From: Planctomycetia bacterium
GTDB taxonomy: Bacteria; Planctomycetota; UBA8108; SXIK01
Reading direction: 5' to 3'
DNA: 41,860 nt
Assembly: GCA_005772855.1 (NCBI GenBank)
Contig: SXIK01000091.1
Coordinates: 1 to 41,860, forward strand
Below the pieces are notes generated by a model. It did no database searches and had not been told where the DNA came from. It was given only the letters and a program-made list of their open reading frames with translations. The translations under genes were made by a program, and so were the position numbers. Shown here one piece after another: positions 1-41,860 of this stretch; positions within the stretch are counted from its first letter, which is position 1; every line of letters starts with the position of its first letter.

Positions 1-859
1 GCTTGTGAAGTGGGTAAAGAAGAATGTCCTTCACTGGCAGTGAGTGCTCGTGTTTTCGATCCAGCTTCCCGCGACCCTGTGTCTGGCCTACCAAGATCCA
101 ATTGGCTGCCCGATAGCAGGTTCCCCGGAAGCGGTCCCGGTCTATGAAGGTTTCCAGCAAAGCTGGCCGGTACCCATAGCGCTCTTGCCAGGCGAGCGGC
201 AGCTCCTGGACCACACCGGCGAGGATTCGCGAAGCCAGATTCCGCGATGTCACCCAGGGGAAGATCAGGAAGCGAGCATTGTTCACAACGAGGTGGAGGT
301 TTCTCCTGCGCTGCTCTAGTGACCAGCCGATGAAGCGATCCCGTGGCGCGATCTTCCAGGCAGCAGATCCGAAGCCCAGAGCGGCCAGGAGGTTCCCGTC
401 GCCGAAAACCAAGTACCGAATTTGGTCTCCCGACAACGGCTTGTAGCCAATATAGTGATGGCGCTCGATGAGCTCATTCCACAGCTTGGAATCTTGTGGT
501 TTCTCCACCCGTTGGAATACCAGATTGCCCAGGCTGCCGGCAGAGCGCGTGACCGGCGCGCGTGGATCGGATGCCGTCGTGAGCGCAGGGCGCGTCCGCC
601 CATTAGCGTTGCGGTTTCGGGGAGGCGGCAGAGAAATGAGGCCATCGCGCTGCATGCGCAGCATGGCTACACGGCAGGACATTTCCTTCAGACGGCCATC
701 GGGACGTAGCCACGACAAACCTTCGCAGGCAAGCTGCGAAAGTCGGACACGGCTCGCCCGTGGCTCTCCGGCGATGAGATCGCGAATCCAGGAGATCTCC
801 TCGCCCGTGAAGTCGCGGCCACAATAGCGGCTGATTTTGGACACCACTTTGGATTTCAT
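1..859 (-). CDS. DUF4338 (DruA-family) protein, C-terminus beyond the window edge
   Basis: An uninterrupted minus-strand frame of 286 codons runs from ATG 859-857 off the left edge. Residues about 122-286 carry the strongly conserved DUF4338 core: WNELIERHHYIGYKPL (127-142), then RYLVFGDGNLLAALGFGSAAWK, then RDRFIGWSLEQRRRNLHLVV (173-192), NNARFLIFPWV, ERYGYRPALLETF, and FRGTCYRAANWILVGQTQGR (244-263). The family includes DruA of the Druantia anti-phage system, but many members sit beside transposase genes, and the biochemical role is not known to me. The N-terminal 120 residues are basic and more variable. The start overlaps the stop of the upstream transposase as ATGA, so translation is probably coupled. 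The frame shows no stop or frameshift, unlike its neighbour. No druB-E genes lie in view, so a complete Druantia locus is not supported. Confidence 0.85.
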   Translation of the reverse strand, partial: MKSKVVSKISRYCGRDFTGEEISWIRDLIAGEPRASRVRLSQLACEGLSWLRPDGRLKEMSCRVAMLRMQRDGLISLPPPRNRNANGRTRPALTTASDPRAPVTRSAGSLGNLVFQRVEKPQDSKLWNELIERHHYIGYKPLSGDQIRYLVFGDGNLLAALGFGSAAWKIAPRDRFIGWSLEQRRRNLHLVVNNARFLIFPWVTSRNLASRILAGVVQELPLAWQERYGYRPALLETFIDRDRFRGTCYRAANWILVGQTQGRGKLDRKHEHSLPVKDILLYPLHK

Positions 860-2563
860 GGCGGCTTATTCTCTTTTGGTGCTCCAGCGCGCTTGGGCTT
901 CAAGGGGTACTGCCAAGCAGCTTTCTGCTCCGCGCTCAAGCTCCACGGCAGGAAGGCGTCGAGATCCTCGGGCGGCTTTCCGCCATTCAGGGCGCAAGCC
1001 TCGAAATAGGCAGTCAAATGCTTTTTCGGGTCGATACCGTTCAAAATCATCGTCTGGAACAGGGTGAAAAGCATGGCCCCGAGCGTGCCGCTCCACACCG
1101 AGCCGCTGCCATGGTAGTTCTTCCTCCCCACCACAGGATTCCGCAGCTGTCGCTCCGAGAGGTTATTGTGCATGGGGATCTCGGGGTGGTCGACGAAAAG
1201 GAACAACCCCGACCAGTGATTCTGAAGACTCTTCAGAGCCTTTCTCGCAGCCTTATGGAGCGCAGGATCAAGGAGCTCGCTTTTGCATGTTTCAAGCAAA
1301 ACGGCGAGAGCCTTTCGTAATTCCTGGTCTTCCTGACGGAACGGCTCCGAGTCCTGGGGAAGCTCGATACGTCGAGCATTTCGCGCGAAAAGATCGTTGA
1401 TTCTCTCCAACCAGCCGTCTGCCCAGGCACGGAGCTTCGGATACTCCTTGTGAATTCGGAAATAATCCTGTCGCACGTGAAACCAGCAGAATGCAATCAA
1501 GAAACGCCCGCTCTCTGCCAGGACCTTGTAGGCGCTGTAGCGGTCGGCGCTGATGATTCCTTCGGCGTTTTCCCCGAGGTGATTCTTCGGGACCTCGGCA
1601 GAGCGAGAGGGGTCCAGGAGAAAAACGCAGGTGTCTTGTGTGATCACTACCCACAGCCACCAACGGTGACCGACTTTTCCCGCCACCTCCACGAAGACCA
1701 GCCACCGTGTCTCATCCATGTGCCAGTGCTTGGCGACGCGACTGCGCTCGAGGATTTTTGTATACAGTGGTTGAAGAAGCTCTCCGAGGCGCTCCAGACC
1801 GCCCGTCAGCGTTCCTTGGGAAACAAAAAGTCCCTCGAGCTCAAGCACTTTGCGGACGCGGTACAGCGGTCGCTGAAAGAGAAACTTCTCAAGTAGAAGC
1901 CGCACCCAGAATTCAATGGAGAACAGCCCTTTGGGGATGAGCTTCGGGGGGCACGGCGTCGTAATAATTCCAGCTTTGCCCTCACATGGGCAGTCCTTGC
2001 GGTAACGCTTTCTTTTCTAGATTCGACGGATCACCCTGAAGATTAGATCAATCTCCTGGGAGTCTTCCGTGCCGAAATCGGCGTAGGGTTTCCCACAACA
2101 AGCACACCGTTTCTCTCCTTCCGGCAGATCAACAATGACCTCTTCGGTTTCGAGCTCGTCGTAAGAGTGGCGACCATGGCCCTTCGCGCCCTTCTTTTTG
2201 CCCCGCTTGCCTTTTTGCTTCGGAGCATTGGAGTCGTCCGGGGAACTCGCGGTGCTGGAATCCGCTTCGGAGCCATCCTCCGCAGCTGAAAGCTCCGGAT
2301 CTGGCGTCGGTTTGCCCTTCTGAGATTTTTGGCCAAACACTTGTAGCTTGAGCCAAAGGACTTGAGCTTTCAGAGCCTCATTACTCTTCGTGCTTCTCCT
2401 TGAGCTGGGCTGCTTGCTCATGAACGGTGGCTTCCAGCGTTTGAGCCAATTCCTTCCAGGCACGCTCTCGCTCGGAAGCACGGGCATGCTGCGCCTGCCA
2501 ATACTTGGCCTCGCAGCGAAGCCCGATCAGCTCGCGTTCGATATCGAGGACGTCCACCACCAT
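856..2563 (-). pseudogene. IS66-family transposase, frameshifted and amber-interrupted
   Basis: Three pieces on the minus strand join into one IS66 TnpC-like transposase. The N-terminal coiled-coil piece (2563-2381) stops after KEKHEE. One extra T (or two lost bases) near 2385 shifts the frame to NEALKAQVLWLKLQVFGQKSQ, followed by the Lys-rich linker and the zf-IS66 CACCGKPY ribbon. That frame meets a TAG at 2019-2017 and then continues in the same frame with KRYRKDCPC..IITTPCPPKLIPKG and the DDE domain down to 856. The catalytic residues are visible: D in HMDETRW, D in ISADRYSAY, E in NNLSERQL. The full length would be about 569 codons. With two disabling lesions a functional transposase is unlikely unless there is recoding. 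The stop overlaps the DUF4338 start as ATGA. Confidence 0.9.
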
Positions 2564-2631
2564 GCCGGAGATCCCAAGGAACGGCGGCGCCCGTGTTCAA
2601 CTATTTTCTGACCAATTCTCAGCGCGATTAC

Positions 2632-2926
2632 GGGATAGGCGGGAACGGGTTTACTGAATACCTACCTCCTTGCGGCCTTGATTGGGACACCCGGACCAAC
2701 GCTCCCTCACCATCGGCGCCCCTGGCGCGAGCAGCCGCAACCTTTCGCGGGCTGCAAAAGGTCTCATCACTGCCCGCGTGCGGTATATGCGCTGGCCGAC
2801 CCGGTTTGAACAGGACCTCCGAAAAGACGCACGAGTCAAGACAGGCCTGAATGGTAGAGCCAACGGTGCTCGCAACACTGGCCAGGCGGCTTTCTTGGGC
2901 GGGCTCGCCAGGCCCCCAGGCGCCGG
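2632..2926. other. Intergenic spacer after the IS66 end
   Basis: About 295 bases lie between the presumed IS66 terminus and the stop of the next minus-strand gene. Long frames cross it on both strands, but none has a recognisable domain or a good ribosome binding site, and they disagree in frame with the flanking genes. I see no RNA gene, convincing terminator or promoter. Confidence 0.5.
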
Positions 2927-3838
2927 TCAAATCCCCAGCCAATTGGCGGTCTTCTCCGGCTTCGGAGATTCGGCGAGCGCCCGCAGCCCCGCCAGCCCAG
3001 CCTCGAGCAATTCGGGCGAGGTGGAAGCTTCCGCATCCAGCACCCAGAGCGAGGAAATCTCCAGAAGAGGCATGGCCCAATCTCGATTCAAGCGGCCTTC
3101 ACCCAGGGGGATCGAGGTGAAGCGGGCACCAAAATCTCTGACCGTCAAGTGCGAACACGAGGCCTTGAGCGGCCAGTCGGCGAGAGGGTTACCTGGCCAG
3201 GATGCCGCGGCCCTGAGCGTGTCGGCCCAAACTGTGAGCGGAGCACCGCGAAACTCACGCAAGAGGTCTTGCATCTCCTTCAGGCTCGGAACCTCGTCGG
3301 GGAAGCCACCAGGGACCATTGCGATCTGCCGTCCGTAACGATCGGCCGATTCCAGAAGTCCCCCAAGGAAACTTTTCAGAGAATCGATCCTGCGGCACGC
3401 TTCATTGGCTCGCCGCTGGAGAATTTGCGCTCGACGATGGTCCACGAACGGCTGATCGGGCTGCAGTGAAAGCCACGCCTCACGCAACGACACCTCCAGC
3501 GCAATGGGGGTGAGGTGAATGACGGGAATCTCTTTTCGTTCGGCCTCGATCACCGTTTCAAGGCCCTGTTGAAGGGCTTGCTTTCGCTCGCCGGCGTCCA
3601 GTGAAGCGGCGTGGAAGGGACAGGGGGCACCGGACGGAAGCGACGAAGGAAACGGCAGGAACAGCTCGATGGAAGCAGCCGCATGCCCTGGTAAAAGCGC
3701 CTTCAAGGGTTCCCACTCAAATTTGCGGAGGGGAGCAGCAACGACGATGGCGTCCAACCCCAGGTCAAGCGCTGTGCGGGCAGTCACTGAAGCATCGAGA
3801 CCTTCCCGGGCCATCGAGAATGCTGCAAACTTTGGCAT
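2927..3838 (-). CDS. Probable TIM-barrel (sugar phosphate isomerase/epimerase-like) protein
   Basis: This 303-residue soluble protein has no signal peptide. It opens with a short strand and a helix (residues 1-30), then alternates hydrophobic strands and helices: DAIVVAAPL, IPVIHLTPIAL, RQIAMVPGGFPDEVPS, GAPLTVWADTLRA. That spacing resembles the xylose-isomerase-like TIM-barrel family (AP endonuclease family 2), including a PS-x-KEM segment where the family usually has a conserved Glu-containing strand. Clear metal ligands are not obvious, so the fold is suggested and the activity unknown. It lies 24 bp downstream of the TPR gene on the same strand. The gap contains TACAAT exactly 7 nt before the ATG and no Shine-Dalgarno sequence, so an internal leaderless transcript is possible. 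Confidence 0.6.
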   Translation of the reverse strand: MPKFAAFSMAREGLDASVTARTALDLGLDAIVVAAPLRKFEWEPLKALLPGHAAASIELFLPFPSSLPSGAPCPFHAASLDAGERKQALQQGLETVIEAERKEIPVIHLTPIALEVSLREAWLSLQPDQPFVDHRRAQILQRRANEACRRIDSLKSFLGGLLESADRYGRQIAMVPGGFPDEVPSLKEMQDLLREFRGAPLTVWADTLRAAASWPGNPLADWPLKASCSHLTVRDFGARFTSIPLGEGRLNRDWAMPLLEISSLWVLDAEASTSPELLEAGLAGLRALAESPKPEKTANWLGI

Positions 3839-3862
3839 ACGGGGGATTGTACCCCAGCGGAG

Positions 3863-4906
3863 TCAATTGCTGGCCGGAGTCACCTTGAGCACAGCGAGTA
3901 GCTTTTTTGCACGAGCGACATGTACGGGGTTCTCCCCTTTCTCGACGAAGAGCTTGAAATAGCGCTTCGACTCGTCAAGGGACCGGTTGAGGAAGTGAAT
4001 GTAGCCCAGGTTAAAGTAGACGTCGGCCTTGATCTCCGAGTGCGCCCGGGTGGCGACATGGTGCTCGAGCACCTTTGCAGCCTTGTCGAGCTCCCTGGCC
4101 TTGAGGAGACGATCGCCGAGGGCCCGTTCCACCTCGCCTTGAAATGCAGTGGACTGGTGTGCCTGGATCTGATTCGCGAAAGCCTCGTAAGCACCTCTGA
4201 GGTCTTGTGCCTCGAGGCGCTGCTCGATCGGCGCGGAGTCGACGAATCGCCCGCTCGAGGTTCCCGATCCCTCGGGAAGGGGTGGCATCTTCAGCGCCTC
4301 CTCGTCGACCACGAGGGCATACTCACGATCGGTCTCGACCTCGCTGGTCTTCACGCTCTTCGAGAGGCGGTTATTGACGTCGGATGCTTGAATCTTGGTG
4401 CTCGAATACCGCGGCTGCGTGGTTGGCGGCGCCGTCCTGGCTGGCTTCTCACCCAGGTCCAGCTCCTCAAAAATTCTCTTGCCCGGGGAACCCGGGCCCC
4501 GCTGAGAGAGATAAGCCCACGCGACCACGATGGCAAGAAGCCCCCCGAGTGTCACGAGGATCCAGATGGCGTAGGCACGGATGAAGTCCACGAGGCCATC
4601 GACTAGCGAGCCCGAACCATCGGTCGCAGCCGACGGGGAATCGGCAGGCTCGTTGGGCTTTTTCGTCGCCGCCGCGGCACTTGGTCCTCCCCCGGGGTTC
4701 TGTGACTTGGTCGTTTCTGGCGAGCCCTTTGCAGGCTGAGTGGGCGTTGGCGCTGTCTCCTTCGCTGTCTTGACAGAAATCTTCTTTGCGCCACTTGTGC
4801 TGTTGGTCTGGGCAAGGACCCTTTCGGATATCACTGCCGCAAGGAGGATCCAGCCTAGCGCCGCCGAAAGAATTGCCGCTCTGCCAAAGTGGATGTGGTT
4901 TCGCAT
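3863..4906 (-). CDS. Exported, membrane-anchored TPR protein
   Basis: The 347-residue protein begins with a signal peptide or first membrane segment (hydrophobic 10-30, possible cleavage after VLAQ near 33). A Ser/Thr/Pro/Lys-rich low-complexity linker follows (about 34-100), then a second membrane helix (about 112-133, AIWILVTLGGLLAIVVAWAY). The C-terminal half (about 215-347) is helical, with tetratricopeptide character, clearest in AKVLEHHVATRAHSEIKADVYFNLGYIHFLNRSLDESKRYFKLF. TPR repeats bind protein partners; no enzyme motif is seen. The start is the ATG at 4906. It diverges from the ABC transporter operon across 160 bp and precedes the TIM-barrel gene. The specific role is unknown. Confidence 0.75.
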   Translation of the reverse strand: MRNHIHFGRAAILSAALGWILLAAVISERVLAQTNSTSGAKKISVKTAKETAPTPTQPAKGSPETTKSQNPGGGPSAAAATKKPNEPADSPSAATDGSGSLVDGLVDFIRAYAIWILVTLGGLLAIVVAWAYLSQRGPGSPGKRIFEELDLGEKPARTAPPTTQPRYSSTKIQASDVNNRLSKSVKTSEVETDREYALVVDEEALKMPPLPEGSGTSSGRFVDSAPIEQRLEAQDLRGAYEAFANQIQAHQSTAFQGEVERALGDRLLKARELDKAAKVLEHHVATRAHSEIKADVYFNLGYIHFLNRSLDESKRYFKLFVEKGENPVHVARAKKLLAVLKVTPASN

Positions 4907-5031
4907 GGAGATTGGAACTCGAGAGGGTGGGAACGTTACCGGACAGTAAAGAGGTGGGAATCGCGGTAACTTGCCTGCTTCTTTTCAGACTTACCCATGT
5001 TACCAGACCGACCCAAACAGTTCATAAGTTT

Positions 5032-5060
5032 TTCACAATCGCTGGTCCACGGGATATGAT
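5032..5060 (+). promoter_or_regulatory. Sigma70-type promoter of the ABC/PDZ/VCBS operon
   Basis: TTCACA (5032-5037), a 17-nt spacer and TATGAT (5055-5060) match the consensus at 5 of 6 positions in each hexamer. The -10 element ends 7 nt before ATG 5068, so the transcript would start at or next to the start codon. The upstream ATG at 5056 lies inside the -10 hexamer and is therefore unlikely to be the start. Confidence 0.65.
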
Positions 5061-5067
5061 TCCCGCC

Positions 5068-6042
5068 ATGATAGGCGATGCCCTCACGCTGCGGGGAGTA
5101 ACCCACCGTTTCCGCGACATCAAGGTGCTCCAAGGGGTGGATCTATCCGTTGGAGAGGGCGAGATTTATGGTTTTCTGGGCCTCAACGGGGCCGGGAAAA
5201 CCACAACGATCCGCATCATTGTCGGTTTGCTCCGGCTTCAGGCTGGAGAGGTGCGGATCCTCGGCTCCGATGTTCGTTCGACACCTATTGAGGTTTACAG
5301 GAATGTTGGGGTGCTCTTCGAGGACTTCGCTGCTCACCCCTACCTCACTGGTCGACAACAGGTGTTGCTCCACGCCCGTTTCCTGGGATTGCCGCCAGCC
5401 GCCGCCCGCAGATCCGCTGACCGCTGGCTCGAGCGAGTCGGCCTCGCCTCAAAAGCCTCCTCGAAGGTGAAGGACTACTCTCTCGGTATGCGCCGCCGCC
5501 TGGGACTGGCCTGCTCCCTGGTCGCGTCGCCTCGGATCGTCATCCTGGATGAGCCCACCAATGGCCTGGATCCCCAGGGCATCGCAGACCTCAGAGGATA
5601 TCTCCAGAGCTTGAGCCTCAACGAAGGCCTGACGATCTTTCTTTCAAGCCATATCCTGGGTGAGGTCGAACAGCTTTGCACCCGGGTTGGAATCCTCCAC
5701 CACGGACGGATTCAGGTCGAGGGTGCAGTGAAAGATCTCACCGGCCGCGGTGTGCCGAAACATCGAGTGCGAGCCGTGCCCATGTCAAAGGCGAAGAAAG
5801 TGCTCGAAGCCGCAGGTGGCCAGGGAACCGTCAAGGTTGAACTCGCGGATGATTCGCTTGTGGCCGAGTTGACGCCCCAGGACGTGCCCCGACGTGTGCG
5901 TGAGCTCCTGGCGGCCGGAGTTGAGCTCTACGAAGTCTCGCCTCGTATCGAGAGTCTCGAGAGCGTTTTCCACCGCATGGTGAGCGTCGAAGAGAACACG
6001 AGCCCGGACCACCCGCCGGAGCAGAGTGCCCATTGCCAGTAA
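5068..6042 (+). CDS. ABC transporter ATP-binding protein (ABC-2 type)
   Basis: This 324-residue cytoplasmic ATPase energises the permease encoded next to it. Motifs in order: Walker A GLNGAGKT (38-45), a Q-loop position occupied by Glu (VLFED, about 85), a degenerate signature YSLGMRRRLGL (137-147), Walker B IVILDEPT (157-164) with catalytic Glu162, D-loop GLDP and switch His195 in LSSH. Residues about 235-324 form an extra C-terminal domain typical of drug- or polymer-exporting ABC-2 ATPases. ATG 5068 is preferred over ATG 5056 because the latter falls within the -10 box; the mRNA is probably leaderless. The 3' end overlaps the permease start by 10 bp. The substrate is unknown. Confidence 0.92.
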   Translation: MIGDALTLRGVTHRFRDIKVLQGVDLSVGEGEIYGFLGLNGAGKTTTIRIIVGLLRLQAGEVRILGSDVRSTPIEVYRNVGVLFEDFAAHPYLTGRQQVLLHARFLGLPPAAARRSADRWLERVGLASKASSKVKDYSLGMRRRLGLACSLVASPRIVILDEPTNGLDPQGIADLRGYLQSLSLNEGLTIFLSSHILGEVEQLCTRVGILHHGRIQVEGAVKDLTGRGVPKHRVRAVPMSKAKKVLEAAGGQGTVKVELADDSLVAELTPQDVPRRVRELLAAGVELYEVSPRIESLESVFHRMVSVEENTSPDHPPEQSAHCQ

Positions 6043-6881
6043 TCTCGCCTCGCCGCCTGGCTCGATTGACATGGCTTGAGATCTGCAAGTTGCGGCGCCA
6101 GCGCCTCTCGCTCTTCGTGCTGGGCTTGCCGGCCGTGGTGTCGGCGTCGGTGCCCCAGGGGTTCTGGCTCGCGTCCGCCGAGGGCCTGCAGGGCTTTCTG
6201 GCCTTTTCGACTGCGCTCAATCTGGCACTTCTGCTGGGCTGCTTCCTGCTACTTATTCACGCCTCCGCCTCGATCGCCTGGGAGCGAAGCGAGAAGACCC
6301 TGAGGAATTATCTGACCGGTCCAGTGAAGCGGAGCGAGGTCTTTCTTTCACGGTTTGTTGCTCTCGAGCTCGAGATGTTGCTTCTCCTCAGCCTCGTCGT
6401 GGTCGCGGCACACCTCTCGACCAACTCCCACTTCGCTTTTGAGGATATTCGAGGCGAGGCGATCGAGCCCCTCTTCCTCGCCGAGGACATCACGCCACAC
6501 CTCTGGCTTGCGATCGCCTACTTCGTGCCGGCCGCGGCGGCACTGGTGAGCGTGGGCTTGTTGGTCTCGGTGATTTGCGCAACACCAGCCGTGGCCACTG
6601 CCCTGGCCCTGAGCTTGCTCCTGTGCCTTGACATCGCCAAGTCGGTCTTTTCGGGACGGTCGAACTGGGTCTCCTGTCTGTTCAGCAGCTATCTGCCCAC
6701 GCTGTTCGACCGCACCTCGTACCTCTTTGGCGTCCAGGGGATGTCGGAAGGGAAGAGCGACGCACTCTGGCCCGATAGCTCGCCGCACCATTGGTTTGTC
6801 TGGATCGTGCCCGCAGCCACGCTTCTTGTCTCCGTCACCGGGTCACTCGCGATCTTTGTCAGGAGGGACTACGCGGAATGA
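6033..6881 (+). CDS. ABC-2 type transporter permease
   Basis: The 282-residue integral membrane protein has about six hydrophobic helices. They begin around 25-48, 55-85, 108-130, 155-185, 188-205 and 253-275, and the protein closes with the VRRDYAE tail common to ABC-2 permeases. A cytoplasmic N-terminal amphipathic stretch (RLARLTWLEICKLRRQR) precedes the first helix, as usual in this family. The start appears to be TTG at 6033, because no ATG or GTG exists upstream in frame before the homologous N-terminus; a GGAG lies 11 nt before it. It overlaps the ATPase gene by 10 bp and the next gene as ATGA. It should form the membrane channel with the ATPase. Confidence 0.88.
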   Translation: MPVISPRRLARLTWLEICKLRRQRLSLFVLGLPAVVSASVPQGFWLASAEGLQGFLAFSTALNLALLLGCFLLLIHASASIAWERSEKTLRNYLTGPVKRSEVFLSRFVALELEMLLLLSLVVVAAHLSTNSHFAFEDIRGEAIEPLFLAEDITPHLWLAIAYFVPAAAALVSVGLLVSVICATPAVATALALSLLLCLDIAKSVFSGRSNWVSCLFSSYLPTLFDRTSYLFGVQGMSEGKSDALWPDSSPHHWFVWIVPAATLLVSVTGSLAIFVRRDYAE

Positions 6882-7756
6882 TCGTCACGTTTTCGCTTTG
6901 TGCGCTCCTTCTCGAGTCTTCGACTGTGCCCGAGGCTCAAGTCCCGAGCTTCTTCGGCGTACACACCCAGGCACCGGCCTTTGAGGACGAGGGACTCGCG
7001 GACCCAGATCTCGCACCCGGTGTAGCCGTCATAGTGGTTGTAGAGAACTCACCGGCGGCCGTGGCGGGACTCAAAGTTGGCGATCGCCTCCTCGCCGTCA
7101 ACGGTGAAAGCCCGCGCACACCGCAACACCTCGAGGCCTTCGTGGCATCCCGGCCCGTCGGTACCCGACTGAACGTGAGGCTGCGGCGAGGAGTCGAGCT
7201 GATCGATGTTGAGGCCACGACGGTGGGGCGGCTCGAGCCCAGGGCTGCGCCGGATGTCAGGTATTTCATCGAGGGGGTGAAGCTCGGTCTTGCCCTCGTC
7301 ACGCTCAGCGAGGAGGAGTCGCGGGCCGCCGGTGTCGGCCCGGGTGACGGCGTCCGTGTCCGCAGGCTGCTCGAGGGCAGCCCGGCCAAGGGACGCCTCG
7401 TTCCGGGCGACGTGATCATCTGTGTTGACGGGAAGCAAGTGCACGGAGGTGACGACTACTTGGCCATCTCGCGGTCGATCGAACGCGGCAAGGAGGCACG
7501 GTTCAGGATCGTCCGCCAGGCGCAGCCGCTCGACGTGACCGTGTGCGCTCGAGCTCCCGAACGCTATCTCACCCGGCTTCATTTTCCCCTCGTTGTCATC
7601 TACCAGAACGATCGGAAAAAAGACGAGACGACCCTCGGCTTGGTACTGAACATCTTCAAGTACACCCGCGAGGAGCACCGAAGGACTTACCGGCTATTGT
7701 GGATCTTCAGCATCACGACCGGCACCAACGAGGAGCTCGAGGAGGTCCAGGAGTGA
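6878..7756 (+). CDS. Exported protein with two PDZ domains
   Basis: This 292-residue protein has a short N-terminal hydrophobic signal (1-20). Two PDZ domains follow: the first about 45-110 (VIVVVENSPAAVAGLKVGDRLLAVNG), the second about 130-220 (VRRLLEGSPAKGRLVPGDVIICVDG). Both have the GD-x-[IL]-x-x-[IV]-[ND]-G carboxylate-binding loop. No protease domain is attached, so it is not a DegP/HtrA enzyme; it more likely binds C-terminal tails in the periplasm. The last 60 residues (LHFPLVVIYQND..TTLGLVLNIFKY..YRLLWIF) are rich in beta-strand-like segments and not assigned. The start overlaps the permease stop as ATGA and has a good AGGAGG site at 6861-6866. The end overlaps the next gene as GTGA. 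Confidence 0.82.
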   Translation: MIVTFSLCALLLESSTVPEAQVPSFFGVHTQAPAFEDEGLADPDLAPGVAVIVVVENSPAAVAGLKVGDRLLAVNGESPRTPQHLEAFVASRPVGTRLNVRLRRGVELIDVEATTVGRLEPRAAPDVRYFIEGVKLGLALVTLSEEESRAAGVGPGDGVRVRRLLEGSPAKGRLVPGDVIICVDGKQVHGGDDYLAISRSIERGKEARFRIVRQAQPLDVTVCARAPERYLTRLHFPLVVIYQNDRKKDETTLGLVLNIFKYTREEHRRTYRLLWIFSITTGTNEELEEVQE

Positions 7757-9270
7757 TTTTTCTCCTCAAGCGCCCGGGTGGGGGACGGGTGGCTTTGCCC
7801 CTGCGGCTCGGCGCTCTGCTCGCTCTTGCCGCCGCGCTCTGCTGCGCGGATGACTTGAATGTTGAAGGCGAACTGGCATCCTTCGTGGCCCGGGACCAGG
7901 ACAAGGATGGCTTGACTGAGCTCTGGGTAGCCTATTTCAACTCGGGGCAACGGTTCCTTGGGCTCTTTCGGGGCCAGAAGACCTACTCGAAGGGTCCTGA
8001 TCGAGTTCTTCCCATCGACGAGCAGGCCATCCTTTATTCGCTCGGCGACTACGACTCGGCGCCGGGTCTGGACCTCCTGCTCCTGTCGCGTTCACACGGT
8101 GTGCTCTGTCCGCTCTCGCCCGGCGACGCGGGCGGCGGCTACAGAAAGGTGGTCGACACCGATCTCTTCTTCACTGTCCCGAGTCGTCGTTTGGCACCTC
8201 AGTGGCTCTCAAAAGACCGCCTCGATATCGATCAGGATGGCGTCGACGACCTCGTCCTCCCGGAGCGCACTCGTCTTCGAATTCTCCTTGGCGCTCCAAA
8301 AAAAGAGGGCGCCAACGCTTCGGGCAGCCTGTGGCGGTCCACGGTCGATTTGCCGGTAATTTACTATCCCCTTTACGACTCCCGGGAGGAGAGGGTCTCG
8401 AAGGTGATTGAGGACTTTGCGGAGGAGGACAAGAGCCCGCTGCCGATTTACGACGGCGCAAGCGCCTACCCGTACCCCGTTTTCCGTGACTTCGACGGCG
8501 ACGGACAACTCGACCTTGTCTTGAAGCTCCCGGGCCCGCGGCTCGAGGTCTTTCGACAGACCCAGCCGGGCGTGTTCTCCCAGTCGCCCGACCTGAGGTT
8601 GGAGATCCGCTGGACGAAGGATTCGAGCGGGCTTGACTGGACTGACTTGAACGGTGATCGCAAGCTCGACCTTGTCTCAACCGAGCTGCTCCTCAAGGAC
8701 CTTACCACCGAGGTGAAAGTCTTCATCCAGGATGACTCCAGGGCTGACCATGGCTTTGTGGAGCCTCGCCAGGCTCTGCGCGTGGAGGGCTTCTTTCGAA
8801 GGCCCGTGCTGGCCGACGTGAACGGGGACGCCCGGCTGGACCTTTGCGTTTCGCCCTATCGGGTAGACCTTCTCGAGAAACTCAACCAGCGTGTCGTGGA
8901 GGAAATGGAGCTGTCGCACAAGGTGTTTCTTGGAACTCGCGAGACTCCCTTCGAGCGAAGACCCTCGTTTCAGGAGCGCTTCCTCGTGAAGACACAGGAG
9001 CTCGATAGCACCAGCGCGAGGCCGCCCATCCTCGCGGGGCACGACTTGACGGGGGACGGCCGAGCGGACCTCCTTCTGGTCGATGGCGGGCGATCGCTTC
9101 GGCTCTATCGATCGGTATCGGAGCGTCCGCTCAAATTCGAGGAGGTCAAGGCCTTCGCAAACAAGGTGGGCGACCCCATCGACGTGGAAGCGTTGAGCCT
9201 CGACAACGAGCCCGGCGAGGAGATCGTGCTGCGATTCGAACGACGGCTCCAGATCCTCAGGGCCAGGTAA
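7753..9270 (+). CDS. Exported FG-GAP/VCBS-repeat beta-propeller protein (first of pair)
   Basis: This 505-residue protein starts with GTG overlapping the previous stop (GTGA) and carries a signal peptide (about 1-32, LGALLALAAALCCA). At least six calcium-binding-loop blades of the VCBS/FG-GAP type are visible: RDQDKDGLTEL, DIDQDGVDDL, RDFDGDGQLDL, TDLNGDRKLDL, ADVNGDARLDL and HDLTGDGRADL. The spacing suggests a seven-bladed propeller like integrin alpha N-termini. Such proteins act outside the cytoplasm in adhesion or ligand binding, and no enzyme motif is seen. It is translationally coupled to the ABC/PDZ genes and followed 7 bp later by a second protein of the same design, so the two may form a complex served by the transporter. 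Confidence 0.85.
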   Translation: MIFLLKRPGGGRVALPLRLGALLALAAALCCADDLNVEGELASFVARDQDKDGLTELWVAYFNSGQRFLGLFRGQKTYSKGPDRVLPIDEQAILYSLGDYDSAPGLDLLLLSRSHGVLCPLSPGDAGGGYRKVVDTDLFFTVPSRRLAPQWLSKDRLDIDQDGVDDLVLPERTRLRILLGAPKKEGANASGSLWRSTVDLPVIYYPLYDSREERVSKVIEDFAEEDKSPLPIYDGASAYPYPVFRDFDGDGQLDLVLKLPGPRLEVFRQTQPGVFSQSPDLRLEIRWTKDSSGLDWTDLNGDRKLDLVSTELLLKDLTTEVKVFIQDDSRADHGFVEPRQALRVEGFFRRPVLADVNGDARLDLCVSPYRVDLLEKLNQRVVEEMELSHKVFLGTRETPFERRPSFQERFLVKTQELDSTSARPPILAGHDLTGDGRADLLLVDGGRSLRLYRSVSERPLKFEEVKAFANKVGDPIDVEALSLDNEPGEEIVLRFERRLQILRAR

Positions 9271-9277
9271 AATCGCC

Positions 9278-10945
9278 ATGAGATGGAAACCTCTGCTTCT
9301 TGTGGCTCTTCTCGCCCGCTGGCCCGAACACCTTCGAGCCGAGTCCGGAGCCTACACGGTCCAGACGTTGGAGGTCGGGCATCAAGCGCTCCACCTCCAC
9401 TGGGGACCGCGGGGAAAGGAGGGGCGCGGGGGCCTCTTCGCCTTGACGCGAAGCTCTGTTCGCACCTGGGAGCAAACCTCGCTGGGATTCTCCAGCCAAC
9501 TCAGCGAGGAGATCCCACTTCCTCGCGAACCGAGCCTCGTCGATTTCGCCGACATGTGCGGCGACGGTGCCGAAGAGGTCGTGCTCCTGAATCGAAAGGG
9601 CCTCTTCGTTGAGACTCGCGCGCTGCGCCCCGGGGATCCGCGTGCCGCAGACGGGGTCGATGGAGCCTTTACGCGAGTCTTGCCTCTCATTGGAGTCCCC
9701 GTTGGGCTCGAGCATGCGCCGGCCGCATTCCTGAAGGACGTGACGGGCGACGGTCTCGTCGACCTGGTGGCTCCCGTGCGCGCCGGCTACGAAGTTTATC
9801 GCCGGGTGGGAGAGAAGCTCGTGAAGCTCGTGAGCCTTCAAGGGGAACACCGTGTGACGGTCGACTCGGGCGGACCAAGCCTCCTCGACCCCCTACGATT
9901 TGAGCTCAATATCCCCCAACTCAAGTTCAAGGACCTCAACGGCGATGGCCTGCTCGATATCGTCTCCCGCTTGAAGGAAAAAACTCGCTGCTATCTGCAA
10001 GGGCCTCAGGGCTTCTCGGCTCAGCCGACCTACGAGCTCGACCTGGCCCGTTTCCGTGAAGGAGTCGGCGCCACCGCGGGCGAGGGGGCCAAGGGCGCGG
10101 GCAAGAAACCTCGCAAGAGCGGCCTTTCGTTGGGTGGAGGAATCAAGGTGCACGAGGTCGACATGGACTCGGACGGCGTCCAGGACTACTTGATCGCCGC
10201 CGGTCAATATTTGCGGGTTTACTTCGGCTCGAGGGCAACCACTGATTTTTCCCGTCCGCACACCCTCTTGAAGCTCTCGAGTGAGCTTCAGGGCGTGGGT
10301 AGCTTCGATATCGACGGAGATGGCCGATTGGACCTGGTGGCGATCAAGTTCGAGCTTCCGAGCCTGCCCAGGCTCATCGCGGCCTACTTCGTCTCCATGA
10401 GCCTCGACTTCGAGGTCCTGGGCTACAGGAATGAAGGGGGCCGCAAGTTCTCCCGGCGGCCTGACTGGCGCAATGCGCTGGCCCTCAAGCTGCCTCCCCT
10501 GCGAGAGGTGATCGAGGGCTTCGATGCCTTCGCTGAAAGGTTCCTCAGCGCCACTTCCCGCCGGGGTCGCTTTGCCGCGGGAGACTTGAACACCGACGGG
10601 CAGCCCGACGCTGTTTTCCTCGACACGGATCACGTGCTGAGGGCCTATTTCGGCCGCCCGGGCGAGCCGCCGCCAGGTAACGTGCGCCTCGGGAGCCTAC
10701 TTTTTGACACAAGGAAGAGCGACTGGGAGCTTCAGGAGCTGCTCAATTTCGTGGCCAATGCAAGCCTTGAGCAGGCTCGCCGCACGGTCGAGGGCCGCAC
10801 CGCCGGTCTCGCGATCCGCCTGGGCGAGGACTACGACCCGGGGGACGTGAGGGTCCGCGTTCTCGACCTTGACGCAGACCGAAGGGGCGACATCGTGATC
10901 GACTGTGGTAACGGCAAGGTCAAAGTGGCCCTGTCGGGGCTGTGA
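9278..10945 (+). CDS. Exported FG-GAP/VCBS-repeat beta-propeller protein (second of pair)
   Basis: The 555-residue protein has an N-terminal signal (1-21, LLLVALLARWPEHLRA). Seven or so Asp-rich calcium loops follow: ADMCGDGAEEV, KDVTGDGLVDL, KDLNGDGLLDI, VDMDSDGVQDY, FDIDGDGRLDL, GDLNTDGQPDA and LDLDADRRGDI. A Gly/Lys-rich insertion (about 265-285, EGAKGAGKKPRKSG) separates two halves. The architecture parallels the preceding gene but the sequences differ, so this is an old duplication or convergent design. It is the last gene of the operon starting at 5068; the next gene downstream has its own promoter. Function is not known; extracellular or periplasmic binding is inferred. Confidence 0.85.
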   Translation: MRWKPLLLVALLARWPEHLRAESGAYTVQTLEVGHQALHLHWGPRGKEGRGGLFALTRSSVRTWEQTSLGFSSQLSEEIPLPREPSLVDFADMCGDGAEEVVLLNRKGLFVETRALRPGDPRAADGVDGAFTRVLPLIGVPVGLEHAPAAFLKDVTGDGLVDLVAPVRAGYEVYRRVGEKLVKLVSLQGEHRVTVDSGGPSLLDPLRFELNIPQLKFKDLNGDGLLDIVSRLKEKTRCYLQGPQGFSAQPTYELDLARFREGVGATAGEGAKGAGKKPRKSGLSLGGGIKVHEVDMDSDGVQDYLIAAGQYLRVYFGSRATTDFSRPHTLLKLSSELQGVGSFDIDGDGRLDLVAIKFELPSLPRLIAAYFVSMSLDFEVLGYRNEGGRKFSRRPDWRNALALKLPPLREVIEGFDAFAERFLSATSRRGRFAAGDLNTDGQPDAVFLDTDHVLRAYFGRPGEPPPGNVRLGSLLFDTRKSDWELQELLNFVANASLEQARRTVEGRTAGLAIRLGEDYDPGDVRVRVLDLDADRRGDIVIDCGNGKVKVALSGL

Positions 10946-10982
10946 AAGCCACAAATTCGTTGAAGCCGCGGCTCTCGCGAGT

Positions 10983-11010
10983 TTGACAGGACTGGGCGAG
11001 TCGATAGAAT
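10983..11010 (+). promoter_or_regulatory. Sigma70-type promoter, perfect -35 box
   Basis: TTGACA (10983-10988, full consensus), a 16-nt spacer and TAGAAT (11005-11010, 5 of 6) lie immediately before the small gene at 11022. The predicted start of transcription, about 11017, leaves a leader of only about 5 nt. Confidence 0.65.
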
Positions 11011-11021
11011 TTGAAGCCTCC

Positions 11022-11291
11022 ATGGACGAGAAGAACCCATCGCCAATCCCTTCAGCGGGGACTCAAACCGTCGAACCCAATCCCGTGGTGGTTACCTCCA
11101 TGGATTTGAAGCTCAAACCGGGTACGCGGATCCAGCTCGGATTACGCAAGGGCCTTGTCGATCAGGTACGAGGCAGCTGGAAAAAACCCTATGATGTCCG
11201 CGTCCTCTGGGACGATGAGAAGTACCCGGTCTTCGTGACCCACAGAGGGCTCGAGCTCGAGTTCGCGAAGGGACGCCTCAAGGTTCTGTAA
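11022..11291 (+). CDS. Small conserved-looking hypothetical protein (89 aa)
   Basis: An 89-residue soluble protein with no signal peptide. The first 25 residues are Pro/Ser-rich. The rest (MDLKLKPGTRIQLGLRKG..VRVLWDDEKYPVFVTHRGLELEFAKGRLKVL) alternates short beta-strands and charged loops, suggesting a compact beta-barrel or SH3-like fold. I do not recognise the family. ATG 11022 sits 11 nt after a strong -10 box and lacks a Shine-Dalgarno sequence, so it is nearly leaderless; an internal ATG at 11100 is the alternative. It is monocistronic, with a minus-strand operon converging from the right. Confidence 0.6.
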   Translation: MDEKNPSPIPSAGTQTVEPNPVVVTSMDLKLKPGTRIQLGLRKGLVDQVRGSWKKPYDVRVLWDDEKYPVFVTHRGLELEFAKGRLKVL

Positions 11292-11351
11292 CCATTTGCC
11301 AGGGAGGGCCCACCGAGCTCCGTGCCCCCCGTCGCGAGAATTCCTGACCGT

Positions 11352-11639
11352 TCAAGAAAGGGGGGCTGCCCCTTGAGCGGGTCTAGGTGAACCTGGCATG
11401 AACCTTACGCCGCTCCACCAGGCCGTGGCCTGTGTACCCGTGTTGTCGGTGTCAGTCATCAAGGCAATGGCTTCGAGAGTCGTGGGCTCTGTGCCGAAGG
11501 CCCACTTGAAGTCATTGAGGTGGTTGCGACGCTCGGTGAGCCATTGGCCACCTTCCGCGGGGCCCGGGCTCTTCGAGGAGCTGCAGCCTGCAATGGCGAG
11601 CAGCGAAGCAGAAAGAAGAACCCTCACGACGTCACTCAT
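11352..11639 (-). CDS. Small lipoprotein (95 aa)
   Basis: The protein starts MSDVVRVLLSASLLAIAGC, a classic lipoprotein signal with lipobox IAGC and the lipidated Cys at residue 19. About 76 residues of mature protein follow with no recognised domain (SSSKSPGPAEGG linker, then WLTERRNHLNDFKWAFGTEPTTLEAIALMTDTD). ATG 11639 is chosen over the earlier ATG at 11711 because it gives a proper signal sequence. The gene overlaps the end of the oxidoreductase gene by 8 bp, so translation is probably coupled. Membrane attachment is inferred; function unknown. Confidence 0.65.
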   Translation of the reverse strand: MSDVVRVLLSASLLAIAGCSSSKSPGPAEGGQWLTERRNHLNDFKWAFGTEPTTLEAIALMTDTDNTGTQATAWWSGVRFMPGSPRPAQGAAPLS

Positions 11640-12684
11640 CCCTCCAGTCGACCTCTGCATTTCGCCCCGATGCGAGCGATTGATAGGCGGCGTCGACGAC
11701 AGCCACCGCATTCCGGGCGTCCAGCGCCGTCAACGGTGGAGGAGCCTTTTTCTGGAGCGCCCGAAGAATCGAAACGTCAATGTCGCCCCAGCGCAAGGGG
11801 TTGTCTTCGGGGTGGGAGACATCAGGCTGACCCTTGTTGCGCTCGTGGCACCACTGCATCAAGGCGCCATCTCGAACCATGTAACCTCCGTCGAAGGATC
11901 CGTCCGAGCCGAAGAGGGTGACACTCATACCCGCTGCAAATCCTCCGGGTCCGCTAAAGCTTGAGCCCGCCGTGAAGCTCAGCAACACCGACACCAGCGC
12001 TCCTGACTCGTACTCGATCGCGAGGGCTGCAGTATCCTCCGCCACCTCTGGCCGCCTTGCGACGAGCTTTGACGCCACCGCCGTGACCTGACGGGCTCGT
12101 CCGAAGAAAGCGTTGGCCAAATCCGCCACGTGGCAGCCGCCGTCGATCAAAACGCCGCCGCCTGAGCCGGACCTTGTGCCTTTCCAGTGCGCAGGATCGT
12201 TCAATCGAGACTCCTCATCCGTGTACCAGCGGAACGATGCACCCAGGGGTTTTCGAAGCGCCCCCTCCCTCCTGCGTCGGGAAGCGGTACGGTAGAAAAA
12301 AACCTCGCGCAAGGAGTGGGTGATGTGGAGCTCGCGGCCACACGCCCTGGCCGTGTCGATCATGCGATCACACTCACCGACGATGGGGGACATCGGCTTC
12401 TCGCAAATAACATGTTTTCCAGCGCGGAGTGCCTCGCAAGCCATTGTGGCGTGAAGGTTGTGGGGGGTGAGGATGAGGACAACGTCGACATCGTTGGAAG
12501 CAAGGACAAGTCTGTAGTCCGCGACAGCGAAATCGATGCCTGCCGAACGGGCAAAGTGCGTTCTGCGGGCTTCCACCGGCTCCGCAAGCGCCGTCACACG
12601 CACTCCCTCGGCTCGAAGAAGGCCCTCGAGATGGCTCCTGGCGACATCGCCGGCACCCACAATTCCAATCCGTAGTTCGTTCAT
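11632..12684 (-). CDS. Gfo/Idh/MocA family oxidoreductase
   Basis: This 350-residue NAD(P)-dependent dehydrogenase has an N-terminal Rossmann fold (GIVGAGDVA, 7-15), the family Glu-Lys-Pro motif in HVICEKPM (Lys96), and the catalytic region GGGVLIDGGCHVADL (176-189) with Asp181 and His185 as usual acid/base candidates. Family members oxidise sugars, inositols or related polyols in the cytoplasm; the substrate here cannot be read from sequence. It follows the ceramidase-like gene by 34 bp and overlaps the small lipoprotein gene, so the three probably form one minus-strand unit. Confidence 0.9.
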   Translation of the reverse strand: MNELRIGIVGAGDVARSHLEGLLRAEGVRVTALAEPVEARRTHFARSAGIDFAVADYRLVLASNDVDVVLILTPHNLHATMACEALRAGKHVICEKPMSPIVGECDRMIDTARACGRELHITHSLREVFFYRTASRRRREGALRKPLGASFRWYTDEESRLNDPAHWKGTRSGSGGGVLIDGGCHVADLANAFFGRARQVTAVASKLVARRPEVAEDTAALAIEYESGALVSVLLSFTAGSSFSGPGGFAAGMSVTLFGSDGSFDGGYMVRDGALMQWCHERNKGQPDVSHPEDNPLRWGDIDVSILRALQKKAPPPLTALDARNAVAVVDAAYQSLASGRNAEVDWRDE

Positions 12685-12718
12685 GAGTGAATACTTGCAC
12701 GTTGCTTCATTGTGGGTT

Positions 12719-14131
12719 TCAACGCGCCTCCTCTTCTTGTTGCGAGCCCGGCTGCCAGGTTTCCCAGGTCCGAACAGCCAATTCTGTCATGTGCTTTTCC
12801 AGGAGACTGCCCAGCTCGAAGCCATAGGCGGACAGATGTTGACTCTTGCCCCCCTTCTCGAGCGCTTCCCTCGTGAAAGCGTAGCCCATGTAATGGTCGG
12901 CGAGTGTCCAGAAAACCACCCGCCGGGCCTTTGTGCGCTCGAGAATCATCCTCTGAATTCGCGCCCCCAGCTCGCTGGACATCTCGCCAGGAAAAGTAGC
13001 GAAGAGGACGTTTCCAAGTCGAACGCATTGCAAAATGGCATGCTCAGGATAGTGGGAAGCGATCTCGCTACCCACGAAGGGCACGGACCACGCCACACGA
13101 GGCGGCAGGCGTACCCGGGCCATCAGGTGCACGAAGGGCGCCTCCGTTCCCGAAGGCACGAGCAAGGTCCCCAGGCGGAGTGTCTCGAGGGCGAGACGTC
13201 GCCCAATACGCTCCACTCGACGTTCCCAGCCCGCCGGTGCGTGGTCACCGCTCGATCCCGCAGCAAGGTCGGCGGAGGGGCCCACCGCAAAGAGCGCGAC
13301 GCTGCGATCCGGGGCCTCGAGAGTCCGGCAGCATACGCCAGGGTAGTCGCCGGAGGCACGACGGAGATAGAAGGGAATCAGCGTTGGATGAGCAGCGAAC
13401 CCAAGGATTCTGGCCACGACGCGATCGCTCGTGAGACTTGATATCCGAGCACTCTCCGCCAGGAACTGGAGCACGCTCAGCTCGGGGTCGCTCGGAGCGT
13501 CGAGGTCGCGCCGGTTGTAACTGACCCAGGAGGCGCACGACTCGGGAAGCCGAGCGCTCGCCTCCTCGATTCGGACGGGCAAGAGGTTCACCGCAGCTTC
13601 CGCGATGGCTCGTGCGGTCTGCTCGACCAGATGGTTGAAGACGAGAGGATCGAAGGACCCCATGCCGAGCAACTCGGCCGGCCAGGCCTCCAGGAAGCCG
13701 CCGGGAGCGGTGTGCGCGTGCGTACCGGCGACGATCCAGCCACTCACCTGGGCACGCTGCATCTCCGCTCGATTCTCAACGGCGGCGCGAAAACTCGTCG
13801 GAATAAGCACGCGGTCGAGCACCACAAACGCAAAGCGGCGCCCCCCCTTCTCGAGCACGCAAGCGCGCACGAAGAGAGGATCTCGAAGCTCACGCAGCCG
13901 AAAACACGAGGCCCCCACGTACCCTGCCATCGGCGAGGCGAAGGGTGAATTGAGCGCCACGCGAGCGGCCCCAGCTTTCAGTACACCGGTTCCGCTCCAA
14001 AGTGCAAGAATCTCCGGCGGCTCCGTTTCCCAGCCTGGCGATGGCAGTGGCGCGGAAGCGCAGGAAAAAAGCAGGGCCACTGCAAGCAAGCCACAAGAGA
14101 TTTCGCAACAGCGGAGCGCACAGAGGCTCAT
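12719..14131 (-). CDS. Neutral/alkaline ceramidase-like lipoprotein
   Basis: This 470-residue protein carries a lipoprotein signal (LLAVALLFSC, Cys24). The mature part resembles the neutral/alkaline non-lysosomal ceramidase N-terminal domain. Landmarks are GVLKAGAARVALNSPFASPMAGYV near the start, a zinc-site-like GTHAHTAPGG (136-145), FAAHPT (245-250), GDYPG (261-265) and FAVGPSADLAAGSSGD (281-296) where ceramidases have the nucleophile loop. Ceramidases hydrolyse the amide of ceramides at the cell surface, but many bacterial relatives have untested substrates. ATG 14131 is preferred to ATG 14140, since the latter lies inside an extended -10 box (TGC TACAAT on the minus strand) that ends 7 nt before 14131. 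It heads the operon with the oxidoreductase and small lipoprotein. Confidence 0.72.
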   Translation of the reverse strand: MSLCALRCCEISCGLLAVALLFSCASAPLPSPGWETEPPEILALWSGTGVLKAGAARVALNSPFASPMAGYVGASCFRLRELRDPLFVRACVLEKGGRRFAFVVLDRVLIPTSFRAAVENRAEMQRAQVSGWIVAGTHAHTAPGGFLEAWPAELLGMGSFDPLVFNHLVEQTARAIAEAAVNLLPVRIEEASARLPESCASWVSYNRRDLDAPSDPELSVLQFLAESARISSLTSDRVVARILGFAAHPTLIPFYLRRASGDYPGVCCRTLEAPDRSVALFAVGPSADLAAGSSGDHAPAGWERRVERIGRRLALETLRLGTLLVPSGTEAPFVHLMARVRLPPRVAWSVPFVGSEIASHYPEHAILQCVRLGNVLFATFPGEMSSELGARIQRMILERTKARRVVFWTLADHYMGYAFTREALEKGGKSQHLSAYGFELGSLLEKHMTELAVRTWETWQPGSQQEEEAR

Positions 14132-14138
14132 TCGTCGC

Positions 14139-14147
14139 ATTGTAGCA
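14139..14147 (-). promoter_or_regulatory. Extended -10 promoter of the ceramidase-like operon
   Basis: On the minus strand TGCTACAAT occupies 14147-14139. TACAAT is 5 of 6 to consensus and is preceded by the TGn extension. No good -35 is present, as allowed for extended -10 promoters. The ATG at 14131 follows after exactly 7 nt, predicting a leaderless mRNA. Confidence 0.5.
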
Positions 14148-14505
14148 GGCGATGACTCCCGCAGCGCTTGGAGGGCAAGAAGTCCGTCTTGCATCGAAGG
14201 CATCGAAAGGGGCCTCTGGGCTTCGCAACCCGACCAGCTACTCGCCCGTCTTCGCAAACGAATGCACCCTCAACTCGACGCACTCCTGTAAAATCAAGCC
14301 CGGCCATTGAGCGCAAGGCTCGGTGTATTGGCTTCCCCGAGGACCCGCAAGAACGCTATACTCCGCGCAGTCGTGCTTGGGACATCTTGACCAAAGGTTC
14401 ACCCACAATCGGCCCCGGAGCCGGCGGGAACCGCGAAGCGATCGCCGGCGAGGCGCCGACAGGCGCCCCGGTAGAGGGGAGTTCTTGCTCCCCCGAGAGG
14501 AGTAT
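14148..14505. other. Divergent intergenic region (ceramidase-like / aldo-keto reductase)
   Basis: About 360 bases separate the two divergent genes. A TATACT at 14357-14362 could be a -10 for the aldo/keto reductase, but no matching -35 is visible; it would leave a leader of about 135 nt. I recognise no riboswitch, tRNA or other RNA family here. The end of the region carries the reductase's Shine-Dalgarno sequence, GAGAGGAG at 14495-14502. Confidence 0.45.
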
Positions 14506-15477
14506 ATGAACCCAAGACCCCTCGGATCCACTGGACTTGATGTCGCTCCCGTGGGTTTTGGCTGTTGGCAGTTGGGCGGCGACGGGTGGGGGACTCTGTC
14601 GGCGCGAGCTGTTCAAGAGGCCATCCTTCGGGCAATCGATCTGGGCTTGAATGTCTTCGATACGGCTCCCATCTACGGATTCGGCCAATCGGAGGACCTG
14701 CTGGGGCGGACTCTCTCGGGGCGATCGGAGGGGGTTGTGGTCGTCTCGAAGGTTGGCCTGGTCTGGGACCACCGCAAGGTCGTACGCCACAACCATCGGC
14801 CGGAGAGCCTGCGGACTCAACTCGAAGGGTCGCTTCAAAGGCTCCGGCGTGAGCCTCTCGACCTCCTCCTCCTCCACTGGCCCGACCCCACCGTGCTCCT
14901 TGACGACAGCGTTGCCGTGCTGGACTCACTGAGGAGCCAGGGGAAGATCCGGGCCTGGGGGCTCTCGAATTTTCCTGCCGCGGACGTCACCCGCATTCGG
15001 CGACCCGACGTGGTGCTCGAGTATCCCTCCAATGCGCTCAAGCTCTACGCGCAAGAGTCTCGAGCGGCAGCCAGCGCCGGCGAAGAGCTGCTCGGCGCGC
15101 TTGATTCCACCGCTACGGGCTTCATGGCCTACGATGTGCTGGCCCGGGGGCTTCTGGGCGGAAGGTACACGGAAGCAAAAAAGTTCGGGAAACGCGACCT
15201 TCGATCCCGAGATGATCGCTTCAGCGCTGCAGCATTTCCCGGAAACCTCCAAAGGGCGAGACGCATCAGTGAACTTGCAAGAAAACTGGGGACGCCGCCG
15301 GCGGCACTGGCCATCCGTGCGGTTCTCGAAAGAGCAGGCGTTGGGTGCGCTCTCGTGGGCTTCAAGACCTCAACTCAAGTGGAGGAGGCAGCAGAGGCCG
15401 TGAGCATCCAGATGACCGAGGCGACACGGGCGACGATGAAGGCCATTGAAGACAACGAGGCCATCAACTCCGTTTGA
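14506..15477 (+). CDS. Aldo/keto reductase
   Basis: This 323-residue NADPH-dependent oxidoreductase is a (beta/alpha)8 barrel. The catalytic tetrad is visible: Asp52 and Tyr57 in FDTAPIYG, Lys82 in VVVSKVG and His124 in LLLLHWPDP. The C-terminal cofactor region shows ALVGFKTSTQVEEA. Family members reduce aldehydes and ketones; the closest general pattern is the bacterial 'general stress 69'-like group, but the substrate is unknown. The start at ATG 14506 is fixed by GAGAGGAG a few bases upstream; the open frame extends further 5' but without homology. Its stop directly abuts the stop of the convergent protease gene (15477/15478), leaving no room for a separate terminator. Confidence 0.9.
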   Translation: MNPRPLGSTGLDVAPVGFGCWQLGGDGWGTLSARAVQEAILRAIDLGLNVFDTAPIYGFGQSEDLLGRTLSGRSEGVVVVSKVGLVWDHRKVVRHNHRPESLRTQLEGSLQRLRREPLDLLLLHWPDPTVLLDDSVAVLDSLRSQGKIRAWGLSNFPAADVTRIRRPDVVLEYPSNALKLYAQESRAAASAGEELLGALDSTATGFMAYDVLARGLLGGRYTEAKKFGKRDLRSRDDRFSAAAFPGNLQRARRISELARKLGTPPAALAIRAVLERAGVGCALVGFKTSTQVEEAAEAVSIQMTEATRATMKAIEDNEAINSV

Positions 15478-18429
15478 TCACATCTCGCAGCTCAGTGTGT
15501 CGTCGGTGGGATCAATGCCCTCAAGGACGGGGCCCGGTGGCCGGGGAGGGGTTCCTCCTGCAAAGAGAAACATTAGCGCCCCCACGGGGTCCGCGAGATT
15601 GATGGTGCCGTTGTCGTCGACATCGGCCGCGTCCTCGCACCCAAGCTTGCCAAAGCCCAGGTAAAGATATCCAAGCGTCATGACAACATCGGATATGTCG
15701 ACTTCACCATCCGAGTTGACATCTCCCCTTCGAAACCGTGGCACACTCTTGAAGACAAGCATCTCGGGCTCGAGAGACGCAAGGAATGTGCTGGTGCCAG
15801 GCGGCGTCACTTCCAGCACGCCGTGACGAGCGCCGTTGCGGGCAAAGAGCTCAAGCCCGGGGTCGTCGTCTACCTGTGCCGGGGTGAGGACGTCGTCTAC
15901 ATCCAGGAACCAGTCACCTACCTGGCCTTCAATCCTCGCGTACGCACGAAAGCCGCCTTCCTCGAATCGAGCGAGCAGGAGGCTGTTTGCGTACTGAACA
16001 AGCACGCCGTCAGCCTCACCTCCCAGAAAGCGACCCGGGATGATGACCTGGCCACGTTGGAGCTCCCAGGTAGGTCGCATTCCAGGCAAGTACCGATCCG
16101 TAATGCCCAGGATCCTCAGCTTTCGCTCGCTACGCTCCCAGCCGAGGGTAACCCAGGACTGGCCATTCGAAATCAGGATCTCCTCGCCGCCGCCAGCGAT
16201 AAACTGTCCGCCAAAAAAACTCTCCGTGGTTCCGTCCCTGGCCAGTGTCCACTCGCCTTGGTTCAAGGTGCCGCTGGCAATCCACACAAGTTGGGCTTCG
16301 CCGCCGCCGTCCCAGGCAACAACCCCCATGCGCCCACGCCCTCTCAAAACGAGCTCTTCGATGCCGTCGCCGTCCAGATCGACCGTGTGAAGGCAATCTC
16401 CGGAGGAGAATTCCCAGCCGGATGCGACCCCAGCCGAAGCTGGAATCGTTCCATCGACTGTCAAGCGGCTTACCTTGGGCCCATCCCTTGAGGGAAAGAC
16501 CTCGGTCAAGGAGCGCGCGCTCACAATGAGAAAGCTTTCAAGTCCACCCTGAAGCCTTCGGCCGCGACGAAGAGAGGGAACCTCCGCATGGGTCCACGCA
16601 CGGAGAGAGCCTCCGGCACTCCACCGCGTCACCATGCGCGAGCTCGGACCGTTTGCCTCCTCCGCGGGACCGGCTGACGAGATCAGGCTCACGTCGTTCT
16701 CGCCCATTACGGCGAGATCACTGCGAGCAGCGTCAAAGAACGGAAGGGAGAGAAATCGGTCAGCTGCACCTATCTTCCACGAGGCTCCACCGACCACGCC
16801 GGGTTGAATCTGGGAAGTTTCGTACCACAGCGCCCTCGGGCTACCATCACTCATGTCGAAGACGCAGACTTCCTCACCCTGGTGGCAGAAGATGAGATCG
16901 CGAGCAACCCCAAGGAAGTCTCCCGTGAGGATCGCCACACCGGGAGCGAAACGAAAGCGTCCCGGTGGCAACGCGCCGGCTTCCTTCGGCTCAGGAATCA
17001 CGAGCTGACGCTTGTCGTTCACGAAGGCACAGCGGACGAGTGAGCCACGGGCGAAAAGCAGGTCGGAGCGGCCGTCTCCGTTGAATTCGCCCACGATTCG
17101 CCGAACACCCTCGCCCCCAACACAGCTCCAGCCACAGCCCCGGTAAGCACGCAGGCCGATCCCGTCGAACCCAACCGTCTCGAGCTTTCCCCAGTCGTCG
17201 TGGTCGTTAAACTCCACCTCGTCGAGCTTGCCATTTGCGTTCAGATCCTCGGAGACGAAGGCCGTCGTCAGCACTCCGTCCTTGTTCCAGTCCACGTTGT
17301 CACTGAATGCGCCTACCGACAGCCGCCTCAGCTCGCCACAGGCGAGAATGTGCTCGTTCGGCACCTTTCCCATGCCGACGGGCTCGAGGAGCCTATCCTC
17401 TCGCAGACGGGCCTGGATGGTCCCGTGCGAAAAATCCATGACAGGCAATCCGTTCAAGAAATCGACTCCGCAGAACTGGAACCGGTAATTCATTACGCTT
17501 GGATAGTTCGGCTTCCAGTTCGTGTTGTCCCAGCTGCCATCCTGGGTGGAGCCGCCATGCCCGAGCCCGAAGGCATGGCCCAGCTCATGGAGCAACGTTG
17601 CGGAGCGTTGATACCGCAGAAGATCCTCGGAGATGTCGGGGAAAGGCTTTCGGAAGAGCACCGAGATCTGGACACCGGAGCTCACGAGGCCATCCCGCTT
17701 CGCGAGGTCATCCGAGAAGCTCTCGGAGTAGGGGTGATTGCGATCGCCTTCAAGAGGCCCCCCGGCGTCCGGGGATTGGGCCAGCTCGGCAATCAGAACA
17801 TAGTAGAAAATATTGCGACGCGAAGGCCGGAAGAATCTTCCGCCGTTGTAAACTTCGTACAGGGACAGGTGCGTCGAGGCGCCCCGCTCGCCGCAGGCAG
17901 GTCTCGAGGGGAAGCTATCCTGGTAAGGCAGCGTCTTCTCCTCGTCTGGCTCGTTCACAAAGGCGGTGAAATCAACATCGGGCTCGAGGAGGGATTCCGG
18001 AATGAGGTTCTGGATCCCCGGTCCCAAGTCGAAGTGAATCTCAATATTTCCTCCCGCCTTCCGGAATGCCCGAGTTATGTCAACAGCAGACTGATAGGCT
18101 ATCACGGCACTGGGCTGAGCTGAGCCGTCCTGCGTGAGCATCCAGTCCATCTCGACAAAAACGTCCTTCCTGTTCGGGTTTGCGCCATATACAGGCAAGG
18201 GCTCAAAGCCTGATCCCGAAGAGTATCCCTTGACTTCCCAGCCGTCGAGCAATCCGTCACCGTCGGAGTCCGGGTTGCTGATCTGGGTGCCATGAGCAAC
18301 CTCTTCCTCGTTGCTCAACCCGTCACCGTCGGAGTCAAGGGCTGGATCTTGTGCCCAGGCACCCACGGAGACAACACCAGTTAGAAACCCAACGAGTGAG
18401 AATCTGCCCACTCTTGAGGTATACAGCAT
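15478..18429 (-). CDS. Secreted metzincin-like protease with TSP3-type and dockerin-type calcium repeats
   Basis: This 983-residue exported protein has a signal peptide (1-26, VSVGAWA). Two Asp-rich thrombospondin-3-like calcium loops follow (DSDGDGLSNEEE 32-43; DSDGDGLLDGWE 54-65). A zinc protease domain carries HELGHAFGLGH (281-291), matching HExxHxxGxxH with Glu282 catalytic and three His ligands, and a Met-turn SVMNY (311-315). Calcium-loop segments continue (NVDWNKDG, EDLNANGKLDE), then a long FG-GAP-like propeller (about 430-890). The last 80 residues are a dockerin-type pair (RGDVNSDGEVDISDVV and ADVDDNGTINLADPVG) with a Pro-rich tail. It probably degrades or processes extracellular proteins; the C-terminal module may dock or sort it. 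The promoter lies at 18476-18504. Confidence 0.85.
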   Translation of the reverse strand: MLYTSRVGRFSLVGFLTGVVSVGAWAQDPALDSDGDGLSNEEEVAHGTQISNPDSDGDGLLDGWEVKGYSSGSGFEPLPVYGANPNRKDVFVEMDWMLTQDGSAQPSAVIAYQSAVDITRAFRKAGGNIEIHFDLGPGIQNLIPESLLEPDVDFTAFVNEPDEEKTLPYQDSFPSRPACGERGASTHLSLYEVYNGGRFFRPSRRNIFYYVLIAELAQSPDAGGPLEGDRNHPYSESFSDDLAKRDGLVSSGVQISVLFRKPFPDISEDLLRYQRSATLLHELGHAFGLGHGGSTQDGSWDNTNWKPNYPSVMNYRFQFCGVDFLNGLPVMDFSHGTIQARLREDRLLEPVGMGKVPNEHILACGELRRLSVGAFSDNVDWNKDGVLTTAFVSEDLNANGKLDEVEFNDHDDWGKLETVGFDGIGLRAYRGCGWSCVGGEGVRRIVGEFNGDGRSDLLFARGSLVRCAFVNDKRQLVIPEPKEAGALPPGRFRFAPGVAILTGDFLGVARDLIFCHQGEEVCVFDMSDGSPRALWYETSQIQPGVVGGASWKIGAADRFLSLPFFDAARSDLAVMGENDVSLISSAGPAEEANGPSSRMVTRWSAGGSLRAWTHAEVPSLRRGRRLQGGLESFLIVSARSLTEVFPSRDGPKVSRLTVDGTIPASAGVASGWEFSSGDCLHTVDLDGDGIEELVLRGRGRMGVVAWDGGGEAQLVWIASGTLNQGEWTLARDGTTESFFGGQFIAGGGEEILISNGQSWVTLGWERSERKLRILGITDRYLPGMRPTWELQRGQVIIPGRFLGGEADGVLVQYANSLLLARFEEGGFRAYARIEGQVGDWFLDVDDVLTPAQVDDDPGLELFARNGARHGVLEVTPPGTSTFLASLEPEMLVFKSVPRFRRGDVNSDGEVDISDVVMTLGYLYLGFGKLGCEDAADVDDNGTINLADPVGALMFLFAGGTPPRPPGPVLEGIDPTDDTLSCEM

Positions 18430-18475
18430 GGTAAGAAGACCTGTAAATTTTCAGGGACCCTGGAGCCAACTTCCG

Positions 18476-18504
18476 ATTTTACCTGGAGCACGGGCCCCTA
18501 ACAA
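18476..18504 (-). promoter_or_regulatory. Sigma70-type promoter of the secreted protease gene
   Basis: On the minus strand TTGTTA (18504-18499), a 17-nt spacer and TAAAAT (18481-18476, 5 of 6) precede the protease gene, giving a leader of about 40 nt. The region also has to drive the divergent maf gene, for which no clear promoter is visible. Confidence 0.5.
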
Positions 18505-18529
18505 TGCCCATTTCACTCCAAGATCACCC

Positions 18530-19216
18530 ATGACGACACCCTGCATTATCCTGGCCTCGTCCTCGCCAAGGAGGCGAGAGCTTCTCTCAAGGCTTGTCGA
18601 TCACTTCGAAGTCATCGAGCCCCTGGGCCTCGACGAAAGCTCCACCGTGGGGCGAGCGCATGAGATCGCCGAGCGGCTTTCGGTTCTAAAAGCCGAAAAC
18701 GTTCTCGGGACGCTCGCAGCCTCGAAGAGGGTGGGCGTCGCGGAAGCCTTCGTTCTGGGCGCCGACACGGTCGTGACGATCATGAACACGGATGAGGAGG
18801 TCGTGCTCGGAAAGCCGCTCGATCGGGAAGACGCGCGCCGAATGCTCCGACTCCTCAGTGGGAGGTCCCACCACGTATGGACGGGCGTCGCCGTGGCTCG
18901 ATGCGGCATCGCAACAGTGTCGGCGGCTGAATGTACGGAGGTTGCATTCAAACCGCTCCTCGACTCCGAGCTGGAGACTTACCTCTCCACCGGCGATTGG
19001 GAGGGCAAGGCCGGAGCCTACGGGATCCAGAGCCACGGCTCCACGCTCGTTCGGTATTTCATGGGCTGTTACTACAATGTGGTTGGCTTGCCCCTGGGAC
19101 TCACGGCAAGGCTGCTTGTCGACGCCGCCGTTGCAGAGCACACCTGCGATTGTCCGATCTTGCCACTTCAGGGAATGCCGGCTACGGCCCGTCCTCGCCT
19201 CTGCGGGAGGAGGTGA
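18530..19216 (+). CDS. maf: Maf-family nucleotide pyrophosphatase
   Basis: The 228-residue cytoplasmic protein has all Maf hallmarks: LASSSPRRRELL (8-19), GADTVV, GKPLDREDARRMLRLLSGRSHHVWTGVAV and GDWEGKAGAYGIQ. Maf proteins hydrolyse non-canonical or canonical nucleoside triphosphates to monophosphates (house-cleaning of dTTP/UTP or modified nucleotides). ATG 18530 is the first that gives the canonical N-terminus; no strong ribosome binding site is seen. The protein is about 30 residues longer than usual because its C-terminus continues past the core (CPILPLQG..RLCGRR). That tail is antisense to the end of speA, with which the gene overlaps tail-to-tail by 35 bp. Confidence 0.88.
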   Translation: MTTPCIILASSSPRRRELLSRLVDHFEVIEPLGLDESSTVGRAHEIAERLSVLKAENVLGTLAASKRVGVAEAFVLGADTVVTIMNTDEEVVLGKPLDREDARRMLRLLSGRSHHVWTGVAVARCGIATVSAAECTEVAFKPLLDSELETYLSTGDWEGKAGAYGIQSHGSTLVRYFMGCYYNVVGLPLGLTARLLVDAAVAEHTCDCPILPLQGMPATARPRLCGRR

Positions 19217-21308
19217 TGAGCGGAGTTGAAGCTGTCGCTTCGGTAGGGACGTTGGTCGCTGAGGGCGGTGGAACGTGTGGAACACTTCCGTTGCCGTTCG
19301 TGAGGGGCCCGGAGGGGGCACCGGTTGTTCCAATTCCCTGATTCGGCAGCACAATCGACACGTTCGGGGGAGCCGGGCGCGTTGTCAAGTAGGTGTACGA
19401 GCCCATTCCTTGCTCGTAGAACTTGAGGAATCGCGCGGACTCCTCGAGCGTGATACGCTTCTCGCGCAGGGCACTCTCAACATCCTTTCGCATCTGGGAG
19501 ATGAGCTGGCTACCGGAGTACTGTACATAGGAGAGGACCTGCTGGACGCTGTCGCCCTTCACGACCGTGTCCACGTTGACGTTGCCGTTCTCGTCCAGGG
19601 AGACGTGCACCGAGTTGGTGTCGCCAAAAAGATTGTGGAGATCCCCGAGGATCTCCTGGTATGCGCCGACCAGGAAGGCCGCAAGGTAGTACTCCCCGCC
19701 TCCTTCAGCTCCTGACTCGGAGTCAAGATCGTGGAGCTCCAGTGTCTTCTTGACGTCGCGTAGGTCGATGAACTTGTCCACCTTGCCGTCCGAATCACAA
19801 GTGATGTCCGCCAGAATGCCCCTCCGGCGTGGTTCCTCGCGTAAGCGGTGGATCGGCATGATGGGGAAGAGCTGCTGAACAGCCCAGCTGTCCGGCAACG
19901 ACTGAAAGACGGAGAAATTGCAAAAGTAGGTGTCCGAGAGCTGCGCCTCGAGACCCTGAAGCTCCTCGGGCACGTAGTCCATGCTGCGGACGATTCGCAA
20001 GATCTTCTGCGTTGCGCAGTAAAAGAGCTTCTCCGAGAGGCTTCGAAGCTCCAGGCTCAGATAGCCGAGGTTGAAGGAAGTGAGGAGCTCGTCATAGGCC
20101 TGCACGGCATCGTGATAGCTCTCCAGGAGGTTCTTCTTCGAGACGTCCCTGCAAAGGGCGTGGAGGTCATGAACCGGCTGTGGATAGTCCTCGGGAATAT
20201 CCTCCGTTGGCTCCTCGAAATGAAACTTCGACACGCCCAGGACATCGAACACCAGCACGCTGTGGTAAGCGACCGTGGCGCGTCCCGATTCAGTGATGAT
20301 CGTCGGGTGTTTCACGCCGGCCTCCTCGCAGACCGTCTTGACACGGAAGATGACGTCGTTGGCGTACTCCTGAAGCGTGTAGTTCACCGAAGACTCGAAA
20401 TTCGTCTGCGAGCCGTCGTAATCGATGCCCAGACCTCCGCCGACGTCGAGATACTCGAGTCCTGCGCCATCGCGCGTCAGTTCGACGTAGATTCGGGCAA
20501 TCTCATTGATCGCGTTCTTGATGTTGTGAATGTTCGTGATCTGGCTTCCAAGGTGGAAGTGGAGAAGCTTGAGACAGTCTTCCTTTCCCTGAGCCTTGAG
20601 CAACTCCAGTATTTGGAGGAGCTCGGTCACAGTGAGGCCGAACTTGGAGCGGTCGCCGCCGGAGAGCCGCCAGCGGCCCGATCCCTTGGCCGAGAGCTTC
20701 ACCCGCACGCCAAATGACGGCCGCACCTGAAGCTTCTCGGCATACTTGAGGATCAACTCAAGCTCGTTGAACTTCTCCACGACGGGAATCACGGTCTTCC
20801 CAATTTTCTGAGCGAAGACGACCATCTCGATGTAATCGTCATCCTTGAAGCCATTGCAGATGATGGGGATGTCGCTGCGGTGCGTGAGGGCAAGGACAGC
20901 GAGCAGCTCCGGCTTTGAGCCACTCTCGAGACCAAATCGGTAGGGCTTTCCGAAGTCGAGGAACTCCTCGACCACCTGCCTTTGCTGGTTCACCTTGATC
21001 GGGTAGACACAGCAGTAGCGCCCCTGGTACTCGTACTCCTGGATAGCGGCCTGGAAAACGTCGTGCATCTCGCCGATTCGGTGCCGCAAGATGTCAGTGA
21101 ACCGCAGGAGGATGGGAAGCTCGATGCCTCGCTGCTTGAGCTGATCGACAAGCTCCTTCAAGTCGATGAATTGCTCGGGATCCTTGTAAGGATGAACTGC
21201 GACGCAGCCTCGCTTGTTGATGGAGAAGTAGCCCTTTCCCCAGTTGCGAATGTTGTACAGCTCTCTTGAGTCCTGGACGGTCCACTTCTCTAGCGGATCT
21301 CTCGTCAT
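19182..21308 (-). CDS. speA: Biosynthetic arginine decarboxylase
   Basis: This 708-residue PLP-dependent fold-III enzyme converts arginine to agmatine and CO2, the first step of agmatine-route polyamine synthesis. It shows the PLP lysine in VYPIKVNQQ (Lys105), the HFHLGSQ motif, the glycine-rich phosphate loop LDVGGGLGIDYDG, ESGRA, and the catalytic Cys segment ILADITCDSDG. The length exceeds the usual 630-660 residues owing to a C-terminal Pro/Thr/Ser/Gly-rich tail of about 65 residues (after GMGSYTYL). ATG 21308 is chosen because GAGGTG stands 9 nt upstream; a GTG at 21320 is also in frame. No ornithine or S-adenosylmethionine decarboxylase gene is adjacent. Confidence 0.95.
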   Translation of the reverse strand: MTRDPLEKWTVQDSRELYNIRNWGKGYFSINKRGCVAVHPYKDPEQFIDLKELVDQLKQRGIELPILLRFTDILRHRIGEMHDVFQAAIQEYEYQGRYCCVYPIKVNQQRQVVEEFLDFGKPYRFGLESGSKPELLAVLALTHRSDIPIICNGFKDDDYIEMVVFAQKIGKTVIPVVEKFNELELILKYAEKLQVRPSFGVRVKLSAKGSGRWRLSGGDRSKFGLTVTELLQILELLKAQGKEDCLKLLHFHLGSQITNIHNIKNAINEIARIYVELTRDGAGLEYLDVGGGLGIDYDGSQTNFESSVNYTLQEYANDVIFRVKTVCEEAGVKHPTIITESGRATVAYHSVLVFDVLGVSKFHFEEPTEDIPEDYPQPVHDLHALCRDVSKKNLLESYHDAVQAYDELLTSFNLGYLSLELRSLSEKLFYCATQKILRIVRSMDYVPEELQGLEAQLSDTYFCNFSVFQSLPDSWAVQQLFPIMPIHRLREEPRRRGILADITCDSDGKVDKFIDLRDVKKTLELHDLDSESGAEGGGEYYLAAFLVGAYQEILGDLHNLFGDTNSVHVSLDENGNVNVDTVVKGDSVQQVLSYVQYSGSQLISQMRKDVESALREKRITLEESARFLKFYEQGMGSYTYLTTRPAPPNVSIVLPNQGIGTTGAPSGPLTNGNGSVPHVPPPSATNVPTEATASTPLITSSRRGEDGP

Positions 21309-21623
21309 CGATTTGAGCACCTCGCGCGAATTGTTGTGAGTCCTGACATACTAGATGTGAAACGCAATTCTGAAGATTGCCCTCAGCAGATGCAATAGCG
21401 CAGGCTGACAAATTTGCCGTCGGCGCTCGGAGCGAGGGTCAACCGTCGATAACACCCGCCCCCCGATAAGTTCCTTCAAGCATTCGACAGGCGGCCTTCT
21501 CGGCCCCATCTGCCGATTCCCTCTTATCAGGGTATATTCCTAGGGCCCAGGGGGTCACGGGTCTGAAGACTCCTCCGCGGCCGCATCACACAACTCGAGT
21601 AGCTGGTGAGCGAGGAGGAGCGC
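21309..21623. other. Divergent intergenic region (speA / M50B-like protease)
   Basis: About 315 bases. For the plus-strand gene a TATATT at 21533-21538 is a fair -10 with a poor -35, leaving a leader of about 80 nt. For speA several weak hexamers exist on the minus strand but none is convincing. No RNA gene or riboswitch is recognised. Confidence 0.4.
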
Positions 21624-22358
21624 ATGGCAAGAAGCCCAAGCTATGCCGACAGTTTCTCGGTTTCTCAATTCATCATGCAGTGCGGCTTGATTTGCGCCGT
21701 ATTTGGCCTGTGGCATTCACCCTTGATCCAGCCGGTGAAGCTCATGGTGGTCCTCTTCCACGAGCTGAGTCACGGCCTCATGGCACTCTTCAGTGGTGGC
21801 CAAGTCCACAACGTAATTCTCACGGCTGACGAGGGCGGCGCCTGTGAGACCTCGGGCGGAGTGCCGCTTTTCATTGTGAGTGCCGGCTATCTGGGGAGCA
21901 TGACGATGGGCGGCCTCATGCTCTACCTCTCGAGGGTGAAGGGTTGCGTGACGCTCGTTTACATTCTTCTCTTCATGACCCTCACTGCGGCAATCTTCAC
22001 GGTCCTTCGCGACCCCTACTCTCGCCGTTTTGCCACGGGCCTTGCGGCTGCGTTCCTCGTTCTGGGTTTCTTGGTGCCGACACTCCTGGGCGCTCTTTTC
22101 TTGCGGATCCTGGGCACCGTGAGCTGTCTTTACTCCATCTTTGACATTTACTGGGACGTTCTCGCCACGGATCGACCCGGCTACACCCCGGAGAACGATG
22201 CTGTTGCGATCGCCAATCTCACTGGTGTCTCGCCGCACGTGGTGGGGCTGCTTTGGCTCGGTCTGAGCGTACTCTTTTTTCTCGCGCTGCTAAAAATCAT
22301 GGTTCTGCGCGAACCCGGGGTACTTCCGGAAGCCAAGCAACTGCCGGCTACGGCCTGA
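21624..22358 (+). CDS. M50B-like membrane metalloprotease
   Basis: The 244-residue polytopic membrane protein has a zinc-protease motif HELSH in the second hydrophobic segment (His46, Glu47, His50), preceded by VKLMVVLF. Further helices run at about 80-100, 105-125, 130-170 and 215-235, and a conserved-type NDAVAIANLTGVSP segment sits near 190-203. This is the layout of peptidase M50B-like proteins, intramembrane or membrane-embedded metalloproteases of mostly unknown substrate. ATG 21624 is preferred over the in-frame GTG 21606 because GAGGAGG lies directly upstream with proper spacing. The zinc-ribbon gene follows 51 bp later on the same strand. Confidence 0.8.
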   Translation: MARSPSYADSFSVSQFIMQCGLICAVFGLWHSPLIQPVKLMVVLFHELSHGLMALFSGGQVHNVILTADEGGACETSGGVPLFIVSAGYLGSMTMGGLMLYLSRVKGCVTLVYILLFMTLTAAIFTVLRDPYSRRFATGLAAAFLVLGFLVPTLLGALFLRILGTVSCLYSIFDIYWDVLATDRPGYTPENDAVAIANLTGVSPHVVGLLWLGLSVLFFLALLKIMVLREPGVLPEAKQLPATA

Positions 22359-22409
22359 TCGCGCCAAGAGCCATATTTTCTTGAGAAGCTCAAGAGTTGA
22401 GATCCAACG

Positions 22410-23288
22410 ATGCTAACCTCCTGCAAGAAGTGTCATCGCCAGTACCACGTCGAGGGTATGAAGGAAGGACAACTGGTCCGTTGTCGCTGTGGCGACCTGT
22501 TTGCCGTGCCAGCCCCGAAAGCCCGGGAGGCCCGAACGCTCCACTGCTCGGGCTGCGGCGGCAAACTCAGGGAGAAGGCTCGGAAATGTGACTACTGCGC
22601 AGCGGAGATCACACTTGCGGAGCGAAACCTGGGCCCCGCTTGCCCCGAGTGCTTCGCCCGTTTGCCCTCCGGGGCCAAGTTCTGCAGTGACTGCGGCGTC
22701 GAAATCCGCCCCGAGGCCATGCGCGCCTCTCGAGCCTCTGCCTCTTGCCCGAGGTGCAAGGCATCGCTCACGCTTTGCGAGCTCGAAAAGATGCACTACA
22801 CCGAGTGCGGCTCCTGCGGGGGGCTCTGGCTCGACGCGGCGACCTTCGATCGGGTGATATCGGAGCGCGATACTGCGGCCTTGGCTAGCTCGCTACACCC
22901 GTTTACCAGCACCAGGAAGCTCGAAGTGGAGGCCCAGCTCGTCAAGTACCTATCGTGCCCGGTCTGTGACACGCTCATGCACCGCAAGAATTTCGGCAAC
23001 TCTTCGGGTGTCTTGATCGACTGGTGTAAGGGACACGGGTTCTGGTTCGATGTCTCCGAGCTGGAGAAGATTATTTTCTTTATCAACTCCGGCGGTCTTG
23101 ACAAGATGCGCCAGCAAGAGATCCGGAGGGCGAAGGACGAGCTCGATCGCCTCAACGAGCAGAAGAAGCGCGCTCCGTTCTCGCCGCCCCGACCATTTAA
23201 CCACACCGCCGGGGTCGGCGTTGAACTCGAGGATGTCCTTGACGGTATTGGCAAGGTCGGCTCCTTCCTCTGGCGGCTGGTCAAATAG
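22410..23288 (+). CDS. Multi-zinc-ribbon protein with two TFIIB-type ribbons
   Basis: The 292-residue soluble protein is built of zinc ribbons. The first (CKKC..CRC) resembles the MJ0042-type finger. Two more follow (CSGC..CDYC at about 46-62 and CPEC..CSDC at about 75-91). Then come two TFIIB-like domains, the first CPRC..CGSCGGLWLD (about 112-142), the second CPVC..CKGHGFWFDVSELEKI (about 185-225), in which the last Cys is replaced by Gly-His. A charged helix and an IGKVGSFLWRLVK tail close it. Zinc-binding is clear, while the binding partner (nucleic acid or protein) is unknown. It follows the M50B-like gene by 51 bp; a 6-bp hairpin with a 3-nt loop at 22380-22394 lies in the gap. Confidence 0.78.
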   Translation: MLTSCKKCHRQYHVEGMKEGQLVRCRCGDLFAVPAPKAREARTLHCSGCGGKLREKARKCDYCAAEITLAERNLGPACPECFARLPSGAKFCSDCGVEIRPEAMRASRASASCPRCKASLTLCELEKMHYTECGSCGGLWLDAATFDRVISERDTAALASSLHPFTSTRKLEVEAQLVKYLSCPVCDTLMHRKNFGNSSGVLIDWCKGHGFWFDVSELEKIIFFINSGGLDKMRQQEIRRAKDELDRLNEQKKRAPFSPPRPFNHTAGVGVELEDVLDGIGKVGSFLWRLVK

Positions 23289-23761
23289 GGACTTCCAGGT
23301 ACCAGGCAAGGGGCAGCGTCCCCTGGAATCCCCGCTGGCTCGGATTGGTTTACTTATCGGCGATTGCAACCCGAGCGATTGCACGGCAGGAGGATGCCGC
23401 TGGATGAAACCAGGAAAGGAAAAGACCCGGGGAACGCGGAGAGTTGCGAGTCATGCCGCCACGTGCCCTCGCCCCTCTGACACGGCTATCCAATCCTCGT
23501 CTTCTTCTCCATTCTGCCTTCCTGAGCGATCTCCTGCCTCAGCGACAGCTCAGGGCTCAGCTCAGCGAGCCGATCGGCCAGGAATCCAGGCCCAAGACAC
23601 CTCTGGACGAGCCCCTTGACAAAGAAAGGAGTCAAGCCAAGCTGAAAACGTGAACGCCGTTCACGTTTCAGGCTGGATAGTCGCCTGACGCCAATGAAAG
23701 GACGATAAATCCCTGAACTTCTTGTTTTATTTCGGTTCCAGACCAAGTGGGAACTCCTCCC
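23289..23761. other. Intergenic region before the LOG-family gene
   Basis: About 470 bases without a supported gene. The one distinct element is the inverted repeat at 23646-23668. A T-rich stretch (cttgttttatttcgg, around 23720) could hold promoter elements, but no clear -35/-10 pair is seen. Confidence 0.45.
23646..23668. repeat. Perfect 10-bp inverted repeat, 3-nt loop
   Basis: AAACGTGAAC (23646-23655), loop GCC, GTTCACGTTT (23659-23668). There is no T-tract on either side, so an intrinsic terminator is unlikely. It may be an operator or RNA hairpin about 95 bp upstream of the LOG-family gene. Confidence 0.6.
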
Positions 23762-24568
23762 ATGAACGACGGTAGCCTACCGGGTCCAGTTCCTTCCAGT
23801 TCCGGGGGCGCCAGTTGGGGCAAGTCGACGCGAAGCAGCGACGAGTACTACTGGCTCGAGGGTCCGCAGAGCCGCCGGCGAGAGCTCCTGCGGCTCGTGC
23901 GGATCCTGTATGACTTCATCAAGGGCTATCGCGCTCTCCACTTCCTTGGACCGTGCGTGACAGTGTTCGGTTCCGCCCGCTTCCGCGAGGATCACCGGTA
24001 CTACCACATGGCGAGAGAGGTGGGCCGTCTCCTCGCGCAGAAGGGCTTCACAGTCCTCACGGGCGGGGGACCTGGCATCATGGAAGCAGCCAATCGCGGG
24101 GCCCGCGACGTCGGCGGTAAGTCCATCGGCTGTAACATCGAACTGCCCACGGAGCAAAAGCCAAACCCCTATCTCGATCAGTGGACGGAGTTTCGGTATT
24201 TCTTCGTGCGGAAGGTCATGTTGGTCAAGTACTCGTGTGCGTTCATCGTCTTCCCGGGGGGTTTTGGCACTCTGGACGAGATCTTCGAGACCGCCACGCT
24301 GATCCAAACAGGCAAGATTCTTCGTTTTCCGGTCGTTGTGCTTGGCATGGACTACTGGGGGCCGCTCCACGACTTTCTGAAAAGCACCATGGTGCAAGAA
24401 GGTACCATCACTTCGGAGGAACTTTCAGGCCTGATGCTGACCGATTCGCCCTTGGACGCTGTCGAGCGGGTCTTCACCGAAGTGACGACCAACTTCGGCA
24501 TCAAGGCGTGGCCTGCGATGCGCCCAAGCTGGGTCCTTGGCGAGACAGCGCGGGGCCCCAGGGAATAA
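23762..24568 (+). CDS. LOG-family nucleoside 5'-monophosphate phosphoribohydrolase
   Basis: The 268-residue protein has the Rossmann-like lysine-decarboxylase-named (LOG) fold with TVFGSARF (67-74), GGGPGIMEAANRGA (101-114) and the diagnostic PGGFGTLDE (165-173). The family cleaves the N-glycosidic bond of cytokinin riboside or other purine nucleoside monophosphates; despite old annotations these are not lysine decarboxylases. A Ser/Gly-rich N-terminal 25 residues precede the core. ATG 23762 is taken as start; a GTG at 23747 is the alternative. The protein is of the longer class with an N-terminal helical extension (about 28-62). An 8-bp hairpin follows the gene at 24649-24667. Confidence 0.88.
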   Translation: MNDGSLPGPVPSSSGGASWGKSTRSSDEYYWLEGPQSRRRELLRLVRILYDFIKGYRALHFLGPCVTVFGSARFREDHRYYHMAREVGRLLAQKGFTVLTGGGPGIMEAANRGARDVGGKSIGCNIELPTEQKPNPYLDQWTEFRYFFVRKVMLVKYSCAFIVFPGGFGTLDEIFETATLIQTGKILRFPVVVLGMDYWGPLHDFLKSTMVQEGTITSEELSGLMLTDSPLDAVERVFTEVTTNFGIKAWPAMRPSWVLGETARGPRE

Positions 24569-25108
24569 CGCGGCTCTACATAGCCCGGCACGATTCGGAG
24601 TGGCGTCTCGCCGGTTCTCCTCCGCGCTGGCTTTGTCTCTTGTCCTCTGCGATCCTTCCAGGATCGCGGTCGGCCTTCGCTTCGCGCCATCGCGGAAAAC
24701 TCCGAGGCGAATGCTGAACACTCGGAATCGCGCCGGACTATTTAGAAGACCAACCTGAGAAGCGCCCACCCAAAATTGTGATCTCAACTCCCCGGCGCAG
24801 CGCGCTCCCCTCTTCCGAGTTGCAAGATTTCTCCTTTTCCTACGAAAGCCGTGCGTCACCGCCATCACGAAAAGGCGTTTCGTTAACCGCGAGAGAGAAC
24901 ATCTTGAACTTCGTGCGGACTGCGCTAACCTGTTCCCTTGCCTGACACTTTCTGATCGTTCTGTCTTCTACGCGCAAACCAATAAAACATAACGCATGGA
25001 CTGATTGCCGTTTCCTCCTGGCTTTGAGGCATCTATTGATGCCTGTCACTGTTGCTGTAGTGGTAGCAACAGTGTTTCCGAGGCTTGCTACCGTACTGGT
25101 GGTTAGTT
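24569..25108. other. dnaA upstream region
   Basis: About 540 bases with no supported gene. It contains an 8-bp hairpin (24649-24656 / 24660-24667, loop TCC) after the LOG gene, an AT-richer stretch around 24980-25000, and three hairpin-forming repeats at 25027-25092 just before dnaA. No DnaA box with fewer than two mismatches was found here. Promoter hexamers are weak. Confidence 0.5.
25027..25092 (+). repeat. Cluster of inverted repeats before dnaA, two of them mutually exclusive
   Basis: Hairpin A pairs AGGCATC (25027-25033) with GATGCCT (25038-25044). Hairpin B pairs CACTGTTGCT (25047-25056) with AGCAACAGTG (25065-25074), ten perfect base pairs. An alternative hairpin C pairs GGTAGCAA (25062-25069) with TTGCTACC (25085-25092); its left arm overlaps the loop and right arm of B, so B and C cannot form together. 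The cluster ends 16 nt before the dnaA ATG. Confidence 0.6.
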
Positions 25109-26605
25109 ATGGTCGCACACGTTCCAGAACACAGATCGCTGTCAGAATACAGCGATCCGCCCACGAGCCTCCTTGAGTACATCCGTGCCCGATTAACTCC
25201 TCACGAGTTCACGACTTGGTTTGAGCACACCCCGCTCCACTTCTTCCATCCTGATCGTTTCGTCCTGACGCTAAGAAATCGTTTCCGAAAGAACTGGGTA
25301 GAAAAAAATTACCGTAACCTCATTGTTACTTCAGCCAGAGACTTGTTTCAAACCGAAGTTCGACTCGCCTTCGAGATAGATTCAGGTCCGCCTGTTGATC
25401 ACCACGAAGGCGCGGATTCACAGAACCTTCCTCGCTCGCTGCCTCCGACAGCGGACAAGCCGCCTGGTGTTACTCAGACCAACCAGCGCGAACCCTCACG
25501 CCATTCCGCGTCCTGTGAAACCAGTCTCACGTCTCCACACGGCGTTTCCCAATATCATCAAACGTCCAGCAGCCTTCACCGCGACTACCGTTTTGATACA
25601 CTTGTCCTGGGCTCCACCAATAGCGTAGCCCACGCTGCCACTGCTGCAGTGTGCTCCCAACCTTCTAAATGCTACAATCCGCTTCTTCTTTACGGTGAAA
25701 CTGGTCTGGGAAAAACCCACATCGCACATGCTATTTGCCACCACTTCCTTGAGACGCGCACCAAGCGAGTTAGTTACATTTCTGCACACGAATTTATTGA
25801 TTTTTATATGACTGTAACTACTTCTCAAGACTCAAGACACTTTCGCTACTACTTTTCGGACACTGACGTTTTAGTCATTGACGACGTTCACTATCTAGCC
25901 GCTCGGGACGGGGGTCAAGAAGACTTTCTTCGATTCTTTACTGAGTTCGTGGAAGCAGGAAAACAACTTGTATTTACCAGCCGAAAGACTGAGGATAATT
26001 CCAATATAGCCCCCCTTCGCCTCACCTCCCGTTTCAGATCAGGTCTCATGGCCCGAATCGAGCCACATGACTTTGAGATGCAGGTCTCGATCCTGCTGCG
26101 AAAAGCTCGGCTCCGCAATGTAGAATTCTCCATGGAGGTCGCAGAGTTTATAGCAAGATCTGCTTTGACTGGAAGTCGACACTTGGAAGGGGCGCTTCTT
26201 GCAGTGATCCACTTCGCAAATGCTCGACAGAGACCCATTGACCTGAACCTCGCGAAGGCTGCGCTGCTTGAGGCGTTGCCCAGCCCAGCCCAAAGCTCCA
26301 CAGTGACCGTGAATAGAATATTGCGAGCAGTTCAAGATTTTTACCAATTGCGTTCTCAGGACCTTCTTTCGCGGTCAAAAGTTCGTGCAGTGGTTCTCCC
26401 CCGACATGTGGGGATGTTTCTTGCGCGCCAACTTACCCAACTCTCCTTGGTACAAATTGGTTCGATCTTTGGCGGACGCGACCACACGACAGTTCTTTAC
26501 GCACAAGACCGTGTGGAGACATTGCTTCGATCTAATCCTCAGATTAGAAAAGACTTACAGATTATTCGCGATCGCATTTCGGACTCTCAACGTCCTGCCC
26601 TCTGA
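25109..26605 (+). CDS. dnaA: Chromosomal replication initiator DnaA
   Basis: The 498-residue protein has all four DnaA domains. Domain I (about 17-90) carries LLEYIRARLTPHEFTTWF. A long polar linker spans about 91-158. The AAA+ domain III has Walker A GETGLGKT (196-203), Walker B VLVIDDVH (254-261) and a Box VII-like RLTSRFRSGL with the arginine finger. The DNA-binding domain IV has LPRHVGMFLARQLTQLSLVQIGSIFGGRDHTTV, close to the family signature. It opens origin DNA in its ATP form and loads the helicase with DciA. ATG 25109 is preferred over an upstream in-frame start at 25085 because homology begins after it; the ribosome site (GGTGG) is weak. Base composition is visibly AT-richer than in the genes to the left. 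Confidence 0.97.
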   Translation: MVAHVPEHRSLSEYSDPPTSLLEYIRARLTPHEFTTWFEHTPLHFFHPDRFVLTLRNRFRKNWVEKNYRNLIVTSARDLFQTEVRLAFEIDSGPPVDHHEGADSQNLPRSLPPTADKPPGVTQTNQREPSRHSASCETSLTSPHGVSQYHQTSSSLHRDYRFDTLVLGSTNSVAHAATAAVCSQPSKCYNPLLLYGETGLGKTHIAHAICHHFLETRTKRVSYISAHEFIDFYMTVTTSQDSRHFRYYFSDTDVLVIDDVHYLAARDGGQEDFLRFFTEFVEAGKQLVFTSRKTEDNSNIAPLRLTSRFRSGLMARIEPHDFEMQVSILLRKARLRNVEFSMEVAEFIARSALTGSRHLEGALLAVIHFANARQRPIDLNLAKAALLEALPSPAQSSTVTVNRILRAVQDFYQLRSQDLLSRSKVRAVVLPRHVGMFLARQLTQLSLVQIGSIFGGRDHTTVLYAQDRVETLLRSNPQIRKDLQIIRDRISDSQRPAL

Positions 26606-27373
26606 GTCAAGCTTTCACGCCTTGTGAAACTCGCCTGAAGTCCCACCCCCAGCGGGTGACAAGTGCACCCTTGAGAGACCCGCCTCGCCTATTTTTGCTT
26701 CTGTGGGGTCTCATTGACCTGGTCTTCTAACCCCTCTTTCCAGGCCAAGGCGCGCCCGGAACTTTCGTCGATGCCTGACATGGATTGTGGGATTTGTCCA
26801 GCTTGGCTTCCTGAATCGACCCATCTCTCCACACGCCGAGTCACATCGAAACCCAACTACAACCAAGAACCACCCAGAGCCTGAAAGCCCAAGTCGGCGT
26901 TGCAACTAACACTCAAGAAAGCAGTTACAATTTAATTATCCATCAAATCTAACATTTTGCCAGACCCCTCATCATCAGTAGTACTCTTCAATACCTCTCT
27001 TACTTTGAAAAAACCAATGACGACCCCCCAGGAAGACAGGAAGCTGTTTCAGTTCCGTCCCTGGTTCTCTTCGACTTTTTGACTGTCGAAATAAAACAAC
27101 GCCACGACTGACCATGGAAAACTCCCCCGCCGTCCTTGCCGCAAGTGTCAGGAGGCGCCTGGCAGCCTCTTGAACAAGCCCCCGCGGGAGCCACCCTGCC
27201 CTTATGCCCACATGCAAGCGCCCCAAGGAGGGAGGGAGACCGGAAGGGCATGCCTGGGCAACCATTTGCTGAGCCCACCCCGAGGTCGAGCGACGCCGCG
27301 CCGCGAAGCATTTCGGCCTGGTCCTCGTCCTTCGGGTTCGGGCGGCGGGCCGCTTCTGGCGCTGCCTGGACTT

Positions 27374-27496
27374 CGGCGGTCGCCCCAAGACCGCCGTGGT
27401 CCTTCGCGCCTTGCATTCGTCTCCGCGGCCTTGCAACTCTGCCGCGGAGACTTGTTCAGCAGGATGCTATACGATCCCCTGCACCACTGGGTGCAG
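27374..27496. repeat. Tandem perfect hairpins in the candidate origin
   Basis: Three perfect stem-loops follow one another: CGGCGGTC / GACCGCCG (27374-27381 / 27389-27396, 8 bp, loop 7), GTCTCCGCGGC / GCCGCGGAGAC (27419-27429 / 27441-27451, 11 bp, loop 11) and CTGCACC / GGTGCAG (27479-27485 / 27490-27496, 7 bp, loop 4). They lie in a GC-rich island flanked by AT-rich DNA. They could be a structured RNA or an origin architecture element; I do not match them to RNase P RNA, tmRNA, SRP RNA or 6S RNA. Confidence 0.6.
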
Positions 27497-27599
27497 TCAC
27501 CTGTCCGCAGGATTCGCTGGAGCACACGCAGTGGGTTGCTCCCGACTTCAAAGGCTCATCGGACCAACTTTTCCCTGTAATTCAAGACCTGGAAACGCA

Positions 27600-27840
27600 A
27601 AGCTATAGCAGCAATTTGTCATAAGGTTATTATTACAATGACCTTACAGATAAACAACTGAGTCAGCTAAAGTTAGCAAAGACGCCCTAAATCATAAACA
27701 GTTATTATTAAATGCTTTACAACACGCCCAAAATCCAAGAGGCAGCTCAAGAATAAATTCGTAACCAATTTATTTGTAATGGTTTAACAACACGATTTTC
27801 AATTGCTTTTACGCTTCGAAAATCTATAATGTGCGCTTTT
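27600..27840. other. AT-rich tract, possible DNA-unwinding element
   Basis: This stretch is strikingly AT-rich compared with its surroundings. It includes the direct repeat GTTATTATTA (27626-27635, 27701-27710), a short GCTAA-AG-TTAGC inverted repeat (27666-27677) and paired TTTACAACACG / TTTAACAACACG sequences around 27716 and 27783. Such tracts next to dnaA or dnaN commonly serve as the duplex-unwinding element. Confidence 0.45.
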
Positions 27841-27872
27841 TGAAACACCCTTGGGCTCACAAAGGGCGGCGG

Positions 27873-28220
27873 TTAAATTGTTATCACGAAACTCAAGCTT
27901 TGCCTTCCCGGGATCTGTTCGAAATCCACCCTGCTGCGACTTCCGCAGAGAGCGAGGTTGGCCTCTTGGACATCCGCTTTGTGACATCCTTCCGACGTGG
28001 CTAACATGACCCTTTCTTTCTCTTTTTCAGTGTAAAGCACAAGTGGCCAAACAAACCTACTGTTGTTTTGCCGAACGTCCGTTGCTGTGTGATGGCATTG
28101 GATATCGAGTGCTTCTTCGGAGATGTGCGTTAAAGAGTCCGCGGAAGCCTCAAGGGCACTGCTTTTGGGAAAGCGATTCCGAGGAGATTCGGTGATCTTG
28201 AAAGTAACAAGACGGCCCAT
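27873..28220 (-). CDS. Possible hypothetical protein (115 aa), weakly supported
   Basis: A minus-strand frame from ATG 28220 encodes 115 residues (MGRLVTFKITESPRNRFPKS..) with balanced composition, polar and lacking membrane segments. A GAGAG lies about 9 nt before the ATG. No family is recognised, and it lies in the candidate origin region, so it may be an unexpressed chance frame. Confidence 0.25.
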   Translation of the reverse strand: MGRLVTFKITESPRNRFPKSSALEASADSLTHISEEALDIQCHHTATDVRQNNSRFVWPLVLYTEKEKERVMLATSEGCHKADVQEANLALCGSRSRVDFEQIPGRQSLSFVITI

Positions 28221-28235
28221 GGCTATCGACTCTCG

Positions 28236-28478
28236 ATGAAAGTGTCGTTCGGATTTTCAAACTATCAAGAAACTGTGAAAGTTTCCGTAATGAGTACCCT
28301 GATCCGACGTATTCGTAACTTTCTTGCTCTCTCACTTCCGCCGTTGGTTTGTCTGATCTTGTGTTCAACTTTATTCACAGATGCTTGGATTGAAAGTGCT
28401 TCAGGTCCCTTGAAATTCATTTTTGTATATAGTTTATGTTGGGTCTTTTTGGCTTCAACAAAACGTTATTTATTGTAA
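28236..28478 (+). CDS. Possible small membrane protein (80 aa), weakly supported
   Basis: An 80-codon frame (alternative start ATG 28290, 62 aa) encodes two hydrophobic stretches, NFLALSLPPLVCLILCSTLF and KFIFVYSLCWVFLAS, separated by a short polar loop, with basic residues before the first. That is plausible for a two-helix membrane protein just upstream of dnaN. There is no strong ribosome site, no family match, and the DnaA-box-like TTATTCACA at 28371 lies inside it, so a non-coding role of this DNA is equally likely. Confidence 0.3.
   Translation: MKVSFGFSNYQETVKVSVMSTLIRRIRNFLALSLPPLVCLILCSTLFTDAWIESASGPLKFIFVYSLCWVFLASTKRYLL
28371..28379 (+). promoter_or_regulatory. DnaA box (TTATTCACA)
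   Basis: The 9-mer matches the relaxed consensus TTATNCACA exactly and the strict TTATCCACA at 8 of 9 positions. It lies 217 bp before the dnaN start. It is the best DnaA box in the dnaA-dnaN gap. Confidence 0.5.
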
Positions 28479-28595
28479 TGCGGCTGGAAACTCTTGGATT
28501 TTTGTTTTCACGTGTCGGCAGAAGCCGTATGTATTTTGCGACTCCAATCCAAAGAGAAAAGGCGCTTCAGGCTCAACACCTGTAAGAAACGATCC

Positions 28596-29708
28596 ATGAA
28601 GTTTCGATGTGACAAGAGCGAGCTTGCTGATGGCTTGGGAAGCCTCCTGGGTATTATTCCGACCACACAAACTTCGAAACCCATCTTCCTTGATTTTCAC
28701 TTGAGAACTTCAAACAATACTCTCTTGGTTGAGGCTACGGACCTTGACATGGGGGCGAGAATTCGACTTGATCGAGTGGACATACTCGAGGAAGGGCAAC
28801 TTGCCCTTCATGCTGTTCGTCTCCATTCGCTAATTAGAGAAATACCCGACAAGAGTTTAACGATTGAGTCTTTCCCAAGCCAAAGAGGAGCCACGGTCAA
28901 AGCTGCCGGCTTTGAATTCAAATTGCTCGGCGAAGATCCCATGGAGTTTCCTAGTATCCCGGAATCTTCCGGGGATACCTTGATCCTTGCTTCCCGGGAG
29001 CGGTTCTCCCAAATGCTTCGCCGCGTGGCGGTCGCAGCGTCGCGGGACATGGCTCGCTTTCAGCTCACGGGAGTTTTTTTTGAGCTTGACGGCGAAAAGC
29101 TCACCATGACAGCAACCGATGGAAAGCGTCTTACCAACGACTGCATGACCGTCAATAACCCATCAGGCCATGTGTCATCAGCAATAGTTCCAAATCGGGT
29201 CGTTGACGTACTGCTGAAGATCCTGTCTCAGGGCACCGAAGAGTTTAGCTTCGTCCTGGGAGATTCAGGATTTCAAGCAAACTTTGGTCGCGGCGAAGTG
29301 TTAGCCAAAGTAATTCAGGGCACGTACCCTGATTACCGTCCAGCGATTGCCGATGTCGTCAAGGTCAGAGTTACCGCAAAACGAACTGACTTCCTGGCTG
29401 CGGCCAGGAGTGCAGCTCTCATGACAGACAAGAACACAGCAACGGTGTTATTTCGCTTCGAGGAAGGCCGAGCTGTTCTCATGACTCAAGACAGCCAGAT
29501 CGGCGAGTCACGAATCGAAATCCCTGTCCGAATAGAGGGAAATCCCATCGAGGTCCGCTACAATCCCACGTACTTCATTGATGCCTTACGCTGCCTTACG
29601 GAAGATGAGATTTGCCTGGAATTTGCTGATCCTGAAAGACCAGGGGCACTGAGGGGAGAGCAAAACTATCGGCACTTGGTCATGCCTCTTGTCACTGCCA
29701 GATCGTAA
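28596..29708 (+). CDS. dnaN: DNA polymerase III sliding clamp (beta subunit)
   Basis: The 370-residue protein matches beta clamps in length and in its three repeated clamp domains. It begins MKFRCDKSELADGLGSLLGIIPT, with middle-domain LASRERFSQMLRRVAVAAS..GVFFELDGEKLTMTATDGKRL. The third domain contains RTDFLAAARSAALMTDKNTATVLFRF and the protein ends with YRHLVMPLVTARS, the expected hydrophobic-Met-Pro-Leu C-terminus. The ring tethers the replicase to DNA. ATG 28596 gives the canonical N-terminus; the open frame extends 34 codons upstream without homology. dciA begins 13 bp downstream, so the two are likely co-transcribed. Confidence 0.96.
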   Translation: MKFRCDKSELADGLGSLLGIIPTTQTSKPIFLDFHLRTSNNTLLVEATDLDMGARIRLDRVDILEEGQLALHAVRLHSLIREIPDKSLTIESFPSQRGATVKAAGFEFKLLGEDPMEFPSIPESSGDTLILASRERFSQMLRRVAVAASRDMARFQLTGVFFELDGEKLTMTATDGKRLTNDCMTVNNPSGHVSSAIVPNRVVDVLLKILSQGTEEFSFVLGDSGFQANFGRGEVLAKVIQGTYPDYRPAIADVVKVRVTAKRTDFLAAARSAALMTDKNTATVLFRFEEGRAVLMTQDSQIGESRIEIPVRIEGNPIEVRYNPTYFIDALRCLTEDEICLEFADPERPGALRGEQNYRHLVMPLVTARS

Positions 29709-29721
29709 CGAGTCAGACCAA

Positions 29722-30102
29722 ATGAGCACTCGAAGACCGGAGCCAAGAAACAACAGCAGAAGCCAAGGAATTCACTGGTCACAGAGCCACCGCATTGAAC
29801 CGCGCGGTGGTTTGGCAAGTGTCAAGGAAATCCTCAAGCACTGGATAAAAGAAAATCGTGGTGCGCGACAGGCCGGCAAGGAAAGGCTATCCGCATGCTG
29901 GAAACAACTTGTCGGGGAAGAAATTGCAACTCATACTCGAATCACAACTTTTGTAAAAGGTGAGCTACTAGTTGAAGTTGATTCAGCTTCCCTTCTTAAT
30001 GAACTTTCAACCTATTTTCAAAAGGATATTTTGGAATCCTTGCGGCTCCTTGACGACTTTCAAGGAATACAAAGGATCCGATTTCGGACAGGTTCGTTTT
30101 AG
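29722..30102 (+). CDS. dciA: DciA (DUF721) replicative helicase loader
   Basis: This 126-residue protein has a basic, disordered N-terminus (1-40) and the DUF721 domain (about 44-120) with VKEILKHWIKENRGARQAGKERLSACWKQLVGEEIATHTRITTFVKGELLVEVDSASLLNELSTYFQKDIL. DciA is the ancestral bacterial loader or operator of the DnaB helicase in genomes lacking DnaC/DnaI. Placement between dnaN and gyrB, next to dnaA, fits this role. ATG 29722 is the plausible start, 13 bp after dnaN; the longer frame begins inside dnaN. recF, often located here, is absent. Confidence 0.85.
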   Translation: MSTRRPEPRNNSRSQGIHWSQSHRIEPRGGLASVKEILKHWIKENRGARQAGKERLSACWKQLVGEEIATHTRITTFVKGELLVEVDSASLLNELSTYFQKDILESLRLLDDFQGIQRIRFRTGSF

Positions 30103-30124
30103 TACCAGCTATTCGCCGGGTTGA

Positions 30125-32719
<2,595 letters not shown>

Positions 32720-32933
32720 GGTCCGAGTGTCAGTACAGTCCTCGCGGGAAAGAAAGACCTTCGCCGTGGTGGCCGTCCCCGGGGACGGCCTCGCCCTTCT
32801 CGGCGCTGGATGGGCGCCGTGCGCGTCTGGCGGCAATTGCCGGAGAGCCTTGATCGGGATATCCCGATCAAGGCCGCGAGAAGCATAAAGGTTTGATGAA
32901 CTGTCATATCTGAGAATAAGGAAACCTTGTTGA
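32720..32933. repeat. gyrB-gyrA spacer with four consecutive palindromes
   Basis: The spacer holds a 20-bp perfect palindrome (32771-32790, centre CCCCGGGG) and a 6-bp stem with a 7-nt loop (CGGCGC 32801-32806 / GCGCCG 32814-32819). A 12-bp perfect palindrome follows (CGGCAATTGCCG, 32831-32842), then a 28-bp perfect palindrome (32847-32874, centre GGGATATCCC). None is followed by a T-run, so these are not simple intrinsic terminators. gyrA's ribosome site AAGGA lies near 32916. A possible promoter (TTGATG then AATAAG) lies just after the last palindrome. Confidence 0.85.
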
Positions 32934-35522
32934 ATGGCCCCCGACAATATTGATGGACTTGCACCGGCAAATGAGCGATCTGGGGAGCGAGTAGTATCCC
33001 AGGACATTGAGGATGAGCTCAAGGAATCTTACCTGACCTACGCCATGAGTGTCATTGTCTCCCGTGCGCTTCCTGATGTTCGCGATGGTTTGAAGCCGTC
33101 TCAGAGAAGAATTCTTATCTCGATGAATGACCTCAACCTGAATCCAAGGTCGAAGCACAGAAAGTGTGCCAAGATCGTGGGTGAGTGTATGGGCAACTAC
33201 CATCCACATGGTGACCAAGCCATTTATGCAACATTGGTTCGAATGGCTCAAGATTTTAATACGCGCTACCTGCTGGTGGATGGTCAAGGAAACTTTGGAT
33301 CGATTGATAGCGACCCACCCGCGGCCATGCGTTATACAGAAGCTCGTATGGCCGCGGCGACGAGTGACATGCTCCAGGACCTGGACATGGAAACAGTCGA
33401 CTTGACGCGCAACTTCGACGATCAACGAGACGAGCCAACGGTTCTTCCCGCTCGATTCCCAAACCTGATTTGCAACGGATCTACAGGCATCGCGGTTGGG
33501 ATGGCCACCAGCATGGCTCCGCACAACGTGCGTGAAGTGTGCAACGCACTGAAGGCCTTGGTCGAGAATCCTGACATCACCATCGAAGGGTTGATGAAGT
33601 TCGTGCAGGGACCAGATTTTCCAACTGGTGCCCAGATTTGCGGCCGCGCTGGCATCTATCAGGCCTACAAGACAGGAAAGGGACTGATCTCCGTCCGTTC
33701 GAAATACTCGATCGAGGAGTCCAAACGGAGAAAGTCCATAGTCTTTAGCGAATTGCCTTATCAGGAGTCCAAGGTCACCATTATTGAAGCTATTTCAAAC
33801 GCCGTGAAGGACGGACGCTTGGCGGGCATTTCAGATGTCCGGGACGAAAGCGACAAGAGAATACGCCTTGTCGTCGAGTTGAAAATGGATGCTGACGAGC
33901 AAGTGGTTGTAAACCAGCTCTTCAAGTTCACGCCGCTTCAGACGACCTTTAGCATCAACAATATCGCGCTCGTCCAGGGTCGCCCCGAGACTCTCACGTT
34001 GAAGGAAATCCTGGTCGAGTACAAGAAGCACCGAATCGAAGTTATTCGTCGCAGAACCCGTTTTCAGTTACGGAAGGCGGAGGAGCGAGCTCATATAGTT
34101 CAAGGTTTGCTGAAAGCCCTGGACCACATCGATCAGATCATTGCATTGATCAGATCTTCCAGCACGGTTGAAATTGCTAGAGACAGGCTTGTTGAGGAGG
34201 TGGCTTTCAGTGTGATTCAAGCTACTGAAATCCTCAACATGAGGCTTCAGAGGCTAACGGGCCTCGAGCGGCAGAAGCTGGTGGATGAGCTGAGGGAGCT
34301 TCATGAAAAGATTGATGGGTATAGAGCTATACTTTCTAACGAGCGTCTCGTCCTTGACATAGTCGTTCGAGATCTTGATGAGATTCTTGAGGAGTATGGC
34401 GATGATCGCCGGACTGAGATTGTCGAGGCGGCCGAAGACGTCAATATCGAGGACTTGATTACCGAGGAAGAGGTTGTGGTTACCATTAGCCGGGAGGGGT
34501 ACGTCAAGAGGTCGCTCCTGGCAAGTTACCGTAGCCAAACCCGAGGTGGCCGTGGCATCACTGGGTCGTCGGCCAAGGAAGGCGACTTCATCAAGGACCT
34601 TTTTGTCGCTTCCACGCACGACTACATTCTGTTCTTTACGAACAGGGGGAAAGTTTATTGGCTCAAGGTCTATGACATTCCTGATATGAATCGCACTGCA
34701 AAGGGTCGCTCCCTGGCCAACTTGATCCAGTTCGATCCCGGGGAGGCTGTAAGTCAACAACTCTGCGTACGAAAGTTTGATGACCAGCGCTGCGTTATTT
34801 TGGCGACCCGCAGTGGTACCGTGAAGAAAACTAACCTGAGCGCTTACTCCAGGCCCAAGAAATCAGGCATCATCGCGATCGGCATTGACGACAACGATGC
34901 GCTGATCGGAGCGGGAATAACGTCTGCCGGCGATGAAGTCATCCTGGGCACAAAGCAGGGCATGGCCATTCGCTTCCCGGAGAATGACGTACGGCCCATG
35001 GGTCGAACGGCCGGGGGGGTGGGAGGAATTGCGCTGCGCGAAGGTGACGAAGTCGTGGACATGGTCGTCGTGGATCCGTCAGTCGTGGGGCTTACCCTGC
35101 TGACTGGCTGTGAAAACGGGTTTGGGAAGCGTACGCCCGTCTCCGAGTACCGTCTTCAAAAGCGAAACGGTGGGGGAACGATCAACATCAAGACGACTGA
35201 GCGAAATGGTGCCGTGGTGGGGATAAAGGCGGTTACTGACGAGGACGATTTGGTGCTCATGACGCAGGACGGCATCATCATGCGAACGTCTGTTTCTGAC
35301 CTGCGGTCGATTGGACGTGCTACCCAGGGTGTGCGACTCATCAACCTGCAAGAAGGCGATCGACTCATCAGCATCGAACGAGTGATCAAGGAGGAGGTTC
35401 TGAGTGAGGGAGCCAAGGAAGTCTTGCCAGACGCCGAGAATGGAATTTCTGCGCCAAGTTCCGAGGAGGGCAGCGCTCCCTTCGAGGGTGCCGAGGACGA
35501 GTCCTCCGGCGAGGAACAATAA
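32934..35522 (+). CDS. gyrA: DNA gyrase subunit A
   Basis: This 862-residue DNA-breakage/reunion subunit has the start DELKESYLTYAMSVIVSRALPDVRDGLKP, active-site Tyr134 in AAMRYTEARM and a GyrA-box-type QTRGGRG in the C-terminal DNA-wrapping propeller. It ends in an acidic tail (about 830-862, Glu/Ser-rich). The quinolone-determining region reads HPHGDQAIYATLVRMAQ (90-106). Gln95 and Ala99 sit at the positions equivalent to E. coli Ser83 and Asp87 (offset of 12, confirmed by Tyr122 to Tyr134). Both are replacements associated with fluoroquinolone resistance, apparently native here. ATG 32934 is supported by AAGGA about 12 nt upstream. Confidence 0.97.
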   Translation: MAPDNIDGLAPANERSGERVVSQDIEDELKESYLTYAMSVIVSRALPDVRDGLKPSQRRILISMNDLNLNPRSKHRKCAKIVGECMGNYHPHGDQAIYATLVRMAQDFNTRYLLVDGQGNFGSIDSDPPAAMRYTEARMAAATSDMLQDLDMETVDLTRNFDDQRDEPTVLPARFPNLICNGSTGIAVGMATSMAPHNVREVCNALKALVENPDITIEGLMKFVQGPDFPTGAQICGRAGIYQAYKTGKGLISVRSKYSIEESKRRKSIVFSELPYQESKVTIIEAISNAVKDGRLAGISDVRDESDKRIRLVVELKMDADEQVVVNQLFKFTPLQTTFSINNIALVQGRPETLTLKEILVEYKKHRIEVIRRRTRFQLRKAEERAHIVQGLLKALDHIDQIIALIRSSSTVEIARDRLVEEVAFSVIQATEILNMRLQRLTGLERQKLVDELRELHEKIDGYRAILSNERLVLDIVVRDLDEILEEYGDDRRTEIVEAAEDVNIEDLITEEEVVVTISREGYVKRSLLASYRSQTRGGRGITGSSAKEGDFIKDLFVASTHDYILFFTNRGKVYWLKVYDIPDMNRTAKGRSLANLIQFDPGEAVSQQLCVRKFDDQRCVILATRSGTVKKTNLSAYSRPKKSGIIAIGIDDNDALIGAGITSAGDEVILGTKQGMAIRFPENDVRPMGRTAGGVGGIALREGDEVVDMVVVDPSVVGLTLLTGCENGFGKRTPVSEYRLQKRNGGGTINIKTTERNGAVVGIKAVTDEDDLVLMTQDGIIMRTSVSDLRSIGRATQGVRLINLQEGDRLISIERVIKEEVLSEGAKEVLPDAENGISAPSSEEGSAPFEGAEDESSGEEQ

Positions 35523-35713
35523 TTCATGGCCGGAGAGGCTCTGATCGGTCCATGAGCCTTGGTTCCAGTGGCTGGACGCTTCCGAGCGAGTCAAGCAGTT
35601 CCAATGATTGGCGGAGAGGCCGAACAAGGAACAGACGCCGACGAGCTTGACCTACTCCGGAAGCACGGATCCCTGGAGCTCACGCCTCTCTGTTGAATGA
35701 GGAAGGAGCCGGC

Positions 35714-35962
35714 ATGGAAAGAATTACCGCGGGGGAGGCCAGTGCATGGAGCGCTGACCTCCCCACGGTGGACGGGCAAGTGATACTCCGCGAGCCCATG
35801 ATTGGGACATCCTGGCCTCCGCGAGGAGTAGGGTACGGACAACTCTTTTTCGGATCATCGGGGAAAGACCTTGAACAAATTCCTTGGGAAATGGGGACTG
35901 CTCCGGCGAGGATCTCAAGCTCTTCAATCGACGACCCAATGAGGCGAGGAACCGGTGCTTAG
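35714..35962 (+). CDS. Possible small protein (82 aa) coupled to the next gene
   Basis: ATG 35714 is preceded by a strong AAGGAG with 5-nt spacing and opens an 82-codon frame (MERITAGEASAWSADLPTVDG..) that overlaps the next gene's GTG by 8 bp. No domain, signal or membrane helix is recognised and the composition is ordinary. The ribosome site and the coupling are the support; no homology is known to me. An ATG at 35693 is also in frame. It could also be a leader-type frame regulating the downstream gene. Confidence 0.4.
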   Translation: MERITAGEASAWSADLPTVDGQVILREPMIGTSWPPRGVGYGQLFFGSSGKDLEQIPWEMGTAPARISSSSIDDPMRRGTGA

Positions 35963-36641
35963 CGAACCACGGACCATCAGTTTACTCACGGAGTTCATCC
36001 ACCTTCCGGTGGCACACCAGCCGGAAAAATTGCGGGAGGTCTACAACCACGTCTGCAAGAGTTGCGGTTACGAGAACTTCCTACGCGTGCCGGGAGGCGC
36101 ACGGATTGAACGTAGGGAGGCCGAAAGTGAGGGCTTTAGCCAGCTCACCTTCTTGAACGACAGGGTCCAGCTTACCGAGGACCACACGGGAGTCTCGTCA
36201 GAGCAGTTCGGGAAAAAAGTCATGGAAGTGCTCAAGACAGCACTGCCCACCCTTGGTATCCCGATCATCTTGATCCAGCAGGCAACTGTGCGGATCACCT
36301 CTGCGCCCAATAGCTTCCGCACGGCTGCGGAGTATCTCGCCAGGAGTGTGTTTCGAGTTCGCTCCGAGGATGTCGAGCTCCTGGGTCGCCCGACGACTAT
36401 GTTCGGATTCCGCCTGATGTTTCCCCCCACACACGAGCAGCCGCAGAAGTATTCCGTCAGGGTTGAGTGTTACGTCCGTGACGGCCGATCGCTCTACATC
36501 GAAAATGTCGGTACATTCAACGCGCCGATTCAGCAGGGAAATTTGGAGCAAGCTGAAAAGAACTTGCACATGACGGGGGATTTTCTGGTCGATAAAGTCG
36601 TGAAGTTTTTGTCAGCCCATGACAGGAGAGAGGCCGAATGA
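35955..36641 (+). CDS. Conserved-type hypothetical protein (228 aa)
   Basis: The 228-residue soluble protein has no signal peptide. It reads as alternating helices and strands: an N-terminal CKSCGYENF segment, GFSQLTFLNDRVQLTEDHTG, a helix EQFGKKVMEVLKTALPTLG, then YSVRVECYVRDGRSLYIENVGTFNAP. The layout vaguely resembles the TIGR04255-type family of sporadic proteins, but I cannot confirm this. It starts with GTG 35955 behind AGGA with 5-nt spacing, overlapping the preceding small frame. It ends in ATGA overlap with the TolB-like lipoprotein gene, so the pair is probably co-expressed. Confidence 0.65.
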   Translation: MLSEPRTISLLTEFIHLPVAHQPEKLREVYNHVCKSCGYENFLRVPGGARIERREAESEGFSQLTFLNDRVQLTEDHTGVSSEQFGKKVMEVLKTALPTLGIPIILIQQATVRITSAPNSFRTAAEYLARSVFRVRSEDVELLGRPTTMFGFRLMFPPTHEQPQKYSVRVECYVRDGRSLYIENVGTFNAPIQQGNLEQAEKNLHMTGDFLVDKVVKFLSAHDRREAE

Positions 36642-37708
36642 TCCCAAGAGCCCCAGGTTGCATCTTGAGCGTTGTAATGCTCGCAGCTTGCGAGCCCCCC
36701 GGGGGCACTGCGGGAGCGCTGAAGCCGTTGAACCAGGAGCCAACGACAGAGAAGCATCTAAAGAATATTCGCCAGCTCACGAACGGGGGCGAAAACGCTG
36801 AGGCTTACTTCTCCGGTGATGGCAAGCGATTGATTTTCCAATCCAAGCGAGCGGAATTGAAATGCGATCAGATCTTTACCATGGACTTGGACGGCCTGAA
36901 TGTGCGCCAGGTGTCAACAGGAAAGGGCCGAACGACTTGTTCCTACTTTTTCCCGGATGGTTCGAGGATCATCTATGCATCCACGCATGAGAGCAGCCCC
37001 GAATGTCCTCCGGAGGCTCCCCGCAGTGGTGGTTACTTCTGGGCGATTTCGGGCAGTTATGAGATATACTCCGCAAGACCAGACGGGAGCGATCTCAGGC
37101 GATTGACCAATGTCAGGGGGTATGACGCCGAGGGGACTATTTCGCCCGATGGAAAGAAGATCGTATTCACCTCGGTTCGTGACGGTGATCTTGACCTCTA
37201 CGTCATGAACCCCGATGGATCCCACCCAACTCGACTCACCCACACGCTCGGATATGACGGTGGAGCGTTCTTCTCGCCTGACGGCACAAAGATTTGCTTT
37301 CGAGCGAGCCGCCCAAGGGGGGAGGATGAGAAACTTTATCGAGAGCTCCTTGCCAGTGAACTGGTAAAACCGGCCGCGCTAGAAATCTTCGTCATGAACG
37401 CGGACGGAACCGATGTGCGGCAGATCACGAAGAACGGAGCCGCAAATTTCTGCCCATTCTTTCATCCGTCGGGTACGAAGCTACTTTACGCCTCGAATCA
37501 GAGTGATCCAAGGGCCAGAAGCTCTGATCCGTTTGACATCTACCTGGTCCACCTGGACGGATCCGGGCAGGAGAAGGTCACGATTCACCCAACCTTTGAT
37601 GCATTCCCAATGTTTTCCCCGGATGGAAAGAAGCTCGTCTGGGCGTCCAATCGTAACTCGACGAAAAAAGGCGAGACGAACATTTTTCTTGCCGACTGGG
37701 TCGACTGA
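36638..37708 (+). CDS. TolB-like PD40 beta-propeller lipoprotein
   Basis: The 356-residue protein begins MIPRAPGCILSVVMLAAC, a lipoprotein signal with Cys18. It then has a six- or seven-bladed PD40/TolB-type propeller with repeated F-S-x-DGK-x-[IL]-x-F-x-S motifs: YFSGDGKRLIFQSKR, FFPDGSRIIYAS, ISPDGKKIVFTS, FFSPDGTKICFRAS, FHPSGTKLLYAS and FSPDGKKLVWAS. Each is followed by D-[GL]-[ST]-x-x-R-x-[IL]-T. Such propellers act as periplasmic or surface protein-interaction platforms. There is no TolB N-terminal alpha/beta domain and no neighbouring tol/pal genes, so it is not the TolB of a Tol system. It is translationally coupled (ATGA) to the preceding gene. Confidence 0.85.
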   Translation: MIPRAPGCILSVVMLAACEPPGGTAGALKPLNQEPTTEKHLKNIRQLTNGGENAEAYFSGDGKRLIFQSKRAELKCDQIFTMDLDGLNVRQVSTGKGRTTCSYFFPDGSRIIYASTHESSPECPPEAPRSGGYFWAISGSYEIYSARPDGSDLRRLTNVRGYDAEGTISPDGKKIVFTSVRDGDLDLYVMNPDGSHPTRLTHTLGYDGGAFFSPDGTKICFRASRPRGEDEKLYRELLASELVKPAALEIFVMNADGTDVRQITKNGAANFCPFFHPSGTKLLYASNQSDPRARSSDPFDIYLVHLDGSGQEKVTIHPTFDAFPMFSPDGKKLVWASNRNSTKKGETNIFLADWVD

Positions 37709-37776
37709 ACGACGAAGTGGGCAAGACCCTCGAGTGGTACCAGTGGGATTGCCGCCATGGGCGGCTCCGTCCACCC

Positions 37777-38628
37777 TCAACCATACCCAAGGTCCTGGAG
37801 AAGGTCGCCGCAGACGGCTTTCACGTCGCTGAGTTGCTCTGCGGTCAGGTTCTCCAGGTACCTTCCCATCCGCCGCGAGTGGTTCTCGACATAGTGTCGC
37901 ACCTGGCGCCTGGCGTGGTAGCTGCCGACGGTTGAGTCCTGGATCCTGGGGAGGAAGGCCTCGACTTGAGAGCTCGCCTCGAGCCCTAAAAACTCAAGTA
38001 CACCCTTCATCGCTGACGCCGGATCTCGCAAGAGGTCCTCGTAACGCAACTCCCTGTAACGGGCCGGGCCCAACGCGAGAGCCCTCGCATCTTCCCGGGC
38101 AATCGTTACCGAGTCTCGCCACTGGTGAGCGCAGCGAATGTGACTTGCTCGGGGGTAAGCACGAAGCAGCTCACTCCAGCCCGGGGTCTTCAGGTGCCCC
38201 CAGTTTTCGCTTCGGTTGCGGAACATAAGCGAGGCGACGGTGTCGCGCCCATCGCGAAGAATGTGGAGGAAGCGGCACTCCGGGAAGATGGCCGAGAGGT
38301 AGGGCATGCGGATCACGTGCTTGGGATTTTTCTCCACTCGCACGTCTCCAGGGAGCTCGCTCCAGGCGTTCTCAAGCGCTTGCCGCGCAGCCACTGCGAT
38401 CTCGGGAGTCAAGTCGCTCGCCGTCAGACGGTCGTCGGCGCGTTCGGGTGTGAGCGCGTTCCAGATCACACTCGCCTCGAAGAGATACGCAACACGTCGG
38501 TGAGCGGCGATGGCCTCACCAAGGATCGACGTGCCCGAGCGGGCGCAGCCGATCACAAAGGTGGGCGCTTCGCTCACGGGTTCCCCCAGATCCATGAAGT
38601 TGACTGAAACGGGAGAAACTTCCGCCAT
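37777..38628 (-). CDS. PAPS-dependent sulfotransferase
   Basis: This 283-residue protein has the sulfotransferase P-loop FVIGCARSGTSILGE (5'-phosphosulfate binding, near 24-38) and a 3'-phosphate-binding segment FLHILRDGRDTVASLMFRN. His and Glu residues follow the P-loop as expected. It transfers sulfate from PAPS to hydroxyls or amines of a carbohydrate or small molecule; the acceptor is unknown. The gene lies directly downstream of the phosphatase-like/glycosyltransferase gene on the minus strand and overlaps its end by about 55 bp (or 22 bp with the alternative ATG 38595), implying a shared job in building or decorating a glycan. Confidence 0.83.
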   Translation of the reverse strand: MAEVSPVSVNFMDLGEPVSEAPTFVIGCARSGTSILGEAIAAHRRVAYLFEASVIWNALTPERADDRLTASDLTPEIAVAARQALENAWSELPGDVRVEKNPKHVIRMPYLSAIFPECRFLHILRDGRDTVASLMFRNRSENWGHLKTPGWSELLRAYPRASHIRCAHQWRDSVTIAREDARALALGPARYRELRYEDLLRDPASAMKGVLEFLGLEASSQVEAFLPRIQDSTVGSYHARRQVRHYVENHSRRMGRYLENLTAEQLSDVKAVCGDLLQDLGYG

Positions 38629-40646
38629 TTACGCTCGACGTACTTCGCCGACGGCTCGAACTCCTGCAAGAACTCGTGAGACCATCGCCTCCGGATCTTC
38701 GCCGAGTCCTCCTGCTTCGAGATCAGGTAGCCGCTTGGATCGCGATACTTGTGCCACACGAAGGCGTCGATGGCGTAGGTCTTTAGCCCGCGATCACGAG
38801 CCGAGAGCGAGAGCTCGATCCCGTAGCAGTGAAAGCCGGGCATTACCGGATCGAACTTGACACCGCTGGATTGCCGTACACCAAGCCATTGCTCATCGAG
38901 AGAATCGACCTCACTTGGTAACGGCCCCAGGCGCCAGTGCCCGCTGGGATCGCACCAGTGCCCTCGTAGCTGCTTTTGAACGCCTGGCTTCGGTGGCAGC
39001 GCGCCCACGGCTCCGAGCACGCCCCAGCTCGCGTCGTGTTGCTCGAGTTCCAGCAGGCCAGCGAACATTCTCTCCTCCCATCCTTGGGGTAGAAGCACGT
39101 CCTGGTGGATGAAAAAAACCAGGTCGTTTCTTGCTTTTTCCTGGGCCTCTGCGTAAAGGCGACCGATGCTCTTGTAGCGACAGTTGCCCGAGTTCTCAAC
39201 CAGGATCCACTGATGTGCGCGAGAGGCCGCGACAGGTGAACTGAGCAAGTTCACGCGGAGCTCCTCCCAGTCGTTGACGGCAACGACGAAGCTCACCGGC
39301 TCAAAATTTGGGATCGGCTGCGGCAGAGCCTGGAGCAAGTTTTGCCGCTCACCGGGGTCCTGGGCGAGGTTGTACGCAAACTCCTGGACAGCGTCATTCT
39401 TGCGTACGGTGATTCGCTTGAGGGGGTAAGTCAGCTCGGAACGGATCTCAATCCGGCACGTGTCGTAGCTCTCGCGGACGCAGTTCTCGCTCCAGTAGAT
39501 ATAGCCTCGATCGCAGCCAGCAAGGCGGCGATGAATGGGGAGGTCGAAGAGAAATTGGCCCTCAAAGCCCGCGACAGCGTCGCCCAGAAGGGTCAGCACG
39601 GTGGGGGTAATGTCTATCGTCGACGCGAATCTCGTCTCGACGGCCTTCGGTTCGAAACGTGCCTTGAGCTCCGGGGGCAGCCAGACGATGAGAGGGACGT
39701 GGGTGAGATCGCCGTGGAGCCTTCCACAGTGGTGCACTCGACCCTGCCCGGGCTCGAAGCCTTCGCCGTGATCGCTTACGAAGACGACGATCGTGCTTGA
39801 GAAGTCAACGAACCCGAGCAATTCCTCCACTTTTCGGTCGGCGAACCGGATCCCTGCGTCGTACTTGGCGCTCAGGTGACGCTTCACGGTGTCGAGATCG
39901 AGACCATCCGGTGGATTGCGCCAGATATCGGGCCCGTCAGGCACGCTCAAAAGTTGAGGGTGCACCTCCTCACCGAGAAAATCTCGAGCTTCCCGATAAT
40001 ACTCTCGGTCCATGTGGTAATCATGGACCACGTTCGTGTGAAAGAAGAGAAACCAGGGCTTTTCCCGGGAGGTCCTGGGCGTGCCTGCCAGGAACTCCTT
40101 CGCCAGTTCAAAGGGTCTCAGGTGGTTCTCACGGTGAGTCCACATGTATTGGTCGAAACCGGAGTCCCAGCCAAAACATTTCCACTTGGCTGGACGCCGG
40201 GAAAAACCAAGACCTTCGAGCGTCTCGGAGGGAATCGAATCCGTGACGACATTGCCATTGTTCGTGAGGCCCAGGCGGAAGTACTCATCGCCGAGGAAGT
40301 GCCCGAGCTTTGGCTTCAGAAACTTTCGGTTGTGGTCCACAAGACCGTGATCGTCTGGATCCTGTCCTGTCACAATGGACGCGCAACTCGGCAGAGTCCA
40401 GCCGACCGGTGAATGACAATTTCTGAAGAGCGTACCCGATGGGATGCGTCGATCGAGATTGGGCGTTGTTGGGAGTTCGTGGCCGTAAGCTCTCAGGTGG
40501 CTAGCGCGGAGGTCGTCAACCACCAGAAGGAGGACGTTGAAGTTTTTTCGGCGCGGTCCCGGAGTGTACGGGAGCGCGAATTCGTTCAGATGTTTGGCTG
40601 CTCTTGGCTCCATGGAATCCGGGGTTTGTGTGAGGGTGAAGTCCAC
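38574..40646 (-). CDS. Alkaline-phosphatase-superfamily / glycosyltransferase fusion
   Basis: This 690-residue protein has an N-terminal sulfatase-fold domain (about 30-430) with metal-site motifs VVDDLRASHLRAYG and VVFVSDHGEGFEPG. A glycosyltransferase-like C-terminal domain (about 440-690) has FVVAVNDWEELRVNLLSS..WILVENSGN..DLVFFIHQDVLLPQGWEERM. The usual sulfatase C/S-x-P-x-R nucleophile motif is replaced by WTLPSCAS, leaving Thr84 where formylglycine would sit. A formylglycine sulfatase is therefore excluded, and a Thr-nucleophile phosphotransfer or phosphodiesterase activity, as in EptA/LtaS enzymes, is more likely. No transmembrane helices are seen. The start is GTG 40646; ATG 40613 is the alternative. 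It is followed by an overlapping sulfotransferase gene. Confidence 0.75.
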   Translation of the reverse strand: MDFTLTQTPDSMEPRAAKHLNEFALPYTPGPRRKNFNVLLLVVDDLRASHLRAYGHELPTTPNLDRRIPSGTLFRNCHSPVGWTLPSCASIVTGQDPDDHGLVDHNRKFLKPKLGHFLGDEYFRLGLTNNGNVVTDSIPSETLEGLGFSRRPAKWKCFGWDSGFDQYMWTHRENHLRPFELAKEFLAGTPRTSREKPWFLFFHTNVVHDYHMDREYYREARDFLGEEVHPQLLSVPDGPDIWRNPPDGLDLDTVKRHLSAKYDAGIRFADRKVEELLGFVDFSSTIVVFVSDHGEGFEPGQGRVHHCGRLHGDLTHVPLIVWLPPELKARFEPKAVETRFASTIDITPTVLTLLGDAVAGFEGQFLFDLPIHRRLAGCDRGYIYWSENCVRESYDTCRIEIRSELTYPLKRITVRKNDAVQEFAYNLAQDPGERQNLLQALPQPIPNFEPVSFVVAVNDWEELRVNLLSSPVAASRAHQWILVENSGNCRYKSIGRLYAEAQEKARNDLVFFIHQDVLLPQGWEERMFAGLLELEQHDASWGVLGAVGALPPKPGVQKQLRGHWCDPSGHWRLGPLPSEVDSLDEQWLGVRQSSGVKFDPVMPGFHCYGIELSLSARDRGLKTYAIDAFVWHKYRDPSGYLISKQEDSAKIRRRWSHEFLQEFEPSAKYVERKWRKFLPFQSTSWIWGNP

Positions 40647-40874
40647 AGTTTAATCATCGAATTTTCGTATCGCTCAAGCAAGTTCGCTGTTTTTGTTCCG
40701 GTAATCCCATCGCACATTGTTCCGAAAAGCAGTGAGGCGCCTCGGCCTGTACTGACAGGTGGTGGAAAATCCAAAAACAATGAAAATAGGTGCTGAAATT
40801 CTTGAAGGACTGACGATACTGCTTCCGATGCGCTCTTCTCAATGGTTGGTTGGCAAATTCAAGGAGCGTCGGTC
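40647..40874. other. Divergent region (phosphatase-like fusion / LuxR-type regulator)
   Basis: About 230 bases, AT-richer than the flanking genes, between the minus-strand fusion gene and the plus-strand regulator. TAAACT just before GTG 40646 on the minus strand may be a weak -10. No firm promoter or operator is seen. Confidence 0.35.
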
Positions 40875-41288
40875 ATGAAAAGCGACCAGGGTTTGGAGGT
40901 ATCCGAGGCGCAGAGGGCCTTTGATTCGGTCATTGGGAAGTTCGTCGGGAACTTGAAAGTGATCCTCGAACAGGTGGAAGCTCAGCTCGCTGGCCCTGAG
41001 GTCCAAAAAACCCTCGCCCTCAAGGCCTCCCTTCCCAGCATTCAGATCCGGTTGGAGGGCTGTACTTTTGTCATCACCCGATTTCCGCTCGCTGGTCGGC
41101 CCGACCTGAGCCAGAGGCAGCGTGAGGTGCTGGAGTATCTTTTCAACGGTTTGGCACGTCGCGAGATTGCCGAGAAGCTCAACATCAGCGCACGTACTGT
41201 GGATACGCATTTCGACCGGTTACTCGAAAAGCTAGGCGTGCAGAATCGGGTCGACCTGATCCGCTGGGCCGAGTGCCTCTTGAGCTAG
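40875..41288 (+). CDS. LuxR-type HTH protein without a receiver domain
   Basis: The 137-residue protein has an N-terminal helical region (1-70, [29 protein letters not shown]..) with no recognised sensor. Its C-terminal GerE/LuxR winged-helix DNA-binding domain (about 77-135) reads [54 protein letters not shown], with the standard REVL, EIA and TVDTH segments. It lacks the Asp-phosphorylated receiver domain, so control would be through partner binding or amount. ATG 40875 follows AAGGAG (40860-40865) with 9-nt spacing. It is divergent from the sulfotransferase/fusion pair and upstream of proS; its targets are not known. Confidence 0.85.
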
Positions 41289-41403
41289 ACGCGGCCGCGC
41301 GCCTCGGCCCAGGTGTCGTTGCGGATCTCTGGCCTTTCCCGAGCTCGCAGGGGCCATGGTTTCGGTTACACTCGACGGTTTTAATCCCCCCAGGGAGAGC
41401 CCC

Positions 41404-41860
41404 ATGACGAAGCCCGTGAGCCCTGACCCACAAGGCGGCAAAGGCCCTAGCAGCAAGGACGAAAAGAAGATCACCTCGCGAGCCGCAGACTACTCGCAAT
41501 GGTACATCGACATCGTGCTCCGGGCAGAGCTGGCCGACTATGCCCCTGACTTGAAGGGCTGCATGGTGATCCGGCCGCATGGCTATGCGATCTGGGAGCT
41601 GATGCAGAAGAGTCTCGACGCGATGTTCAAGGAGACAGGGCACCAAAACGCCTACTTTCCGCTCTTCATTCCGGAGAGCTACATCCAGCAGGAGAAGGAG
41701 CACTTCGCCGGGTTCGCACCCGAGTGCGCAGTCGTCACGGAGGGTGGCGGAAAGGTTCTTCAAGAGAGGCTCTACGTGCGACCCACCTCCGAGATGATTA
41801 TCTGGCGCATGTACAAGGACTGGATCCAGTCACACCGTGACCTCCCCATCTTGCTGAACC
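41404..41860 (+). CDS. proS: Prolyl-tRNA synthetase, N-terminal part (runs off the window)
   Basis: The first 152 codons are present. They match the N-terminus of the shorter, archaeal/eukaryotic-type Pro[72 protein letters not shown] and [15 protein letters not shown] (class II motif 2 approach). The enzyme charges tRNA-Pro and belongs to the cytoplasmic translation machinery. The ATG has GGGAGAG about 5 nt upstream. The more common bacterial ProRS starts differently, so this is the alternative ProS type, which occurs in several bacterial phyla. Confidence 0.92.

Follow-up and report, generated by a model that had tools for sequence, protein, structure and literature searches.

What would an ABC ATPase and an ABC-2 permease do when they are encoded together with an exported double-PDZ protein and two calcium-loop beta-propellers? 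Such a set of five genes lies in the window, i.e. the whole stretch of 41,860 nucleotides that was analysed, which is one entire contig (C63) of a planctomycete draft genome of 5.03 Mb (244 contigs, 96% complete). The original prediction had described the set as a single operon encoding an exported assembly, and the analysis presented here supports this description.

Five ORFs on the plus strand fill positions 5056–10945. The first (5056–6042, with its start at either 5056 or 5068) encodes an ABC ATPase of the NosF/DrrA type with conserved motifs (Pfam ABC_tran, 1.4e-28). It is followed by a gene with a TTG start (6033–6881) for a NosY-like ABC-2 permease with six predicted transmembrane (TM) helices, which was recognized by both Pfam ABC2_membrane_2 (3.7e-10) and a profile match to NosY. 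The third gene (6878–7756) encodes an exported double-PDZ protein of the HtrA type without a protease domain (PDZ_6, 7.8e-20, two stretches). Its conserved, strand-rich C-terminal module (approximately residues 231–292; positions 7568–7753) was delimited from an alignment of 35 loci. Propeller 1 (VC1; 7753–9270) has a GTG start, a signal peptide and six DxDxDG-type calcium loops (FG-GAP_3, 5.9e-20), and its paralogue, propeller 2 (VC2; 9278–10945), also has six calcium loops (FG-GAP_3, 4.1e-21). All five gene identities originally assigned were thus borne out, since Pfam backs every named domain. The same is true of the tight gene junctions, which comprise a 10-bp overlap, the overlaps ATGA (6878–6881) and GTGA (7753–7756), and a 7-bp gap (9271–9277) before the propeller 2 gene.

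A promoter-like site on the plus strand, TTCACA-17-TATGAT (5032–5060), overlaps the first possible ATG of the ATPase gene. It had been called a strong promoter; it is only a fair consensus match, of 10/12, and modestly above chance, with 0.7 +/- 0.9 such sites expected in the region. In G001, a genome from another genus of the window's family, the 'CGGGATATGAT' of this site likewise precedes the ATPase gene, as a comparison of upstream sequences showed. Propeller 2 is probably the last gene of the operon, because an 11/12 promoter match at 10983–11010 would serve the ORF directly past it (11022–11291, plus strand), which encodes 89 amino acids without a family match.

Several other genes of the window were also noted. 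A divergent membrane/TPR gene (3863–4906, minus strand) and a gene for a family-less protein (2927–3838, minus strand) adjoin the operon here, in G001 and in G002, a genome from another family of the same order, and are not found there in the other families. The TPR gene was rejected as a part of the system, as it is present in three genomes of the window's order and absent from the phylum-wide loci. Pieces of an IS66 transposase, split into two ORFs, occupy 856–2487 (minus strand) near the contig end. Downstream of the operon, a Gfo/Idh gene is present in both the window's genome and G001; in the latter, a CRTAC1-like FG-GAP gene (L025, 4046–5761, minus strand) that is missing from the window is located between the operon and this gene. 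A large TSP3-repeat protein with a weak dockerin-like C-terminus and a weak match to the propeller 2 HMM is encoded at 15478–18429 (minus strand). The genes dnaA, dnaN, gyrB and gyrA lie consecutively at 25085–35522 (plus strand), approximately 14 kb downstream of the operon, which is therefore near the likely chromosome origin of this genome.

The original prediction had proposed a search for the same gene order in other Planctomycetota as its check, and this order was indeed found phylum-wide; the lack of synteny beyond this strain that it had named as refuting does not hold. Single-sequence searches of the family, order and class had returned only the copies in G001 and G002; G003, likewise a genome of this order, lacks the set. 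G002 (locus L026) has the complete order ATPase–permease–PDZ–VC1–VC2, and in G001 the operon is cut by contig ends with both halves in place (L024, L025). In these two genomes, identity to the window is 60 and 43% for VC2; the corresponding values are 52 and 38% (VC1) and 56 and 33% (permease). A narrow-pattern scan of genome contigs gave, among the matches listed, the G002 record and one weak stretch from Microbulbifer. The notion of a genus-level oddity, suggested by the family, order and class searches, was overturned by a profile search of the phylum, after which 59 neighbourhoods were fetched, HMMs were built for the five proteins and the gene order was read. Thirty-five loci, the window and L026 included, contain PDZ–VC1–VC2 in order and are referred to as the PDZ type. 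Of these, 31 loci, from 15 Planctomycetota families at least, hold the complete five-gene set with order and strand unchanged, which is far beyond chance. The PDZ gene of this type is always located between the permease and propeller genes.

The propellers are often only 20–28% identical across loci; therefore, the gene order has been kept over a long divergence. The VC1 profile matches 221 of 392 sampled phylum genomes, many of them at full length. Matches to the VC2 profile are clearly bimodal: 64 of the 392 genomes, or about one sixth of those sampled, score below 1e-76 and hold the five-gene PDZ type with a true second propeller, and 40 more fall between 1e-20 and 1e-63. No non-operon gene recurred beside the PDZ-type loci in an all-against-all comparison of flanking ORFs; thus, the five genes form a self-contained module. 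Plasmid-borne spread was also considered and rejected, as no match to propeller 1 was found in 72,556 plasmids. In one locus (L068, 1402–12966, minus strand), a second ATPase–permease pair precedes the operon, which is followed by two additional propeller genes.

Parts of the set also occur in other arrangements. A sister type without the PDZ gene, ATPase–permease–VC–VC, is found in the loci of family f63 and also in L076, L098, L099, L101, L102 and L111. Related propellers without ABC genes are found in L071, L079, L084, L109 and L110, and the stand-alone propellers of one family keep their own unrelated flanks, including a protein-kinase-like gene. Four of the 35 PDZ–VC1–VC2 loci lack detected ABC genes. 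Two of these (L081 and L082) are at contig ends, and the other two (L105 and L114, from one genus of family f70) show none next to the set, although L105 has several kilobases of upstream sequence. The solitary propellers and the f70 loci are what would be expected if the five genes were merely co-transcribed neighbours, inherited together and acting separately. This explanation is nonetheless very improbable, as the order has survived very long divergence while both flanks changed, and two different natural fusions join adjacent genes.

The first of these fusions unites the ATPase and the permease in one stop-free frame in 17 loci, with short and variable linkers. The fused forms from these 17 genomes constitute a single clade in a phylogeny built from both proteins (SH-aLRT 100). 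The second unites the permease and propeller 1 in one polypeptide in two genera of f63 (L070, and L074 at a contig edge), both of the PDZ-less type. At this joint, a hydrophobic segment stands where the signal peptide of the propeller would be, and it would form a seventh TM helix. The C-terminus of a six-TM ABC-2 permease is inside the cell; with one extra helix, the fused propeller would therefore be outside. Together, the two natural fusions suggest that the gene products belong to one physical complex. The permease–propeller fusion fits propeller 1 as a subunit and not as cargo, and is taken as the best evidence on this question. Because the fused f63 loci are PDZ-less, we infer the same status for propeller 1 of the PDZ type by homology.

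Within the ABC pair, the permease points to a relationship with the Nos system. Walker A, signature, Walker B and H-loop motifs of the ATPase are conserved in an alignment of 40 homologues, the comparison with the NosF type being drawn from these motifs. The best NCBIfam matches of the ATPase are DrrA and lantibiotic exporters, and it scores 4.9e-49 against TIGR03864, which is below the cut-off of that model. In PADLOC, the ATPase matched nothing but generic ABC/AAA models, and a role in anti-phage defence was rejected. The permease alignment has six hydropathy peaks, and the permease family profile matches NosY (7o0y) over its full length (E 2.6e-6, positions 6–287 of 289). NosY is the only convincing solved relative of the permease, the next true transporter being PmtD at 0.012. 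For this reason, a NosDFY-like, ATP-driven machine is the favoured interpretation. NosDFY, which contains the ABC protein NosF, is a complex for copper-site maturation in the periplasm (PMC11573801; PMC7558416).

The counterpart of the NosD subunit was looked for in the window's genome. No match to the NosD beta-helix (PF05048) was detected in the whole 96%-complete genome, while 6 of 14 control genomes were positive. NosD, a beta-helix protein, is the defining periplasmic partner in NosDFY, and the client of the complex is nitrous oxide reductase. Neither nosZ nor nosL is a recurrent neighbour of PDZ-type loci, and the neighbours in the window are TPR, Gfo/Idh and other genes. The operon is therefore not a member of NosDFY, since both NosD and a nos context were sought and were absent.

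The DrrA and lantibiotic exporter matches, together with the weak likeness of the permease to PmtD, also suit a conventional ABC-2 exporter of a small molecule, lipid or peptide, in which the three exported proteins would receive, stabilize or present the cargo at the surface. In that case, C-terminal peptides could be ligands of the PDZ protein, as they are of the PDZ domains of HtrA. Such an exporter is considered unlikely, if well short of negligible: no gene for biosynthesis or for a precursor peptide is found repeatedly next to the 35 PDZ-type loci, genes for membrane-fusion proteins and outer-membrane channels are absent from the operon and do not recur in these flanks, and a propeller fused to the permease is easier to reconcile with a fixed subunit than with a receiver.

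The propellers are defined by their calcium loops. The six DxDxDG-type loops in each of the window propellers compare with means of 5.4 and 5.3 per protein over the 35 loci, and with 0.10 and 0.15 in shuffled propeller sequences. The Asp residues of these loops are the most conserved propeller columns. Propeller 2 shares a 31% local match with propeller 1 of G001, and the propeller 1 profile matches CRTAC1 (9etn) weakly (E 9.6e-5). An AF2 model of propeller 1 from a two-row alignment had a pLDDT of 38.6, too low to show a closed 7- or 8-bladed fold. N-terminal hydrophobic stretches corresponding to signal peptides are present in 33/35 loci for propeller 1 and in 29/35 for propeller 2. The original suggestion that a propeller is delivered by the transporter was thus not supported, and the propellers were rejected as its cargo on account of their own signal peptides and of the fusion of propeller 1 to the permease in two genera.

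Ligand binding or adhesion is a frequent role of FG-GAP/VCBS propellers. The conservation of the Asp residues in their calcium loops would also be compatible with a sensor or adhesion complex, in which the propellers bind a polymer or surface ligand while the ABC pair signals inward or drives a response, as in FtsEX or BceAB. This is judged improbable, as the flanks of PDZ-type operons contain no recurring gene for a sensor kinase, a response regulator or a hydrolase.

The PDZ protein resembles the HtrA family in its PDZ domains only. It matches NCBIfam degP_htrA_DO in two stretches (6.1e-18), and its AF2 model (pLDDT 63) has the PDZ parts of DegQ/DegP and the PDZ tandem of RseP as its nearest folds in Foldseek. 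A trypsin-like protease domain is absent; only PDZ models match, and the protein begins approximately 45 residues before PDZ1. Low-confidence beta strands were predicted in the C-terminal module at residues 238–245, 250–259 and 274–282, and the module ends in a G-x-x-x-x-L-type motif in most of the 35 aligned loci. A structural role for such a protein has a precedent in PflC, a protease-dead HtrA relative that is a periplasmic scaffold in the Campylobacter flagellar motor (PMC12222027). The PDZ domains had been proposed to recognize the C-terminal tails of the propellers. This reading was abandoned because the tails have no conserved or hydrophobic end in the 35 loci (a hydrophobic last residue occurs in 3/35 tails of propeller 1 and 3/35 of propeller 2, and 21/35 propeller 1 tails end in Arg), and because a PDZ-less type exists.

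The preferred reading is given about an even chance: the five genes would specify a single machine of the cell envelope, with a NosFY-like ABC-2 motor at its base. In this model, the ATPase would join the NosY-like permease in a dimeric unit that sits in the membrane and hydrolyses ATP. On the periplasmic side, the permease would carry the two calcium-stabilized propellers, with propeller 1 in direct contact, and the protease-less double-PDZ protein would serve there as an adaptor or scaffold. ATP hydrolysis inside the cell would move the permease and thereby move or open a platform in the periplasm that consists of both propellers and the PDZ adaptor. In this way the platform would act on a client, which it may load, fold, assemble or release in the manner of NosDFY with nitrous oxide reductase; the propellers themselves would not be pumped out. 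Counted against such a machine are the occurrence of the permease–propeller fusion in the PDZ-less type, the PDZ–VC1–VC2 loci without ABC genes (L105 and L114), the solitary propellers and the absence of NosD. The fuller proposal, of a hitherto undescribed class of ATP-driven envelope machine, widespread among Planctomycetota, in which a NosFY-type motor, paired paralogous calcium propellers and a PDZ adaptor act mechanically on a periplasmic or surface client, is put forward tentatively, at slightly less than an even chance.

To our knowledge, there are few ABC systems in which ATP powers work outside the membrane instead of transport. If correct, the proposed machine would extend a NosDFY-like principle to new partners, and the fusions hint at how the parts touch. 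It would also assign a conserved function to proteins whose present annotation is no more than 'VCBS repeat' or 'PDZ domain', and the motor would work in bacteria whose cell envelope is itself unusual.

The original prediction had known of no described system with this combination of genes. A literature search likewise found no description, subscription papers aside, which is not proof that none exists. The operon resembles NosDFY in that an ABC ATPase and a NosY-type permease are encoded with an exported repeat-fold partner, but differs in having two propellers and a PDZ protein and no NosD-type protein. MacB and FtsEX use ATP without cargo passing the membrane domain, and MacB and FtsX share the type VII fold. 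The proposed transfer of energy to periplasmic parts is similar, whereas the permease of the operon is of the ABC-2/NosY type. The likeness to the ABC systems associated with PQQ-dependent alcohol dehydrogenases (TIGR03864) lies in the sub-threshold ATPase score and in a beta-propeller gene that such clusters also hold; the propellers of the operon are of another type, and no PQQ genes were seen beside the operon. Like HtrA/DegP and PflC, the operon includes an exported protein with tandem HtrA-type PDZ domains, but this protein is without any protease domain and has a C-terminal strand-rich module of its own. Similarly, the DxDxDG loops in blade repeats are shared with the FG-GAP propellers of CRTAC1 and integrin alpha, but those of the operon belong to two paralogous families of full length, each with inserts of its own, and the operon has an ABC motor and no ASPIC/UnbV domain. 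Judged by sequence, and in a combination for which no description was found, the operon would, component by component, be a NosFY-type ABC motor with new partners.
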